From contig NZ_CP015839.1 in the NCBI RefSeq assembly GCF_001651805.1, positions 1,860,001 to 1,924,000 on the forward strand: DNA of 64,000 nucleotides, written 5' to 3'. Below, one piece after another: positions 1 through 64,000 of the stretch. Position 1 is the first letter of the stretch. The number at the start of each line of letters is the position of its first letter. A program made the translations under genes and the position numbers. The notes below the pieces were generated by a model. That model worked only from the letters and a program-made list of their open reading frames with translations, had not been told where the DNA came from and did no database searches. This DNA is from Marinobacterium aestuarii. Lineage in GTDB: Bacteria; Pseudomonadota; Gammaproteobacteria; Pseudomonadales; Balneatricaceae.

Positions 1-257
1 TCTGGGGAGATATTGATCGAGAGTCTTTTTCAATTAAAAACGTTTATCCCTCCATATCGCCAAAAAATGGCCATATGGGAATACTACCTTCGGAGATAGG
101 TGATGAGCCCATCGTTCGTTTACAAGCGGGTGGCTTGAAAGTGGGTTCAGAGCTTTTAAATGCCTACGCTCAAATTGAGCGTTATGATGAAGCGATAGCC
201 CTTGCTTGCCAAAGGGGATACACGAATATGCCCGATTTTTATAAAAATGCAACTTAA
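1..257 (+). CDS. C-terminal end of an unidentified protein (partial, cut by window start)
   Basis: An open frame runs from base 3 to the TAA at 255-257 without a start inside the window, so only the last 84 residues are visible. They begin WGDIDRESF and end MPDFYKNAT. No motif is recognised. The gene is AT-rich like the following acyltransferase gene, lies about 40 bases upstream of it on the same strand, and probably belongs to the same surface-sugar operon. A sugar-modifying or glycosyl transferase role is only a guess from context. Confidence 0.55.
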   Translation, partial: WGDIDRESFSIKNVYPSISPKNGHMGILPSEIGDEPIVRLQAGGLKVGSELLNAYAQIERYDEAIALACQRGYTNMPDFYKNAT

Positions 258-295
258 GGCTTGAATAATATTAATAATATGTGCGAGTGATTATA

Positions 296-1183
296 ATGAA
301 CCTATCTGAAGTTTGCATGCTCTTTTCGATAGACTTAATTAATGAAGGTAGTTTTTCAGCTCTTGGTCTTCTATCGCATCGTAAACCGAAGGTACTCGTT
401 AGACTCTACGACAAAAATTTTATCTCAGCACTTCTGGATAATGAAGAAATATCTTGTGTAATAACCACTTCTGGACTTTCGAATCAAATCCCAAAGGAAT
501 TGGGGGTTGCAACCTGCGAGGATCCCGACAGTGTATTTTACGAACTCCACAAATACTTAGAAAAAAGCACTGATTTTTATTGGAGCAGTTTCGAAACTAA
601 AATTGATGATAGTGTATTCGTTCATGAGTCTGCCCACATTGATAAGAAAAACGTAATCATAGGAAAAAACACAATCATAGAGCCAAACGCGACAATACTT
701 GAAAGGTCAGTCATAGGTGATAATTGTATTATCAGGGCTGGTTGTGTCATCGGTGGTTGCGGTTTTGAACCCAAAAATGTTTCAGGTCGGCATATTGTTA
801 TTCCTCATACCGGTGGGGTGAGAATTGGAAACAATGTTGAAATTCAATCAAACTCACATGTGGCTAGATCTGTTTATGGTGGCTTCACGGAAATTGGCGA
901 AGGAACCAAAATTGATGGCATGGTACATATTTCCCACAATGTCATGATCGGTAGAAACTGTGAAATAGCCGCAAATGCAATGATTGCCGGAACTGTAGAA
1001 ATTGGCGATAACGTATGGATTGGACCAAGTTCATCGATATCATCAGAAATCCGTATTGGCGACAACGCTTACGTAACGATTGGAAGTACAGTGACGAAGA
1101 ATGTCGCCGCCAACCAGAGAGTAACAGGTAATTTCGCGATTGATCACTCTAAGTACATCGCGTTTATGAAATCAATTCGCTAG
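296..1183 (+). CDS. LpxD-like hexapeptide-repeat acyltransferase
   Basis: A 295-residue protein with a mixed N-terminal domain (about residues 1-100) and a long left-handed beta-helix of hexapeptide repeats (about 105-285), the layout of UDP-3-O-acyl-glucosamine N-acyltransferase LpxD. The segment HISHNVMIG (His about 214) matches the catalytic histidine region of LpxD. Since it sits beside an aminotransferase and sugar-epimerase genes rather than lpxA/fabZ, I infer N-acylation of an amino sugar nucleotide rather than lipid A synthesis. A GTG at 281 is an alternative start in the same frame; neither has a strong ribosome site. The gene is clearly AT-rich compared with the next gene. Confidence 0.75.
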   Translation: MNLSEVCMLFSIDLINEGSFSALGLLSHRKPKVLVRLYDKNFISALLDNEEISCVITTSGLSNQIPKELGVATCEDPDSVFYELHKYLEKSTDFYWSSFETKIDDSVFVHESAHIDKKNVIIGKNTIIEPNATILERSVIGDNCIIRAGCVIGGCGFEPKNVSGRHIVIPHTGGVRIGNNVEIQSNSHVARSVYGGFTEIGEGTKIDGMVHISHNVMIGRNCEIAANAMIAGTVEIGDNVWIGPSSSISSEIRIGDNAYVTIGSTVTKNVAANQRVTGNFAIDHSKYIAFMKSIR

Positions 1184-1199
1184 CAGGCGGAGTATATCT

Positions 1200-2198
1200 A
1201 TGGCCAGCCAAGGCTCGGTTCTTATCACTGGCGGAGCCGGCTTTATCGGTTCCGAGTTGTCTCACTTGCTCAGCAAATGTGCGGAGCGCGTTATCATCGT
1301 CGACAGCCTGATCAACGGTAAGCGAGAGAACATCCAGAAACTGCTAACTGATCGTGTGACATTCTACTCATACGACATTTGTGATCTGGACAAGATGATA
1401 CCGCTGCTGAAAGAGGTGGACGTAGTTTTCCACCTCGCCTGTCTGGGGGTACGTCACTCGATACACTCGCCGTTGAAAAATCATGACGTCAACGCCACCG
1501 CCACCCTGAACCTGTTGAAAGCCAGTCGCGAGGCGGGGGTCGGACGTTTTGTCTATGTTTCCAGCTCGGAAGTGTACGGTACCGCCCAGTGGGTGCCGAT
1601 GACCGAAAACCATCCCACATTGCCCATGACTGTCTACGGCGGATCCAAGCTGGCCGGTGAGAGCTACACCCGCGCTTTCTTTCGTACTTATGAGTATCCG
1701 ACGGTGGTGGTTCGTCCCTTCAACAGTTTCGGTCCCCGCAGCCACCATGAGGGGGACAGCGGCGAGGTGATTCCCAAGTTTTTGCTACGGGCCATGACGG
1801 GCCATCCGCTGATCATCCACGGAGACGGATCTCAGACTCGTGATTTCACTTATGTCAGTGACACTGCTCGGGGGATTCTCTGCGCCGGGTTTTCCGAAAA
1901 AGCTGTGGGCCAGACGATCAACCTGGGACAGGGTGAAGAAATCACCATCAACGAACTCGCCCGTCTGGTTAATGAACTGGTTAAGGGCCGCACCGTGGAT
2001 GTGGTTCATGAAGCCCCTAGGCCCGGTGATGTGCTGCGGCTTTATGCCGATACCAACCAAGCGCGGGAGCTGCTGGATTTCAGACCCAAAGTGAGCCTCA
2101 AGGAGGGACTTGGCCGCCTTAAGGCCTGGTACGAGGGGGGGGGGAAGAGCCCTGAAACACTACTCAAGGACGAAGTGACCCGAAACTGGAATATTTAA
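1200..2198 (+). CDS. NAD-dependent epimerase/dehydratase (extended SDR)
   Basis: A 332-residue extended short-chain dehydrogenase. The NAD-binding glycine motif TGGAGFIG is at residues 10-17, the catalytic SSS at 121-123 and YGGSK (Tyr146, Lys150) follows, as in nucleotide-sugar epimerases and 4,6-dehydratases. A GGAG ribosome site precedes the ATG. It lies 16 bases after the LpxD-like gene and 15 bases before the aminotransferase fusion, so it most likely makes the keto-sugar or epimerised nucleotide sugar used by the latter. The exact sugar cannot be read from sequence. Confidence 0.85.
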   Translation: MASQGSVLITGGAGFIGSELSHLLSKCAERVIIVDSLINGKRENIQKLLTDRVTFYSYDICDLDKMIPLLKEVDVVFHLACLGVRHSIHSPLKNHDVNATATLNLLKASREAGVGRFVYVSSSEVYGTAQWVPMTENHPTLPMTVYGGSKLAGESYTRAFFRTYEYPTVVVRPFNSFGPRSHHEGDSGEVIPKFLLRAMTGHPLIIHGDGSQTRDFTYVSDTARGILCAGFSEKAVGQTINLGQGEEITINELARLVNELVKGRTVDVVHEAPRPGDVLRLYADTNQARELLDFRPKVSLKEGLGRLKAWYEGGGKSPETLLKDEVTRNWNI

Positions 2199-2213
2199 AA
2201 CTGAGGTCTTGAT

Positions 2214-4532
2214 ATGGAAGTAAAACCGGCGTTTATCCCCGTCGCCATGCCGCTGTTCGGAGAGGAAGAACAGCAGGCAATTCAGCGCCCCCTCGCCAGT
2301 GGCTGGGTGACTCAGGGGCGGGAGGTGGCCGCCTTTGAAGCAGCCTTTGCTGACTATGTTGGGGCCGATCACGCCTGCGCGGTATCAAGTTGCACTGCGG
2401 CATTGCACCTCGCACTGCACGTACTCGGAGTAGGTCCGGGGGATGAGGTGATCACTGTAAGTCACAGCTTTGTCGCCACTGCCAACGCGATCCGTTACTG
2501 CGGTGCCCTGCCGGTATTTGTGGATATAGACCCAATTAGCTTCAATATGGATCCAGCAGGTGTCGAGGCAGCGCTCAGCCCTCGCACCAAGGCGATTCTG
2601 GTGGTTCATCAGTTGGGCATGCCTGCGGATCTTTTATCTATATTGGAAATCGCAAAATCCCGCGGCGTCCCCGTGGTGGAGGATGCCGCCTGTGCTATTG
2701 GCAGCGAGATTCTGACTGGTGACCGCTGGCAGCGGATCGGCGCTCCGTTGGGTGAGATCGTCTGTTTCTCGTTCCATCCCCGTAAGGTTATTACCACCGG
2801 TGACGGCGGCATGCTGACCACCAATAACCCCGAACTTGCCGAACGTCTGTCAAAGCTGCGCCAGCATGCCATGGACGTCAACGACCGTACCCGCCATCAG
2901 GCCAATAGCGTTATCTTCGAGAGCTACCCGGAACTTGGCTTCAATTACCGTATGACCGATATTCAGGGGGCCATGGGGCGTGAACAGTTAAAACGCTTGT
3001 CCTATATAGTCACCAGAAGACGGGAGCTGGCTGGATATTACCATAGAGAACTGACGTCAGTTTCTGGGCTGCTGCTGCCTCAGGAGGCTTCATGGGCACG
3101 CACTAATTGGCAGAGTTACTGTGTTCGTCTGCCCGCGCACGTGAATCAGAAAGCGGTGATGCAATCAATGCTGGATGAGGGTATCGCCACTCGCCGTGGG
3201 GTCATGTGTATCCACCGCGAAGCGAGTTACCCGGAGGGCTGCTGGCGTAGTGTCGATCTCTCATCTAACCCGCGGGACACGACGGGCCACAGACATGCGG
3301 CAGGGGACGAGTCTCTAAGGGAGAGCGAAGCGGCCCAGGACCACTGCATCATGCTGCCACTCTATCCGCAATTGACGCTCGAACAGCAGCAGCGTGTCGT
3401 GCAAGCACTCCAACGGGCGGTCACCGCCATCAGAGTGCAAGATGCGCCTTCGAAATGCAGGGAGAGGATTGAGATGAATACGGATCCGGCTTCCACCTTT
3501 AAGAAGGAACCAGCCGCTGCATCCGGCAATGCGCCAATGATCTCCATCGTTACACCGGCCTACAATGAGGCGAAGAACTTGCCGGTGCTTTACCAGCGCC
3601 TTTGCCAGGTGCTGGATGAAGCCGCCTTGAATTGGGAGTGGGTGCTGGTGGACGATCACTCCGGCGACGATACATTTGAGGTAATTACTGAACTTGCGCA
3701 GCATGACCCTCGCGTCAAAGGCTACCGTCTCGCCCGCAACTCTGGCTCACATCTCGCACTAACCTGCTGTCTTAATCACGTGCGGGGCAACTGTACCATT
3801 GCCCTGGCGGCCGACCTTCAGGACCCGCCAGAAGTGATACCGGAGCTTCTGGCGCAGTGGCAGGAAGGTTATCAGGTGGTCTGGGCCGCACGGGCACGCA
3901 GGGAGGGGGAAAGCTGGCTCACCAAGGGCGCCGCGCGCTTATACTACATGATGATGCGAAAAGTACTGGGCTTCCGCGATATGCCTGCTAATGGCGCTGA
4001 CTTTTTCCTGTTGGACAGGCAAGTGGTCAAGGCGCTCAGTAAATTCGGCGAGCAAAACATCTCTCTGCTGGCACTGTTGACCTGGATGGGCTTTCGACAG
4101 ACCGCGATTCAGTATGATAAACAAGCGCGCCTGAACGGACGCTCCGGCTGGACCCTGGGCAGGAAATTAAAGCTACTGATTGATTCTGTCACAGCTTTCA
4201 GCTATCTGCCGATTCGCGCCATCTCTTATTTCGGCATTCTGGTGGCTTTTATCGGTTTTAGTTACGCGCTCTTCGTGATTTACAACGCCTTAACCGGCAC
4301 GCCTCCCCAGGGCTGGACCACACTGATTGTTATCGTCCTATTCCTTGGAGGCATTCAAATGCTGATGATGGGTGTCCTCGGTGAATATATCTGGCGCGGG
4401 CTGGATGAGTCGCGGCGCAGACCTAGATTTATCCTGGAGGCGACAACCAGGCGTTGTAAGCGTTACCAGCAGGCTTTGGGTAAAAATTCTGGGATCAGCA
4501 GGAACGACTCCTTACAAGAAAGAAATTTATAA
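2214..4532 (+). CDS. DegT/DnrJ-type sugar aminotransferase fused to ArnC/GtrB-like GT2 glycosyltransferase
   Basis: One 772-residue frame encodes two enzymes. Residues 1-410 are a PLP-dependent sugar aminotransferase of the DegT/DnrJ/EryC1/StrS family: EDAAC at 156-160 and the PLP lysine in FHPRKVITTGDGG (Lys191). Residues 437-750 are a polyprenyl-phosphate glycosyltransferase: SIVTPAYNE, the acidic LVDDHSGDD and ADLQD motifs, then two membrane segments (about 665-690 and 700-730), the ArnC/DPM1/GtrB layout. In Arn-type pathways these are separate neighbours, ArnB and ArnC. The linker holds an in-frame ATG at 3474 behind a strong ribosome site, so a separate glycosyltransferase could also be made. 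The stop overlaps the next small frame as TAATG. Confidence 0.88.
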   Translation: MEVKPAFIPVAMPLFGEEEQQAIQRPLASGWVTQGREVAAFEAAFADYVGADHACAVSSCTAALHLALHVLGVGPGDEVITVSHSFVATANAIRYCGALPVFVDIDPISFNMDPAGVEAALSPRTKAILVVHQLGMPADLLSILEIAKSRGVPVVEDAACAIGSEILTGDRWQRIGAPLGEIVCFSFHPRKVITTGDGGMLTTNNPELAERLSKLRQHAMDVNDRTRHQANSVIFESYPELGFNYRMTDIQGAMGREQLKRLSYIVTRRRELAGYYHRELTSVSGLLLPQEASWARTNWQSYCVRLPAHVNQKAVMQSMLDEGIATRRGVMCIHREASYPEGCWRSVDLSSNPRDTTGHRHAAGDESLRESEAAQDHCIMLPLYPQLTLEQQQRVVQALQRAVTAIRVQDAPSKCRERIEMNTDPASTFKKEPAAASGNAPMISIVTPAYNEAKNLPVLYQRLCQVLDEAALNWEWVLVDDHSGDDTFEVITELAQHDPRVKGYRLARNSGSHLALTCCLNHVRGNCTIALAADLQDPPEVIPELLAQWQEGYQVVWAARARREGESWLTKGAARLYYMMMRKVLGFRDMPANGADFFLLDRQVVKALSKFGEQNISLLALLTWMGFRQTAIQYDKQARLNGRSGWTLGRKLKLLIDSVTAFSYLPIRAISYFGILVAFIGFSYALFVIYNALTGTPPQGWTTLIVIVLFLGGIQMLMMGVLGEYIWRGLDESRRRPRFILEATTRRCKRYQQALGKNSGISRNDSLQERNL
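3461..3476 (+). promoter_or_regulatory. Internal ribosome binding site and ATG inside the aminotransferase-GT2 fusion
   Basis: GGAGAGG at 3461-3467 sits seven bases before an in-frame ATG at 3474-3476, which is codon 421 of the fusion frame. The product from here would be a 352-residue stand-alone GT2 enzyme, the normal size for ArnC/GtrB proteins. This suggests recent loss of a stop codon between two genes, or dual production of fused and free enzyme. Confidence 0.6.
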
Positions 4533-4615
4533 TGTTGGAGTGGCGTTATTACTTGGGTCTGGTGTCATGCTTTTTTGGGGTATTTATTTTTGGGGCAACC
4601 TTAACTCTATATTAG
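4532..4615 (+). CDS. Possible 27-residue membrane peptide, TAATG-coupled
   Basis: The ATG at 4532 overlaps the stop of the fusion gene (TAATG) and opens a frame of 27 codons whose product is hydrophobic from about residue 8 onward (LGLVSCFFGVFIFGATLTLY). It could be a small membrane protein translated by coupling, or the remnant of a larger membrane gene, since the whole 4533-4799 stretch is AT-rich and otherwise empty. No family is recognised and the call is tentative. Confidence 0.25.
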   Translation: MLEWRYYLGLVSCFFGVFIFGATLTLY

Positions 4616-4799
4616 GCTGGGCTGTCAGATTATATTGAATTTTAAGTGCGTTTCTTAATGAAAATTTACTCCATTAGTATCGTGTTGGAATCAGGCCGAT
4701 TTAATGCTTTAATTGTTGAACGTAGTCTGTTCTTTATTAATCCAGTATGGTTCGAGCTTGAAAGTAAAAATATTTAATTTTCGTAACTAATCGAGGTTG

Positions 4800-6353
4800 A
4801 TGGATATGAAATCAGAAGAAGTTCTTGATGAAATCGTATCTAGTAATATATTACTTTCTACTTTGGTGGTTTTTATTGTTTCTGCTAGTGTTCGTATGTT
4901 TTTTTTCACCGGTTTTTTCGGCAGTGATGACTTTACTTACTTCAATGCTGCGAACGCGATTGTTGATGGAAATCTGGAGGTTGGAAACTATATTGGAGGT
5001 ATCCGCTATGGGGTTAACTTACCTATGGCGGCCTTAATGAAGGTTTTCGGAACTTCAGAGTTTAGTAGTAATCTTTGGAGTCTTATTTCATCCTCTTTGG
5101 AAGTATCTATAATTTATTACATGGCAGCGTGTTGGTGGGGACGAAGAGCTGCGGTAAGTGCTGCGATATTACTCATGTTGTTGCCTATTCATGTCCACTT
5201 TGGCGGGCGAATAATGGCTGATGCGCCTTTGGCTCTCTTCATAACTACAAGTTTTATTATGTTCAGAATTGCAACTTATCGATTTAACTCTAACCTCTAC
5301 TTTCTAACTGGTTGTGCATTGGGGACGATATTTTGGGTCAAGGCCATTGTGGCAGTTCTTGTTCATCTAGCTTTCATTCCTAATATCATTAGAATGATGC
5401 GGAATACGCCAAAGAATATTTTTATTATGGCATTGGGGTCAGGCCTTCTTGTAGGGGGTAATTGTCTGTTTTTCTGGTATTTTCAAGGAGATCCGTTTCA
5501 TTTGGTAAGATCTGTCCTTGCCGCTACATCAAAATATGGATATCTTTCATTTGAAGATAGTCCTCTTTATTATCCATTATATCTTTTTGTAAAACTCTAT
5601 CATACTTGGCTGTTGGGATATTTGTTTGCTTTCTCTTTAATCGTATATTTTTTTCGTAAAGAACGCGACGCTAACTTTAATTATGTGGTCCTGTGGTGTC
5701 TTTCTTTAATTATCGTTTTTACATTTTTTGTATTGCCTTCAGGTGGTCTTATAGCAAAGCAAGTAAACTATATGCTTATATTTGTAGCGCCTATGACGCT
5801 TGTGAGTGGCTATTTTTTGTCAAAAATAAATCGTAGGATTTATTTTTTTGTGATGATGATATATGTATCTGGCTCGTTGGTCTTAAGTTATTTGGAACAG
5901 ATTAATATTCGTTCATTTACTGCCAATGCTCGCTCTATTGCATCCTATTCATCTCTAAATCCTGGTATGAAAATTTTCAGTTCTACTTTGCCTTACCGGT
6001 TCTCGTCTAACTTGCCTAAGTATGATAAAGAAATTGATTTTTCAAACGTTGAATATCTTGATAAAAAAGTAGTTATGAGTGCCATGGATAATGGGGAATC
6101 GTTCTATGTGGCAATAGATCCAGTATCATTTAGTTGGTCAAGAGAAGATTTCACTATAGATGAAATTAAGAGCTTATCAGTCTTGGTTGAAAGCCATAGT
6201 GCAAGTTCAGAGGTGAGATCAATAGCGAAGTTTTCAAATTTTATGGATCAGAGTGATAATGAGTTTTTTAGAAGAATTGGAGATTTTATTACCAATCGAT
6301 TTATTCCTCAGTCTTGGGGGTTATATAGAATATCTACAGGAGACGAAAATTAA
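4800..6353 (+). CDS. GT39/ArnT-like integral membrane glycosyltransferase
   Basis: A 517-residue, very hydrophobic protein with many membrane segments and, in the first periplasmic loop, GSDDFTYF (Asp43-Asp44), the acidic pair typical of polyprenyl-phosphate-dependent GT-C enzymes (GT39, ArnT). It probably moves a lipid-linked sugar, perhaps made by the upstream GT2, onto an acceptor at the periplasmic face. GAGG at 4793-4796 precedes closely spaced start options (TTG 4797, ATG 4800, ATG 4806). Strongly AT-rich, unlike the GC-rich genes on both sides, which points to separate acquisition. Confidence 0.72.
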   Translation: MDMKSEEVLDEIVSSNILLSTLVVFIVSASVRMFFFTGFFGSDDFTYFNAANAIVDGNLEVGNYIGGIRYGVNLPMAALMKVFGTSEFSSNLWSLISSSLEVSIIYYMAACWWGRRAAVSAAILLMLLPIHVHFGGRIMADAPLALFITTSFIMFRIATYRFNSNLYFLTGCALGTIFWVKAIVAVLVHLAFIPNIIRMMRNTPKNIFIMALGSGLLVGGNCLFFWYFQGDPFHLVRSVLAATSKYGYLSFEDSPLYYPLYLFVKLYHTWLLGYLFAFSLIVYFFRKERDANFNYVVLWCLSLIIVFTFFVLPSGGLIAKQVNYMLIFVAPMTLVSGYFLSKINRRIYFFVMMIYVSGSLVLSYLEQINIRSFTANARSIASYSSLNPGMKIFSSTLPYRFSSNLPKYDKEIDFSNVEYLDKKVVMSAMDNGESFYVAIDPVSFSWSREDFTIDEIKSLSVLVESHSASSEVRSIAKFSNFMDQSDNEFFRRIGDFITNRFIPQSWGLYRISTGDEN

Positions 6354-6530
6354 TACTAACCATTATGCAGCGATTTCGGGGGGGTATCTGTTTGTAAGAA
6401 TAGAATTTGATAGGGCGTGCATTCGGTCATTGCGCTTCATTACAATAAACTATGCAGAATAAGGCCTGCATAATTTTGAGTGTTTAGGCAGGCGGGAATT
6501 CAATCAACCCGTTCAACTGGGAGTTTCTGT

Positions 6531-6965
6531 GTGGACATCAACGTCAAAAGGCCGATGAAAAACAGCCGCCGACAGCGGCTGGCACATTCCGCTTGGGCCC
6601 TGATTGCTGCGCTGGCCTACATGGCGCTGTTACATCGGGTGTCGTCGATTCCGGGCAAGGTGGAATTGCCAGGGGCTGTGGATTTTGTCTACTTTTCCTT
6701 GACGCCTGCGATTCAGAACCTGCTGCATATTCCTGCGTTCGCGGTGCTGGCAGTCCTTTGGAGCCATGCGCTGCCGAAATCGCCCGGGGGAGCCGTCGCG
6801 GTGCTGCTGCTGACGGGCGGGTATGGGGCTTACGATGAGTGGTACCAGCTGGGGGTTTTCGGGCGCTATGGCAGCCTGAGCGATTGGGCGCTGGACCTGT
6901 TCGGTGCACTGGTGGGAATCGCACTCTACCGTTACCTGGCCGCGCGCACGCACAGTCTCGGCTAA
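6531..6965 (+). CDS. VanZ-like family membrane protein
   Basis: About 144 residues with several membrane segments and the stretch DEWYQLGVFGRYGSLSDW followed by ALDLFGALVGI, which matches the VanZ-like family signature (DE-hQ ... R--s--D---D--G---G). The family is common beside exopolysaccharide and PEP-CTERM genes but has no settled function there. GTG at 6531 with GGGAG upstream is preferred; an ATG at 6555 is also possible. GC content returns to the high level here after the AT-rich GT39 gene. Confidence 0.7.
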   Translation: MDINVKRPMKNSRRQRLAHSAWALIAALAYMALLHRVSSIPGKVELPGAVDFVYFSLTPAIQNLLHIPAFAVLAVLWSHALPKSPGGAVAVLLLTGGYGAYDEWYQLGVFGRYGSLSDWALDLFGALVGIALYRYLAARTHSLG

Positions 6966-7070
6966 CCTCAACTCGTGGATAATTGCTGAATACTTTGTTG
7001 ACTCCTGAACCGTCGCCTATGCTTTTCTCTACGCTTGAGCGCCAGGCCAAGAGCCAACGAAGGATAGACT

Positions 7071-7309
7071 ATGACACCCGTCATGCTCTTCGGGGGGCCG
7101 GAACCCGGCTTTGGCCGCTTTCCCGCAAGTAGTGTCCCAAGCAATTTTTACAGCGGGTCGCCTTTGGCCTCGTTGCGCAGTATCCGGAGACTGGCTGCGG
7201 CTTTGCCCGACGCAGCGGATGGCTGTCGCTGCATCTGAGCGAAGTTCAAACCAGGGGCTACCTGGGCGAAGGCGACATTGTGCGCTTCGATGATCGTTCT
7301 CATCGATAG
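7071..7309 (+). pseudogene. Decayed manC/cpsB (mannose-1-phosphate guanylyltransferase) remnant
   Basis: Starting at an ATG with AAGGA upstream, the translation gives MTPVMLFGG, then, after a one-base frame change at about 7098, GTRLWPLSRK, a TAG stop at 7130-7132, CPKQFL, then VAFGLVAQYPETGCGF and finally [18 protein letters not shown] before TAG at 7307. These three blocks match in order the N-terminal GGSGTRLWPLSR-YPKQFL motif, the middle FGIVP--PETGYGYI block and the C-terminal EV-SG-YL-EDDIVRF end of ManC. The ~470-residue gene has thus shrunk to about 80 codons by two large internal deletions, a frameshift and a nonsense codon. It fills most of the 6966-7374 gap. Confidence 0.85.
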
Positions 7310-7374
7310 TCCAACGACAGACCACCGAGAAAACGTCGACACTCGTCAAACAGCCTCTACAGGAGGTAGTCGCG

Positions 7375-8562
7375 GTGATAAAAGATCCGATCAAGATACT
7401 GCTGGTGTTTGGTACCCGCCCTGAAGCGATCAAGATGGCGCCGGTGGTACAGTCACTGCAAGCGGATGCGCGGTTTGAGGCCCGGGTTTGCGTTACCGCC
7501 CAGCACCGGCAGATGCTGGATCAGGTCCTGACGCTGTTCCAGATCATTCCCGATTACGACCTGAATATCATGCAGCCAGGGCAGAACCTGACCGAAGTGA
7601 CCTGCGCCGTGCTGAGTGGCTTAGGCCCCGTATTGCAGGCCTTTGAGCCGGCCCGGGTCCTGGTGCACGGTGATACGACCACGACCTTGGCCACTGCGCT
7701 GGCCGCCTACTATCGACAGATTCCCGTCGGGCATGTCGAAGCCGGGCTGCGGACCGGCGACCTCTACTCTCCCTGGCCGGAAGAGGCGAATCGCAAGCTG
7801 ACCGGTGCCCTCACCGACCTGCATTTCGCGCCCACCGAAATGGCCCAGGCCAATCTGCTGCGAGAAGGCGTTGCAGAAACCCGTATCCGGGTCACCGGTA
7901 ATACCGTGATAGACGCGCTGCTTGCTGTTCAGGCAAAACTCAAGCGAGATCCGCAGTTACGGACGCAGATGCTGCAGCAATTCCCCTTTCTGAACCCGAT
8001 TGAGAGCCAGGGTCATGGAGATCCTGGCGGTAAAAAAATCATCCTGGTGACCGGCCATCGCCGGGAAAGCTTTGGTAGTGGATTTGAAAGAATCTGTAGT
8101 GCGCTGGGCGAGCTGGCGAGCCGCGATGATGTCGAGATTGTCTATCCTGTACATCTGAACCCCCTGGTTCGAGAGCCGGTTTATCGCCTCCTGAGCGGCA
8201 AAAAGAATGTTCATCTGATCGAGCCCCTCGAGTACCTGCCCTTCGTTTTCCTGATGAGCCGGGCCCACATCATTCTGACCGACTCCGGCGGGGTTCAGGA
8301 GGAAGCACCATCACTGGGCAAGCCGGTGCTGGTGATGCGTGACACGACCGAAAGACCGGAAGCCGTCAGCGCCGGGACGGTCAGGCTGGTCGGTACCGAC
8401 ATTGACCGGATTATGACCGAAACCTGCACGCTGCTCGATGATGAGCACGCCTACCGGGCAATGTGTTTCGCCCATAACCCCTACGGGGACGGGAGAGCCA
8501 GTGAACGTATTTGTCAGATGATCGTCGATGCTCACGGCCACACGCTAAACAGCGCATTTTGA
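7375..8562 (+). CDS. wecB: UDP-N-acetylglucosamine 2-epimerase (non-hydrolysing)
   Basis: A 395-residue protein matching WecB/MnaA throughout: [13 protein letters not shown] near the N-terminus, [27 protein letters not shown] and [20 protein letters not shown] (about 303-322). It converts UDP-GlcNAc to UDP-ManNAc in the cytoplasm. The GTG start at 7375 is set by AGGAGGT at 7361-7367. It heads a three-gene run with wecC and a second nucleotide-sugar dehydrogenase, giving UDP-ManNAcA for the polysaccharide. The manC relic lies directly upstream. Confidence 0.95.
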
Positions 8563-8599
8563 TGGGGCGCGCACACCTTTAACATGAAGAGGCATGGTG

Positions 8600-9862
8600 A
8601 TGAGCAACGAAGCAGACGGGACATTTAACACCGTATCTGTGGTGGGGCTGGGCTATATAGGCCTGCCGACGGCGGCCGTTCTGGCGTCGCGAGGGCTCCA
8701 GGTGATCGGCATAGACGTTTCCGAGCATGCCATAGCGACCATCAACGCCGGTAAAATCCACATTGTCGAGCCGGATCTGGATATCGTTGTCCGTAGCGTG
8801 GTCTCGACCGGTAATCTCAAGGCCACGCTGATTCCGCAAGCGGCCGAGGCATTTATCATCGCCGTACCTACCCCCTTTACAGACGATCATCAACCGGACC
8901 TCAGCTTCATCAAGGCTGCCGCCGAAACCATAGCGCCGGTTTTGCAACCCGGCAATCTGGTGATACTCGAATCGACCTCCCCGGTTGGCACCACGGAGCA
9001 GCTTGCCGGCTGGTTGGCGCACTGCCGTGAAGACCTCTCCTTTCCTCAGCAGCAGGGGGAAAAGGCCGACATCAATATTGCCTATTGTCCGGAGCGGGTT
9101 TTGCCCGGGAACGTGCTGCAGGAGCTGGTCGCGAACGATCGCATTATTGGCGGCATGACCCCTCGCTGCGCAGCACGGGCGGCGGGGCTCTATCAAATAT
9201 TCGTGCGGGGGGAGTGCCTGCTCACCCATACCCGTACCGCCGAAATGGCCAAGCTGACGGAAAATGCCTACCGGGATGTGAATATCGGTTTTGCCAATGA
9301 ACTGTCGATTATCTGCGACAGGTTCAAGATCAATGTCTGGGAACTGATCAGGCTCTCGAACCGTCACCCGCGGGTCAACATCCTCAATCCCGGGCCCGGG
9401 GTGGGGGGGCACTGCATTGCGGTGGATCCCTGGTTTATCGTCAGTGCGGCACCAGAGGAGGCGCGTCTTATCCGCATGGCCAGAGAGGTTAATGATGGCA
9501 AACCGAACTACGTGATCAACAAGGCACTCAAGGCCGCCAACCAGTTCAAGCAGCCAGTGATAGGCTGTTTCGGTCTTTCCTTCAAGCCCGATATCGATGA
9601 TCTTCGGGAAAGCCCTGCGCTCTCGATTACCCTGGCACTGGTGGACGCAAAGGTGGCTGAAATTCTGGTTGTGGAGCCCAATGTTGATCAGCTGCCGGAC
9701 GTTTTAAGCAGGCGGGACGTTGAAAAGGTCCACCATAACGAGGCACTGGAGCGCGCCAATATCATCCTGCTGCTGGTGGCGCACAAAGAGTTTAACGGCT
9801 TGTCCAGTGACTTTCTGAACGAGAAGGTAGTGATTGATGTCGCTGGGGTACTCAGTCATTGA
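8600..9862 (+). CDS. wecC: UDP-N-acetyl-D-mannosamine dehydrogenase
   Basis: About 420 residues of the UDP-glucose/GDP-mannose dehydrogenase family: NAD motif GLGYIGLPTA at the N-terminus, ESTSPVGTTE, YCPERVLPG, and the active-site cysteine in GPGVGGHCIAVDPWF, all as in WecC. It oxidises UDP-ManNAc to UDP-ManNAcA. GAAGAGG at 8586-8592 fits the ATG at 8600 better than the ATG at 8594. It follows wecB by under 40 bases, so the two form one pathway step pair. Confidence 0.93.
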   Translation: MSNEADGTFNTVSVVGLGYIGLPTAAVLASRGLQVIGIDVSEHAIATINAGKIHIVEPDLDIVVRSVVSTGNLKATLIPQAAEAFIIAVPTPFTDDHQPDLSFIKAAAETIAPVLQPGNLVILESTSPVGTTEQLAGWLAHCREDLSFPQQQGEKADINIAYCPERVLPGNVLQELVANDRIIGGMTPRCAARAAGLYQIFVRGECLLTHTRTAEMAKLTENAYRDVNIGFANELSIICDRFKINVWELIRLSNRHPRVNILNPGPGVGGHCIAVDPWFIVSAAPEEARLIRMAREVNDGKPNYVINKALKAANQFKQPVIGCFGLSFKPDIDDLRESPALSITLALVDAKVAEILVVEPNVDQLPDVLSRRDVEKVHHNEALERANIILLLVAHKEFNGLSSDFLNEKVVIDVAGVLSH

Positions 9863-9903
9863 GTAATGGCATTGAGCGATTTTGACGAGCGAGGGTATGG
9901 GCC

Positions 9904-11181
9904 GTGAACAGGATTGAAGACGTGAAGGTGGCGGTAATAGGTCTGGGTTATGTGGGGTTGCCCCTGGCGGCGGCCTTTGCCAAAAAGTTCGACGTGGTGG
10001 GGTTCGATATCGATGCCGAGCGTATCAATGCGTTGAAGGATCAGATCGACAGCACGCTTGAAATGAGCGTCGAGGAACTGGGTGCCTTGCCGGCGCTGAG
10101 CTTTAGTTCGGATCCTGAGGATATCAGGGGCTGCCAAGTCTATATTGTCACTGTCCCGACGCCGATCGACCGTCACAAAAGGCCTGATCTCGGGCCGCTG
10201 CAGCGCGCCAGCGAGCTGTTAAGTGGGTTGATTCAGCAGGGCGATGTGGTGATCTATGAGTCCACGGTGTACCCGGGAGCCACCGAAGAGGTCTGCGTTC
10301 CCCTGCTAGAGAAGGGCTCCGGATTCACACTGAACGAGGGCTTTTTCGTGGGTTATAGCCCCGAGCGCATCAACCCCGGGGACAAGGACCACAGGGTCGC
10401 GGATATTCTGAAAGTGACATCCGGATCCACCGACAGCATCGCCGAGTTTGTCGATACCCTCTATAAAAATGTCATTGCGGCGGGGACCTATAAAGCGAGC
10501 AGTATTCGCGTCGCCGAGGCGGCCAAGGCGATCGAGAATACCCAGCGCGATATCAATATAGCGCTGATCAACGAGCTCGCGATGATTTTCAAGCGCCTGG
10601 ATATAGACACCGAAGAGGTACTGCGGGCGGCGGGCACCAAATGGAATTTCCTGCCCTTCAGGCCCGGACTGGTCGGCGGTCACTGCATAGGGGTCGATCC
10701 CTACTATATGACCCACAAGGCTCAGGAGGTGGGATATCACCCAGAGATGATCCTGGCCGGGCGCCGCATCAACGATGCCATGGGCCGCTATGTGGCCGGC
10801 GAACTGGTGAAGGGAATGTTGCAACGGGGCATTAAGGTGACCGGTGGCCGGGTGCTGGTGATGGGGCTGACGTTCAAGGAAAATTGCCCGGATATCCGTA
10901 ACACCAAAGTGGTTGATATCCTCACTGAGCTTGAGACCTACGGCGTCCGGGCGGACGTCTACGACCCCTGGGTCGATGCCGAGGAGGCGCAACGCTCCTA
11001 CGGTATCAGTCCGTTGCAGGAGCTCGAGGCGGGAGTCTACGACGGAATCATCCTGGCCGTGGCCCATGAGCAGTTCGTCGACATGGGGGCCACACGGATA
11101 CGCGAGCTGGGGAAACCCGAACATCTGCTCTACGATCTCAAGTATGTGCTGCTGGCGGGCGACTCGGATATGCGATTGTGA
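9904..11181 (+). CDS. UDP-N-acetylglucosamine/galactosamine dehydrogenase (WbpO/TviB type)
   Basis: A 425-residue nucleotide-sugar dehydrogenase. N-terminal [14 protein letters not shown] binds [14 protein letters not shown] and the catalytic cysteine in [15 protein letters not shown] follow, and the C-terminal domain has [16 protein letters not shown]. These variants are typical of TviB/WbpO enzymes that oxidise UDP-GalNAc to UDP-GalNAcA. The epimerase that would supply UDP-GalNAc is the WbpP-like gene at 44775-45818. Start is GTG with GAGG nine bases upstream. Distinct from the adjacent wecC despite the shared fold. Confidence 0.88.
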
Positions 11182-11839
11182 GGTGGGGATGACGCGGTTG
11201 AATTCCAACCCTGGCGCTGAGGCCACCCGGTCTCTTCTGCAGCTGCGATCCTGCCCAAGCATCAGGCAAGCAGGCTTCAGCTACCGTCAGGCGCCGCCGC
11301 TGCTTTAGTCGTGGGTTGAGCTAAGGATATCAATTGAATAGCCGGTCATCTTGTCTCCAGAAGCACCGAACTGCTCCTCCGGGTCTCGGTTCGTTTTTGT
11401 CGGCGACCTTTCAATATTGTGGCAAGGGTGAGCACTGCGCTGGGAGGTGAGTCGGGAGAGCAAGGCCGGTGTTATCTGCGCAACATCAGGAGACAGCCGT
11501 AGTTTTGAGGCGATATGTGTCAGGAATCTTTACGATTGCGCTTATGCTGGTATTGCGCATGCTTTGTAACCATTTGAAATAGTTGTGGAAGTCGAAAAGA
11601 CGCACATTTTTTGCCTGAGAAAATAATGATTGTGTGTCTCTTGATCTCGCTGGGGAATACTTCGAAGGAATATCGAGCAAGGTGCCGTGGCAATACCTCC
11701 GGGCGCCGGCCTGGCCTGAAGCGTGCTGCGACTGGGTTACCGGTCGTGTTCTCAGAGCGCTTCAGTGGTGGGCTTGGGGTCGCTAAACGGCAGCAGACCC
11801 AGCTGATCATGATGATCAACGCACAAGAGCGGAGGGTCG
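11182..11839. other. 658-base non-coding stretch
   Basis: No convincing gene. A short inverted repeat, GGTTG-AATTC-CAACC, lies at about 11195-11209, and TGATCATGATGATCA (two copies of the palindrome TGATCA) at 11804-11818 lies just before the ribosome site of the acyltransferase gene and could be an operator. No terminator or recognised promoter was found, although the next gene must be read from somewhere in here. Confidence 0.5.
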
Positions 11840-12577
11840 ATGCAAGAAATCGTGAGTAATTTCAAAAAGTATTTCAGCGTTCGGCTGGCTGATACGCAAG
11901 CGTTGCGTCAAGAAGCGTTCAGAATTCGCTATGAAGTCTATTGCGACGAGCTGGGGTTCGAGGACAAGAACGCGTTTCCCGACGGCTTGGAGCATGATGC
12001 GTTCGATGCCAGCTCTGATCATCTGCTGTTGGTGCATAACAGTAGTCAGGCTTTTGCCGGTACAGTGCGCTTCGCACATACCTCTGTATCGGAGCCCGGG
12101 CTGATACTGCCGCTGGAAAAATATTGTAGTCACGCCTTCGATCCGGCGCTCTTCGATCTTAAGGCCCAGGCGCGTGGCACCATTGCCGAAGCCTCACGGT
12201 TGGCGGTTCCCGCCCGCTACCGGCGTCGTAGCGGGGAAACGGGCAGGCCCTTTATCTTCGACGGGGTGAGGGCGGACATATCCGATCAGGCACGGAATTT
12301 CCCCTATATCGCAGTCGGACTCTACCTGGCGGCAGCGGCGCTCTTCGTGCAGCAAAACTACCAATATGTACTGGTGATGATGGAGCCCAAGCTCGCCAGG
12401 GCGCTGACCCGGATCGGCATTCAATTTCAGCAGGCAGGAGAGCCGATTGATTACCACGGCCGGAGAGCCCCTTTCTATATATCCCCGGAAATATTGCTGT
12501 CGAACATGATTGCTCCCATTCGGGAAATGTTCGATGCAATATACATCCAGCTGGCGGAGCAGCAGTCCAACCCATGA
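11840..12577 (+). CDS. PEP-CTERM/exosortase-associated acyltransferase (N-acyl amino acid synthase-like)
   Basis: A 245-residue GNAT-fold protein of the exosortase-associated acyltransferase family (TIGR03694), related to N-acyl-homoserine lactone and FeeM-type N-acyl amino acid synthases. The N-terminal QEAFRIRYEVYCDELGFED and the following HDAFDASSDHLLLVH, GTVRF and EASRLAVPARYR motifs carry the family pattern. It probably transfers an acyl group from acyl carrier protein to an amino acid or amine. GGAGGG at 11831-11836 sets the ATG. It converges with a second acyltransferase on the other strand. Confidence 0.8.
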   Translation: MQEIVSNFKKYFSVRLADTQALRQEAFRIRYEVYCDELGFEDKNAFPDGLEHDAFDASSDHLLLVHNSSQAFAGTVRFAHTSVSEPGLILPLEKYCSHAFDPALFDLKAQARGTIAEASRLAVPARYRRRSGETGRPFIFDGVRADISDQARNFPYIAVGLYLAAAALFVQQNYQYVLVMMEPKLARALTRIGIQFQQAGEPIDYHGRRAPFYISPEILLSNMIAPIREMFDAIYIQLAEQQSNP

Positions 12578-12678
12578 ATGGTGGGGGATGTAATGTCGTA
12601 CGGTAGCCCTTTTTAACCTGGGTAACCTATCTCCCGAAGCTCTCGTCATGCCGCCCGCGCTGCGCAGGGGGTTGCTGA

Positions 12679-13287
12679 TCAAGCCGCACGCTGTGTAAGT
12701 TTTGGGCTGTCGAAGCACGCCAGGCCGTTGGCCTCAGGTTTGATGGCGGCAACGGAAAGCAGGTGCTCCAGGTCGGTAAACCCGTTCTCGGCGGGAATGC
12801 TGATGTGGTTACAAATCTCGTAGCCATAACCCAGGTTAGTATGCAGGCGCCGGTAGAGACGCGCGCGAATAGTCCCCGCTACATTAAAGGCGTAGCTGTA
12901 ATTCAACTCGGCACTTCCCTTGATCAACGCCAGGCATTGTGCACGCAATACCTCGGCTGTTCTGTGCTCGGGCAGTAGCGCCAGGCGCGTCCACTGGCAA
13001 TAGGATATGCCCTGTTGTGTCAGCTCGGGAAAGTGCTCTTCGAGAATAAAATCATCGCATTCCATGGGTAGCCGAGCCGGGTTAATGGGGGCTGTACCGG
13101 ATATTCTGGCCCCTCCTATGCAGCGATCCCCGTCCCGGGCGATAAGAATATGTCCTGCTCGATCGTGTACATCTTCAGAGCCATCGAAAGAGTCGATTCC
13201 CAGTTGTTGGCGAAAGCAGGTCTCACGGATTTGATAGTACTGGGCAAGCAAATTCGGATCTGTACTGAACTCAAAGCGAATCGACAT
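12679..13287 (-). CDS. Second GNAT/autoinducer-synthase-like acyltransferase
   Basis: A 202-residue protein with the same general plan as acyl-homoserine lactone and N-acyl amino acid synthases: QYYQIRETCFRQQLGID near the start, DRAGHILIARDGDRCIGGARI, and CQWTRLALLPEHR in the middle. The substrate is unknown. It faces the first acyltransferase tail to tail with about 100 bases between, and its upstream region (13288 on) holds the palindrome TTAAC-AATC-GTTAA. The two proteins are only distantly alike, so this is not a fresh tandem duplication. Confidence 0.65.
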   Translation of the reverse strand: MSIRFEFSTDPNLLAQYYQIRETCFRQQLGIDSFDGSEDVHDRAGHILIARDGDRCIGGARISGTAPINPARLPMECDDFILEEHFPELTQQGISYCQWTRLALLPEHRTAEVLRAQCLALIKGSAELNYSYAFNVAGTIRARLYRRLHTNLGYGYEICNHISIPAENGFTDLEHLLSVAAIKPEANGLACFDSPKLTQRAA

Positions 13288-13797
13288 TTAATAGTCCCGT
13301 TAACAATCGTTAATAATCTACTCACAGATACACACTGGTATGATCAAGGGGTAACTAATAGTTGAATTCAGCGGTTTTTAAGCAAAACTTGAGCCATTTT
13401 ATACTTTGTTTTAATAATCAATAGTTTATATCGTTTTATCGTGCACCCAAACGACAAGTCAGCTGAGTTTTTCTCCATGAAATGTCATCAAAAAGCGACG
13501 CTAGACTGAGGCTTTTAACAAAGTTATATAAAATCAATAACTTATAGTGTCCCTGTCTGGCGACAGCGTGTCGTGTCAGAGCTCGTCAATCTGCGAGCAA
13601 TGCATCCAGCCACCTCTATCGTGAGTATTTGTCTTGCCACTGAACCTGACCTTGGCAATCAGCGCCATGGGCGTGAAACACCGATTTGGCTCTATCGAGT
13701 AACAGAATCGGTGTCCGCGTTTATTGAACCACTACACTAGGTTTAAGGTCGGACTCAGTCCCCTGACTTCCATCGTATCTATCTTGAGAGGCTTTCC
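13288..13797. other. 510-base divergent intergenic region (acyltransferase / RND transporter)
   Basis: AT-rich control region between divergent genes. The perfect inverted repeat TTAAC-N4-GTTAA lies at 13300-13313, within 30 bases of the acyltransferase start. A diverged direct repeat, AATCAATAGTTTATA (about 13416-13430) and AATCAATAACTTATA (about 13532-13546), may mark regulator sites. No open frame or sigma54 element was found. Confidence 0.45.
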
Positions 13798-16119
13798 ATG
13801 GTGTTCAAGGATCGCTTGATCACAATGCTCGTCCGCTATCCCTACCGGATACTGCTGGTCAGCCTGGTGTTGATCCTGGGCGTCGGGTTTGGTGGTAGCC
13901 GCTTGACTGTCGAGTCGGGTATCGACGTCTTTTTCAGTGAGGACGACCCGAACATCCTCGCAGACCGAGAGCTAAAGCGAGCCTACGGCCGTGAGGACAA
14001 CGTACTCTTCGTCATAGACACCCGCGGCGGTGACATATTTGAAGCCAGCAATCTGTCGTCTGTTCAGATAATTACCGAAAAATCGTGGCTGATGCCCCAC
14101 TCGAAGCGCGTCGATTCGGTCACCAACTTTCTCTATCCCGAGGTGGACGGCGACGACATCGTTATCGACAGGCTGGTTGAAGAGGCGGGCTCGCTGACCA
14201 GTGAAGACCGCCAGCGCATTAAGGGCATTGCCTTGTCACAACAGGCGCTGATAGGGCGGATTCTGGCTGGTGACGGCCAGGTCGCTGCAGTCAATGTCAC
14301 CCTGAATTTACCTGAAGATGGGCAAGGGGCCGCCATTGATCAGGCCGTGACTTTTGCAAGGGCGTTAGCGGCCGAAGTCGAAAGTGAAAATCCCGCCATT
14401 GATATTCACCTGGCCGGATGGGCCTTGACCGAGCAGACCCTTGTAGAGGTCACTGCCCACGACTCGCTCACCCTCATGCCAGCACTTTTTGTCCTGGTCT
14501 TGGTCATTATTGCCCTGTTGCTGCGATCCGTGATGGCGTCAATCTGCACGGTGGTCACAATATTTCTTAGCATCCTTTGGGGTATGGGCTTTGCCGGCTG
14601 GGCAGGTATAAGCCTAAACAGTGTCAACGTCTCTGCGCCGACGATCATCATGACTCTGGCCGTCGCGGATTGCATCCATCTGCTGAGCGTATTCTTGACG
14701 CGCCAGAGGAGAGGCCGGGAGAAAAGGGATGCGCTACGGGACGCGCTGGATCATACGCTTTATCCAATTGTGCTCACCAGCCTCACCACGGCGCTGGGCT
14801 TTCTAAGCATGAATTTCAGCGAATCGCCACCGTTTCGTGAACTCGGCACCATATCCGCTGTGGGGGTCTTGGGCGCGCTCTGGGTGACGGTAACCATTCT
14901 TCCCGGGCTGGTGCTGATGCTGCCCTTCAGAAAGGCGGGGAGAGTCACAACCGGAATACCACTGGGTGGTCTCGCCAACTGGGTGATTCGCCATAACAAC
15001 CGTATTTTCTGGAGTTCGTTGTTACTCATTGCTCTTAGCGTGAGTTTTATTCCCCGAATCGAACTCAATGACGACCCCACGGGCTATTTCTCTGACGCGA
15101 TTCCACTCACTCAGGCCATTGACGTCGTTGAGAGCAAGCTCTCGGGAACCCAATCGCTGTACTACTCGTTTGATAGCGGAGAGGGGCAGGGTATCGTCGA
15201 TCCAGGCTTCCTTGCCGATATCGATGCCTTTGTCTCCTGGCTCAGGGCGCAACCTGAAGTGGTCAATGTGGAATCATTTACCGATACCCTGAAGCGGCTG
15301 AACCAGGTGATGCATGGCGAGGCCGACGAGTGGCACAAACTGCCAGACAGCAGGGAATTGGCGGCGCAGTATGTTCTGTTGTTTGAGATATCGGTTCCGT
15401 ATGGGCAGGATGTCACGCATCAGGTGAGCGCGGACAAATCATCCCTCAAGGTGGCGGCAACGCTGAAAAACCAGCAATCACAGGGGCTGATTGCGTTTGA
15501 GGCTCGAGGCCGGCGCTGGATGCAGGATAATGTGCCGGGGATGGTCGTCCGCGGGGCGGGTCAATCCATCAGTTTTGCGAATGTCGGCCTGCGCAACATC
15601 AACAGCATGTTACTCGGATCCCTGGCGGCAATCGTGCTTGTTTCGCTCTGCCTGGTTGTTGCATTTCGCTCGATCCGGTTCGGGCTGGTCAGTTGCATAC
15701 CTAACCTGTTTCCCGCCTTCATTACCCTCGGGATATGGGGGGCCGTGGTCGGTGAGGTAAACATCGCCGCCTCGGTAGTTTTCAGTCTGACCCTGGGCAT
15801 CATTGTGGATGACACAACCCATTTCCTTGTGAAATATCTGGAGGCCAGGCAGGAGCGGAACCTGGATGCGGAGCAGGCGATCAGGTACGCCTTTACTGCA
15901 GTGGGCAGTGCTCTGGTATCTACCTCTATTGTCCTGGCTATCGGGTTCCTGGCACTAGTGCAGTCTGACTTTTCGGTAAACTCCACATCTGGCCTGCTGG
16001 TGGCCATGACCATCGTTATTGCCATCACCCTGGATCTGCTGTTTCTACCGACGGTCTTGATCAAGGCTGATCGCTGGCTGCTGCCCAAGGCTGCGAAAAC
16101 GACTATCATCGGTGGCTAG
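13798..16119 (+). CDS. RND-superfamily (MMPL-type) exporter
   Basis: A 773-residue protein with the two-fold plan of MMPL/RND lipid and hopanoid exporters: one N-terminal membrane helix (about 17-35), a periplasmic domain, a helix bundle with ADCIHLLSVFLTRQRRGRE (about 285-305), a second helix and periplasmic domain, then a second bundle with LTLGIIVDDTTHFLVKYLE (about 665-685). Such proteins move lipids or glycolipids without an adaptor-type MFP. GAGAGG six bases upstream sets the ATG. Followed at once by a LolA-like protein and an outer-membrane barrel, a common trio for envelope lipid transport. Confidence 0.85.
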   Translation: MVFKDRLITMLVRYPYRILLVSLVLILGVGFGGSRLTVESGIDVFFSEDDPNILADRELKRAYGREDNVLFVIDTRGGDIFEASNLSSVQIITEKSWLMPHSKRVDSVTNFLYPEVDGDDIVIDRLVEEAGSLTSEDRQRIKGIALSQQALIGRILAGDGQVAAVNVTLNLPEDGQGAAIDQAVTFARALAAEVESENPAIDIHLAGWALTEQTLVEVTAHDSLTLMPALFVLVLVIIALLLRSVMASICTVVTIFLSILWGMGFAGWAGISLNSVNVSAPTIIMTLAVADCIHLLSVFLTRQRRGREKRDALRDALDHTLYPIVLTSLTTALGFLSMNFSESPPFRELGTISAVGVLGALWVTVTILPGLVLMLPFRKAGRVTTGIPLGGLANWVIRHNNRIFWSSLLLIALSVSFIPRIELNDDPTGYFSDAIPLTQAIDVVESKLSGTQSLYYSFDSGEGQGIVDPGFLADIDAFVSWLRAQPEVVNVESFTDTLKRLNQVMHGEADEWHKLPDSRELAAQYVLLFEISVPYGQDVTHQVSADKSSLKVAATLKNQQSQGLIAFEARGRRWMQDNVPGMVVRGAGQSISFANVGLRNINSMLLGSLAAIVLVSLCLVVAFRSIRFGLVSCIPNLFPAFITLGIWGAVVGEVNIAASVVFSLTLGIIVDDTTHFLVKYLEARQERNLDAEQAIRYAFTAVGSALVSTSIVLAIGFLALVQSDFSVNSTSGLLVAMTIVIAITLDLLFLPTVLIKADRWLLPKAAKTTIIGG

Positions 16120-16138
16120 CCCCGATTGGGAGATATGT

Positions 16139-16969
16139 ATGAGCGTAAAACGGATCAGTCGAAATGGCTTCTACCGATCACTAGCCGCCTTTATCGGCGT
16201 GGCCATTCTTTGTGGTCCGGCTTTTTCAGAAGAGCCAGCTTCGAAAGAGTCTGCGCCTGAGCGAGGGCTGGCCATCGCACTTGAAGCAGACCAGCGCGAC
16301 AGTGGTTTCGCGGACACGACGGTCAACCTCGCCATGCTGCTGAACCTGTCCGGAACCGAGGAGGTCCGCCGGGAAATGCGGCAATTGACGCTGGAAGTCG
16401 AGGGCGACGGTGACAAGAGCATCATGGTGTTTGACAGACCACGGGATCTCAATGGCACGGCCATACTGACCTTTACTCACAAAGTCGGCAGCGATGACCA
16501 GTGGCTCTATCTGCCGGCGCTCAAGCGTGTAAAACGCATATCTTCCGCCGACAAGTCGGGGCCGTTCATGGGCAGCGAGTTTGCCTATGAGGACCTGTCC
16601 TCGCAGGAAGTCGAAAAATATACCTACACTTACCTGCGGGACGAGCCTGTGGAAGGCGAACCCTGTTTCGTGGTCGAACGCGTTCCCGTTGATCCAAAAT
16701 CGGGCTACACCCGTCAGGTAACCTGGGTGGATCAGAGCGAATATCGGCTCAGACGCGTGGACTATTACGATCGCAAGGGCGAACTTCTCAAGACCATGAC
16801 ACTGGCAGGTTACACACAGTACCTGGACCAGTACTGGCGCCCGGCAAAAATGATCATGAAAAATCACCAGAATGGGAAGGGTACTACCCTGATATTCGAG
16901 GATTACCGGTTCCGCACCGGCCTGACGGACAGTGATTTCAACCGCAGTGCACTGTCGCGCATTCGATAA
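16139..16969 (+). CDS. Outer membrane lipoprotein-sorting (LolA-like) periplasmic protein
   Basis: About 276 residues with a clear signal peptide (hydrophobic AAFIGVAILCGPAFS) and then the body of the LolA-like outer-membrane lipoprotein-sorting family found beside MMPL exporters: KSIMVFDRPRDLNGTAILTF, DDQWLYLPALKRVKRIS and KSGPFMGSEFAYEDLSS. It probably carries a lipid in the periplasm. GGAG at 16128-16131 fits the ATG at 16139; an upstream GTG at 16112 overlaps the exporter gene but would precede the signal peptide. Co-transcribed with its neighbours. Confidence 0.85.
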   Translation: MSVKRISRNGFYRSLAAFIGVAILCGPAFSEEPASKESAPERGLAIALEADQRDSGFADTTVNLAMLLNLSGTEEVRREMRQLTLEVEGDGDKSIMVFDRPRDLNGTAILTFTHKVGSDDQWLYLPALKRVKRISSADKSGPFMGSEFAYEDLSSQEVEKYTYTYLRDEPVEGEPCFVVERVPVDPKSGYTRQVTWVDQSEYRLRRVDYYDRKGELLKTMTLAGYTQYLDQYWRPAKMIMKNHQNGKGTTLIFEDYRFRTGLTDSDFNRSALSRIR

Positions 16970-16982
16970 TAGGAAAGCCATT

Positions 16983-18230
16983 TTGAAGCATAAAGTGCGC
17001 CGCATCGACTTGTCATCCCTGATCCTGGTTCCGTTGCTTGCATATGGGCAATTTGTCGATGCAGCGGCAGACGATTCAGCCAACTCAAGTGCAGACAGCG
17101 TTTCGAGCGAATGGACAGGCTACGCCAGCCTGGATACCCGACTGTTTTTCCACAGTCCCGCCCATCCGGGCCAGGATGACCGGAGTCTGTCTGGAGCATT
17201 CCAGCCTGAATACTATCGGAACTGGGACTATGGAGCCCAAACTCTGGCGTTTACCCCTTTTTTCCGCCTTGACGCCAATGACGACGAGCGTACTCATGCC
17301 GATATACGCGAACTGTTCTGGCGCATGGAGGCCGAACAATTCGTCTTTAAAGCAGGGGTCGACACTGTCTTCTGGGGGGTGGCGGAGTCGCAACATCTGG
17401 TCGATATCATCAACCAGACTGATCTGGTGGAAAATATCGATCGGGAAGACAAACTTGGGCAACCCATGCTCAACCTCGACTACCTGAGTGACTGGGGCAC
17501 CTGGCAGGCTTACCTGTTGCCCTACTTCAGGGAACGTACATTCCCGGGAACAGATGGCCGCCTGCGCAGTGAGCCAGTGGTCGATACCGATGATGCCATT
17601 TACGAATCCGGCGACGAAGAACGCCATGTCGATTTCGCCTTGCGCTGGTCCCACTATTTCGGTGACTGGGATATAGGTATCGCGCATTTCAGTGGAACCA
17701 GCCGCGAACCGCTGCTGATACTCGATGATTCAGGCCCCAACCCCAGCCTTCGCCCGCTCTACCTGCAGATCGACCAGACCAGCCTCGACGTCCAGGTCAC
17801 CAAGGGCGCATGGCTTTGGAAGCTTGAGGCGATCTACAACCAGAACAATGTCAATGACTATTACGCCTACGTCGGCGGTTTTGAGTTCACACAATTCGGT
17901 ATAGCGGGAAGTGCGGTCGACCTGGGCTGGTTGCTGGAGTACAACTACGACGACCGGGGTGATAGCGCTGCCACAGTACTGCAGGATGATATCTTTTTCG
18001 GGGTGAGATTGACTGATAACGATATTCATAATACCCGCATTCTGGCGGGGGGCACCGTCGATATAGACTCCAGTTCCACCTTCGCCAATGTGGAAGCTTC
18101 ACGGCGCTTGAACGAGCATTGGGTTCTTGGCCTGGAAATGCGACTCTTTACCCATGTGGATGAAGAGGATCCTCTCCATCAGATCAAAGATGATGATTAC
18201 GTTGAAATCCAGTTGACGCGGTACTTCTGA
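16983..18230 (+). CDS. Outer-membrane beta-barrel protein partnered with the RND exporter
   Basis: About 415 residues: N-terminal signal peptide (SLILVPLLAYGQFVDAA), then alternating, aromatic-rich segments and a final QLTRYF whose terminal phenylalanine is typical of outer-membrane barrels. No close named family is certain; similar proteins occur directly after LolA-like and MMPL genes. AGGAAAG upstream supports the TTG start at 16983, 13 bases after the LolA-like gene. It may form the outer-membrane end of this export route. Confidence 0.7.
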   Translation: MKHKVRRIDLSSLILVPLLAYGQFVDAAADDSANSSADSVSSEWTGYASLDTRLFFHSPAHPGQDDRSLSGAFQPEYYRNWDYGAQTLAFTPFFRLDANDDERTHADIRELFWRMEAEQFVFKAGVDTVFWGVAESQHLVDIINQTDLVENIDREDKLGQPMLNLDYLSDWGTWQAYLLPYFRERTFPGTDGRLRSEPVVDTDDAIYESGDEERHVDFALRWSHYFGDWDIGIAHFSGTSREPLLILDDSGPNPSLRPLYLQIDQTSLDVQVTKGAWLWKLEAIYNQNNVNDYYAYVGGFEFTQFGIAGSAVDLGWLLEYNYDDRGDSAATVLQDDIFFGVRLTDNDIHNTRILAGGTVDIDSSSTFANVEASRRLNEHWVLGLEMRLFTHVDEEDPLHQIKDDDYVEIQLTRYF

Positions 18231-18261
18231 TTGTATCGGTCCTAATTGACTGGCTGCAATG

Positions 18262-18284
18262 TCTGGCCCCCGGTTGGGGGCCCA
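18262..18284 (+). terminator. Strong GC hairpin after the RND operon
   Basis: TCTGGCCCCC at 18262-18271, a short GGTT loop and GGGGGCCCAGA form a near-perfect stem just after the barrel gene. There is no T-run after it, so it may act as an RNA-end or attenuating hairpin rather than a classical intrinsic terminator. It separates this operon from the ThiF-nitroreductase gene. Confidence 0.5.
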
Positions 18285-18518
18285 GAGACGCAGACTTCGT
18301 ATCGTTTGCGGAATCTACCAATAAGTTACCCATCTATCCTACGCTTTGAGGATCTGATCCACATCGGAGGTGTTGGCCAGTGCACATAGCATGGCGAACG
18401 TGTCAGGCGGTATCGTCTTGTTGGCTGGGCTGGCGCACTTCAAGGCCGCGAAGCAGGTTGACAGCGAACCCCCGGAATTTGGCTTAACAGGCATCAGGTT
18501 GGAGCCTCTCACACTATT

Positions 18519-20516
18519 ATGAACAGCGATTTTGATTACGATCTTGCATTTTCACGCAATATTGGCTGGGTAACCGAAGCGGAGCAGCGGTTGCTGAAAA
18601 CCAGGCGCGTGGCGATCGCAGGCCTGGGCGGTGTGGGGGGCAGTCACCTGTTAACTTTGACCCGTCTGGGCATCGGTGCCTTCAATCTCTCGGATTTCGA
18701 TGAGTTTGGTGTCGAAAACTTTAATCGCCAGGCGGGTGCCAGCCTCTCGTCTGTCGGTCAACCCAAGCTCGAAACCCTGGTCAACAGAGCCCTGGATATC
18801 AATCCGGAGCTGGATATCCGCACTTTTCCTGACGGCGTTTCCAGCGAGAACCTGGATGCGTTTTTGCAAGACGTCGATGTGTATGTGGACGGACTGGATT
18901 TCTTTGCATTAGCGATGCGCAAGGCCGTATTTGCCGCCTGCGACCGCCTGGGGATTCCGGTAACAACAGCCGCGCCTTTGGGCATGGGTACCGCCGTGCT
19001 GAATTTCCTGCCGGGGAAAATGACCTTCGAGGAATATTTTCGCCTGGAAGGGGTTTCGGAAGAGGAGCAGTATTTGCGCTTTTTTGTCGGGTTGGCGCCT
19101 GCCCGGCTCCAAAGTGGTTACCTGGTGGATCCGGGGGCTATCGATGTCTTCGCCAGAAAGGGGCCGTCCACGGCAATGGGATGTGAGCTCTGCGCAGGCG
19201 CGGCGGCTACCCAGGTATTAAAAATGTTGTTAAAGCGGGGCAAGGTGGTGGCCGCTCCCTGGGGGTTGCAGTTTGATGCCTATGCCAACCGGTTGGCCAA
19301 GACCTGGCGGCCCGGCGGCAATAACAACCCCCTGCAGCAGCTGGCCATCAGTATTGGCAAGAAACAGTTGCTGCAAAAGTCAAAACCGAAACAACGGGCC
19401 ACCTATACGCCGGTAACGGCGGCCGAGAAAGTGCTGGATCTGGCGCGCTGGGCGCCGAGCGGCGACAACACCCAGCCATGGCGGTTTGAGCTGGTGGATG
19501 ACAATGCGCTGGTGGTGCACGGCTCAGATACAAGGGATAGGGTGGTTTACGACCTCGATGGTCGCGCCAGTCAGATGGCGATCGGTGCTCTTCTGGAATC
19601 GATAGAGATCGCCGCTTCAACCCTTGGCTTGAGGGCCAGGATCTTGCAACGCCCTGATCTGCCGGAGGAGACTCCCACCTTTGATGTCACCTTGCGCCCG
19701 GATGATAGTCTGGAACCTGATCCCCTGGCCCCCTATTTAAGGGTGCGTTCGGTGCAGCGCCGACCGATGAGCACCCGACCCTTGACCGCTACCGAGCGGT
19801 CTCGGCTGGAGCAAAGCCTGCCCGAGGGATATCGGGTGCGCTGGTTTGAGCGTCCGATAAAGCGCTGGCAGGTGGCTCGGCTGATGTTCGCCAACGCCAA
19901 GGTGCGGCTCACCATGCCCGAGGCTTATCTGGTGCATAGCAATATTATCGATTGGGGGCAGCAATTCAGCGAAGACAGAATCCCCGAGCAGGCGGTCGGG
20001 ATCGATCCTCTGACCGGAAAGTTGATGCACTGGGTGATGCAAAGCTGGGAGCGGGTCGCCATTATGAACCGTTACCTGGCGGGTACTTTGGCGCCACGAC
20101 TGCAGCTGGATCTGGTTCCCGGGTTGCGCTGCGCCGCCCACTTTGCCATCGTAGCACCCAAGGCGCCCGAAACCCTGGAGGACTATCTGCAGGCGGGCCG
20201 CGCGATGCAGCGGCTGTGGCTGACGTCTACCCGGCTGGGGCTGGGGGTGCAACCGGAGATGACGCCGCTGATTTTCGCCCGCTATATTCGTGCCGGCATC
20301 CCCTTTACCCAAACCCCGTCAGTGGAGCGTCTGGCCGGCGCCTGCGCTGAAAAATTCACGCTATTGTTAGCAGCACAGACGAACCAGGCTGTGTTTATCG
20401 GGCGCATAGGTGAAAGCCCGCTGCCGGCCTCCCGTTCCCTGAGGCTGGATCTGAATGCATTGATTATCTCGGAAAAATCAGCCGGTAAACAATCAGCAGG
20501 CAGGCCGGCAGAATGA
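18519..20516 (+). CDS. ThiF/E1-like adenylyltransferase fused to a nitroreductase domain (Rv1355c-like)
   Basis: A 665-residue fusion. Residues 20-280 are a ThiF/MoeB/E1-type adenylating domain with AGLGGVGGSHLLTLTRLGIG (about 34-53), DFDEFGVENFNRQ and one CxxC at 222-225 where E1 enzymes usually have two. Residues 300-650 are a flavin-binding nitroreductase with ARWAPSGDNTQPWRFEL (about 312-328). This is the layout of mycobacterial Rv1355c (MoeY). The reaction is unknown; activation of a carboxylate followed by flavin-dependent oxidation is one inference. It overlaps the glycosyltransferase gene by ATGA, so the two act together. Confidence 0.85.
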   Translation: MNSDFDYDLAFSRNIGWVTEAEQRLLKTRRVAIAGLGGVGGSHLLTLTRLGIGAFNLSDFDEFGVENFNRQAGASLSSVGQPKLETLVNRALDINPELDIRTFPDGVSSENLDAFLQDVDVYVDGLDFFALAMRKAVFAACDRLGIPVTTAAPLGMGTAVLNFLPGKMTFEEYFRLEGVSEEEQYLRFFVGLAPARLQSGYLVDPGAIDVFARKGPSTAMGCELCAGAAATQVLKMLLKRGKVVAAPWGLQFDAYANRLAKTWRPGGNNNPLQQLAISIGKKQLLQKSKPKQRATYTPVTAAEKVLDLARWAPSGDNTQPWRFELVDDNALVVHGSDTRDRVVYDLDGRASQMAIGALLESIEIAASTLGLRARILQRPDLPEETPTFDVTLRPDDSLEPDPLAPYLRVRSVQRRPMSTRPLTATERSRLEQSLPEGYRVRWFERPIKRWQVARLMFANAKVRLTMPEAYLVHSNIIDWGQQFSEDRIPEQAVGIDPLTGKLMHWVMQSWERVAIMNRYLAGTLAPRLQLDLVPGLRCAAHFAIVAPKAPETLEDYLQAGRAMQRLWLTSTRLGLGVQPEMTPLIFARYIRAGIPFTQTPSVERLAGACAEKFTLLLAAQTNQAVFIGRIGESPLPASRSLRLDLNALIISEKSAGKQSAGRPAE

Positions 20517-21784
20517 GTGAGCGTCAGTCGGACTCGTCTGAAACAAAACACGAAAAACCTGACGCAAGTAGCGTAATGCACAAAAGACGTGTGCTGTTTT
20601 TCGCCGAAGCGGTCACCCTGGCGCATGTTGCAAGACCGATGGTCCTGGCCCGTGTTCTGGAGGATGCAGGTTATGACGTTCACTTTGCCTGTCATCCTCG
20701 ATACCGGGAACTGTTCCATGCGCTTCAAAGGTCCTGGCGGCCCGTTCAGTCCATCTCCAGCCGGGCATTTCTGGAGGCCTTGGCCAAGGGGCAGCCTCTC
20801 TATGACAGTGATACACTCCAGGCGTATATAACAGAAGATCTTGAGGTGATTAAAGAGGTCTCCCCGGATCTTATAATCGGGGACTTCCGCCTGTCTCTGT
20901 CGGTGAGCGCGCGCCTTGCGGCTATCCCCTATATGACGATCACCAATGCCTACTGGAGCCCGTACGCCAGGCCAGATTACCGGGTGCCTGAGTTGCCGAT
21001 CACACGATTCTTTGGCGCCGGGGTGGCAGGAGCATTATTTAAGCTGGCGCGCCCCCTGGCCTTTGCGCTGCATACCCGGCCGCTGAACCGGGTCAGGAAA
21101 CACTACGGGCTACCGTCTCTGGGTCTGGATCTCAGGCGCACCTATACCGACGCTGACCAGACGCTTTATGCCGATCTCCCCGAGCTCGTACCCACGTTTG
21201 AACGTCCTGCGACACACCGGTATATAGGCCCAATCAATTGGTCACCCAGTGTGGCGCTACCGCCATGGTGGGATGAACTGCCCACCGACAAGCCGATTAT
21301 CTATCTCACCCTGGGCAGCTCCGGACAGAGCGAACTGTTGCCCAGGGTTCTGCAAGCGTTAGCGCAGTTGCCTGTGACCGTTATTGTTGCGACTGCAGGC
21401 CTGATTCAGTTAGAGCGCACACCGCAGAATGCCTGGGTTGCCGACTTTTTGCCCGGTGAGCAGGCGGCATCACGTGCCAGCCTGGTGATCTGTAATGGCG
21501 GTAGCCCCACCACCCTGCAAGCGCTGGCCGTTGGCGTACCGGTCATCGGTATCGCCAGTAATCTGGATCAGTACCTGAATATGTCCTATCTGGAACAGGC
21601 CGGGGTCGGCACCCTGATGCGTGCAGGCCAAACCACCACTTCCCGGCTCCAGCAGGTGGTCGAGACGATGATGGGGAATAACCGTTATCGAGATTGTGCC
21701 ATGGCGGTAATGGGACAGGTTGCGGCCTATGGGCCAGAAAGAAACTTTGCAGACCTGGTTGCACGGGAGCTCGCCAGGGTCTGA
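20513..21784 (+). CDS. GT1/UGT-like glycosyltransferase
   Basis: A 423-residue GT-B fold transferase. The N-terminus has RVLFFAEAVTLAHVARPMVL for acceptor binding, and the C-terminal half has IYLTLGSSGQ and ICNGGSPTTLQALAVGVPVI with NLDQYLNM, the UGT/macrolide-transferase type nucleotide-sugar site. Such enzymes glycosylate lipids or small molecules rather than build long polymers. Its start overlaps the stop of the ThiF-nitroreductase gene (ATGA at 20513-20516), which argues for a glycosylated product of that enzyme. Confidence 0.8.
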   Translation: MSERQSDSSETKHEKPDASSVMHKRRVLFFAEAVTLAHVARPMVLARVLEDAGYDVHFACHPRYRELFHALQRSWRPVQSISSRAFLEALAKGQPLYDSDTLQAYITEDLEVIKEVSPDLIIGDFRLSLSVSARLAAIPYMTITNAYWSPYARPDYRVPELPITRFFGAGVAGALFKLARPLAFALHTRPLNRVRKHYGLPSLGLDLRRTYTDADQTLYADLPELVPTFERPATHRYIGPINWSPSVALPPWWDELPTDKPIIYLTLGSSGQSELLPRVLQALAQLPVTVIVATAGLIQLERTPQNAWVADFLPGEQAASRASLVICNGGSPTTLQALAVGVPVIGIASNLDQYLNMSYLEQAGVGTLMRAGQTTTSRLQQVVETMMGNNRYRDCAMAVMGQVAAYGPERNFADLVARELARV

Positions 21785-21893
21785 GAAATGGAGACTGTAT
21801 TGAACTACAGTTATCAAAGCTCTATTGGCTCGGCCGCTGTTGCAGGCCAAGTTGGTCTCAGGGAATCAACCATTAAGGTGGAGAACAACAACC

Positions 21894-24704
21894 ATGCGTC
21901 GTTCGGAACTGGTGAATCGTTCAGCCATGCTCCCCCTGCATAAAAAGACCTGGCAGGTTCTGATGTGCGGGATACTGTTCCTCATGCTGCAAGGCTGCGA
22001 CCAAAGCCTGACGGACGAGGAATACCTCCAGCAGGCACGGGAGGCCGTGGGCCAAGGAGAATATCAAACCGCTGTCGTTGAGTTGAAGAACGCCCTCAAG
22101 ACCAACCCGGACAATGCCCAGGCTCGCCTGTTACTGGGCCAGGTCTATATTGAACTGGGCGACGGTACCTCCGCAGAAAAGGAGTTGCGTCAGGCGCGGA
22201 GCAGGGGGATGGCCGAGGAGATGGTTCTGGTGCCGCTGGCCAATGCATTATTTCTTCAGCGGGAATATAAGAATGTCCTCGAAAACTACAGGCCCCTGGA
22301 TTCGCTTTCACCGGAGCTGCAGGCTGAGCTGCTGGCCCTGCGTGGCAAGAGCCTGTTACAAACCGGCAGAATCGGCGAGGCCCGGTCGGAGCTGGACAAA
22401 GCTCTGGAGCTGGACGCTGGCTCCGTTGCGGCTTTACTGGGTCAGGCCCAGGTCAAGCAGGCTAAAGGTGACCTGACTGCCGCGCGGGAGTGGGTCGACA
22501 AGGCGCTGAAAATTCAACCCGATAGCCCGGAAGCCCTGAGTCAGCTGGGCAGGATTGAAGAAGCCAGCGGCAACCTCGAGGCAGCGGAGGAGGCCTACAC
22601 CCGGGCCATCAATGCCGCGGCCAACAAGTCGATATACATCGCCCAGCGGGTGTTCCTGCGTATCCAGCGCAAGGACATCGAAGGCGCCGAAAAGGATATC
22701 GAAAAGCTTTCTGACAATTATCCGGGCAAATATTTCGCCCGGGGCCTGATCCATTTCCAGCAACAGCAGTACCGGGACGCACAGACCGCCTTTGAACAGG
22801 CGCAGAGTCGTTATGGCGACTATGCCCCGGCACAGTATTACCTGGGCCTTGTCCATTTGGCCCAGGGCAACGAGCTCCAGGCGGACACCTATCTCAAAAA
22901 CGTCCTTAACCTGGTACCTGAATCCGGCCCGGCGGCGAGCGTGCTGGCCGGCATGCAGCTGCGCAAGGGGGATCTGGAGAATGCGTATCCGCTGCTCGAA
23001 TCGGTGCTGCAGCGGAACCCGGACAACCGACATGCGCTGGAGCTGATGGCCGGCCTGGAGCTGCTGCAGGGCAAGCCGGCTCAGGCAATCGAAAAACTGG
23101 AGCGATTGGTGGCGCTGGATCCCGACTCGGCCGGCCTGCGCTCCAAGCTCGGGCTTGCTCTGATGGCGCAGGGGGAGGTTGACCAGGCCACGGCCGAGCT
23201 GGAAAAGGCAATTGCACTTGAGCCGGGCGCGGATGATCTCGAATTACGCCTGGTCCTGGGCCAAATGCAGGCCGGCGAGAATGCCAAGGCACTGGAATCC
23301 GCCGAGCGCTGGGTGGCCAAGAAGCCCCGAAGCGTTCCGGCCCATCTCGGCCTGGCGTGGGCCTTCCTCGCCAACCGGCTGGGAGATCAGGCCCTGTGGA
23401 CTTTTGAAAAAGTACTGGAGCTGTCACCGGGCAATCCCAGTGCCTCTCACAATTTGGCGGTTTTTGCCCTGCAACGCGGCGATATAAATCAGGCCCTGGG
23501 CTTCTACGCAGACAGCCTGAAGCATTACCCGGATCATGCGCGAATCAGCCTTTCACTGGCCAAGCTCCAGCTGCTGATTGGCCAGGATGAAAAAGCCATG
23601 CCGCTGCTGGAAAAGGTGTGGCAACAGAACCCTGAGGAAGCCGAACCTGCTGCCTTGCTCGGTAAGACATTGCTTCGCCACGGGAATGCCGTGCGGGCAC
23701 TGCAGGTGATCCGGGAAGCGGCCGTTGCGTCCCCGCAGGATACGGCGGTGCTCCGTGTTCTGGGCACAGCCCAGGCGGAAACCGGAGATTATCGTAGCGC
23801 CGTCAATAGCTACCAGCGCCTGATTGCCCAGCAGCCGGCATCGGCCCCTAACTACTACCTGCTGGCCCAGGCCTACTACAGGAACGGGGACGGGAAAAAT
23901 TTTGCCGTCGCTCTGGAAAAAGCCTATCAACTGGACCCGACGAACCTTGATACCCGGGTTGCCATGCTTGGCCTGATGCTGCAGCGCCAGCAATGGGACC
24001 AGGCCCGGGAACTGGTCGACAAACTGAAACAGGATCACCCGCGTAATCCGGACGTGCATGTCCAGGACGCCCAGTTGTCGACCGCGCTTAACGACCCCCA
24101 ACAGGCGCTCGAGGCTTACCAGCAGGCTCTGGCGCTGGCACCTGAGCGCAATGACCTGGTGGTGAAATACGGCCTAGCCCTGTGGCAGGCGGGGCAGCGG
24201 GAACAGGCCTTCAAACCCATGGAGGACTGGCTCGACAAACACTCGAATGACATCGTAGTCCGGTACAACCTGGCCAATCTCTACCTGCTGGCAGATCGCA
24301 AACCCGAAGCCCAGAAGGCGTTTATCGACATCCTCGACAGCAATCCGGACCATATCATTGCCCTGAACAACCTCGCCTGGCTGCTCAGGGATACCGAGCC
24401 CAAACAGGCGGTTGCCTACGCGGAACAGGCCTATAAGCTATCCCCGACGGCGCCGGTTCAGGATACCCTGGCGATGATTCTGCTGGCCCAGCCAGGGCAG
24501 GAGGCGCGCGCCGTGCGGCTGCTTGAGAATGCCCTGCAGCAGGCTCCAGGGAATGCCGAGATCCATTTCCACCTGGCCCAGGCCCTGGCACAAAGTGGGG
24601 ACAAACAACGGGCAGCCCAGGTGCTGACCGAGTTGCTGAACAGCAAGGCGGCCTTTCCCGGCAAGCAGCAGGCGCAGAAATTACTCGATGAACTGAGTGG
24701 TTGA
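21894..24704 (+). CDS. prsT: PEP-CTERM system TPR-repeat lipoprotein PrsT
   Basis: About 936 residues: a signal peptide ending in LQGC (Cys35, lipoprotein site) followed by tetratricopeptide repeats along almost the whole length, e.g. DNAQARLLLGQVYIELGD and DHIIALNNLAWLLRD. Length and layout match PrsT (TIGR02917), the lipoprotein that accompanies PrsK/PrsR and exosortase A. It likely scaffolds the export machinery in the periplasm. AAGGTGGAG lies about ten bases before the ATG; an upstream in-frame start at 21825 would precede the signal peptide and is rejected. Confidence 0.9.
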   Translation: MRRSELVNRSAMLPLHKKTWQVLMCGILFLMLQGCDQSLTDEEYLQQAREAVGQGEYQTAVVELKNALKTNPDNAQARLLLGQVYIELGDGTSAEKELRQARSRGMAEEMVLVPLANALFLQREYKNVLENYRPLDSLSPELQAELLALRGKSLLQTGRIGEARSELDKALELDAGSVAALLGQAQVKQAKGDLTAAREWVDKALKIQPDSPEALSQLGRIEEASGNLEAAEEAYTRAINAAANKSIYIAQRVFLRIQRKDIEGAEKDIEKLSDNYPGKYFARGLIHFQQQQYRDAQTAFEQAQSRYGDYAPAQYYLGLVHLAQGNELQADTYLKNVLNLVPESGPAASVLAGMQLRKGDLENAYPLLESVLQRNPDNRHALELMAGLELLQGKPAQAIEKLERLVALDPDSAGLRSKLGLALMAQGEVDQATAELEKAIALEPGADDLELRLVLGQMQAGENAKALESAERWVAKKPRSVPAHLGLAWAFLANRLGDQALWTFEKVLELSPGNPSASHNLAVFALQRGDINQALGFYADSLKHYPDHARISLSLAKLQLLIGQDEKAMPLLEKVWQQNPEEAEPAALLGKTLLRHGNAVRALQVIREAAVASPQDTAVLRVLGTAQAETGDYRSAVNSYQRLIAQQPASAPNYYLLAQAYYRNGDGKNFAVALEKAYQLDPTNLDTRVAMLGLMLQRQQWDQARELVDKLKQDHPRNPDVHVQDAQLSTALNDPQQALEAYQQALALAPERNDLVVKYGLALWQAGQREQAFKPMEDWLDKHSNDIVVRYNLANLYLLADRKPEAQKAFIDILDSNPDHIIALNNLAWLLRDTEPKQAVAYAEQAYKLSPTAPVQDTLAMILLAQPGQEARAVRLLENALQQAPGNAEIHFHLAQALAQSGDKQRAAQVLTELLNSKAAFPGKQQAQKLLDELSG

Positions 24705-24756
24705 CCGTGGGCGGCGGGCGTAGAATCCCGACGAACCAAGTGTCTAGAGAATAGCC

Positions 24757-25431
24757 ATGCGCAAGATTACCGCCGCTCCGGTCTTTACTTTTGTTTTGTT
24801 GCTGTCGCTTATCCTGGCCCTGGCCAGCGTCATCAACTATCTCCTGTTGGGCTGGCTTCCCCTGGGGGATTTTCGCGGTGTGTTCATGGCCCTTGGCTGG
24901 GTTCTCCTGGTCTATCTCTGCGGCATTGCCGTTTATCGGGTTTTCCTGCGCTACTTTCCTCTTCGCGAAGGCGAGATCGCCGAGCACTCCCGGGAGGAAT
25001 TCGGCTATCAGGTGTACCTGCTGTTTTACCTGCTCCTGTTCTACCCCCTGACCCGCAATCACCTGCTGCCCACCCCCCTGATGCGTCTGCTCTACCAGGC
25101 CCTGGGCGCCCGCCTGGGGGACAACAGCTACAGCGCCGGGGTTATTATGGACCCACCGCTGACTGAACTCGGGGCCAATACCCTGATCGGGCACGATGCA
25201 GTGCTGTTCAGCCACGCCCTGGAAGGCCATCATCTGTCACACGCCAGGATCCGCATCGGTGACAATGTCACCGTGGGCGCCAAGGCCATTGTGATGAGCG
25301 GTGTCACCATCGGCGATGGCGCTATGGTGGCGGCGGGCGCCGTGGTGGGCAAAGGCGCTCGAATTGCCCCCGGGGAAATATGGGGCGGCAATCCTGCCCG
25401 CCTGCTCAAGGCTCAGACCACGGCGGCTTAG
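24757..25431 (+). CDS. Membrane-anchored hexapeptide-repeat acyltransferase
   Basis: A 224-residue protein with three hydrophobic helices in the first 110 residues (FTFVLLLSLILALASVINYL, VLLVYLCGIAVYRVF, VYLLFYLLLFYPL) and a C-terminal left-handed helix of hexapeptide repeats (IRIGDNVTVGAKAIVMSGVT, IGDGAMVAAGAVVGKGARI) ending in GGNPARLL. The fold is that of serine/galactoside O-acetyltransferases, here tied to the membrane. It may O-acetylate the polysaccharide or its lipid-linked unit. It follows prsT by about 50 bases. Confidence 0.75.
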   Translation: MRKITAAPVFTFVLLLSLILALASVINYLLLGWLPLGDFRGVFMALGWVLLVYLCGIAVYRVFLRYFPLREGEIAEHSREEFGYQVYLLFYLLLFYPLTRNHLLPTPLMRLLYQALGARLGDNSYSAGVIMDPPLTELGANTLIGHDAVLFSHALEGHHLSHARIRIGDNVTVGAKAIVMSGVTIGDGAMVAAGAVVGKGARIAPGEIWGGNPARLLKAQTTAA

Positions 25432-25520
25432 TAATTTCCAGATGTCTGTTAGTATCGCGTCAGTTTTTTTTACACCCTCCCCCAAAGGCGCATCTGTGAG
25501 CCTGTCAAAAAAAATCCATA

Positions 25521-25564
25521 CCTTTGTTTTTAAAAGAAATAATGAAAAGGGCATGGGTTGTGCT
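25521..25564 (+). promoter_or_regulatory. PEP-CTERM-box-like element plus sigma54 (-24/-12) promoter
   Basis: GGGCATG-N4-GTGCT at 25549-25564 fits the sigma54 consensus TGGCACG-N4-TTGCT with exactly ten bases between the invariant GG (25550-25551) and GC (25562-25563). TTGTTTTTAAA, then GAAATA, lies just upstream at 25524-25541. The same arrangement occurs before 34500. This is what a promoter for PrsR, a sigma54 activator encoded at 32917, would need. The start ATG is about 90 bases downstream. Confidence 0.72.
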
Positions 25565-25654
25565 TTGTATTGAGTGTTCAGTTGACTCTTCGAGTCCAGT
25601 TCAATTATCCACGCAGGCTGGCAACCTGACGGGCAACCTAAGTAGGTGACGCAC

Positions 25655-26689
25655 ATGAACAAGAAAACACTCTTGGCCGCGGGTTTCGCCCTGGCCTGCA
25701 CCCTGTCGGCGCCGGTGTTCGCCACCGACACCATCATGTTTGACCCCGATGGCACGGGTGAAGCTGCCAACGGTACCCTTAATGTAGGTTCATTTGATTG
25801 GGCGCCGGGCAGCACCCTGTCCGTCGACACCATTCCCACTGCAGAGGGAGACGACGTCGTATCCTACTCCCACGCATCCCTGGGCATCTTGGTCAATGAA
25901 AACGGCATCGGCATTGCGCCAAGCGGGCTCAATACCAATTTTGAAATCACCTTTGTCGCGGGCTTTACGGAAACCATCGATAGCGTAGAAACCTCGCCAA
26001 CTGTATTGGTTAGCGATGGCGGCGACGGTATTGGCGGTGGCAACGATATTTACACCTTCTCCCAGACCATCACCCTGGTGGAGGCCGGCACCCAAACTGT
26101 CAATTTCTTTGAAATCTATTACGACGATTTTTCTGCCGGCTCACAAAACAACCCGCTGGCGGGTACTGGTTATCGTGACGGGCAGTTGATCCTGAGCGCC
26201 GAGTTGGTCAGCCTCAGCGGTAACTTCACCGCAGACTTCACATTCGTGGATGTTGACAACAGTGGAGGCTTCAATGCCGGCGACATCCTGCAAACCAGCC
26301 TCCTGGACCAATTCGGCGCAGACCAATGGGGTGGACAGCAAACCATTAGCGGCGAAGGCTCCACCCAACTGGTCGCGGACGTGACCTTCCAGGACTATGA
26401 TTTCTTTATATCCAATGTCTCAGCCCTGGTGCAGGATCTGTTCTTCAATACCTCCAATATACTGCCGTTCGCGCAAACCAACCCGTCCATGCAATTTGAC
26501 GGTTCCACCATCATTCCTGACATTGGCGCTGTCAACGGCTTCAGCGGCCCCGACATCCTGTTCCAGACGGACGCTAACTCTGGCTTTGTAACCACGGAAG
26601 TTCCTGAGCCCAGCACGGTACTGCTCTTCGGCTTGGGGCTGTTGCTCCTGGGGTTTGGAAGCCGGAACCAATTCGCCAGAAGGAGTTAA
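25655..26689 (+). CDS. PEP-CTERM sorting-domain protein (exosortase substrate)
   Basis: 344 residues: signal peptide (TLLAAGFALACTLSAPVFA), a secreted body of about 290 residues rich in Asp, Asn, Thr and Gly, and a C-terminal PEP-CTERM anchor: VPEPSTVLLFGLGLLLLGFG followed by a basic tail (RNQFARRS). PEP is at about residues 317-319. Exosortase A at 50618 should cleave and anchor it to the surface. The ATG at 25655 is preferred to the GTG at 25646. Its body is clearly homologous to the N-terminal half of the next gene. Function of the body is unknown. Confidence 0.93.
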   Translation: MNKKTLLAAGFALACTLSAPVFATDTIMFDPDGTGEAANGTLNVGSFDWAPGSTLSVDTIPTAEGDDVVSYSHASLGILVNENGIGIAPSGLNTNFEITFVAGFTETIDSVETSPTVLVSDGGDGIGGGNDIYTFSQTITLVEAGTQTVNFFEIYYDDFSAGSQNNPLAGTGYRDGQLILSAELVSLSGNFTADFTFVDVDNSGGFNAGDILQTSLLDQFGADQWGGQQTISGEGSTQLVADVTFQDYDFFISNVSALVQDLFFNTSNILPFAQTNPSMQFDGSTIIPDIGAVNGFSGPDILFQTDANSGFVTTEVPEPSTVLLFGLGLLLLGFGSRNQFARRS

Positions 26690-26722
26690 TCGCCTGCAGG
26701 CAAGCGACAAGTAAGTATCGAC

Positions 26723-26756
26723 AAGGATTGTGCCAGTGATGTCACAATCCTTTTTT
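26723..26756 (+). terminator. Intrinsic terminator between the two paralogous secreted-protein genes
   Basis: AAGGATTGTG at 26723-26732 pairs perfectly with CACAATCCTT at 26743-26752 across a ten-base loop and runs into a stretch of six T. It ends the PEP-CTERM transcript 33 bases after the stop codon, so the paralogue downstream needs its own promoter or read-through. Confidence 0.9.
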
Positions 26757-26821
26757 CACCAGGCTATCGGATGGCTCTTAGAAACTTGGTTATTACGAAA
26801 TCGGTTACAAGGAGCTCTAAT

Positions 26822-28516
26822 ATGAACATTAGACGTTTTACTAACAGGTTATTTCCAATGGCATTGGCCATCGGTTTGTGCCTGCCTTTGGCATACGCTC
26901 AGGCATCCACACCGGTTGAGTTCGACCCGGATGGCCAGGGTGGTGGTGGCGCCTTTACCATCGGTTCCCTGGACTGGTTACCGGGCAGCACCGTGATCAA
27001 GGACGAAATCCCGGTTTTAGAGGATTCAACGGTGAGCGCCCAGGCGTACTCCCACTCGGCGCTGGCCGCCGCGGTAGATCCTGACGGGATTGTTATAAAT
27101 CCGCCCGGGCTCAACGTCAATTACGAAATCACCGTGTTCCTGGCCAACGGCGTCCAGATCACCTCCAACTCAGACGGCACCATAGTGCTGCTCGCGCTGG
27201 ACCCCGCCAACGGGGACAATTACTTCGAGATGTACTACGACAATAACCCCAATGCGAATCCCCTGGCGGGCACCGGGTTCAGTGACGGCCTGTCGATACT
27301 CCGCGGGCAACTGACGGTTTTGTCGGGTAACTTTACACAGAGTACCGACCTGAATGGTATTCCCTTACAGGGGAACCTGGATGAGTTTGGTACCAATAAC
27401 TGGCCCGGGACAGGCACTGTTTTGGGGCAAGGCTCCCAACAACTCGCCGTGCTGGTGCAGTACGTGGACAAGGACTTCTTCCCCAGCGGCGTCGATCTGG
27501 GCACCATACTTCCCTTTAATAACAGCCAGGTCGTCAGCTTCAAGCAAACCAACCCGTCCATGAACTTCGACCTAAGCCCCATAGCAGGGGCACTCGATCC
27601 CGTCGACCCCGGCGCCATCAATGGCCTATCGGGACCCGACATTCTCCTGCAGATTGACCCTAATAATGCCTTCGAGTTTATCCCTCCGGAAATGGCCTGC
27701 CGGGTGACAGGCGGCGGCAATGACACCGCTGGGATCTTCGAGGATGGCGTAACGCCGGGTTGGGACGGCACGGTCGCAGAGGGGCTGATGACTCCCACGG
27801 TCACCAAGAAAAAAGGTAAGGTCTCCAGTCTTGTTGCGCTGGATCCCTACCGCTACACCATGGGCGGCCAGGCCGGCGCCAACACGGCCCTGCAGCCTCA
27901 GCCCAAGGGTGAGTGGACCCACTCCAACCATAATAGCCCCAACAACCTGAAGTTCACCTTCCATGCCGGTACCGCCAGCGCGCCGGACGGCACCGAAATC
28001 GACGAGATTATTTGTACGGATGCAGGCTATTGCAGGCAAGCTCGGCCTGCGCCTAACAAGCAGATCGACTTCGTCGGTATTGGTACTTTCAAGAATCTCA
28101 GCTGGAAAAATCCAGAGCTGGTACACAGTGTGGGTGTGGTGGATACGGCGTTCTACGATATTCAGCCTGAGCCCGTGGGCAACAAGCCCAATCAGGACCC
28201 GGCGACCGTCCACTGGTTCCAGGTCCATATCGAAGATCTGGGTGAGCCCGGCAACAAGATGGAAGACGGCGCCGTCTGCCCCGACATGGGGTCCGGCAAC
28301 GATCCGTTCGCCAACCCTCCGGTCACCGACAAGCTTGCTGACTGCGGCTGCGCCGACTTCTACCATATCAGGATCTACGAGGGCGTCGTGCCCACGCTCA
28401 ACGCGGACGGCGAGGTCACCAATATCAACAAGGACAACCTGATCTATGAAGTGTACGGCTATCTCAACGGCGGTAACTTCCAGATCCACCCTCTGACCGG
28501 CTTTGATCTGAAGTAA
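26822..28516 (+). CDS. Secreted paralogue of the PEP-CTERM protein with the anchor replaced by a Cys-containing domain
   Basis: 564 residues with a signal peptide (LFPMALAIGLCLPLAYAQA). Residues about 30-300 align with the preceding PEP-CTERM protein (shared FDPDG, GS-DW-PGST, AYSHSAL/SYSHASL, NPLAGTG, QTNPSM, GPDIL). Where that protein has its PEP-CTERM anchor, this one continues with a separate domain of about 260 residues beginning ACRVTGGGNDTAGIF, with cysteines in CTDAGYC and CGCADFYHIRIYEG. No PEP motif or membrane helix is present. It is probably secreted free. The domain's function is not recognised. An in-frame start at 26771 would precede the signal peptide. Confidence 0.85.
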   Translation: MNIRRFTNRLFPMALAIGLCLPLAYAQASTPVEFDPDGQGGGGAFTIGSLDWLPGSTVIKDEIPVLEDSTVSAQAYSHSALAAAVDPDGIVINPPGLNVNYEITVFLANGVQITSNSDGTIVLLALDPANGDNYFEMYYDNNPNANPLAGTGFSDGLSILRGQLTVLSGNFTQSTDLNGIPLQGNLDEFGTNNWPGTGTVLGQGSQQLAVLVQYVDKDFFPSGVDLGTILPFNNSQVVSFKQTNPSMNFDLSPIAGALDPVDPGAINGLSGPDILLQIDPNNAFEFIPPEMACRVTGGGNDTAGIFEDGVTPGWDGTVAEGLMTPTVTKKKGKVSSLVALDPYRYTMGGQAGANTALQPQPKGEWTHSNHNSPNNLKFTFHAGTASAPDGTEIDEIICTDAGYCRQARPAPNKQIDFVGIGTFKNLSWKNPELVHSVGVVDTAFYDIQPEPVGNKPNQDPATVHWFQVHIEDLGEPGNKMEDGAVCPDMGSGNDPFANPPVTDKLADCGCADFYHIRIYEGVVPTLNADGEVTNINKDNLIYEVYGYLNGGNFQIHPLTGFDLK

Positions 28517-28553
28517 GGGAGTTAATCGTCAGGTCGATAAATGTCAGGTCGAA

Positions 28554-28590
28554 AAAAGCCTCCTCGAGTCTAGCTCGAAGAGGCTTTTCG
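28554..28590 (+). terminator. Bidirectional intrinsic terminator
   Basis: AAAAGCCTC (with CTCGAG) at 28554-28568 pairs with CTCGAAGAGGCTTTT at 28574-28588. A-rich on the left and T-rich on the right, it lies between the convergent secreted-protein gene and the deacetylase gene and can end both transcripts, though it is about 170 bases from the deacetylase stop. Confidence 0.85.
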
Positions 28591-28753
28591 TTTTTCCACT
28601 TCACTATCACTCCGATTTCTATAAGACGTGCATATGCGTTGATCTCGGATTCAGATCGCGGATACAGAAGGTCCGCGAATCCGGGGCTGCCAGGTTTTGG
28701 GGAGTTATTTATCGGCAGGGACTTTGAAGGCAAGCGGCATAATACTCCTGTGC

Positions 28754-29638
28754 TTATTTTGAGTGATGAATGACGACCGGCAGGTCAGACATTTTGCCCC
28801 AGTGGAAATCACCTAGCAGTCGTTCCAGCCTCGGCAGAGTCCGATGCAGATTCAGATAGTGCCGAAACCTGGATTTAGCCGACGCCGCTTGAATTCTCGG
28901 TTGCTCGGGCGCGATTTCCCAGGGATGAACATAAAAAACGACAGGCCCGGCGAGCTGTCGGGCGGCCTTTTGCAGTAGCCTTTTTGACAAGGCATAGGGG
29001 TAGAGTCTGAAGTAGCCGCCACCGGCACAGGGTATACGTCGGTTGAACACCTCAGCCGTGGCCACCGGGATTTCGAGCAGACCGTTGTCCCATAGAAAAG
29101 GTGTGCGCGGCGCGTGCCTGTAGCCATACAGATCATGGGGCACGGGGTTGATGCTTGAACTGTATCGGTATCCTGCCTCTCGAAGCTCGTCTTGAATCCA
29201 GGGCCTGTTTTCGTCAATCGAAAAGCTGGGGGCCCGATAGCCAGCCACTGGCGCACCGGTTAGATCTTCCAGCAAGGCTTTGGACCGGGTGATATCCTGC
29301 CTGAATTCGTGTTGAGAAAGATGATTCAGGCGCTGGTGATGGTAGCCGTGACTGGCGATTTCATGGCCAAGTGCTGCGATCTCCCGAATCAGGCTGGGGT
29401 AGCGCTCGGCGACCCAGCCGAGGACAAAAAAAGTGGCTTTGGTCGCCTTTCCCGCCTTTCCCACCGCCGCGTCTAACGACTGGATAATGCGCTGGACATT
29501 GGCTTCAATGTGACAGGGATACTGATCCCAGCGATCGGGAGAAATAACCGTTTCGAACGCCGCCACGTGGAAGTAATCCTCGACATCGATAGTGATCGCA
29601 TAGTCCGTCGATATCTCGGGGAAAGGGGCAGGGAGCAT
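28754..29638 (-). CDS. XrtA-system polysaccharide deacetylase (NodB domain)
   Basis: About 294 residues matching the exosortase-A-linked polysaccharide deacetylase family (TIGR03006, with DUF3473 tail). TIDVEDYFHVAAFE near residues 16-30 carries the catalytic and metal-binding aspartates, EIASHGYHHQRL the metal-binding histidines and GYRAPSFSI the next conserved block. It removes acetyl groups from N-acetyl sugars of the polymer. AGGA ten bases before the ATG at 29638 decides the start over a TTG at 29680. In most XrtA loci this gene follows the ATPase gene; here the Prs and HPr-rel-A modules lie between. Confidence 0.92.
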   Translation of the reverse strand: MLPAPFPEISTDYAITIDVEDYFHVAAFETVISPDRWDQYPCHIEANVQRIIQSLDAAVGKAGKATKATFFVLGWVAERYPSLIREIAALGHEIASHGYHHQRLNHLSQHEFRQDITRSKALLEDLTGAPVAGYRAPSFSIDENRPWIQDELREAGYRYSSSINPVPHDLYGYRHAPRTPFLWDNGLLEIPVATAEVFNRRIPCAGGGYFRLYPYALSKRLLQKAARQLAGPVVFYVHPWEIAPEQPRIQAASAKSRFRHYLNLHRTLPRLERLLGDFHWGKMSDLPVVIHHSK

Positions 29639-29956
29639 AGCTCTGAATTCCTTGTCACTCTGATGGGAGAATGATCGCAAGCAAAAAACTATTGTCAGCC
29701 GTCAGCCGTCAGCCGTCAGCCGTCATGCTCGGTAGCGGTGTTTGATAAGTGTAGTTGAAGGAGCTGCAGGGCAGAGTCGGCCTGTAGCCCGTGAGGCGCG
29801 TGATCAAACGCTTTTCTTTGAAACGGGTTATCACTTCAAGAGCTTGCCGGATGCTGCAGGAGCTGGGGCCTGTGAGCCACAGAGATCAGTCTTCAATACT
29901 ATACTTCTCTTCGATTGCTGCTTGCTTGGCGGTATTGATCGGGGTTGGGGAGTGGC
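29639..29956. other. 318-base divergent intergenic region with a heptamer tandem repeat
   Basis: Holds four exact copies of GTCAGCC at 29694-29721 followed by a partial fifth, about 60 bases upstream of the deacetylase start. No sigma54 element or open gene was seen. The region must carry promoters for the deacetylase (leftward) and the protease (rightward). Confidence 0.6.
29694..29721. repeat. Tandem repeat (GTCAGCC)x4
   Basis: Four perfect head-to-tail copies of the seven-base unit, plus GTCATGC as a degenerate fifth. Such a repeat can change copy number by slippage and lies in the likely promoter or leader region of the deacetylase gene. Confidence 0.95.
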
Positions 29957-30745
29957 ATGATGGACGGGGGTGTAATGCATCGGTACGCATGGGTCTGGCT
30001 CGGTCTGATGCTGACGACGGGCCTTGGCAGTGGCTACGGTCAGGCGTCCGAACTGGCGGACACCGTCTCTGCTGTCAAACCGTCAATCGTTGGTATCGGA
30101 ACCTACTCGCCAAGCCGACGTCCTCCCTCACGCTTGTTGGGCACCGGCTTTGTCGTGGGCGATGGACGCCATATAGCGACCAACGCCCATGTGGTTGATA
30201 TCGAACTAGACGACCTCAAGCAGGAGCAGCTGGTGGTTTTTGTTGGTATCGGGAATACTCCTCGGGTGATTCCGGCGAAGGTCGTCGCCTCTGAAAGTCG
30301 CCACGACCTGGCACTGCTGAAAGTATCCGACAGGCTACCTGTAATGCGGCTTTCGAACAGGAAAACCGTTCGCGAGGGCGAGAGCTACGCCTTTACCGGC
30401 TTTCCGCTGGGGGCCATTCTGGGTCTTTACCCCGTGACGCACCGTGGCATGATCTCCAGCATCACGCCGATGGGGATACCGGCACAATCATCCGGGCAGT
30501 TATCTGCACATAAAATCCGGCAGTTGCGACAGCCCTTGATGGTATACCAGCTGGACGCCACCGCGTACCCCGGCAACAGCGGCAGTCCGCTGTATGACCC
30601 GGACGATGGAACCGTGGTCGGAATTCTTAACGGGGTCTATGTCAAATCGACCAAAGAGGATGTCCTGAGTGACCCCAGCGGCATCAGCTATGCGATTCCG
30701 GTGCGTTATCTGCGTGAGTTGCTATCCAGTCTAACGGGCGGCTGA
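29957..30745 (+). CDS. Trypsin-like serine protease, secreted
   Basis: About 262 residues: signal peptide (VWLGLMLTTGLGSGYGQA), then a chymotrypsin-fold protease with all three catalytic residues visible: TNAHVVD (His78), HDLALLKV (Asp117) and YPGNSGSPLYD (Ser208). There is no PDZ domain, so it is a short DegP-like enzyme. It likely acts in the periplasm on envelope or PEP-CTERM proteins. ATGs at 29957 and 29960 both follow GGGGAG. It lies directly before prsK, separated by about 30 bases. Confidence 0.85.
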   Translation: MMDGGVMHRYAWVWLGLMLTTGLGSGYGQASELADTVSAVKPSIVGIGTYSPSRRPPSRLLGTGFVVGDGRHIATNAHVVDIELDDLKQEQLVVFVGIGNTPRVIPAKVVASESRHDLALLKVSDRLPVMRLSNRKTVREGESYAFTGFPLGAILGLYPVTHRGMISSITPMGIPAQSSGQLSAHKIRQLRQPLMVYQLDATAYPGNSGSPLYDPDDGTVVGILNGVYVKSTKEDVLSDPSGISYAIPVRYLRELLSSLTGG

Positions 30746-30778
30746 GACCTGGCTGCGAATTTTCCGGGAGAGAGGCGG

Positions 30779-32920
30779 GTGAAGGGAATTGAGCTTCCAA
30801 TGATGGTTGCCGAGTTCAGTTATCTGGCCGCAACCCTGGCGTATGCTACCGTGCTGGTACTGACCCTGTTTCTATGGCGAGGGCGGCTGCAGGGGGGCTG
30901 GTTGCTGCTGGCTCTGGGGCTGATGGTTGTTTGGTCCGGCTATCTGGGGCTGAACAGCGGCGGGGAGCGTCTTGGTATTCCGGGTTCTGAGGAACCAGAC
31001 CCGAATCAATTTTTTCTGGAGATAGTGCGGGATGCCGGTTGGGTCATGCTGTTGTGGCGGCTGCACGCGAGCAATCAGGACGTTGGCACACGAAATTTTT
31101 GGTCCAGCCGGTGGCTGTGGGGGTTTTTTCCGCTGCTGATCGTTCTGCTGTTGGGGAGTTTGCTGCAATTTTCATTGGGAGAGAGTGGCAGGTTTTTGCC
31201 TGCTTCTCTCACTCTTATGAGCCCCTTTATGCTGGTGATCCTGGCGCTCATTTTGCTGGAACAGTGGTACCGCAATATACCCCGGGAGCAGCGCTGGTCG
31301 GTCAAGTTTTTCTGTGTCGGGACTGCTGTGGTGTTCGGCTACGATTTCCTGCTCTACTCAGAGGCGCTGCTGTTTAACCGGGTGGACGCGACTCTTTGGC
31401 AGGTGCGTGGGTTCGTATGCGCGCTAATGGCGCCGCTATTGGCGGTTTCCATCGCTCGAAACAAGGGAGGAGATCGTCAGTTACACCTGTCTCATCGGGC
31501 GGTGTTTTTCTCCACCGGCCTGTTTTTAGCGGGCATCTATCTGCTTGTCATGTCGATGGTCGGTTACTACCTGCGCTGGTTCGAATCCAGCCAGGGCAGC
31601 GCGGTCCGGGTGGTGTTTATTGTAGTGGCGCTTTCGCTCCTGTGCCTGCTGGTTGGCTCGGGGCGTTTCCGTTCGATCGTCGCTGTCTGGGTCAGCAAGC
31701 ACTTTTTATCCTACAAATATGATTACCGTGTGGAATGGATGAAGGCCAACGAACGCTTTTCCGCACTGCCGCTGGATAACTTCTATTACGAGCAGTTGAT
31801 CCAGGGGATGGCTGATCCCCTGGATAGCCTGGGAGGGATTCTCTGGGTACGCGAAGGCGGGGAGTTTGTCGTCAAGGGCTGGAGCAGTGTCAAGCCGTTG
31901 TCCAATCTGTCGAGCCGTGAAGATGGGGCCTTGCTCGACTTCTGTCAGGAGAGTGGCTGGGTCATCGAGGTACCAGAATACCTGGCTGCGCCGGCTCACT
32001 ATGGCGACCTTCAAATTGCCGATCGACTGTTGGAAGGGCAGCAGCTTTGGCTGTTGGTGCCCTTACTGCATCAGGGCGCTCTTCATGGGCTGGTTGGCTT
32101 GGCCCACCCGCGGGCAGAACGCACCCTCAACTGGGAGGATCACGATCTGTTGAAGGCACTCGGTTCTCAGCTGGCTGCTCTGATAACCCTCAGAGACACG
32201 ACGGAGCAGCTAGCGGCCACCCATCAGTTCGAGGCCTATTATCGTTTCTCGGCGTTTGTGGTTCACGATATCAAGAACGTAGTGGCCCAACTTTCCATGG
32301 TCGCCAAGAACGCCGAACGGCACAAGCGCAATCCCGAGTTTGTGGACGATACGCTGGAGACTCTGGACAACGCAGTGCAGCGCATGAACAGGATGTTGAG
32401 CCAGCTCAAGCAGCAGGGCGTGCTCGCAGCGCGCGCAGAAATCGTCAATGCACTCGATATAGCCAGGGCCGTCGTGCAAAACCAGAAGGACCAGCTGCCC
32501 AAGGTGGAGTTGGTGATTCCCGAGGGCCCGGCTGCGGCGTTAAAGCTCAAGACTGAGCGCGATAAGCTCGTCTCGGTGTTGGGTCATCTGGTTCAGAATG
32601 CGCAGGAGGCGACCCCGGCGGAGGGTTTTGTCCGTTTGTTGGTAGACAACCGGGACGGGATGGCTATCTTTAGTGTGATGGACAATGGCTGCGGCATGAG
32701 CGAGCAGTTCCAGCGTGAGCGGCTTTTCAAGCCCTTTGATACCACCAAAGGGCGTGCGGGTATGGGGATTGGCGTCTACGAAACCCGTCAGTTCGTTGTT
32801 CAGAACCAGGGATCCCTCGAGGTCAGTAGTGCGCCGGGGCAGGGCAGTGAATTTCGTGTGGCACTGCCGGCGTATGAGATACATGGGGGGCTGGAAGCAG
32901 AGACAGGTAAAGCAGTATGA
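30779..32920 (+). CDS. prsK: PEP-CTERM system histidine kinase PrsK
   Basis: 713 residues: about eight or nine membrane helices in the first 310 residues, a GAF-like region (about 340-480), a short kinase core with the phospho-acceptor in FVVHDIKNVVAQ (His496), then the ATPase domain with GHLVQNAQEA, VMDNGCGM and GMGIGVYETRQFV. This is the layout of PrsK (TIGR02916). It senses an unknown membrane or envelope signal and phosphorylates PrsR, with whose gene it overlaps by ATGA. Ribosome site GGGAGAGAGG precedes the GTG. Confidence 0.93.
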   Translation: MKGIELPMMVAEFSYLAATLAYATVLVLTLFLWRGRLQGGWLLLALGLMVVWSGYLGLNSGGERLGIPGSEEPDPNQFFLEIVRDAGWVMLLWRLHASNQDVGTRNFWSSRWLWGFFPLLIVLLLGSLLQFSLGESGRFLPASLTLMSPFMLVILALILLEQWYRNIPREQRWSVKFFCVGTAVVFGYDFLLYSEALLFNRVDATLWQVRGFVCALMAPLLAVSIARNKGGDRQLHLSHRAVFFSTGLFLAGIYLLVMSMVGYYLRWFESSQGSAVRVVFIVVALSLLCLLVGSGRFRSIVAVWVSKHFLSYKYDYRVEWMKANERFSALPLDNFYYEQLIQGMADPLDSLGGILWVREGGEFVVKGWSSVKPLSNLSSREDGALLDFCQESGWVIEVPEYLAAPAHYGDLQIADRLLEGQQLWLLVPLLHQGALHGLVGLAHPRAERTLNWEDHDLLKALGSQLAALITLRDTTEQLAATHQFEAYYRFSAFVVHDIKNVVAQLSMVAKNAERHKRNPEFVDDTLETLDNAVQRMNRMLSQLKQQGVLAARAEIVNALDIARAVVQNQKDQLPKVELVIPEGPAAALKLKTERDKLVSVLGHLVQNAQEATPAEGFVRLLVDNRDGMAIFSVMDNGCGMSEQFQRERLFKPFDTTKGRAGMGIGVYETRQFVVQNQGSLEVSSAPGQGSEFRVALPAYEIHGGLEAETGKAV

Positions 32921-34296
32921 GTAATGGCCGGGAAAGCGATAAGAAGCTCCTTTTGGTTGTCGAGGATGACATGGGGCTTCAGAAACAGCTCAAGTGGGGA
33001 TTGGAGCAGTACGAGCTGGTGTTTGCGACTGACCGGGAAACCGCCATTGCGCAACTAAGGCGATACGAACCGGATGTGATCACCCTGGACCTGGGATTGC
33101 CGCCCGATCCTGCCAATGCCTCGGTGGGGATGCAGGTGCTGCAGGAAATTTTGCAGCTTCATCCTGAGTCTAAGGTTATCGTCCTCACCGGCAATGACGA
33201 CAAGGTCAATGCGGTTAACTCGATCGGCCTGGGGGCTTATGATTACTGCCAAAAGCCCATGGACCTGGATACGCTGGGCTTGATACTGGAGCGGGCTTTT
33301 CTGCTCCGCGAGCTGGAAAAGGAGAATCGCAGGCTGGCGGCCATTCGATTGCAAAATTCGCCGCTGCAGGGCGTGATCGCGGCCTCCGAGGAAATGCTTG
33401 AAGTCTGCAAGCTTGTCGAACGCATCGCGCCTGCCAATATCAGTGCTCTCTTGCTGGGAGAAAGCGGTACCGGCAAGGAGGTTCTGGCCGTAGCTATCCA
33501 CGCCCTGAGCGATCGAGCCAGTCAGCGTTTTGTTGCGATCAACTGCGCCTCGATACCGGAAAATTTGTTGGAAAGCGAACTTTTCGGCTACGAGAAAGGG
33601 GCCTTTACGGGGGCCGTCAAACAAACTCCGGGGAAGGTCGAAACCGCCCACCGTGGCACCTTGTTCCTGGACGAGATCGGTGATATGCCGATGCCGCTTC
33701 AGTCCAAGCTGTTGCGTTTTTTACAGGAAAGGCGCTTTGAGCGACTTGGTGGACGCCAGGAGATCGAGGTGGACGTGCGGATTATCAGCGCGACGCATCA
33801 GGATTTGGAAGAGATGACCCGTGACGGTCGTTTTCGGGAGGATCTTTACTACCGGCTGAGCGAGTTCGTGATCACCATTCCTCCACTTCGAGCACGTCCA
33901 GGCGATGCCATACTCATAGCTCGTACCTTCTTTAACCGGTACTGCGACGAGCTGGGGCGGCCGTTGAAGGGCTTTAGCGAGGAGGCTTGTCAGGCGGTGG
34001 AGGAATATGGCTGGCCGGGGAATGTACGCCAACTGGAAAACAGGGTCAAACGCGCGGTGATCATGGCGGATGGCAGTCAGGTTACTGCCAGTGATTTAGG
34101 GTTGCCACAGGGGGAGGCGCAGGATGTCTGGCCCTTGAATCTCAAGCAGGTTCGCGATATCGAGGAGAAACGTGCGATCGTGAGGGCGCTGGGGTTTACT
34201 GACAACAATATTTCCAGGGCCTCAGAGCTGCTCGGCATTACCCGGCCAACTTTGTACGCGTTGCTGGAAAAGCATGCAATTCAGTGTGCCCGGTAA
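32917..34296 (+). CDS. prsR: PEP-CTERM-box response regulator PrsR (sigma54 activator)
   Basis: 459 residues of the NtrC class: receiver domain with the phospho-acceptor in TLDLGLPPD (Asp58), AAA+ domain with GESGTGKE, the sigma54-contact loop GAFTGA, and ATH-type Walker B region [10 protein letters not shown], then a Fis-type helix-turn-helix ([20 protein letters not shown]). It matches PrsR (TIGR02915), which controls PEP-CTERM genes. Likely targets in this window are the two sigma54-type promoters with matching upstream boxes at 25521 and 34381. Confidence 0.94.
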
Positions 34297-34380
34297 AGTT
34301 GGCTTGTTTTGAGGGTATAAGCCGCATTGACTCGCGAGTGTGTCAGTTTTTATTACAGTGGTCGAATACGATTTTATCAA

Positions 34381-34424
34381 CCTATTGTTTTTAAAGTAAA
34401 TATTTCTGTGGCTTGAATATTGCT
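34381..34424 (+). promoter_or_regulatory. PEP-CTERM-box-like element plus sigma54 promoter before the HPr-rel-A operon
   Basis: TGGCTTG-AATA-TTGCT at 34409-34424 is a near-perfect sigma54 promoter, differing from TGGCACG-N4-TTGCT at two positions, with GG at 34410-34411 and GC at 34422-34423. TTGTTTTTAAA, then GTAAATA, lies at 34385-34402, 24 bases upstream start to start; the element before the PEP-CTERM gene has the same block at 25 bases. The start ATG of the operon is about 75 bases downstream. Confidence 0.82.
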
Positions 34425-34499
34425 GACTTTTTAGTAAAGGCCTGAAACTTAGGTTTAGCGTCAGGAGGGGCCCCAGACGACGTGGATTTTCTATAATGG

Positions 34500-35198
34500 A
34501 TGCCGATGATGGATACCGATGAGAAACACTCCAAGAAGTCAGACCCAACCCGGCGCCGGCTGCTAATAGGGCTTGCCGGTACGCCCATTATGGCATCCTT
34601 GCCCAGTCGATCGGCGTGGGGGGCGGAGTGCTCCATATCAGGCATGCTTAGCGGCAACCTTTCTAACCACCTGCATGACTGCCGCACGCTCGGGGATGGC
34701 AAGACGCCGGAGTATTGGAAGAGCCATCCCGTCTGCTGGCCTGCGGTTCTGGGGCTCGAATGTGGGACCATGTACAAGCCCAAGGTTAATGGGAGTGGGC
34801 CGCCAAAGAAGGTCAGTAATCCCTGCGATGAGTGTGATGATCAGGGCCGTGTGCTATCGGATAATACTTATACCTATGCTAACGGAACCACTCTTGATAG
34901 TTTGATCACTCAGGTACTGGCCACATCCGGTTCTTCTCTTAGCTGGGTCGGTGGTTTTGCGCTCCCGATAATGGCGTACCTGTTTGGTAGCGACGCTTAC
35001 GCTCAGCAGGCGAGCGCCGCTTTGCTGAATACCTTGCACTCCAGCGTTACTTACCCGTATTCGCACCGGGAGATTACTGAGGCGTTGGTCACTGTCCATG
35101 GCGATGTGACCAAGGAAATCCAGCTGGAGGGAATTTTGGCCCACTTCAACGCAAATGGTGCTGAAAATGCTGCGTTGGTACAGCGGTGTACGATATAG
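34500..35198 (+). CDS. Secreted Cys-rich protein with a Tat-like signal, first gene of the HPr-rel-A operon
   Basis: 232 residues. The N-terminus DPTRRRLLIGLAGTPIMA followed by SRSAWGAE resembles a twin-arginine signal peptide with a cleavage site near residue 44. The mature part has eight or more cysteines (CSISGM, HDCRTL, HPVCWPAVLGLECGT, NPCDECDD, QRCTI) and no recognised domain. It stands first in an operon with PqqD-like, HprK-like and nucleotidyltransferase genes and may be their target. Several ATGs (34500, 34506, 34509) are possible. Confidence 0.7.
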   Translation: MPMMDTDEKHSKKSDPTRRRLLIGLAGTPIMASLPSRSAWGAECSISGMLSGNLSNHLHDCRTLGDGKTPEYWKSHPVCWPAVLGLECGTMYKPKVNGSGPPKKVSNPCDECDDQGRVLSDNTYTYANGTTLDSLITQVLATSGSSLSWVGGFALPIMAYLFGSDAYAQQASAALLNTLHSSVTYPYSHREITEALVTVHGDVTKEIQLEGILAHFNANGAENAALVQRCTI

Positions 35199-35209
35199 GT
35201 CAATACAGC

Positions 35210-35488
35210 ATGGATGAGCTTAGATGGTACTTGGATTTCAGCTACGCGGAGGCTTCCAGACGCTGGCAGGATGGCGCGGTGGTATTTCATCCTTTGTCCG
35301 GTGATACTTTCGAGCTTAACGATCTCGCCGACCATTTATTGTGTTGCCTGGATGGACAGAACCCGCAGACAACCGAGTCTCTGATCGGGCAAGCCGCAGC
35401 CTTGTATGTTGAGATTGAGGAGCTACCGCGGATAGTTGGCGACACCCTGCATTTACTGCAGGAATGCCAGCTGGTGCGCGCGCTTTGA
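35210..35488 (+). CDS. HPr-rel-A system PqqD-family peptide chaperone
   Basis: About 92 residues of the PqqD type: GAVVFHPLSGDTFELNDLADHLLCCLDG is the family pattern of a winged-helix peptide-binding protein. PqqD relatives hold a peptide for a modifying enzyme. The next gene encodes an HprK-like kinase, the known partner in the so-called HPr-rel-A system (TIGR04353/TIGR04352). ATG 35210 is preferred; GTG 35186 would overlap the previous gene. Confidence 0.8.
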   Translation: MDELRWYLDFSYAEASRRWQDGAVVFHPLSGDTFELNDLADHLLCCLDGQNPQTTESLIGQAAALYVEIEELPRIVGDTLHLLQECQLVRAL

Positions 35489-36393
35489 GTCACCTGTATC
35501 GTCCGGGTGTCGAAGGGGATAACACCTGGTATTTCGAATTTGGTTCTTTCACGGTCGCACTGACTTCCCGCGTCAACTCCGTCCAAAAGTGGATTCCCTT
35601 TCTTTACCAGCCGTTTCGAAAAACGGTGACTCGTCCTGCCTTCATTGACTTCCGTATCCGGGTAGAGCGACCGGCGTCATTGCGCCGCTGGGTGCGTCCA
35701 CAGGTGAATTTTTATCTTGATGGCTTCGCCCCGTTCAAGCCTCTGCCGGCTCTTCAGGCGGTTCCACTGTTTGAGTGGGGTTTGAACTGGTGTATCGCCA
35801 ATCAGTATCATCGGTACCTGCATTTCCATGCGGCTGGCGTCGAAAAAAACGGGGTCATGGTGATTCTCCCGGCCCCGCCGGGGTCTGGCAAGAGCACCCT
35901 GGCAGCAGCATTGATGCAGCATGGCTGGCGTTTGTTCTCGGACGAGATCCTGATGGTGGAACCCTCTACTGCCTGTGCGATACCTATCGGGCGTCCGGTC
36001 AACCTGAAAAACGAGTCTATCGACCTGCTGCGTCAGCTATTTCCCCAGGCGGAGTTGACGGAAAAATTTTACGACACCTCTAAAGGGGTGATAGCGCTGA
36101 TGAAGCCAACGGCTGAAACGGCTTCCCGGGTATCGGTGGGAGCGATGCCGACTCATATTATTACTCCCCGCTACTTGGCAGGTAGCGCCTTAAGTGTTCG
36201 CGCATGCCGAAAACCGGCGGCATTAATGGCGTTAATCGATAATAGCTTCAATTATCATATTCTTGGCAAATCGGGCTTTGATACGGCCTGCAGGTTGGTG
36301 GATCAGTGTGACTGTTTCACGCTGGAGTACAGTCGATTTGAAGAGGTTTTCGAATTTTTTGATGGGTTGTGCGAAGGGGCACGGAGTGATTGA
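35464..36393 (+). CDS. HprK-related kinase A
   Basis: 309 residues. The P-loop LPAPPGSGKSTLAAAL (GSGKST at 140-145) and the following FSDEILMV match HPr kinase, but the N-terminal domain differs from true HprK, as in the HprK-related kinase A family (TIGR04352). It probably phosphorylates a peptide or protein linked to the PqqD-like chaperone, not HPr. It overlaps the PqqD-like gene by 25 bases; a TTG at 35485 is another possible start. Confidence 0.88.
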   Translation: MPAGARALSHLYRPGVEGDNTWYFEFGSFTVALTSRVNSVQKWIPFLYQPFRKTVTRPAFIDFRIRVERPASLRRWVRPQVNFYLDGFAPFKPLPALQAVPLFEWGLNWCIANQYHRYLHFHAAGVEKNGVMVILPAPPGSGKSTLAAALMQHGWRLFSDEILMVEPSTACAIPIGRPVNLKNESIDLLRQLFPQAELTEKFYDTSKGVIALMKPTAETASRVSVGAMPTHIITPRYLAGSALSVRACRKPAALMALIDNSFNYHILGKSGFDTACRLVDQCDCFTLEYSRFEEVFEFFDGLCEGARSD

Positions 36394-37438
36394 GGCGCTG
36401 TTAAGTAATCCCTCGTTAGCGACGGAGTACTCGGATGAACAGTGGGACCAGGCAATCCGGTTGGGGCGGTCTGCTAACCTGTTGGCACGGTTGTGCCAGT
36501 TACTCGCCGACAAGGATCTACTGAAAGAGGTTCCGCAAAAGGCGTATCATCACTTGGTCTCGGCCTCACTTCAGGCACAGAAGCAGCGTACGCAGGTACA
36601 GTGGGAAGTCAAACTGCTGGCGAAGGAGCTGCACAATATTGGGGTGCAGCCCATTTTGTTGAAGGGGGGCGCTTACATCTATGCGAACAAGCCCGCCGGA
36701 CAAGGCCGTACCCTGACTGATATTGATGTCTTGGTGCGTAAAGAGGAACTGCTAAAAGTTGAGCGACAACTGAAAACAGTCGGTTGGTATTCCGAAAAAT
36801 CCGACGATTACGATCAGCATTATTATCGAGAATGGACTCATGAAATTCCGCCATTGATTCACTATAAAAGACAGACAGTGCTGGATATTCATCACAACAT
36901 ATTTCCCGTGCTTCGGTTTCGGGTCGATATTGAAAGGTTAATAGATCAGGTTTGCTTTGATGCTGATGGCGTAGGGACTTTACATCTGTACGATATGATT
37001 ATTCATAGTGCTACGCATCTATTTTTTGAGGGAGAGTTCGAAAATGGCCTGAGAGATCTTTCTGATATGGATCTTCTCTTTCGAGAGTTACATCCGGATG
37101 ACTGGCAGAAACTCAAGCATCGAGCACAGGAACTGCAGTTGGCCAGACCTCTATTCTACGCTCTAAGGTATTGCCGGCACTGTTTGTCCAGTCCGATACC
37201 TGATGATATCTGGGCGGCGAGTGATACTGGAGCTCCAAACGCTTTACAGCTGCGAGTGGCGGACATATTATTCACCCGCGTACTCATACCTCACCATTCT
37301 CTGGTCAAAAAACCTGGGCACAGGCTGGCAAAATATATGCTTTACTGGCGTGGCCACCTGCTTAAAATGCCCCTTACGGTATTAGGCCCTCATTTGCTTC
37401 GAAAGTTAATGCGTTCAATATCTGTCGGCAGGGATTAA
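36386..37438 (+). CDS. Nucleotidyltransferase family protein of the HPr-rel-A operon
   Basis: About 350 residues of the putative nucleotidyltransferase family PF14907: LLKGGAYIY, RTLTDIDVLV with the metal-binding Asp-x-Asp, and DIHHNIFP. Such proteins are frequent beside PqqD-like and HprK-like genes. It may attach a nucleotide to the system's target. GAAGGGG at 36373-36379 fits the GTG at 36386, which overlaps the kinase stop; an ATG at 36362 is an alternative. Confidence 0.78.
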   Translation: MIEALLSNPSLATEYSDEQWDQAIRLGRSANLLARLCQLLADKDLLKEVPQKAYHHLVSASLQAQKQRTQVQWEVKLLAKELHNIGVQPILLKGGAYIYANKPAGQGRTLTDIDVLVRKEELLKVERQLKTVGWYSEKSDDYDQHYYREWTHEIPPLIHYKRQTVLDIHHNIFPVLRFRVDIERLIDQVCFDADGVGTLHLYDMIIHSATHLFFEGEFENGLRDLSDMDLLFRELHPDDWQKLKHRAQELQLARPLFYALRYCRHCLSSPIPDDIWAASDTGAPNALQLRVADILFTRVLIPHHSLVKKPGHRLAKYMLYWRGHLLKMPLTVLGPHLLRKLMRSISVGRD

Positions 37439-37477
37439 CTCTGGTAACCGGCTGTTCTGTGCGTTTAGGGTGTTCCG

Positions 37478-38506
37478 TCACCTCTCGTAATCTTCCAGCG
37501 TCCTGTCGACCTCCTGCTTGAGCTTTTTGTCCAGGTCTTTCAACAGCTCAACCTTCTCATTAACCATGATACTTAGATATTTGTTGATGAGTATAATTTT
37601 TCTCTGCAGTTCAGATACATCACTCGTAATGGATGCCAGAAGTAGATCTGTATTGCCTTCGGTGGGGGGCGGTTGACGGTGGCTTAACAGGGGAGAGAAC
37701 TCTTCTGCGAGTTCTTCTGCCACTGTAGTGACAGTATTTTCATCTACCATCGTAAACTCTTCGAGAAAGCAGAGCAGTAACAGGCGATCGCAGAATACGT
37801 TAATTTTTCTTGGTATTCCCTTGGTGTACCGGTAAATTTCCTTGAATGCACCGTCGCAGAAGCCGGGATTTTCCGTCCAGCCGGCCACCCCGAGACGCCA
37901 CAGGATATACGCCTTGACCTCCACTTCGCTCAGAGGTTGCAGGTGGAAGGCCGCGATAACGCGTTGCCTAAACTGCTCCATGTCTGGATCCTGGATAATC
38001 GTCCGCAACTCCGGTTGACCCAGCAGGAAGCTCTGCATCAGCGGCGTATCCTTGACCTGGAAATTGGAAAGCATTCGCAACTCTTCAATCGCGCTGGCCG
38101 ACAGATTCTGAGCTTCATCTACCAGTAGGAGTACCCGTTTCTTGGCCTGATGAGCCGACTGCAGAAAGTCCTGAAACTGCTGTAGCAACACCGCCTTGGG
38201 TTTATTCTCCGCCGGCAGCCCGAAGGCGCTGCAGATCATGCGCAGCAGGTCATCGGCTTCCAGTTTGGTTGTCACCAGTTGGGCGATGACGAGGTTGTCC
38301 CGATCGATCGTGGACCAGAGCTTGCGCATTAAGGTGGTTTTGCCGGTGCCGATCTCGCCGGTGATCACGATAAACCCTTCGCCCTGGCTCAGTCCGTAAT
38401 GCAGATAGGATAGGGCGCGCTTGTGGCTCTTGCTTGTAAAGAAAAACTCAGTCGCCGGACTTAGCTGGAAGGGTTTGGCGGTAAAGCCGAAATATGACGT
38501 ATACAT
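37478..38506 (-). CDS. XrtA/PEP-CTERM system-associated AAA ATPase
   Basis: 342 residues of the ExeA/GspA-type ATPase family TIGR03015: YFGFTAKPFQLSP at the N-terminus, Walker A GEIGTGKT at 50-57, Walker B LLLVDEAQNLS and a C-terminal coiled segment (LLKDLDKKLKQEVDRTLE). In XrtA loci it follows the outer-membrane protein and kinase genes, as here, and may energise or position the export machinery. It converges with the HPr-rel-A operon, 39 bases apart. Confidence 0.93.
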   Translation of the reverse strand: MYTSYFGFTAKPFQLSPATEFFFTSKSHKRALSYLHYGLSQGEGFIVITGEIGTGKTTLMRKLWSTIDRDNLVIAQLVTTKLEADDLLRMICSAFGLPAENKPKAVLLQQFQDFLQSAHQAKKRVLLLVDEAQNLSASAIEELRMLSNFQVKDTPLMQSFLLGQPELRTIIQDPDMEQFRQRVIAAFHLQPLSEVEVKAYILWRLGVAGWTENPGFCDGAFKEIYRYTKGIPRKINVFCDRLLLLCFLEEFTMVDENTVTTVAEELAEEFSPLLSHRQPPPTEGNTDLLLASITSDVSELQRKIILINKYLSIMVNEKVELLKDLDKKLKQEVDRTLEDYER

Positions 38507-38519
38507 AGGTCAATACTCG

Positions 38520-40028
38520 CTAAAAGGTATGGCTGAATCCGAGTGTGATTCGAAACTCCTGGAAGGCACGGTTATCATCCGCAGAGTCCCGCTCGGTGCT
38601 CCTTAAGCCGAGGTTGAGAGAACTGTCCGCGCCCAGCTGCCGAACCATGTTTAACGAGAGCGCTTGCTGGTAGTCCGTGGCCCCTGAATCTGTTTCCAGG
38701 CGAGACCAGGTATAAAGTGTGCTCAGGCTGGTTTGCCCTGATGCCTGTATCCTCCAGCCGGCGTTGGCGCCCATATCTTCTTCGGTCCTGGCTTGTACCT
38801 GAAATTCTCGTTCTGTTCTGAACAGGCCCAGGGTCCACAGGCTTTTGCCTTTGCTAATGACGAGGTTGGCGTTCAGGCTTTGTTGGATAAACTGCTCTTC
38901 GGAGAGAGTAGGCAGCGGAGTGACCAGGGTGATCGCGCGCTCACCGGGGCCTGGTAGAACTGGGCTGCCCCCACCCACCAGCCTGCAGTCGGCAATGGAG
39001 AAAGAGGCGGTTGATGGGCAGATCAGAGTGCCGACGGGGGTGAGTTGCAGCAGTTCCTCACGGACACTGCTGATATTCTTGTTGTAGGCCAGCGACCAGT
39101 TGGTGTGTCTTTGCCGGTGATTGAAGGTCAATCCATAGCCCTGATTGGATTGCAGCCGGCTATTGTAGGAAGCGCTGAGCGACGTTCTGGGGCTTGGGTT
39201 CCAGCTAAGGTCCGCACCCCAGAAATTGCCTGCTTGTGCCTCGGACTGGGTTGGATTGGCGAGATGGCTGTCGACATAACCATACCGAAGCTTGCCGTCC
39301 AGCTGGCGGCTTAATCGGTATCCCAGCTCGATATCCATGGTCTCTGATTGGCTCGTTGCGGAGGTATCGGGTGTCGCCTGGCTGGTATCGATATTGAGGG
39401 CCCAGTAAATCTTGCTGGGGTTGGACTGGTTGTCGAGAAAAAAGTTGGTGTGGTAGCCGTCGCTGTCATCATTGACGCCATCATACCGTACCATATCGTA
39501 GGAAAGATCCGCCCCGAAGGTGGTGTAGCGTCCGAGCCGTTGTCGCCAGCGGGGAGTGACCTGGAAGGTAAAAGTGTCGCTAAAATTATCGGGGGCGCTC
39601 AAAGAGTCGCCGGCGCTGGCACTGCGATTGTTGGTCAACTGCTGGCTGTAGCTGCTTCTGGCATCCAGAAAAAGCCGGTCGTCGATCAGCTCTGAGTTAG
39701 CCGAGAGGCCCAGTTGATGATGGTAGCCATCGCTGCCTTGGTCTGACGAATAGTCGAGGAATTGGAGCCGGTAATCCAGGTTGGCCTGCAGGTGAGCTCC
39801 CTGTTTGGAGAGGGAAAAGCCGGGCCGCACCTCAGTAATAAGGCTTGCCTCTTCGGCGCTCGAGCCAAGGTTGAGATTACTGGTGTAATGCTCGGTGACC
39901 TGTATCCCGGGCGTAAATGCCCAGTCGCTGGCCTGAGCTGTCGCTATCGGTGTGAACAGGACCGTTGTTGTTAGCGGGATCGCAAGCCAACGTACCTGGT
40001 TATCGCTGAGAAGCGCCGTAGTAGCCAT
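38520..40028 (-). CDS. PEP-CTERM system-associated outer-membrane barrel (TIGR03016 type)
   Basis: 502 residues: signal peptide (LAIPLTTTVLFTPIATAQA), then long stretches of alternating beta-strand pattern (e.g. LGLRSTERDSADDNRAFQEF) and a terminal phenylalanine in LGFSHTF. It matches the TIGR03016 outer-membrane family of XrtA loci and probably forms the polysaccharide passage through the outer membrane. Its start lies inside the end of the kinase gene (29-base overlap). Confidence 0.92.
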   Translation of the reverse strand: MATTALLSDNQVRWLAIPLTTTVLFTPIATAQASDWAFTPGIQVTEHYTSNLNLGSSAEEASLITEVRPGFSLSKQGAHLQANLDYRLQFLDYSSDQGSDGYHHQLGLSANSELIDDRLFLDARSSYSQQLTNNRSASAGDSLSAPDNFSDTFTFQVTPRWRQRLGRYTTFGADLSYDMVRYDGVNDDSDGYHTNFFLDNQSNPSKIYWALNIDTSQATPDTSATSQSETMDIELGYRLSRQLDGKLRYGYVDSHLANPTQSEAQAGNFWGADLSWNPSPRTSLSASYNSRLQSNQGYGLTFNHRQRHTNWSLAYNKNISSVREELLQLTPVGTLICPSTASFSIADCRLVGGGSPVLPGPGERAITLVTPLPTLSEEQFIQQSLNANLVISKGKSLWTLGLFRTEREFQVQARTEEDMGANAGWRIQASGQTSLSTLYTWSRLETDSGATDYQQALSLNMVRQLGADSSLNLGLRSTERDSADDNRAFQEFRITLGFSHTF

Positions 40029-40953
40029 AATAGTCCTTTTGTCTGGTCCTGGATTTATTCAAGACCAGACCAATTGCCATATTTGGCTTGAGCAGGCTCA
40101 GTGCCCGTTCCACCTGGCGTTGCGAGGTACGAGCCTCTTCTATGACAATCAATGCCTGCCCCGTCATCTTCGCCAGCACGCTGGTTTCACTGGCCCCAAG
40201 CAGCGGTGAGGTGTCGAAGATCACTATGCGGTCGCTGTAGCGGCTGGAAAGCTCCTTCATAAATTGTTTCATCCTTTCACTGGCAATCATCTCAGTGGCA
40301 TGATGGTGGCGGGTACCGGCGGACACGACCTTGAAGTTAGGAATACTGGTGCTCTGAATGATGTCCCTGACTTCGGCTTTGCTATTCAGGTAATCCAATA
40401 AACCCAGAGCCTGGTCGGAAATATTCAGTCTGCGACTGAGATTTGGATTGATCACATCGGCATCCACCAGTAATACGCAGCGGTCATGCTCGGTCACCAT
40501 GCTCAGTGCCAGGTTCAGCGCAGTAAAGGTTTTCCCCTCTCCTGCATGACAGCTCGAGACCAGAACGAGGTTGGGGTTAGTTAGCTGTGCTGCATTGGCT
40601 CCGAAAGCGTTATCGAGCAATGGACGCTTGATATAGCGATACTCCTCCTTGATTGGGGTGAAGTTTTCGGTGGGGGTAATCAGCCCCATCCGTTCCAGGC
40701 GATCTGTATCGATGTACAGTTGTTCTGGACTGCCGGTCAGGTCGGGGCTAGTGTCGGTTGAGTCATCCTTTTGGGGCCCGGACTGGGGGGCGTGAAGGGG
40801 AGGTTGTAGCGGCCTGTCGGCCTGTATAGAGGGCCGTACCGGTGTCTCGGACGGGGTGTCGTCGAGCCTGTGATGGTTATCGACACTGACAGTTCCCCGC
40901 TTTTCCGTGCCCATCTGCTGACTTTTCTCAAGTGCGCGCTCGATTGTGCTCAT
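40000..40953 (-). CDS. XrtA-associated tyrosine autokinase (Wzc/EpsB-like cytoplasmic kinase)
   Basis: 317 residues of the BY-kinase fold: Walker A in SSCHAGEGKTFTALNLAL (about 133-150), Walker A' LLVDADVINPNLSRRL, Walker B VIFDTSPLLG, and a C-terminal tyrosine cluster (DYYGYYGASQR) for autophosphorylation. It matches TIGR03018. It has no membrane part of its own; the chain-length protein encoded just upstream provides that, so the two make a split Wzc. It regulates polymer length and export. Confidence 0.94.
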   Translation of the reverse strand: MSTIERALEKSQQMGTEKRGTVSVDNHHRLDDTPSETPVRPSIQADRPLQPPLHAPQSGPQKDDSTDTSPDLTGSPEQLYIDTDRLERMGLITPTENFTPIKEEYRYIKRPLLDNAFGANAAQLTNPNLVLVSSCHAGEGKTFTALNLALSMVTEHDRCVLLVDADVINPNLSRRLNISDQALGLLDYLNSKAEVRDIIQSTSIPNFKVVSAGTRHHHATEMIASERMKQFMKELSSRYSDRIVIFDTSPLLGASETSVLAKMTGQALIVIEEARTSQRQVERALSLLKPNMAIGLVLNKSRTRQKDYYGYYGASQR

Positions 40954-40961
40954 GAGAACCC

Positions 40962-42617
40962 CTAAAAATAGTTGAGAATTCTGTAGGCTAACTGCTGGAG
41001 CTGGCGAAACCAGGTATTCGGGAAATCGGGAACGTAGGCAAGCAGCTGTTGGTTAGCGTCAGGGAGTAACTGCAGGAACATCAGCATTCCGTAAAACGTC
41101 AGCAGTGATCCTGCCAGGGCTATAAATAGACGGGCTTCCCTGCGTTTTTGGCTCAGCAACTCCGGGTCCCTGATCATGCTGATCACCCCCAGTACGGGAT
41201 AACCTGTGGCCTGAAAGAGTTGTTTGGGGTCAAAGAAGACAGGCCTGAGCTGGGAGATGAGGAAAGCGACTCCGATGCCAATGCCCATTGCCCCTACCAG
41301 TACCCCGGACAGGATCAGGGGACGGTTAGGGCCCGTGGGCGCTGCGGGCAGACGTGGTGGTTCTATGATGCGAAACTTAATTCCATCTGCACTGGCGTCC
41401 GCCTGTTCCGACAGGTGCGCCGACTCGCGGCGCGACAGCAGTTCATTATATTGCTGTTGGGTAATCGTATATCCTCGCTGCAGCGCTTGAAGCTCCGCCT
41501 CCAGCTCAGGGATGGTGTTGGCGTTGTTCTGTAATCTATCCAGTTGCTGTTGATAATCAGCCAGGCGTACCTCCAGGGATCGCACGGTGGTTTCTTCATT
41601 GGCGTGTGAGAGCTTGAGCTGTTGAAAAACAGGGTTTTCGTTCAAGCCTCCTTCTCGTGTAATCTGGGTGGCTTGCCGCGTCCGTTGTCGTGCACGTCGT
41701 TCCTGAGCCCTCTTCCCCTGGAGGTCTTTCAAAATAAGCTCTGTCTCCCGAATGTCCGGATGCTGATCGGTGTATTTCAAACGCAGCTGGTCCAGTTGGT
41801 TTTCCAGAGTGTTGATGCGTCCATCGTAACTGGAGAGAATATCGTAGGAGGACGTAGTGAGCTCTTCTTCTTCCATGATGCCAAAATTTGGCACCTCTCC
41901 GGCCAGCTGTTTTTCAAGCGAATCCATACGGGTTTTGGCTTCCCGTAGCTCCAGCTCTATGGCCCTGGTCTGGCCTTTTAGACTATTGATGCGACTATAA
42001 AACCCACTGTCGGAACTCATCAGTTCGTAGTTTCTCTGCTTGAACTCTTTGAGCTGGTTGTCCGCTTCATTCAGGCGTGACTCGTATTCGCCGATCTGCC
42101 GGTCCAGGAAGTTGGCTGCGGTGGTATTGTCTTCCCGTTTGTTTCCCAGAGTGTTTTCGACCAGTGTAGTCAAGGTCGCTTCAACCACATTTTTGGCTTC
42201 TGCTGCTGAGTGGCTTGTGTAAGAGATGGCATAGATGTTTTCCCGACCCGCTCGGCTCAGAGTGAGGTTGGCTACCAGCTGAGCAATGATGGCTTCGTAT
42301 TCGGCGTCGTTTTCTGCCTGGATATCCAGGTCAGCCAAACGGGTGATTTTTTCCAGATTGGGACGGGTCAGCAAGGTTTTGACAATCAGTTGCACCTGCT
42401 GTTCGGGATTGGTCTGAACGGTCAGGCCTCGCAGTAACGGCGCCAGCAGAGACTGGGTATCAACATACACTTTTGCTTCAGAGACGTATTGATCCGGCAT
42501 TTTCAGGACAAAGGGCCAACCGATCAGGCACAGAACCCAAAACAATACCAAAGCGCTCCATTTATGAACCCAAATCCCGCGTAGGTAGGAGACTATCTGC
42601 TCAATAATATCTTGCAT
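40962..42617 (-). CDS. XrtA system polysaccharide chain length determinant (Wzz/EpsA-like)
   Basis: 551 residues matching TIGR03007: N-terminal membrane helix (WSALVLFWVLCLIGWPFVL), Wzz domain (VYVDTQSLLAPLLRGLTVQT), long coiled coils from about 170 to 400 and C-terminal membrane helices (LILSGVLVGAMGIGIGVAFL and a last one near 505-525) with RIIEPPRLPAAPTGPNRPL before the first of them. Together with the kinase it forms a split Wzc-type co-polymerase. It is the second gene of the minus-strand export operon. Confidence 0.94.
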   Translation of the reverse strand: MQDIIEQIVSYLRGIWVHKWSALVLFWVLCLIGWPFVLKMPDQYVSEAKVYVDTQSLLAPLLRGLTVQTNPEQQVQLIVKTLLTRPNLEKITRLADLDIQAENDAEYEAIIAQLVANLTLSRAGRENIYAISYTSHSAAEAKNVVEATLTTLVENTLGNKREDNTTAANFLDRQIGEYESRLNEADNQLKEFKQRNYELMSSDSGFYSRINSLKGQTRAIELELREAKTRMDSLEKQLAGEVPNFGIMEEEELTTSSYDILSSYDGRINTLENQLDQLRLKYTDQHPDIRETELILKDLQGKRAQERRARQRTRQATQITREGGLNENPVFQQLKLSHANEETTVRSLEVRLADYQQQLDRLQNNANTIPELEAELQALQRGYTITQQQYNELLSRRESAHLSEQADASADGIKFRIIEPPRLPAAPTGPNRPLILSGVLVGAMGIGIGVAFLISQLRPVFFDPKQLFQATGYPVLGVISMIRDPELLSQKRREARLFIALAGSLLTFYGMLMFLQLLPDANQQLLAYVPDFPNTWFRQLQQLAYRILNYF

Positions 42618-42635
42618 GGATAATACTCCGATGCC

Positions 42636-43280
42636 CTAAAACCACGCTTCCGGGATAATGATAATATCGCCGGGCAGGATATGGACGTTGGCGGAGATAT
42701 CACCATCCTCAACGAGGTCGTCTATACGGATGCCGTACTGTTGTTGCTGGCCGTCCACTATACGTACCACGCTGGCACCGTTGCCGTTGGCAAATTCTGT
42801 GAGGCCGCCAACCGCAATCATGACATCCAGCAGCGTCATGTCCTCTCGGTAGGACAGGGCCTGGGGTTCATCGGCTTCGCCGATAATACGCACCTGCTCG
42901 GAGTAGGGGCCCACAAAGCCCTGGACGATGACGGTAACGATAGGTTCCTTGATGTAGAGGCCAAGGCTCTCCTCGAGCTTTCGCGCGACCTGGGTCGGTG
43001 TCAATCCGCTTACCGAGACATCTTCGACCAGGGGGGATGTGACCTTGCCGTCCGGACGTACAGTTACTGTCTGGGATACTTCCGGGCTGCCCCAGACAAA
43101 AATATTCAAACTGTCCCCCGGGCCGATCAGGTAGTTGTACTGGGCGGGGTCGGTTGTACGGGGATGTTTTGCGACAGCTGTAGATAATGGTGGATATGGA
43201 TTGCTCGTGCAGCCTGTCAGGAGAGCGAGCGCAATGATTACTGCAGTACAAGCCAGCCACTCAGGCCTCATTCCTTTCAT
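42636..43280 (-). CDS. XrtA system exopolysaccharide export lipoprotein (Wza/EpsD-like)
   Basis: 214 residues: lipoprotein signal ending LTGC (Cys24), polysaccharide export domain (DPAQYNYLIGPGDSLNIFVW and VRPDGKVTSPLVEDVSVSGL) and an SLBB-type domain, ending GDIIIIPEAWF. It matches TIGR03027. It is shorter than Wza and lacks the outer-membrane helix, so the TIGR03016 barrel probably supplies the outer-membrane pore. First gene of the export operon that runs leftward to 37478. Confidence 0.94.
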   Translation of the reverse strand: MKGMRPEWLACTAVIIALALLTGCTSNPYPPLSTAVAKHPRTTDPAQYNYLIGPGDSLNIFVWGSPEVSQTVTVRPDGKVTSPLVEDVSVSGLTPTQVARKLEESLGLYIKEPIVTVIVQGFVGPYSEQVRIIGEADEPQALSYREDMTLLDVMIAVGGLTEFANGNGASVVRIVDGQQQQYGIRIDDLVEDGDISANVHILPGDIIIIPEAWF

Positions 43281-43654
43281 GATTTTCTATTCTCCGTGCT
43301 TATAAATACAACTGGAGTCTGCTCTCAAACATCACTCATGAAACATAGTCTGCGCTAGTGGTTGCTGCAAGTGTGGCCGCTCCTGCCAGGTAAAGTGGAC
43401 TCATCCGGCTGTTTCATTGCAAAGTCAGGCGTTTGTACGCCGGGGCCAGCGCAAAGGGTGTATTTCGTACCGAACGCATGGACGCCTGGAGGCAGTTTTT
43501 GGCCTCATGCTCGCGGGCAACGTTGTCGCGCCAGCCCCGGCGAGTTGTCGGGGGCGCAGACCGAGGAGCCTGCGACGAGTCAAAAAGAGCACGAAAACAG
43601 CCAAACTCAGGTGGTTCTCAGTAGGTTGAGTATTGTCGGACAGCCTCCTAGCTT
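43281..43654. other. 374-base intergenic region, possible degenerate element
   Basis: Upstream of the export operon. It is GC-rich with overlapping short frames on both strands and no recognised gene; the right edge reads, on the minus strand, GGAGGCTGTCCGACAATA, which resembles the end of a mobile element, but no matching opposite end was found. No sigma54 element was found, so the operon promoter is not identified. Confidence 0.4.
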
Positions 43655-44695
43655 TTACCGTGCCTGACCATACCCCAGGGGGTTCATCGACTGCCAGCGC
43701 CAGGTATCGGCCATCATTTCCTCGAGCCCGCGAACCGCTTTCCAGCCCAGCTCCCGTTCGGCGCGAGAGGCGTCGGCCCAGCATGCGGCGATATCGCCGG
43801 TACGCCGCTCGACGATGGTGTAGGGTACGGGGCGGCCACTGGCCTGCTCAAAGGCACGCACGACCTCCAGCACTGAAAAGCCCCGGCCGGTTCCGAGGTT
43901 CCAGATGCCGATACCCCGGTTTTGCTGCATCCAGCCGAGTGCCGCCAGGTGGCCGAGGGCCAGGTCCACGACATGGATGAAGTCACGCACCCCGGTACCG
44001 TCGGCTGTCGGATAATCGCCGCCAAACACCGAGAGCTTATCCCGCTGGCCGATCGTCACCTGGCTGATATAGGGAACCAGGTTGTTCGGAATACCCTGCG
44101 GATCTTCGCCAATCAGTCCACTGGCGTGCGCGCCGGCGGGATTGAAATAACGCAGCAGTGCTATGGACCAGTGGGGGTCCGAGCGGGCCAGGTCCTGCAA
44201 CATCTGTTCGACCATCAGCTTGGAGCGACCATAGGGATTTATCGGCACACCGGTGGGAAAATCCTCACGGATCGGCATCTCAGGCGGTTCGCCATATACG
44301 GTGGCCGAGGAGCTGAACACCAGGTTCAACACGCCGGCCGCCTGCATCGCCTGGCACAGTGTTATGGTGCCGGCGACATTGTTCTCGTAATAGGCCAGCG
44401 GCTGCGCCACGCTCTCGCTGACCGCCTTCAGACCGGAAATATGCACGACGCTGTCAAATTGATGCTTGGTGAACAGCTGGTCGAGCAGCAACCTGTCACG
44501 GATATCGCCTTCAATGGCGAGCAGTTGTGGCGTCTGCCTTCGGGCATCTGTTGCTATTCGTGCGACACGCTCCAGTGCAGTCTGCGAGCTATTGCAGTGG
44601 TTATCCAGCACTACCACTTCATGGTCGGCGTTCAGCAGCTCGACCACGGTATGTGACCCTATATAGCCGGCACCGCCGGTCACCAGAACTTTCAT
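43655..44695 (-). CDS. galE: UDP-glucose 4-epimerase
   Basis: About 346 residues with GGAGYIGSHTVVELL at the N-terminus, FSSSATVYGEPP, the catalytic NPYGRSK and LRYFNPAGAH, all diagnostic of GalE. It interconverts UDP-Glc and UDP-Gal (and in some enzymes the N-acetyl forms). GAGG six bases upstream makes ATG 44695 the likely start rather than 44728. Read in the same direction as the WbpP-like gene upstream of it. Confidence 0.95.
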   Translation of the reverse strand: MKVLVTGGAGYIGSHTVVELLNADHEVVVLDNHCNSSQTALERVARIATDARRQTPQLLAIEGDIRDRLLLDQLFTKHQFDSVVHISGLKAVSESVAQPLAYYENNVAGTITLCQAMQAAGVLNLVFSSSATVYGEPPEMPIREDFPTGVPINPYGRSKLMVEQMLQDLARSDPHWSIALLRYFNPAGAHASGLIGEDPQGIPNNLVPYISQVTIGQRDKLSVFGGDYPTADGTGVRDFIHVVDLALGHLAALGWMQQNRGIGIWNLGTGRGFSVLEVVRAFEQASGRPVPYTIVERRTGDIAACWADASRAERELGWKAVRGLEEMMADTWRWQSMNPLGYGQAR

Positions 44696-44774
44696 AAGTT
44701 TCCTCACAATTGTTTCCGCGGAATTCACCTAGGTCATTACAGGCTGCTGGCCGGGACATCGCGGGCTATTGTCC

Positions 44775-45818
44775 TTAACTCAGAGAGCGCACATACCAAG
44801 GCATGGCCTGACCAATACCGTCGTAAATACGGTGAATGGGGGCGTAGCCCAGTTTGCTTTGTGCCTTGCTGATATCGGCCTGTGAGTGGCATACATCCCC
44901 TGCGCGAAAGTCCCCGTAAACCGGGGCCTTGGTGTAAGTCACGCCGCAGTCGACCAGGGCTGCCTTCAGGGTGTCGAACAGGGTGTTCAGGCTGGTCCTG
45001 TCTCCCAGGGCCACGTTGTAAACTTCGTTTTTCGCGTCATCCGGCGCGGTAGCGGCGAGGATATTCATCTGCACGGTGTTGTCGATAAAACAGAAATCCC
45101 GGCTGGTTTTTCCATCGCCGTTGATACAAACGTCCTCGCAATGGATCATTGCCGCCGTCCATTTCGGAATGACCGCGGCATAGGCGCCGTTCGGGTCCTG
45201 ACGCTTGCCAAAGACGTTGAAGTAGCGCAGGCCGATGGTCTTGAAACCGTAGGTCTTGGCAAAGACCTCGGCGTATAGCTCGTTCACATACTTTGTCACA
45301 GCGTAAGGCGACAGCGGCTTGCCAATGTTCTCTTCCACCTTGGGCAGAGTTGGATGATCGCCGTAAGTGGAGCTCGATGCTGCATAGGTAAAGCTTGTGA
45401 CGTCGGCATCGCGTGCGGCTACCAGCATGTTCAGGAAGCCGGTGACATTGGCGGCGTTGCTCGCGATCGGGTCGGCGATAGACCGGGGGACAGAGCCCAG
45501 AGCGGCCTGGTGGAGGACGTGGTCCACAGCGCGGGTCCCGGCGACGGGGTGGCGCATGGCGCGGCGGCAGTCTTCGAGGTTGCAGATGTCGCCCTGAATG
45601 AAGTGGAAGCTGGTCCATTGCTCTGTCGAAACCAGGGATTTGACTTCGTCGAGGTTGTGCTGGTGTCCGGTGGCGAAGTTGTCCAGGCCGATGACGTGCT
45701 GCCCGAGCTTGAGCAGGGTTTCCAGCAGGTTTGAGCCGATGAAGCCGGCGACGCCGGTAACTAGCCAGACCTTTGGGGTGGCTGTGAGTGCATGCTGAAC
45801 CTGATCGTAGCGGGTCAT
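44775..45818 (-). CDS. wbpP: UDP-N-acetylglucosamine 4-epimerase (WbpP/TviC type)
   Basis: About 347 residues and very close to Pseudomonas Wbp[79 protein letters not shown] and [19 protein letters not shown]. It converts UDP-GlcNAc to UDP-GalNAc (or the acids). Its usual partner, a WbpO/TviB dehydrogenase, lies 34 kb away at 9904 and on the other strand. GAGG before the ATG at 45818 decides the start over 45839. Confidence 0.93.
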
Positions 45819-45993
45819 GGGAGCCTCATTTAACGCCAAACTTTAATGATAGATGCAGACTCGGTGATGGGGTGGTGCCGTATTATCCGGCCAGTATAGA
45901 CAGCCGGCCGGCCGAACAGTGAGTTGCAGTCCTGGTCGATGCCGGCCAGGCCGATACCGGGGCGCGGAGCGGCTCTGCAGTGAGCGGCGTTAA

Positions 45994-47385
45994 TCAACGG
46001 GCACCCTTGCCGAACAGGATCACCTCGACGGTTTGTATCAGAATCATGGTGTCCAGCAGGAAACTGAAGTTTTTGACGTAATAGAGGTCGTATTGGAGTT
46101 TTTCCAGGGCGTCCTCTTCGCTGCTGCCGTAGCTGTAACAGATTTGTGCCCATCCGGTCAGCCCCGGCTTGAGCTGGTGGCGCACATCGTAATACGGCAG
46201 GTTGCGGGAGAGTTGCTCGACGAACTCCGGGCGTTCTGGGCGCGGACCTATAAAGCTCATCTCACCGTGAAGAATATTAAACAGCTGTGGAAGTTCATCG
46301 ATACGATATTTGCGCATGAACGCCCCCACAGGGGTCACCCGCTGATCGCCCTTTTGGGCCCATATAGCCCCGTGAGTTTCTGCATCTACCTTCATACTGC
46401 GGAACTTATAGATTTTGAAAGGCTTTCCTCTGAGCCCAACCCGAGTCTGCTGGTAAAGAATGGAGGCCCCGGGGCCGCTTTCGAGCCTGATAAGCAACGC
46501 AGTCACCAGCATAATAGGCCAGACTATGATCAGCAGGAGCAGGCTGATCATAATATCGAAGAGTCGTTTACCTGTACGTACAAGCAGGCGACTGATCCGA
46601 TAGCCATTGCCGCAGGCCATCCAGCTCGGGGGGATCAGTAGCAACGGAATTTTTCCACTCTCACGCTCGATAAAGCTGGCGATGTCGATCACGTTGGCCC
46701 CAACCAGCCGGCATTCGTAGAGTTCATCCATCGGCAGGTAAGCCTGGTGCTGATCGGCGGCCAGGATCACCTCTTTGATCTTGTGGCGTTCTACAAACTC
46801 GGCAAGATGATCGAGATCAACGGTTAATCGGTCCGGTTGTCGGACGCCTGCGGCATCCCCTTCGATTCCGACATAGCCAAGCAGCTGAAAGCCTTTACGG
46901 TCTGAGGCGCGGCGCAATTTATCCTGGATAATACAGGCCCGCGCTCCGGCGCCCAGCACCAATACGCGGTGCTTGAACAGGTCTGTGGTGTGGAGCTTGT
47001 TGAATCCATACCGCAATGCGCAAACCACCAGAAACGACAGGCCCAGCGCCATGAAAACCGTCTTGGGCGGGATGCTGGTCATGGGGATGGTATAGATGAT
47101 GATCCCTTCGGTGATGGAGGCCAGGGTGAAGCTAAGCAGTATTCGTGCGAGTTGTTCGCGGGAGGTGCCTCGCTGCAGCGGACGATACAGCCCCATGGCT
47201 GCCATGCTGAGAAAACAGATAAGCACAAAAACGATACAGCCCATGCACCTCATGTGATCGAAGAAACTGTGCTGCGAGTCGTTCATGCTCAGGAATAAGC
47301 ACGACAACATCGCGAATGCTTCGCTGATCGCCAGCAGCGCATAGGTGTGCTTGACGGATAAATTACCGGCCAGATGTGCGAACAT
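45994..47385 (-). CDS. XrtA system initiating sugar transferase (TIGR03013 family)
   Basis: 463 residues of the polyisoprenyl-phosphate hexose-1-phosphate transferase class: four N-terminal helices, a CoA-binding-like middle domain (HRVLVLGAGARACIIQDKL), and a C-terminal catalytic domain with KRLFDIMISLLLLIIVWPI, KIYKFRSMK, RKYRIDELPQLFNIL and MSFIGPRPERPEFV. It puts the first sugar phosphate on undecaprenyl phosphate and so starts the repeat unit. A sigma54-like element lies about 210 bases upstream. Confidence 0.94.
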   Translation of the reverse strand: MFAHLAGNLSVKHTYALLAISEAFAMLSCLFLSMNDSQHSFFDHMRCMGCIVFVLICFLSMAAMGLYRPLQRGTSREQLARILLSFTLASITEGIIIYTIPMTSIPPKTVFMALGLSFLVVCALRYGFNKLHTTDLFKHRVLVLGAGARACIIQDKLRRASDRKGFQLLGYVGIEGDAAGVRQPDRLTVDLDHLAEFVERHKIKEVILAADQHQAYLPMDELYECRLVGANVIDIASFIERESGKIPLLLIPPSWMACGNGYRISRLLVRTGKRLFDIMISLLLLIIVWPIMLVTALLIRLESGPGASILYQQTRVGLRGKPFKIYKFRSMKVDAETHGAIWAQKGDQRVTPVGAFMRKYRIDELPQLFNILHGEMSFIGPRPERPEFVEQLSRNLPYYDVRHQLKPGLTGWAQICYSYGSSEEDALEKLQYDLYYVKNFSFLLDTMILIQTVEVILFGKGAR

Positions 47386-47748
47386 GCAAGCAGCTCCCTG
47401 TCTTAGGTCTGTGCTTAGCCGGAATCCGCGATGGTATGCAGCTGGCTACTTCCACTCGCTGTCAGCTCGTCCGATCTTGCTGTTTCGAGCACTTAGCGAC
47501 GAAAGTTGGGCGATCGTGAGCCGCAATATTGGAAATATTAGAATTCTAGTGCGGACGCTTCAAGCAGCGATTCAGCCCGGTGTTGAAAATATCTCGGCAA
47601 GCATGGTGCCGAAAATTTCGGGAGTTTCGCTTTATATCGGCATCCTGCCATAACGTCCGCGCCTGAGCGCCAGCCGTCCCGGCCAATCAACGGTTCTCAG
47701 GCTTATGAGAACCGGTAACATCAGTGTAGACGTCGAAAGCCCACCTCA
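47386..47748. other. 363-base intergenic leader of the initiating transferase gene
   Basis: No gene seen. On the minus strand it holds a sigma54-type element (47596-47611) and is long for a leader, about 210 bases from that element to the start codon. TTGTTTTTAAA is not present here. Confidence 0.5.
47596..47611 (-). promoter_or_regulatory. Candidate sigma54 promoter for the initiating transferase gene
   Basis: On the minus strand the sequence CGGCACC-ATGC-TTGCC fits TGGCACG-N4-TTGCW with both invariant dinucleotides at the right ten-base spacing (plus-strand GC at 47597-47598, CC at 47609-47610). It lacks the AT-rich upstream box of the other two sites, so it may be read by another activator or be a chance match. 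Confidence 0.5.
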
Positions 47749-48987
47749 TTACCCGATTAGCACTTCAGTTGCGGGAGGGTGGCCCAAAAACTGTTGCGGA
47801 CTTGCGGTCAGGCCATAGGCGCCGGACTGACGAATGACCACCCAATCGCCTGGTTGCGCTTTCGGCAATATCACTTTTTCGGCAAGGATATCCAGCGGGG
47901 TGCAGAGTGGTCCGACGACGGTGACCTGTTCTTTTTCCTCGCCTTCAGCGCGGTTGCCGATCAGTATCGGATAATTTTTGCGCAGGACCTGCCCAAAGTT
48001 GCCGGAGTTGGCAAGGTGATGATGCAGACCGCCGTCGGTGATCAGGTAGACAGTGCCTCGGGATCTTTTACGCTCCAGCACTTTACAGACATAGATGCCT
48101 GCTTCTCCTACCAGGTAACGCCCCAGCTCCAGGACCAGCGCGGTCTTGGGGGAGGCCTGTTGGGTTTGTTTCTGTAGCCGGTACAGTTGGTCGGCGACAC
48201 TCGTAAGGTCCAGGGGGGATTCCCCCGGGAAGTATGGGATACCGAATCCCCCTCCGATATTGATAAAGCGCAACCTGAGCGTGAACCGCTTGATCAGCTC
48301 ACAGACAAGGTTTACCACTGCTTGTTGTGCTTCGCAAATGGCTGCCGGATTCAGGTTCTGGGAGCCGGTATAGAGATGCAGCCCTTCCGGCTCCAGGTCC
48401 AGTCCTCGCATCTTTTCGATCAGTTCGGGGAATTGCTCGGTATCAATCCCGAACGGCTTGGCACCGCCGGTCATGCGCATGCCCGAGGACTTTAATTCAA
48501 ACTCCGGATTGAGTCTGACAGCGATTCGGGGTGCTATACCCAGTTCGACGCCGGCCCGCGCCGCCTGATCGATTTGAGCGAAAGACTCGGCATTGATGAT
48601 GATGCCGGCGGCGACTGCGGCTTCGATTTCGCGCCGAGTCTTGCCTGGACCGGCAAAGCTGATCTCGCTGGCGGCTTTACCGCCATTGATCGCCACCAGC
48701 ATTTCCTGATGCGATGCGACGTCGAAACCATCGACCAGTGGCGCGATGAAATTCACCAGCGCCGGCATAGGATTGGCCTTGAGGGCGTAATGGAGCTGGA
48801 TGCCAGCCGGCAGCAGCCTGCGAAGTTCGGCGATTCGTTGAGCAATCAACGGGCGATCATAGGCGTAGAAAGGCGTTTGGGACATTTGAGCGGCGAGCCG
48901 GGACAAGGGCAGGCCGCCGATATAGAGCTCATTGTGGCGTATATCCGGCCACTGAGTGCTGTGACCTAAGGGGTTAACCGTCGGCAT
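47749..48987 (-). CDS. Pyridoxal-dependent decarboxylase, exosortase A system-associated
   Basis: About 412 residues of the alanine-racemase/ornithine-decarboxylase fold III family (TIGR03099): HYALKANPMPALV with the PLP lysine (Lys70), INIGGGFGIPYF and the C-terminal GPLCTPLDILAEKV-LP and GDWVVIRQSGAYGLTASP, as in diaminopimelate-type decarboxylases. It decarboxylates an amino acid for a small-molecule branch that also uses the adjacent acyl-CoA ligase and the acyl carrier protein at 55150. GGAG before ATG 48987 decides the start, 14 bases inside the ligase gene. Confidence 0.92.
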   Translation of the reverse strand: MPTVNPLGHSTQWPDIRHNELYIGGLPLSRLAAQMSQTPFYAYDRPLIAQRIAELRRLLPAGIQLHYALKANPMPALVNFIAPLVDGFDVASHQEMLVAINGGKAASEISFAGPGKTRREIEAAVAAGIIINAESFAQIDQAARAGVELGIAPRIAVRLNPEFELKSSGMRMTGGAKPFGIDTEQFPELIEKMRGLDLEPEGLHLYTGSQNLNPAAICEAQQAVVNLVCELIKRFTLRLRFINIGGGFGIPYFPGESPLDLTSVADQLYRLQKQTQQASPKTALVLELGRYLVGEAGIYVCKVLERKRSRGTVYLITDGGLHHHLANSGNFGQVLRKNYPILIGNRAEGEEKEQVTVVGPLCTPLDILAEKVILPKAQPGDWVVIRQSGAYGLTASPQQFLGHPPATEVLIG

Positions 48988-50602
48988 GAGGTGGCTCCGA
49001 AAGGTCATCGAATAAGTCAGCGTACCGCTGGGCGAGGAGTCGGCGGTCGATTTTTCCGTTGGGGTTACGTGGCAGCTCGGCTTCAAGGATACATTTATGT
49101 GGCACCATAAAATTGGGCAGTTGTTCGCGGCATCGCTGCAGCAGGGCGTCGAGGCATGACTCCGTGGAGTCTGTTGTCGCGGGCACTGTCACAATCAGCA
49201 GGACTGCCTGGCCTAGAGTTGCATGAGGCACACCGACAGCCGCAGCTTCGCGAATAAGGCCACTTTGGTAAGCCATCTCCTCGATCTCGTCGGGGCTGAC
49301 CCGGTAGCCGGAGGTTTTGATCATTTCGTCCCTGCGGCCGACAAAATAGAGATACCCCTCTTCATCCCGGGTGACAGTATCGCCCGACCAGACCGCCAGT
49401 TCCTTAAACACCAGCCCCTCGGCTTGACCGGGAAGGGGCCTGAAACGCTCGCGGGTTTTCTCCGGGTCGTTCCAGTAACCCTGGCTCACCAGGGGGCCGC
49501 GGTGAACCAGTTCCCCGGGTTCATGGGGTTGGCAGGGGACCCCGTCCTCCCTCAATACCAGCACCTCGGCGTTGGGGATCGCTTTGCCGATAGACCCTGG
49601 TTTGAAATCGATCTGCTCTGGAGGCAAATAGGTGGAGCGAAACGCTTCGGTCAGGCCGTACATCAGGAACGGCTGGGCGTTGGGAAAGAGCCTGCGCAGT
49701 CTGGTCAGCAAGGATTGCGGCATATGTCCGCCCGTATTGGCAAAATAGCGTACTGAGCTTGCCGCATCTTGGCTCCATTCCAGCGAGGCGATCTGGTTCC
49801 ACAGCGGCGGTACTGCTGTGATTCCGGTTATTCGGTGTCGGGCGACCTGGCGTCGAACATCGTTGGGCAGCAGATAGTCCATCAAATAGCAGCAGGCGCC
49901 GGATTCGAACGCCGTTGTGACTTGGCTGAGGCCGGCGTCGAAGCTCAACGGCAGAACCACCAGGATACGATCTTGCGGTGTGTTGTCGAGATAGCCGGCA
50001 ACGCTCTGGGCACCGACGATCAGATTACGGTGAGACAGTACCACTCCCTTGGGTTTTCCCGTGCTGCCGGAAGTATAGAGGATGGCAGCCATATCGGTGT
50101 CGGTTACGGAACCCGGTGACGCGCTGCAGATCGGCGCGCCCTGGAGCTGATGCCAAGACACACGGGAGTATGGGGCATGTTCGCAGGACAGGTTGTCGTC
50201 TATCAGAACCACCTGCTTAAGATCACGCAGGTGCGCCAGGTTCGGGGCCAGTTGCTGCAGCCGTGCGTGGCTGGTGATCAGAATGCGGGCATTGCAGTCG
50301 CTGAGTATATGCTGGACCTGCGGCGGTTTCAGGACCGGATTGATGGGTACGAAGACCCCGCCCGCCCGCGTGGCGGCGAACAGGCTGATCACGGTTTCGT
50401 GTTGTTTGGGCAGGTAGATGGCTACGCGTTCATAGCGCTGCAGGCCCAGTTCTCCCAGCCCGCTAGCAAGCTGTTGCACCCTTGTAGAAAGCTCGCCGTA
50501 ACAGATCTGCTCCTGCCTGTGGGATAAGGCAGGTTGTGCGGGTGTTTGAGCGGCCCTGGTTTCGATCAGATGGTGCAGGAGATAGTGCGTGCGCGTATTC
50601 AT
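48974..50602 (-). CDS. Acyl-CoA ligase (AMP-forming), exosortase A system-associated
   Basis: 542 residues of the adenylate-forming superfamily (TIGR03098): P-loop ILYTSGSTGKPKGVVLSH, MYGLTEAFRSTYL, and the C-terminal hinge region GRRDEMIKTSGYRVSPDEIE with the catalytic lysine motif PNGKIDRR. It activates an acyl group, probably to load the acyl carrier protein at 55150 or an amine from the decarboxylase. Read just before the decarboxylase gene with a 14-base overlap. Confidence 0.93.
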   Translation of the reverse strand: MNTRTHYLLHHLIETRAAQTPAQPALSHRQEQICYGELSTRVQQLASGLGELGLQRYERVAIYLPKQHETVISLFAATRAGGVFVPINPVLKPPQVQHILSDCNARILITSHARLQQLAPNLAHLRDLKQVVLIDDNLSCEHAPYSRVSWHQLQGAPICSASPGSVTDTDMAAILYTSGSTGKPKGVVLSHRNLIVGAQSVAGYLDNTPQDRILVVLPLSFDAGLSQVTTAFESGACCYLMDYLLPNDVRRQVARHRITGITAVPPLWNQIASLEWSQDAASSVRYFANTGGHMPQSLLTRLRRLFPNAQPFLMYGLTEAFRSTYLPPEQIDFKPGSIGKAIPNAEVLVLREDGVPCQPHEPGELVHRGPLVSQGYWNDPEKTRERFRPLPGQAEGLVFKELAVWSGDTVTRDEEGYLYFVGRRDEMIKTSGYRVSPDEIEEMAYQSGLIREAAAVGVPHATLGQAVLLIVTVPATTDSTESCLDALLQRCREQLPNFMVPHKCILEAELPRNPNGKIDRRLLAQRYADLFDDLSEPPHADG

Positions 50603-50617
50603 CGTCTGTCCTGATAT

Positions 50618-52165
50618 TCAGGGGCTGGTTGTCGCCAGTTCGGGCCAGCTGTCCTTGATGAAGCGAGTCAGGGTCGCATCGGCGGTGAGGCTGTCCTCAT
50701 AATCCACTGCCAGCGCGTATCCGCTGACCACTTCGTGCGCACCGCTAAGTTTGTTCAGGGCTTGCAGCAGCTTGACCTCCATGGGGTTGGCGACGGGCCG
50801 CTTGTAGGCGTAAAACCAGTACCAGATTCGTCGCATGTTGCCATCCAGGGTCCTCAGCTCGAGCACATTGACCTTGAGTTGACCGGAACCGACCGGGACC
50901 GTTCGAGTAGTGCGACCCGCCGGCGTCCAGGCATTGGTGGTGTACCACCGGTTAACGCCGCTAATCAGCTCCTTGCCCTGATGTTCGGATTGGTAGTCGG
51001 CAATATAAAGACCGACGGTGGCGTCGTGATCCAGCCGGTAAGTTGCGTGGAAAATTCGGTCGGCCCCGACAAATTTCGGGCGCCAGTCCAGCGCGTCGGC
51101 GGCTTGCTGGGTCCATGGGGGTAAGGAAAACTGCTGGATGGGCAAGGCAGAAAGCTGTGGTGTGAGCTTCATCAACTGACCCCAAGTACAGGTTAGCAGC
51201 AAAATCACTAGCGCGGCTGCCGGAGCCGCATAGACCCGGGAGCGCGGCCTGTCCTCCATCAAGGAGCTCACGGCGCTGGTCTTCTGGTCTGGATTGAAAG
51301 CCGGTTCAGGGTCTCGCCACCAACTGCCGATCCAGAACATCAACATCACCACCAGGCCGAAGAACAGCCAGCCGTAGATCAAATGGTCGACCCCGGTGGC
51401 ATATTTCATATCGGACAGGTGGGCGATCAGTACAATCAGATAGGCGCGTATGCCGTTGGCCAGCACCGTCATCAATGCGGATGCGGCGATAAAGATCAGA
51501 CGGCTGCGCAGGCGACGATAGGTGAGGTGGGCATAAAGGGTCCCGAGGGCAACGGAGGCGATCAGGTAGCGCAGCCCGCTGCAGGCCTCGGCAACCTCGA
51601 AACGACCGCTGGGGATTTCGATAAGGAGGCCGTTGAAATAGACCGGCACGCCACTGAGCTGCAGCGCCTGAACCGTGATATCTGCGGTGACCTGTTGCAG
51701 ATACGGCGTTAGTTGATCGCCAAAGGGGACGGCGAAGATCAGGTAGGCCAAAGGAAATGCCAAGGTCTTGGCGACCGTTCTGCCCAGAGTGACGACCACC
51801 AGGGCAATCAAGATCAAAATGGCGGCCATCTGTTCCACCACCAGCACATCGGCGGCCAGCCCCAGCAACCAGACAAAACACAATCCCAGCAATGGAATCA
51901 GCGCGCTCCAATCCGGTCCCATTTCGAGGGTGGTCAATTGCGGACCTTTACGGATGATCAGCCAGAGGCTGATCAGGGGGATCAGCATCCCATGGGCATA
52001 GGTTTCCGAGCGCCACCAGATCGCCGCCATGGACATCAGGCTGGGCCAGAAGACTGCCGCGTAAACCAGCACCAGCAGAGCCAGCGTCAGCAGCGCTTTG
52101 CGTTGCTGACGCTTGAGCTGAAGGCGCGGCGTACCGCGGTTTATGGTGGGCTCGAAAGTGGTCAT
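50618..52165 (-). CDS. xrtA: Exosortase A with C-terminal EpsI domain
   Basis: 515 residues. The first 280 form the multi-helix exosortase with the catalytic triad in view: AEACSGLRYL (Cys195), NGIRAYLIV (Arg240) and GVDHLIYGW (His261). After a linker a single helix (about 312-330) leads into a C-terminal EpsI-type domain (about 335-515: WYTTNAWTPAGRT, RIWYWFYAYKRPVANP). It cleaves PEP-CTERM proteins at the membrane and likely joins them to a surface acceptor. Its start overlaps the FemAB gene by four bases, and the ligase gene follows 15 bases after it. Confidence 0.96.
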   Translation of the reverse strand: MTTFEPTINRGTPRLQLKRQQRKALLTLALLVLVYAAVFWPSLMSMAAIWWRSETYAHGMLIPLISLWLIIRKGPQLTTLEMGPDWSALIPLLGLCFVWLLGLAADVLVVEQMAAILILIALVVVTLGRTVAKTLAFPLAYLIFAVPFGDQLTPYLQQVTADITVQALQLSGVPVYFNGLLIEIPSGRFEVAEACSGLRYLIASVALGTLYAHLTYRRLRSRLIFIAASALMTVLANGIRAYLIVLIAHLSDMKYATGVDHLIYGWLFFGLVVMLMFWIGSWWRDPEPAFNPDQKTSAVSSLMEDRPRSRVYAAPAAALVILLLTCTWGQLMKLTPQLSALPIQQFSLPPWTQQAADALDWRPKFVGADRIFHATYRLDHDATVGLYIADYQSEHQGKELISGVNRWYTTNAWTPAGRTTRTVPVGSGQLKVNVLELRTLDGNMRRIWYWFYAYKRPVANPMEVKLLQALNKLSGAHEVVSGYALAVDYEDSLTADATLTRFIKDSWPELATTSP

Positions 52166-53184
52166 GCCAGGTTCTTCGACAGATAGGGGCCTAGTTGCTG
52201 GGACAACCCCAGCGGCAAGTGCTGCCAGAGCTTAATAAAGTAACGGTACTTGGGGTTATTGGGGCTGTTATCCGGAAGCTTGGTCGCTTTGACCAGATGG
52301 TATTCATAACAGAGCGGTTCGGGTTTAAAACCCCAGTGTCGCTTGTAGTGATAGGGGCCGCTGTCAATTTTGCTGCGACCGAAATCGAAGGTCGCAAGCC
52401 CCCTGGCCGTAGTTCGCTGCATCAGATTCCAGTACATGAAATCCATGCTTTTCAGGTTGCGCGAATCCGGCAGCCCGCCCCCATAGTAGGGCAGTACCTC
52501 ATCGCGGAAATAAAAACTCATCAGGCTGCTGACCGGCCTGCCCTGGTGATGGATGGTGAGTACTTCGCAGTCGTGCTTGAAAACCGCCTGCAGGGCCTGG
52601 AAAAAACGCCGTGAAAACACCGGTGTCCCCAGGTTTCTGACACTGGTGGAATAAACATGAAAAAACTGATCAAGGCCAGTCTCGATAGTCGCGGTGTGTT
52701 CATTGCTGATCGCCTGTCGGATAACCGCACGCTGTTTGCGCTTCATCGCCTGCAGGTTGCCTGCATCGTTACTCAGGGGGCGACGGAAAGTGGCGTGCTT
52801 GTGTTTGGCGAGCCAGTCAGGGCTTTTGGCCTGGCGGTGTCTGAGTTCCAGATAGTCGACCCCCAGCGTTTCCGCCAGAGTCTTGGCGTGGTCGAGAAGC
52901 TTGACGGTCGCCGCGTCGCTGATCGACGCGACGCCACCGTAGACGCAAAACGGGGTGGACACCAGTGAATGGCCAAACAGCAGGCTCTTGACCTCAACCA
53001 GAGGCAAAACGCCACAGATTTGACCGTCCTGCTCGGCATAGAAGTAGTAAGAGGTGTGACCGGTCGTTGATTCGATCACGGATTTCCAGCCGGCCCTGTG
53101 GAAAAAGGTGGCTTCTTCGCACGTCTCAACAAACTGATCCCAGCGGTCTTGTGTATTCAGGTCCAATGTCTTGATCACAACCAT
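52162..53184 (-). CDS. FemAB-family XrtA/PEP-CTERM system protein
   Basis: 340 residues of the GNAT-like FemAB family TIGR03019: FFHRAGWKSVIESTTGH, DYLELRHRQ, SLMSFYFRDEVLPYYGGGLP and FDFGRSKIDSGPYHYKRHWG. Relatives add amino acids or acyl groups to cell-wall or sugar acceptors using aminoacyl-tRNA or CoA. First gene of the minus-strand operon that continues with exosortase A, ligase and decarboxylase. Divergent from the amidotransferase operon. Confidence 0.92.
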   Translation of the reverse strand: MVVIKTLDLNTQDRWDQFVETCEEATFFHRAGWKSVIESTTGHTSYYFYAEQDGQICGVLPLVEVKSLLFGHSLVSTPFCVYGGVASISDAATVKLLDHAKTLAETLGVDYLELRHRQAKSPDWLAKHKHATFRRPLSNDAGNLQAMKRKQRAVIRQAISNEHTATIETGLDQFFHVYSTSVRNLGTPVFSRRFFQALQAVFKHDCEVLTIHHQGRPVSSLMSFYFRDEVLPYYGGGLPDSRNLKSMDFMYWNLMQRTTARGLATFDFGRSKIDSGPYHYKRHWGFKPEPLCYEYHLVKATKLPDNSPNNPKYRYFIKLWQHLPLGLSQQLGPYLSKNLA

Positions 53185-53382
53185 GTGTAAAATCCTTTCA
53201 CAGTTAGCGAACCTTGGAAGCCGATAATGTCAAGACGTAGCAATGGCATTGATACACAGGTGGGAAAAAGATAGTGCAGGGCTGAGGTGTTCGCGAGTTT
53301 TTTGTTGCTGCAGGCCAGAGGCAAAGATGCGTACTACACTGCGCTATGTCCATTGTGCAGCGCAGGAGGAAGGGCACTGCTG
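53185..53382. promoter_or_regulatory. Divergent promoter region of the two XrtA operons
   Basis: About 200 bases between the start of FemAB (leftward) and the start of the amidotransferase (rightward). Both large operons must be read from here. No sigma54 element with correct spacing was found on either strand. Ribosome site AGGAGGAAGGG (53364-53374) belongs to the amidotransferase gene. Confidence 0.6.
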
Positions 53383-55131
53383 ATGCCGGATAGTGCAGAA
53401 TTATCAACAGAGCCCGCCAAGGCTGCAGTTCAGGTCCTTATCAGTGACTCGAATGACCTCAACGCCAGCGACAAGTGGCAACGGGCGTCGGTGCATGGGT
53501 GCGAGATCTACTGCTACGGCCAGCCGCTGCAAAAAAAATGCAGAGGCGAGGCGGCCCCCGGATTGATCGGGCAACTCTATCGCGATCTGGGCGGCCAATG
53601 TGTTCAGGCGTTGACCGGCCACTACGCCCTGATAATCGACGACCGGCGCTCTGGCACCTGCCATCTTTTTTCCGACCGTTTTGTGACCCATCGGCTCTAC
53701 TACCAATCAGTATCCAGCGGCCTGATCGTAGCGGACAGCCTTCAAGCGCTCCGCGGAGCCGCTACCGAGCCCCTGGCCCTCTCCCGGCAGGCGGTGGTCA
53801 ACTATCTGTACCACCATATGATCCCCAGCCCGAGAACCGTCTATGAAGGTGTTTATTGTCTCGAGCCCGCCCAACGGGTCTCATGGTGCCAGGGAACGCT
53901 GTCTAGCGAGACTTGGTGGCAGCCTGCGTTTGATCAGCAGGCATCGCAGAGTGAACAGCAGTTGGCCGACGAGCTGTTTGTACTGATGCAGGACGTCGTG
54001 GCCGATTATTGTATCAAGGACAAGACAGGCTGTTTTCTCAGCGGCGGCCTGGACAGTTCGAGTCTTGCCGGGCTGGTCTCTCAATCGATTCCAAGCCCCG
54101 ATGTATTCTCCATCGGCTTCCCGGTCGCGCGCTACGATGAGATCGACTATGCCCGTACGGCGGTCGAACACTTCGGTCTCAATGGCCACGAACATTGCAT
54201 GACACCGGAAGACGTCGTGGCGGCGCTGCCGCAGGTGGTCGGCAGTATGGATCAGCCCTTCGGCAACAGCTCGGTAATCCCCACTTATTTCTGCGCGCAA
54301 CTGGCCAGATCCCAGGGGGTCAACCGGTTGATCGCCGGTGACGGCGGCGACGAACTCTTTGCCGGCAATCAGCGTTATGCCACTCAGCTGCAACTGGATC
54401 GCTGGCGGCAAAGGCTCAGACCCCTGATTGGAACGCTGGATCTTACCCTGCTGCGCTCCCCGCTACCGGATACTCCCGCGTTGCTGGGCAAAGCCAAGAG
54501 CTTTGTCCGACAGCTAAAGATGACGGTCCCGGAGAACGTCCAATACTACAACTTCCTCAATCTGCTTGACCGCAAAGCGATATTTTCGGCCAGTGTCGTC
54601 AAGGGCGTCGACCTGTTTGAACCCGACCGGCAGTGCCAGCAGCTCTACGATGCGCTACCCGATGCCAGCCCGCTGGATCGCCTGCTTTACCTTGACTGGA
54701 AGCATACCCTGGCGGACAACGACCTGGTCAAGGTCAGCAGTATGTGCCGGCTGGCTGGGGTGGACGTGGTCTATCCTATGTTAGACGACCGTCTGGTAGA
54801 TTTTTCATTGCGCGTTCCGGCAGGCATCAAGCTGACCCGTGGCAACCTGCGCCATCTGTACAAAAGGGCGATGGACGGTTTTCTTCCGAACAAGATTATC
54901 CACAAGACCAAGCATGGGTTCGGATTGCCGTTCGGACTCTGGACCAAAGACCAGCCAAAACTGCAGAAGCTGGCCTATGAGGCGATCGATTCCCTGCAAC
55001 GGTACGATCTTTTCGAGAAGACGTTTATCGATGAGGCAATCCACCGTCATAAGAGCGGGCACGCCTCGTATTATGGCGAGCTGGTGTGGGTGCTGATGGT
55101 GTTGGCGTTGTGGCTCGATCGGAATTATTGA
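53383..55131 (+). CDS. Asparagine synthase-like amidotransferase of the exosortase A system, glutaminase-deficient
   Basis: About 582 residues. The C-terminal half is an asparagine-synthase ATP-pyrophosphatase domain (SGGLDSSSLAGL at 220-231, GDGGDELFAGNQRY, HKTKHGFGLPFGLW). The N-terminal half has the Ntn-hydrolase fold region but does not begin with the Met-Cys of class II glutaminases, so it cannot use glutamine in the usual way and may instead act like beta-lactam synthetase, or take ammonia or an amine directly. A start at 53287 is less likely. It begins the plus-strand operon with the acyl carrier protein. Confidence 0.88.
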   Translation: MPDSAELSTEPAKAAVQVLISDSNDLNASDKWQRASVHGCEIYCYGQPLQKKCRGEAAPGLIGQLYRDLGGQCVQALTGHYALIIDDRRSGTCHLFSDRFVTHRLYYQSVSSGLIVADSLQALRGAATEPLALSRQAVVNYLYHHMIPSPRTVYEGVYCLEPAQRVSWCQGTLSSETWWQPAFDQQASQSEQQLADELFVLMQDVVADYCIKDKTGCFLSGGLDSSSLAGLVSQSIPSPDVFSIGFPVARYDEIDYARTAVEHFGLNGHEHCMTPEDVVAALPQVVGSMDQPFGNSSVIPTYFCAQLARSQGVNRLIAGDGGDELFAGNQRYATQLQLDRWRQRLRPLIGTLDLTLLRSPLPDTPALLGKAKSFVRQLKMTVPENVQYYNFLNLLDRKAIFSASVVKGVDLFEPDRQCQQLYDALPDASPLDRLLYLDWKHTLADNDLVKVSSMCRLAGVDVVYPMLDDRLVDFSLRVPAGIKLTRGNLRHLYKRAMDGFLPNKIIHKTKHGFGLPFGLWTKDQPKLQKLAYEAIDSLQRYDLFEKTFIDEAIHRHKSGHASYYGELVWVLMVLALWLDRNY

Positions 55132-55149
55132 TCGCTGGGAAACCAAAAT

Positions 55150-55398
55150 ATGGATTATGAAACGACTGTAAAAAATCTGCTGATAGCCGCCACGGCCAGA
55201 GGCGATATCGCCTTGATGGATCGCGATGCCCCGTTGATCGGACATGTTGCCGAACTGGACTCAATGGCCATAGTCACCTTTCTCACCACCCTGGAGGACG
55301 AGTTCGGAATCCTTATCGACGACGATGACGTTAGTGCCGAATGCTTTGAAACCCTGGGCGCACTGGTGAATTTTGTGACGGAGCATTTGGGCAGGTGA
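55150..55398 (+). CDS. Acyl carrier protein of the exosortase A cluster
   Basis: 82 residues with the 4'-phosphopantetheine serine in AELDSMAIVTFLT (Ser38) and an acidic C-terminal helix pair, typical of acyl carrier proteins. It probably carries the acyl group loaded by the ligase at 48974 and passed to the amidotransferase or hydrolases. It follows the amidotransferase by 18 bases and its stop overlaps the start of hydrolase 2. Confidence 0.9.
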   Translation: MDYETTVKNLLIAATARGDIALMDRDAPLIGHVAELDSMAIVTFLTTLEDEFGILIDDDDVSAECFETLGALVNFVTEHLGR

Positions 55399-56210
55399 AG
55401 TACCAGGGGCACTTCATTGCTGGAGGTCAGGGGCGTCTTTATTTGGCCGCTTTCGGGGATTGCTCCGCCGAGCACGCTGTGCTGTTCCTGCCTCCTTTTG
55501 CGGAAGAGATGAATCTCTCTCGTGCTGTAGTGGCCAGGCAGGCCCGAATGTTGACCGAGGCGGGCTATTTTGTCGTGCTGCTGGATTATTTCGGTACCGG
55601 TGACAGTGAAGGGGAATTCGATGAAGCCAGGGTTCCGGGGTGGCTCAACGATATCGAAGCCACGCTGGTGTGGATAGGGCAAAAGCAACGCTCCTCGGTG
55701 ACCCTTTGGGGATTGCGACTTGGCGGTTTGTTGGCAGCCCACTACGTCGATGATCGTGGTGCGGAAGCGGTGGACCGTTTGCTGCTCTGGAAGCCAGTCA
55801 TCAATGGTCATCAATTGATGAACCAGTTTTTTCGTCTCAAGCAGATGAGCGAGATGATGCAGGGGCGAGGAGACGATCAGATTAACTGGTACCGGCGTTG
55901 TCTGGAGGGTGAGACGGTGGAGGTGGCCGGATACCCAATGAGTTCAGGTTTGGTCTCTCAGATCAGCGCCCTCTCTATGCAACCTTCAACCTGGATGGAA
56001 AAGGTCAGTGTTATCTGGATCGAGGCCGCGAGCGAGAAGGTGCCACTGACTGCCTCCAGGCTTCATGCTCAGTGGCCTGGTGACAGGCTGACCATAGAAG
56101 CATGTACCGGTGTGCCGTTTTGGCAAGTTCCAGATACGTACGATGCAGATAGCTTGACTATATTGACGCTGAAATGTCTGAAGGAAGCCAACGGGGTGTG
56201 CCATGCCTGA
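55395..56210 (+). CDS. Alpha/beta hydrolase 2, exosortase A system-associated
   Basis: 271 residues of TIGR03101. It has the alpha/beta-hydrolase frame (VLFLPPFAEEMNLSRA, LLDYFGTGDSEGEF) but the nucleophile elbow reads WGLRLGGLL, with arginine where serine is expected in GxSxG. Catalysis by the usual route is therefore unlikely; it may be a binding or acyl-shuttling protein. GTG start overlaps the carrier-protein stop by four bases, and it overlaps hydrolase 1 by eight. Confidence 0.9.
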   Translation: MKYQGHFIAGGQGRLYLAAFGDCSAEHAVLFLPPFAEEMNLSRAVVARQARMLTEAGYFVVLLDYFGTGDSEGEFDEARVPGWLNDIEATLVWIGQKQRSSVTLWGLRLGGLLAAHYVDDRGAEAVDRLLLWKPVINGHQLMNQFFRLKQMSEMMQGRGDDQINWYRRCLEGETVEVAGYPMSSGLVSQISALSMQPSTWMEKVSVIWIEAASEKVPLTASRLHAQWPGDRLTIEACTGVPFWQVPDTYDADSLTILTLKCLKEANGVCHA

Positions 56211-57054
56211 GCACGCATTCTGTTTCACGAGTCAGGGCCAGCAACTGGCGGCTATCCTGCACTTGGTTGATCGCGCAAGTGTCGGGGTTGTTATCGTGGT
56301 GGGAGGTCCGCAGTATCGGGTTGGAAGTCACCGTCAATTTGTTCATTTAGCGAGGGCGTTGGCAAGCCAGGGCATCTCCGTGCTGCGCTTTGATGTCACG
56401 GGAATGGGGGATAGCAGCGGGGAGAAAAAGGCGTTCGATGATCTGGATGCCGACATTGCCGCTGCGGTTAACTGTTTCCAGCAACATTGTCCCGAGCTCG
56501 AGAGTATCGTGCTCTGGGGGCTGTGCGATGGCGCCTCTGCAGCACTGATATACGCTCACCGGGATCCGCGCCTGGCCGGCCTCGTATTACTGAATCCCTG
56601 GCTGGAGAATCGCCAGGCGAAGGCCCAGGCTCAAGTCTCCCACTATTACAGGCGCCGGTTTTTGGATCCGGGCTTTTGGCGCAAGTTGAAACAGGGTAAA
56701 GGAAACCTTGTGGGCAGTGTATGGGAGTTTGTTTGCACGCTTTGGCAGGCACTGATCGGTGACAAAGGCGCGGCCAAAGCGAAAGAGTCCTCTGACAATT
56801 GCTATCAGCAGCGCATGTTCGAGGGCTTGAATAAATACCCGGGAAGGGTTCTGTTGGTGCTAAGCGGCAATGATCTGACGGCCAAAACATTTTCCCGGCA
56901 GCTCGCCCAAGATGCTGCGTGGGCGCAACTGGTCGAGGAGCGGTCGGTGTCCCGGGTGTGTCTGGATAGTGCGGATCATACATTTTCGACCCGGCAAGCC
57001 AAGGATTGGGTGGCGCGGCAAACCCAGATATTTGTAACCAGTTTCAGGGACTAG
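56203..57054 (+). CDS. Alpha/beta hydrolase 1, exosortase A system-associated
   Basis: 283 residues of TIGR03100: GVVIVVGGPQYRVGSHRQF, LRFDVTGMGDSSGE and the elbow WGLCDGASAAL, in which cysteine stands at the nucleophile position. With hydrolase 2 it forms a pair always found in exosortase A loci; the substrate is unknown. Its stop codon TAG at 57052-57054 is part of the CTAG that flanks the MITE-like element, so the element sits exactly at the gene's end. Confidence 0.9.
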   Translation: MPEHAFCFTSQGQQLAAILHLVDRASVGVVIVVGGPQYRVGSHRQFVHLARALASQGISVLRFDVTGMGDSSGEKKAFDDLDADIAAAVNCFQQHCPELESIVLWGLCDGASAALIYAHRDPRLAGLVLLNPWLENRQAKAQAQVSHYYRRRFLDPGFWRKLKQGKGNLVGSVWEFVCTLWQALIGDKGAAKAKESSDNCYQQRMFEGLNKYPGRVLLVLSGNDLTAKTFSRQLAQDAAWAQLVEERSVSRVCLDSADHTFSTRQAKDWVARQTQIFVTSFRD

Positions 57055-57294
57055 CAGCCTGTCGGGCTTGGCCGATCGTAGCGAGGGAAAGTCCGTTTTG
57101 AGGCAGTTTTGAGGCTCTTTTGAGGAGATAAATCGGCAGGATAGCCGATTTACACAGCGTAAGCTGCCCACCAGGCAAGCTACAGGGATGTAGCTTGTGC
57201 ATAGTGCTTCTATAGAGAGTAAACAAAAATGACCCCTCTTTACCGAAAAGAGTCGGCTTTTCCGCAGTAGATCAGTGTTAAGTCCGAGAGGCTG
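57055..57294. mobile_element. MITE-like element, 240 bases, flanked by CTAG repeats
   Basis: CAGCCTGTCGGGCTT at 57055-57069 and AAGTCCGAGAGGCTG at 57280-57294 are inverted copies (13 of 15 match), and CTAG stands directly outside each end (57051-57054, 57295-57298), as a four-base target duplication would. It encodes no transposase. Inside, TAAATCGGC-AGGATA-GCCGATTTA at 57129-57152 is a perfect nine-base hairpin and GCTACA-GGGA-TGTAGC another. It lies between hydrolase 1 and the ATP-grasp gene and may affect co-transcription. Confidence 0.8.
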
Positions 57295-57387
57295 CTAGAT
57301 CACGGGCAGGCTCAAATGGGTAATGGGAAGGCGGCGTCGCCAACGGTTGCGGTCTTTGAACAACGAAAGTGCACGGCAGGAGTTGGG

Positions 57388-59670
57388 ATGATACTTCCTC
57401 AGAACGCACCCTGTGCTCTGGTGGTCGGGCTTTGCAGTCACGGACTGGCTATTGCGCGGTCTCTGCAACGCCTGGGAATTGAAGTGCACGCCTTTGAAGC
57501 CAATTCGTCGATACCGGGAGCACTGACGAATTCTGCCCATATTCATTACGTGGAAAGCATCAAGGACAACTCCCTGGTCGACGATCTGCGTGCCTTTCGA
57601 CAACGGATACCATTATCGCGTGACATAGTGCTGTTTCCCTCGAATGATAGCAATGTACGGGTAATTGCCAGCAACATCGAGCGGCTCAGGGGGGCTTATA
57701 TCCTCAGTTGGGAAGGTTGCGTCGATCAGGTCCAAAAGCTTCTGCTCAAGAGCAATATCGAGGGTCGGTGCAAGGCGGTAGGTCTCAACTACCCGGCTTC
57801 CGTGGTGCTGGAAAGTAGAGGTGACCTAAAATATCAGGTGTCATCGCTGAAACAGCCTTTTATTATCAAACCTGCCAACCCTCAGTCTGGATTTAAGGCG
57901 ATCAAGTGCACGTCAGTCGCGGAGCTTGAAGCTGTGGTCGATCATTACCCCGACGACTATCCTTTTCTCGTCCAGGAATGGGTAAGCGGTACTGACAAGG
58001 ACCTCTATTTCTGTGCGCTCTACCTGGACAATGGGCTCCCGCTAGTCAATTTTGAGGGTAACAAACTGGCGTCTTTCCCGCCGGCGCTGGGGCAGACCAC
58101 TGTTGCGGTTTCTGTTGATATGCCCGAACTACGTGACCTGACAAAGATCTTTTTCAATGGGCTGGGCTTGTGCGGACCGGTGTCGCTGGAATTCAAACGG
58201 GATGCAGCTGGACGCTACTGGGTCATAGAGCCGACGGTTGGACGCACCGATTTTTGGGTGGGTCTTTGCATCCGAGCGGGTTGTGATCTGCCTGCAATCG
58301 AGTATCTCCGTTCGACCGGGCAGGCAGTTCCTGTCAGTACAGGAAATTACACGCCGACAATCTGGTTTGACAGTGAAAGGGATGCATTTGGGCCTGTTAA
58401 ATACCTTCCTCGCTTTGTGCCTGGCCACGGGAAACTAAAGCGCCCTGTGTTCAGTTTTTTTAGCCGGCGAGATCTTAAGCCCTTCCTGCGAAGCTCACGC
58501 AAGGCGCTCTATCGGATGTCGCACTCCCTGGCCAGGCTTATGGTGGAAAAACAGAACGCTCCCGCTCCTGAAGTGGAGGTGTCAAGTTATCCGCGGATTA
58601 ATGCCCTGCCCGATGTTTTCCTGAGGCTGCTTGAGGAGAAGGATCAGGATTCGATATTTTTGGGCCGCGATTGGTTTGATAATTTTAGCGCAACCGTTGC
58701 GACCGGTGCTGGAGATGTATTCTTCCTGTGCATGGCAGACAATAATGGTCGTGCGGTAGCAGTACTGCCGATGTGGCGTAACGAAGGGCGTTTTCATGGT
58801 GTAAAGGTTCGAAAGCTCACTGGGCTATCAAACTACTACTCTCCTATATATGACGTCATTATTGACGCCAGTCTTACGACCAGAGAATATGCTTACAGTT
58901 TTTTCATGACGTATCTATGGAAAGAGATGAAGGGGTGGGATCTCGTTGATTTTTACCCTGTAAGTATCGAGGCTAGGAATGATATCCTAAAAATAAGTGG
59001 GGTGAAAATTTGGAAGTTCGACTATTTTATCACTAAGAATTTTTATCATGATAGTTGTGAAAATTTTGAAAATTATATTTCAAGTCGTTCTTCGCGTGTA
59101 GTCAATACAGTTAAACGAAAATTTAAGAAGCTGGATGCTGTCGGTGGCTGGTCTGTCTGTATATATACAGAATTAGACTCGATTGAATCAAAGTTGAAAG
59201 ATTATCACAGGGTATACGAAAACAGTTGGAAGAACGATGAGCCCTATCCGGAATTCATTAATGGATTTGCAAGGATGTGTGCCAAAAAAAACCGTCTTAG
59301 ATTAGGTGTTCTAGATGTTGATGGTAAGCCCATTGCTGTTCAATTGTGGGTGGTGGCTAATAGAGTTGCTTATATTTATAAGCTTGCCTACGATAAAAAT
59401 TATAAAAATTTATCCCCTGGCACGGTACTTACTACGAAAATGATTGAGCGAGTAATAAAGATAGATAATGTGGAAGTAATAGATTTTCTTACCGGTTTGG
59501 ATTTCTTTAAAAAGGAATGGATGGACCGGAGTCGATGCCTGTACGGAGTTCAAATTGTTAACTATCGTAGCCTTTCAGGAATGATGGTTTTGTTAATTAA
59601 CGAGATTTCAAAGATAAAAAAATATTTTTCCAGAACAAAAAGTGAAGCGGGAAATTTAAACCGCGTATAA
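57388..59670 (+). CDS. ATP-grasp protein fused to a GNAT/FemAB-like acetyltransferase domain
   Basis: About 760 residues. The first ~400 form an ATP-grasp ligase of the carboxylate-amine type: ALVVGLCSHGLAIARSLQRLG, QPFIIKPANPQSGFKAIKC, FLVQEWVSGTDKDLYF and GPVSLEFKRDAAGRYWVIEPTVGR (keep the metal-binding Glu/Asn-like EP). The last ~330 resemble GNAT/BcsL-type transferases (DSIFLGRDWFDNF, KLTGLSNYYSPIYD, VNTVKRKFKKL, RLGVLDVDGKPIAVQLWVV). AGGAG five bases before ATG 57388 fixes the start over 57316. Base composition falls sharply to AT-rich inside the second domain. Confidence 0.82.
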   Translation: MILPQNAPCALVVGLCSHGLAIARSLQRLGIEVHAFEANSSIPGALTNSAHIHYVESIKDNSLVDDLRAFRQRIPLSRDIVLFPSNDSNVRVIASNIERLRGAYILSWEGCVDQVQKLLLKSNIEGRCKAVGLNYPASVVLESRGDLKYQVSSLKQPFIIKPANPQSGFKAIKCTSVAELEAVVDHYPDDYPFLVQEWVSGTDKDLYFCALYLDNGLPLVNFEGNKLASFPPALGQTTVAVSVDMPELRDLTKIFFNGLGLCGPVSLEFKRDAAGRYWVIEPTVGRTDFWVGLCIRAGCDLPAIEYLRSTGQAVPVSTGNYTPTIWFDSERDAFGPVKYLPRFVPGHGKLKRPVFSFFSRRDLKPFLRSSRKALYRMSHSLARLMVEKQNAPAPEVEVSSYPRINALPDVFLRLLEEKDQDSIFLGRDWFDNFSATVATGAGDVFFLCMADNNGRAVAVLPMWRNEGRFHGVKVRKLTGLSNYYSPIYDVIIDASLTTREYAYSFFMTYLWKEMKGWDLVDFYPVSIEARNDILKISGVKIWKFDYFITKNFYHDSCENFENYISSRSSRVVNTVKRKFKKLDAVGGWSVCIYTELDSIESKLKDYHRVYENSWKNDEPYPEFINGFARMCAKKNRLRLGVLDVDGKPIAVQLWVVANRVAYIYKLAYDKNYKNLSPGTVLTTKMIERVIKIDNVEVIDFLTGLDFFKKEWMDRSRCLYGVQIVNYRSLSGMMVLLINEISKIKKYFSRTKSEAGNLNRV

Positions 59671-59683
59671 GGGAGGGTTATAT

Positions 59684-61006
59684 GTGCGTGATATTCTTCT
59701 TTTTCTAATAATTGTGGGTTCTATACCCTTTATTTTTAGGCGGCCATTCTTCGGTGTGCTTATGTGGTGTTGGGTTAGTTACATGCTGCCACAGAGTCAT
59801 ACTTGGGGGTTCATGTTTGAATTTCCTGTGGCAATGCTGATTGGAGTCACTACTATTTTTGCATTTTTTATCAGTAATGAACCAAAAAAAATAGCGCTTG
59901 AAAAACCCATTATTTGGTTATTTGTGTTTTATATAATGGTGTTTTTGTCCTGGATTTTACACGACAAGACACCCTTTATTAATGAACTGGCCATGAAAGT
60001 ATTTAAAGTTCAGTTTTTTACGCTGGTTATACTTGCTATGCTTACCTCAAGGAAGAGAATTGAGTTGGCTTTGCTTGTTGTCGCATTAAGTATAGGATTT
60101 TATGGCGTAAAGGGTGGTGTTTTTACAATTTTTACCGGAGGGGAATTTCGCGTTTATGGTCCGAGCGGAAGCTTTTTTAAAGAAAATAACGCTATGGCCG
60201 TTACTAATTTGATGGTGGCTCCTGTGTTTGTATACTTCAGTGCTAACCAGTCGGACAAGCGACTTAAGTATCTTCTTTTACTCTGTGCTGTGTTGATGGT
60301 CGTAGCGGCTTTTGGATCTCAATCACGGGGCGCCTTTCTTGCAGTAATTGCATGTGCTTTGTTTTTATTGGCGAAAACTAATAAGAAACTTATTTCTTTT
60401 GTGATTCTTCTTGCTTTGTTACCTGCTGTTTATAATTTTATGCCTGACAATTGGCATCAGAGAATGGGTACAATTTTTGTAGATGAGGAGGCCGGAGAGG
60501 TCAGAGAAAGTTCCTCTGCAAGCAGGTTGAATGCATGGAGGGCAGGGGTAAACATGTCTTTTTCACATCCGTTTTCCCGAGGTTTCAATGCGGAGACTCC
60601 GAGCAATTTCATTATTTATGCACCTGATCCGAATGATTTTGTCGCATTTCACAGCAACTATATACAGGTTTTGGGGAAACATGGGTGGATGGCATTTATT
60701 AGCTATCTTATGGTTTTTCTTGCAACATGGAGGATCGCCAGTAAGGTAATAATGATGTCAAAAAATGTGGAGTCACTTAAGTGGGCGGGATTGTTATGCC
60801 GTTATCTTCAGGTTTCTTTGGTCGCCTATCTTGTAGGCGGAGCTTTTTTATCATTGGCATACTTCGATTTACCTTATCATTTCGTGATAACAATTATTTC
60901 GGTTTATGTCATTGTGAAAAAGGAGCTTAGTAAAATTCATGCTGTTGATGATAGAAAAAATTATCTTTTGAGTAGGGCAGAACAGGACCGTGAAATTACG
61001 ATGTAA
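59684..61006 (+). CDS. Putative O-glycosylation ligase / O-antigen ligase family, exosortase A system-associated
   Basis: 440 residues with about ten to twelve membrane helices. SGSFFKENNAMAVTNLMV and AAFGSQSRGAFLAVIA are blocks typical of the TIGR03097 O-glycosylation ligase family and related to WaaL/Wzy proteins; the long loop with FHSNYIQVLGKHGW carries the conserved histidine region. It may join polymer chains to an acceptor or polymerise repeat units. GGGAGG seven bases upstream sets the GTG start. AT-rich like the end of the preceding gene. Confidence 0.9.
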   Translation: MRDILLFLIIVGSIPFIFRRPFFGVLMWCWVSYMLPQSHTWGFMFEFPVAMLIGVTTIFAFFISNEPKKIALEKPIIWLFVFYIMVFLSWILHDKTPFINELAMKVFKVQFFTLVILAMLTSRKRIELALLVVALSIGFYGVKGGVFTIFTGGEFRVYGPSGSFFKENNAMAVTNLMVAPVFVYFSANQSDKRLKYLLLLCAVLMVVAAFGSQSRGAFLAVIACALFLLAKTNKKLISFVILLALLPAVYNFMPDNWHQRMGTIFVDEEAGEVRESSSASRLNAWRAGVNMSFSHPFSRGFNAETPSNFIIYAPDPNDFVAFHSNYIQVLGKHGWMAFISYLMVFLATWRIASKVIMMSKNVESLKWAGLLCRYLQVSLVAYLVGGAFLSLAYFDLPYHFVITIISVYVIVKKELSKIHAVDDRKNYLLSRAEQDREITM

Positions 61007-61022
61007 ATAGTTGGTGGTATGT

Positions 61023-62027
61023 ATGGGTGATTCAAATTTTTATCAATTGATTAGCGTTATAATACCCTACTATCAATCGGAGAGGGGGTTGTTGAAAAGG
61101 TGTGTTGAGTCTATATTTTCTCAGCAGGGGGAATTCAGTATCCAGGTTATCGTCATTGATGATGCCTCTCCGATTCCAGCCAGCGAAGAGTTAGCTGATC
61201 TGCAGTCGAAAGATCGAAGGCTAACTATTATCAATCAGGATAATGCAGGCCCAGGGGCGGCTAGAAACAACGGTCTGGATCATATGCCGTATGGTACCCG
61301 GTATGTGGCTTTCATTGATTCCGACGATTGTTGGCGGGAGGATTTCTTGCTCCATGCCATGGAGGCCATGCAACGTGGTTATGACCTTTTTTTTGCCAAT
61401 AGCCGCCGATCCGGCTTCGCTGATACGCGCTTCGAATGGAAGTCCGAGGCGGGGCTTGATCTTGTTGCCTCCAATCACTGCTCTTTGGGCTGCGAACGGC
61501 CATTGTATGCATTCTCCGGCGATTTTTTTGGCTACGCCATCAAACGGAGCAACATCATTAGCACATCAGCGCTGGTGTACCGGCTTGAAATTGCCCCGGA
61601 TTTGAGATTCAGTGCGCGACTGTTCAATGGTCAGGACCGGTTGTTTAAGCTTGAGTTGAGCCAGAAGACCGATAAGGTGGCTTTCGCTGCCCTGGTCCTT
61701 GTTGATGAGGGGCGCGGCGTTAATATTTTTGACAGTGCTGGGTGGGGGACTCCTGAATCCTTGGTGCTGCTGACCAGTTACCTCAAACTTTCCAAGTGCA
61801 TATTGGCAGAGTTGAACCTTGAGGATAACCACCGCGCCTTTGTTGCCACGCAGTTGACGGATACCCGGTATTCACTAGTTGCCAGCATCGTTCATTTACT
61901 CAAAACGGGACAGAAGTGCGACTGGCGGCTGGTACTTCGGGCGTCCTGGAGCGACCCAGCCTTTATCGTGATGTTTGTTCCCAATCTTTTGCAGGTCATG
62001 ATGAGCAAGGTGAGATCACGTGCGTAG
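61023..62027 (+). CDS. GT2 family glycosyltransferase
   Basis: About 334 residues of the GT-A, inverting GT2 family: ISVIIPYYQSERGLLKRCVE, IVIDDASP, NQDNAGPGAARNNGLD and FIDSDDCWRE with the metal-binding acidic group. It probably adds one sugar to the lipid-linked repeat unit in the cytoplasm. ATG 61023 is preferred to TTG 61011. The gene starts AT-rich and becomes GC-rich after about 150 bases. Confidence 0.9.
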   Translation: MGDSNFYQLISVIIPYYQSERGLLKRCVESIFSQQGEFSIQVIVIDDASPIPASEELADLQSKDRRLTIINQDNAGPGAARNNGLDHMPYGTRYVAFIDSDDCWREDFLLHAMEAMQRGYDLFFANSRRSGFADTRFEWKSEAGLDLVASNHCSLGCERPLYAFSGDFFGYAIKRSNIISTSALVYRLEIAPDLRFSARLFNGQDRLFKLELSQKTDKVAFAALVLVDEGRGVNIFDSAGWGTPESLVLLTSYLKLSKCILAELNLEDNHRAFVATQLTDTRYSLVASIVHLLKTGQKCDWRLVLRASWSDPAFIVMFVPNLLQVMMSKVRSRA

Positions 62028-62077
62028 ACGTTCCTTGCCTTGTCTGGCCAGACAGATGGAAAGGGAGGTATAGCGCT

Positions 62078-63550
62078 ATGGCTGTCAGAAAAAATCTCAG
62101 CCGGATGGGCGTGGCCCATTTCATCTCTTTCGCCCTCAGCTTTGCAAGTGTGATCGTTGTATCACGTGTGCTAACGCCGGCGGAGATCGGTATTTACTCT
62201 GTATCCGTGGCGGTACTGGGTGTGGCGCATACCTTCCGTGACTTTGGTGTTGCCGAGTATCTGGTCCAGGCCGAAGCGGTAGGGCGGCAGGAGTTCCGGG
62301 CGGCATTCTCGGTTACGCTCTACTCCTCCTGGTTGTTGGCGCTTATCCTGTTTACCGTCCGTGAGCCGCTTGCACTGCTTTATAATCATCCTGGCGTGGC
62401 CGAGGTTCTGGGTATTCTCTGCGTCAACTTTCTTATCCTTCCGTTTGGTACGCCGCTACTGGCGCTAATGCACCGGGAACTCCAGTTTCACTACCTGGCC
62501 ACTAACATGTGGCTTACAAACCTGGTGCAGACCCTGGTAACCATCGGTTGTGCCTATGCCGGGCAAAGTTACCTGAGCATGGCCTGGGGAGCTCTGGCTG
62601 CGCACGTCTTCAAGGTCGTGTGGCTGAACTATGTCAGACCCGGGGAAATCTTTATGTGGCCGACCGTCCGGGGTTTGGGAGAAGCGGTTAAATTTGGCTC
62701 GTTGACCGGTCTGGCTTCAATTATCCGGGAAATTGGCAACGGAGCGCCTGACCTGATCCTGGGCCGTACCCTCGGATTCGTCGAAGTGGCTTTCTTCAGC
62801 CGGGCCAACGGCCTGAAGAAGATGCTGATCTCAAGGGTCGTTGCGCTGGTGCGCACGGTCTATTTCCCGACCTTTGCCAGTGAGATCAGGCAGGGAGCGG
62901 ATGGCGCCAAGCTGTACAGCCTGTCGATGAGCTACCTGGTCGCTATCATGGCACCGGTTCTTGCGGTTATGGCTGTTTTAGCCGAGCCTCTCATCCTGTT
63001 CCTGTTTGGCAATCAGTGGGAACGTTCGGCCCCCCTTGCGTCGCTGATCTGTATCTATGCGATGCTGGTGACGCCCTATACTTTCTACAGCCTGTCTTTG
63101 ATCGCAGTCGGCGAAGTGAAGCGCAACCTGGCAGTTGAATCGACGATTCAGGGGGGCCAGGTTCTGGTGCTGCTCAGTTCAATCTGGCTGAGCCTCGAAG
63201 ACGTAGTGATGCTGTTTGGCGTAGTGGCTCTGACCCAGATTTTTTGTGTGCAGCGAGCGCTCTACCGTACCTTCGGGCTAAGATTTTCAGATCACATAAA
63301 GGCTGTCTTTCCGTCTCTTATACTGGTTCCCTGCTCCTGCTTAGGTCCGGCGCTGACGGCTTTCTACGCTATAGAAAACGGGCTTTCAGACTACCACTTT
63401 TCCGTTCTGGCGGTCAGTGGCGTGCTGGCGGCTGTTGGTTGGCTAGCCGGGGTATTCGTCCTACAGCATCCGATGAAGAAAGAGGTGTTTAATGTGGCCG
63501 GTGTCTTTCATCGCACTTGTCGTTCGCTTTTTCGTATGAAGGTTAAGTGA
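62078..63550 (+). CDS. Oligosaccharide flippase (Wzx-like, MOP superfamily)
   Basis: About 490 residues, around twelve to fourteen membrane helices. FISFALSFASVIVVSRVLTPAEIG at the N-terminus and GDFGVAEYLVQ-like FRDFGVAEYLVQAEAV are typical of PST/MOP flippases of polysaccharide loci. It moves the lipid-linked repeat unit across the inner membrane. AAGGGAGG at about 62061-62068 fits ATG 62078; the earlier in-frame start at 61916 lies within the GT2 gene and gives an unrelated N-terminus. Confidence 0.9.
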   Translation: MAVRKNLSRMGVAHFISFALSFASVIVVSRVLTPAEIGIYSVSVAVLGVAHTFRDFGVAEYLVQAEAVGRQEFRAAFSVTLYSSWLLALILFTVREPLALLYNHPGVAEVLGILCVNFLILPFGTPLLALMHRELQFHYLATNMWLTNLVQTLVTIGCAYAGQSYLSMAWGALAAHVFKVVWLNYVRPGEIFMWPTVRGLGEAVKFGSLTGLASIIREIGNGAPDLILGRTLGFVEVAFFSRANGLKKMLISRVVALVRTVYFPTFASEIRQGADGAKLYSLSMSYLVAIMAPVLAVMAVLAEPLILFLFGNQWERSAPLASLICIYAMLVTPYTFYSLSLIAVGEVKRNLAVESTIQGGQVLVLLSSIWLSLEDVVMLFGVVALTQIFCVQRALYRTFGLRFSDHIKAVFPSLILVPCSCLGPALTAFYAIENGLSDYHFSVLAVSGVLAAVGWLAGVFVLQHPMKKEVFNVAGVFHRTCRSLFRMKVK

Positions 63551-63612
63551 TACTACCTGTATTTTTTGGCTTATAGTTTGTGAGTGTGTAACGTAACTTT
63601 AGGAGGCGGATT

Positions 63613-63745
63613 ATGAAAAAAGTGACCATGCTTTCACCGAGGGTCCCTGATGGAAGCGGGTGTGCAGCGGCGTATGGCGAACCATCTCAAGGCCCTATGC
63701 AAAGAGTTTGAGGTCTAGCTGATGCTGATTAAGCTGTATGGGTGA
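63613..63745 (+). pseudogene. Broken N-terminus of a GT4-like glycosyltransferase
   Basis: AGGAGG twelve bases upstream leads to MKKVTMLSPRVPDGSG, which ends prematurely at a TGA (63709). In the next frame, from 63653, EAGVQRRMANHLKALCKEFEV continues, a TAG at 63716 follows, then LMLIKLYG and TGA at 63743. Joined, these read as the start of an exopolysaccharide glycosyltransferase (...PRVP-GGGVQRRM-NHL-AL). A frameshift near 63652 and a nonsense codon have destroyed it, and the rest of the gene is missing before 63782. Confidence 0.75.
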
Positions 63746-63781
63746 TCTCTCTTGATTTTTTGGGGAAATAAGGAGTTGGTT

Positions 63782-64000
63782 ATGTTGCTAAATAGAAAGA
63801 GTTTTTTAGCAGGCCTGTTATTTTATAACAAGGTCATGTTTTTTTGGGGGGGGATTGTTTTTTCTGCATATTCTCATGGGTCCTGTGGGGATGTTTATGC
63901 TGAAAAATATGGCCCATACGATTATTCTGACGAGAAACAGCGCAGTAGAATTCTTGAAACGGTTGAGAGGCGACACTTTACAGATAATGTGCAGGGTTTA
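63782..64000 (+). CDS. Secreted or membrane-anchored hypothetical protein (partial, cut by window end)
   Basis: The ATG at 63782 follows AGGAG at 63771-63775 and the frame stays open to the window end (73 codons). Residues 8-30 form a hydrophobic, signal-like segment (LAGLLFYNKVMFFWGGIVF), then KYGPYDYSDEKQRSRILETVERRHFTDNV, a pattern seen in small periplasmic hypothetical proteins of exopolysaccharide loci; I cannot assign a function. AT-rich. Confidence 0.6.
   Translation, partial: MLLNRKSFLAGLLFYNKVMFFWGGIVFSAYSHGSCGDVYAEKYGPYDYSDEKQRSRILETVERRHFTDNVQGL

Follow-up and report, generated by a model that had tools for sequence, protein, structure and literature searches.

An oxazolone-synthetase-type ThiF-nitroreductase fusion in an XrtA/PEP-CTERM locus of Marinobacterium aestuarii, with a coupled GT1 glycosyltransferase and a candidate export trio

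TrzS (Rv1355c), a fusion of ThiF and a flavin oxidase, is described in passages of PMC12856293 as cyclising N-acyl tryptophan in an ATP-dependent manner and then desaturating the product with O2. The nearest structure to its flavin domain is Acg (2YMV) according to the same source. OxzAB of Pseudoalteromonas rubra makes tyrazolones and phenazolones (de Rond 2021, as cited in PMC12856293 and PMC10404671). Oxazolone synthesis has likewise been shown for the split system TyzACB, and mmpL9 adjoins the tyz genes (PMC10404671). The combination of an N-acyl amino acid synthase (NAS), ThiF and a nitroreductase is also reported for three organisms that make N-acyl dehydro-tyrosines or -phenylalanines; no acyl-oxazolone was seen in those making dehydrotyrosines (PMC12479983), an observation that counts against the pathway proposed below. 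The physiological role of oxazolones is called a major unresolved question in PMC12856293.

NAS genes beside exosortase systems have already been described (Craig 2011, cited in PMC7293339 and PMC11072679). In Methylomonas LW13, disruption of an exosortase-associated NAS removed a polysaccharide band, and complementation restored it (PMC11072679). The stieleriacine cluster has PEP-CTERM and exopolysaccharide genes nearby, and a cyclisation-desaturation route was proposed for it (PMC7293339). For the PEP-CTERM exopolysaccharide locus of Rubrivivax, UBA/ThiF-type genes are tabulated, and the passage around the table does not discuss them (PMC3684757). The original prediction for the DNA analysed here named no described pathway as known with such a gene set next to an XrtA locus. 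This claim has to be narrowed, since NAS beside exosortase is in print and the core reaction (NAS, ThiF and flavin domain) is of a known kind. In the open-access literature searched, including the passages cited above, no statement was found that places an oxazolone synthetase in XrtA loci, and no description of its coupling to a GT1 or to the export trio.

The window analysed here is a stretch of 64,000 nucleotides from the complete 5.19-Mb chromosome of M. aestuarii. All seven ORFs of the predicted set were found where they had been placed (Table 1). NCBIfam matches showed that the region is a 60-kb surface-polysaccharide locus of the XrtA/PEP-CTERM exopolysaccharide type. Models for PrsT, PrsK, PrsR, polysaccharide deacetylase, ATPase, export, chain-length, glycosyltransferase and acyl-CoA ligase proteins were over cut-off in it. 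The XrtA/PEP-CTERM models concerned were TIGR03109, TIGR02917, TIGR02916, TIGR02915, TIGR03006, TIGR03015, TIGR03007, TIGR03027 and TIGR03098, and TIGR03018 was slightly under its cut-off (230.1 vs 230.65). The ORF at 25646-26689 encodes a PEP-CTERM substrate by its C-terminus, which consists of VPEPST, a hydrophobic stretch and RR. The closest named ThiF-nitroreductase proteins are those of Marinobacterium sedimentorum (94%) and M. rhizophilum (88%), and the gene order of the window, all the way from NAS through GT1 to PrsT, is kept in both of these nearest named relatives (L002 and L003). A sigma-54 promoter scan gave 45 sites at up to 2 mismatches versus 37.9 expected, which is not above chance, and counts of sigma-70 promoters and terminators were close to shuffle means. 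Taken together, our results suggested, at a probability of roughly 0.6, that these genes of the XrtA/PEP-CTERM locus encode enzymes for making an oxazolone-family N-acyl amino-acid lipid, which would be glycosylated by the GT1 and exported to the surface by the trio.

Table 1. Features of the M. aestuarii locus, in window positions
Feature	Position	Strand	Evidence
Predicted exosortase-associated N-acyl amino acid synthase (NAS), OxzA/TyzA/TrzA-like step	11840..12577	+	TIGR03694 exosort_acyl 240.6 bits, cut-off 111.95
Putative divergent NAS-like protein (GNAT)	12679..13287	-	FeeM E 0.0019 (under cut-off); hhalign to NAS alignment 75%, E 2.5e-5
MMPL/RND-type inner-membrane lipid transporter	13798..16119	+	PF03176 133.6 bits, cut-off 20.5
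Periplasmic LolA-like carrier	16139..16969 (ORF open from GTG 16112)	+	PF17131 LolA_like 227.9 bits, cut-off 30
Predicted outer-membrane beta-barrel protein, start uncertain	16932..18230	+	Predicted model, about 18 strands, mean pLDDT 61.7
Predicted fusion of oxazolone-synthetase type: ThiF cyclase (about residues 1-290) and flavin-dependent desaturase of the nitroreductase type (about 300-650)	18519..20516	+	PF00899, PF00881; PRK08223 420.8 bits, cut-off 266
GT1-type glycosyltransferase	20513..21784	+	EryCIII-like_C and Glyco_tran_28_C above cut-off; nearest PDB chain CalG1
XrtA/PEP-CTERM TPR protein PrsT (context)	21825..24704	+	TIGR02917 688.3 bits, cut-off 312.2
Hexapeptide-repeat acyltransferase, possible member	24757..25431	+	Hexapep above cut-off
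Exosortase XrtA (context)	50618..52165	-	TIGR03109 349.8 bits, cut-off 208; match at genome 1911311-1912087

From its sequence, the protein of 18519-20516 is assigned to the ThiF-nitroreductase fusions of the oxazolone-synthetase kind (OxzB, TyzB+TyzC, TrzS). Like OxzB and TrzS, it has a ThiF adenylating domain (PF00899 and PRK08223 above cut-off) and an Acg-type flavin desaturase domain (PF00881 above cut-off, and 2YMV by sequence and fold). A partner N-acyltransferase is present in the form of the TIGR03694 gene, which lies 6 kb upstream and is not adjacent, unlike in oxz/trz; this distance counts against the pathway. In a sequence search the ThiF half was closest to TcdA (E 6e-14), and the nitroreductase half matched Acg 2YMV (E 2e-4). 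A fold search with a model of mean pLDDT 76.9 and weak stretches at residues 150-300 gave Acg 2YMV as the top match (E 1.6e-11), followed by TcdA (E 8.5e-10). The product of TcdA is cyclic carbamoyl-threonine. Among 18 aligned fusions, ThiF residues G35, G37, G38, G40, D59, D61, R70, K83 and D127, which we take to be catalytic, were invariant, and so were nitroreductase residues W311, P313-N317 and Q319. D127 aligns with the Asp of the TcdA 'IDS' and presumably corresponds to D217 of TrzS. Fusion and split forms of ThiF and nitroreductase were both present among 80 named loci, and a nitroreductase was found within 10 kb in 58 of them. A tblastn search of plasmids for OxzB/TrzS comparators returned four records, only from Nitratidesulfovibrio and Bdellovibrio, with neither comparator among them.

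The NAS gene is the sole TIGR03694 match over cut-off in its own genome, and its product was also above the Pfam cut-off for FeeM, Acetyltransf_5 and Autoind_synth. This family-level evidence predicts an enzyme that N-acylates an amino acid with a fatty acyl group, in agreement with the NAS-like acyltransferase proposed originally. A second GNAT acyltransferase had been proposed at 12679-13287, for which no Pfam or NCBIfam family was found at E 0.001. BLASTP of the two acyltransferase-like proteins against each other gave only E 0.15, which was insufficient, so profile comparison by hhalign was needed. The hhalign match makes a divergent NAS-like protein likely but does not prove it, the FeeM match being under cut-off. 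Among the 80 named loci, two carried this gene, and both were from Marinobacterium. Paired NAS genes are frequent near ThiF (for example in L034, L049, L056, L087, L091 and L093), so this gene may plausibly be a second NAS that has decayed or become specialised.

Co-occurrence above chance had been named beforehand as the check on the gene set. Our profile sample was an even draw of 274 genomes across the class, among which ThiF (NF006077) was over cut-off in 26, TIGR03694 in 33 and XrtA (TIGR03109) in 51. ThiF and XrtA were found together in 24 of the 26 ThiF genomes (4.8 expected, p 3e-18), ThiF and TIGR03694 in 20 of the 26 (3.1 expected, p 8e-17), and NAS and XrtA in 21 genomes (6.1 expected); these tests ignore kinship beyond the even sampling. 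The 26 ThiF genomes span 20 families. XrtA was not over cut-off in G249, which has a sub-cut-off match, and in G098, which has no match and about 560 contigs. Within the XrtA genomes, TIGR03694 was present in 18/24 with ThiF versus 3/27 without (p 4e-6). Of the 20 genomes having both NAS and ThiF, 19 had them no more than 15 kb apart; in G247 the distance was 22.5 kb. These results showed that ThiF, NAS and XrtA are grouped beyond chance. In the 80 named loci, which were selected for resembling the window protein and many of which are on short contigs, NAS was within 10 kb in 54, GT1 in 13 and at least two trio parts in 11.

The predicted exporter was an RND protein with a LolA-like carrier and an outer-membrane barrel. 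Pfam matches bear out the MMPL and LolA-like proteins; the barrel is predicted from a structural model. The MMPL protein was under the cut-offs of the HpnN, BstA and HAE3 families (131.9 vs 751.85, 28.5 vs 1400 and 166.8 vs 351.9 bits). For the LolA-like protein, ATG 16139, behind GGGAG, is the more likely start than GTG 16112. The barrel protein matched no Pfam or NCBIfam family at E 0.001, and Foldseek of its model found porins and AlgE at TM 0.4-0.5; the model was too weak for a family to be named from it. An aryl-polyene analogy considered for the MMPL-LolA pair was dropped, since no literature joining the terms was found. Relatives of the barrel were found by profile search in 125 of the 274 genomes. 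This family was too broad to serve as a genome-wide marker of the trio, and the trio was therefore scored by proximity only.

We took 25 ThiF neighbourhoods regardless of the trio, with the window's own genome left out; at least two loci are common to this set and the named loci (L005/L083 and L009/L084). Within 10 kb of ThiF there was NAS in 20, nitroreductase in 16, MMPL in 10, LolA-like protein in 14, barrel in 14 and GT1 in 2. At least one trio part was present in 16/25, at least two in 14/25 and all three in 8/25; fewer than two parts were found in 11/25 and none in 9/25. The controls were 13 NAS loci from genomes without ThiF, among which at least two trio parts were found in one and GT1 in none (p 0.004 versus 14/25 for at least two parts). 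This control set is imperfect, as XrtA was over cut-off in only 3 of the 13 control genomes, so that it is unmatched for XrtA. An MMPL-like ORF in control L115 fell under the domain threshold and was not counted. The single control locus with at least two parts, L108, also carries a nitroreductase fragment.

The trios near ThiF are not all of one kind. In the eight complete ones the MMPLs scored 479-574 bits, versus 901-1206 bits for window-like MMPLs and 1097-1206 bits for the nearest kin, on a profile that was built from named loci and is hence biased toward them. None of the 25 neighbourhoods held a complete trio closely akin to that of the window. Window-like parts occurred incompletely, as MMPL alone in L087 and L101 and as LolA-like protein with barrel in L084, L085, L086, L088, L089 and L094. 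A possible interpretation is that ThiF loci acquired related trios more than once.

The ThiF-nitroreductase fusion and its coupling to a GT1 were found as originally predicted, the stop of the one and the start of the other overlapping in ATGA at 20513-20516. The GT1 was under the cut-off of the macrolide glycosyltransferase family TIGR01426 (71.7 vs 260 bits) and matched the broader Pfam GT1-type models. At E 1e-30, its subfamily was found in 6 of the 274 genomes (G000, G021, G070, G081, G200 and G242), all of which were positive for both ThiF and XrtA (6/6 for ThiF, p 4e-7). Among XrtA genomes, it was present in 6/24 with ThiF versus 0/27 without (p 0.007). In each of the six, a nitroreductase lies no further than 10 kb from ThiF (6/17 with nitroreductase versus 0/9 without, p 0.05). 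The GT1 is directly behind ThiF-nitroreductase or nitroreductase in L002, L003, L020 and L067 (behind the fusion in L020 and L067). In G070, G081 and G200 it is beside PrsT on a different contig from ThiF, so part of the GT1 link may be to the XrtA locus, and the GT1 could serve polysaccharide. Of the 13 named loci that contain GT1, six had a relative of the hexapeptide-repeat acyltransferase near it, as did L087, L120 and L123.

The pathway we propose would start with the TIGR03694 enzyme joining a fatty acyl group and an amino acid, most likely an aromatic one, as suggested by family membership. ThiF would then use ATP to adenylate the carboxylate, and ring closure by the amide oxygen would give a saturated oxazolone (azlactone). 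The FMN domain would desaturate the C-alpha/C-beta bond using O2. Both reactions were shown for TrzS and are expected here from homology to characterised enzymes. Afterwards the ring may stay closed, as in tyrazolones, or be opened by hydrolysis, giving an N-acyl dehydroamino acid comparable to the thalassotalic and kyonggic acids. The product is thus likely an N-acyl dehydroamino-acid oxazolone or the ring-opened acid. Gene association suggests the later steps, in which the coupled GT1 may add a sugar, for example on the oxygen of a phenol or enol, that sugar may be acylated by the hexapeptide acyltransferase, and the MMPL, LolA-like carrier and barrel may take the product to the cell surface to serve the exopolysaccharide/PEP-CTERM layer. 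The product is probably glycosylated and exported; its glycolipid nature and crossing of both membranes are what we infer from these genes. The outline agrees with that predicted originally, in which an acylated amino compound is activated or oxidised, glycosylated and exported. Its wording 'adenylated or oxidised' is corrected to adenylated, cyclised, then desaturated, because an oxazolone role of such fusions has been published (PMC12856293, PMC10404671). The accompanying statement that Rv1355c-type ThiF-nitroreductase proteins have no settled role does not hold, Rv1355c being TrzS (PMC12856293).

The oxazolone synthesis could be real and the GT1 and trio nonetheless separate tenants of the XrtA locus, the GT1 acting on exopolysaccharide or another acceptor and the trio on another lipid. 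We regard this as a possible reading, clearly less probable than the proposed pathway. It is consistent with the position of the GT1 next to PrsT in L120, L121 and L122 as well as in the window, with its scarcity near ThiF (2/25), with the breadth of the barrel family and with barrel relatives within 50 kb of XrtA, read by hand, in at least 3 of the 27 XrtA genomes without ThiF, a count that leaves out match positions in G213 and G221. Trio parts near XrtA were confirmed in two such genomes, G117 and G091. Against it stand the restriction of the GT1 to ThiF-positive genomes, the ATGA overlap together with the same gene order in L020 and L067, and the 14/25 neighbourhoods with at least two trio parts. 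The outcome that would have refuted the original prediction, chance-level co-occurrence or ThiF and trio always apart, was not observed. The set is grouped non-randomly, but the absence of a complete window-kind trio from the 25 neighbourhoods and the presence of GT1 within 10 kb of ThiF in only 2 of them show that it is not a fixed unit. That the proximity merely reflects exopolysaccharide loci gathering surface genes, with no shared pathway, is very improbable in our judgement. The whole region is indeed such a locus; however, the presence-absence association over 20 families goes beyond proximity, NAS is close to ThiF nearly throughout, and 12 of the 13 control loci, imperfect as they are for XrtA, do not have two trio parts.

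Alternatively, ThiF might prime the N-acyl amino acid, as the adenylate or the reactive azlactone, so that it passes to another molecule (an amine on a protein, sugar or lipid) and no free oxazolone is made. Azlactones are acylating agents in general chemistry. No nitroreductase was found within 10 kb in 9 of 26 ThiF loci, so desaturation is not general, and 8 of those 9 keep at least two trio parts. Oxazolones are also opened by alcohols and acids, as stated in passages of PMC12856293. We nevertheless consider a transfer role unlikely, as the window protein has the full nitroreductase domain with its conserved residues and the characterised homologues release the oxazolone according to the same source.

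With the proposed pathway, the gene set points to a function of oxazolone lipids in cell-surface building. The 24/26 profile link joins two unsettled roles across 20 families, that of oxazolones and that of the acyltransferase of exosortase systems, and through the ThiF-XrtA link both become testable in bacteria that are culturable and non-pathogenic. The locus also offers candidate glycosylation and export steps for oxazolone lipids, none of which was found described in the parts of the literature examined. As a speculation that we hold improbable, an oxazolone or dehydro-N-acyl amino-acid (glyco)lipid exported by the MMPL-LolA-barrel trio could be a working part of the exosortase system, either as a lipid at the surface onto which PEP-CTERM proteins or polysaccharide are transferred or anchored, or as a signal read by PrsK, with the reactive azlactone as acyl donor. 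If true, this would account for the near-restriction of this ThiF to XrtA genomes (24/26).

Several described systems are similar to this locus in part. The NAS-PEP-CTERM link (Craig 2011, as cited in PMC7293339 and PMC11072679) shares a TIGR03694-type NAS beside the exosortase and concerns NAS alone. The thalassotalic, kyonggic and stieleriacine loci have NAS, ThiF and nitroreductase, and the stieleriacine locus is near PEP-CTERM/exopolysaccharide genes; in contrast, the passages on them discuss methyltransferases for tailoring and neither a GT1 nor an export trio (PMC12479983, PMC7293339). TyzACB, which makes tyrazolones, has the same three activities with an MmpL gene (mmpL9) beside them, whereas its ThiF and nitroreductase are separate proteins and no GT1 is reported in the passages on it (PMC10404671). 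TrzAS (Rv1356c-Rv1355c and homologues), which makes tryptazolones, is alike in having ThiF followed by a flavin desaturase in one chain, an acyltransferase partner and an Acg-like flavin half (PMC12856293), but the window protein is below the cut-off of the Rv1355c family (NF005901, 177.1 vs 476 bits). OxzAB, likened here by description and not by sequence, consists of a NAS-type acyltransferase and a ThiF-nitroreductase fusion, as in the window; exosortase, GT1 and trio, which the passages on OxzAB do not mention (PMC12856293, PMC10404671), are all present in the window.

The nitroreductase fused to ThiF (oxazolone-synthetase kind) in the window is not a constant companion of this family. Among the 26 sampled ThiF-positive genomes, nine had no nitroreductase within 10 kb of ThiF, and at least two parts of the trio (MMPL transporter, LolA-like carrier, outer-membrane beta barrel) were present in 8 of these 9. 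Loci lacking a nitroreductase within this distance were L093, L096-L098, L105, L106 and those of Thiodiazotropha (e.g. L033). There may be a form of the pathway that omits the desaturation step. Relatives of the ThiF-nitroreductase protein (~34-35% identity) were also carried by large Nitratidesulfovibrio vulgaris plasmids (H1-H3).

A site comparable to the sigma-54-like one near the NAS-like gene was found near its counterpart in Marinobacterium sedimentorum, and none near that in M. rhizophilum. Over the whole window, the count of such sites was not above chance. The small protein, encoded between PrsR and an HprK-related kinase, had no match in the NCBIfam search at E 1e-30.

Additional features of the window
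Feature	Position	Strand	Remarks
Sigma-54-like site	13381-13396	-	1 mismatch; ~94 bases upstream of 12679-13287 (NAS-like gene)
Hexapeptide acyltransferase	24757-25431		sugar acylation possible
PEP-CTERM ORF	25646-26689		C-terminal sorting signal (VPEPST...)
Neighbouring ORF	26771-28516		looks related to 25646-26689; sorting signal missing from its end
Small protein	34500-35198		twin-arginine-like leader RRRLLIGLAG

The GT1 subfamily is often accompanied by relatives of the hexapeptide acyltransferase. In three other genomes (loci L120, L121 and L122), a GT1 relative adjoins PrsT in the XrtA locus, and ThiF lies on a different contig.
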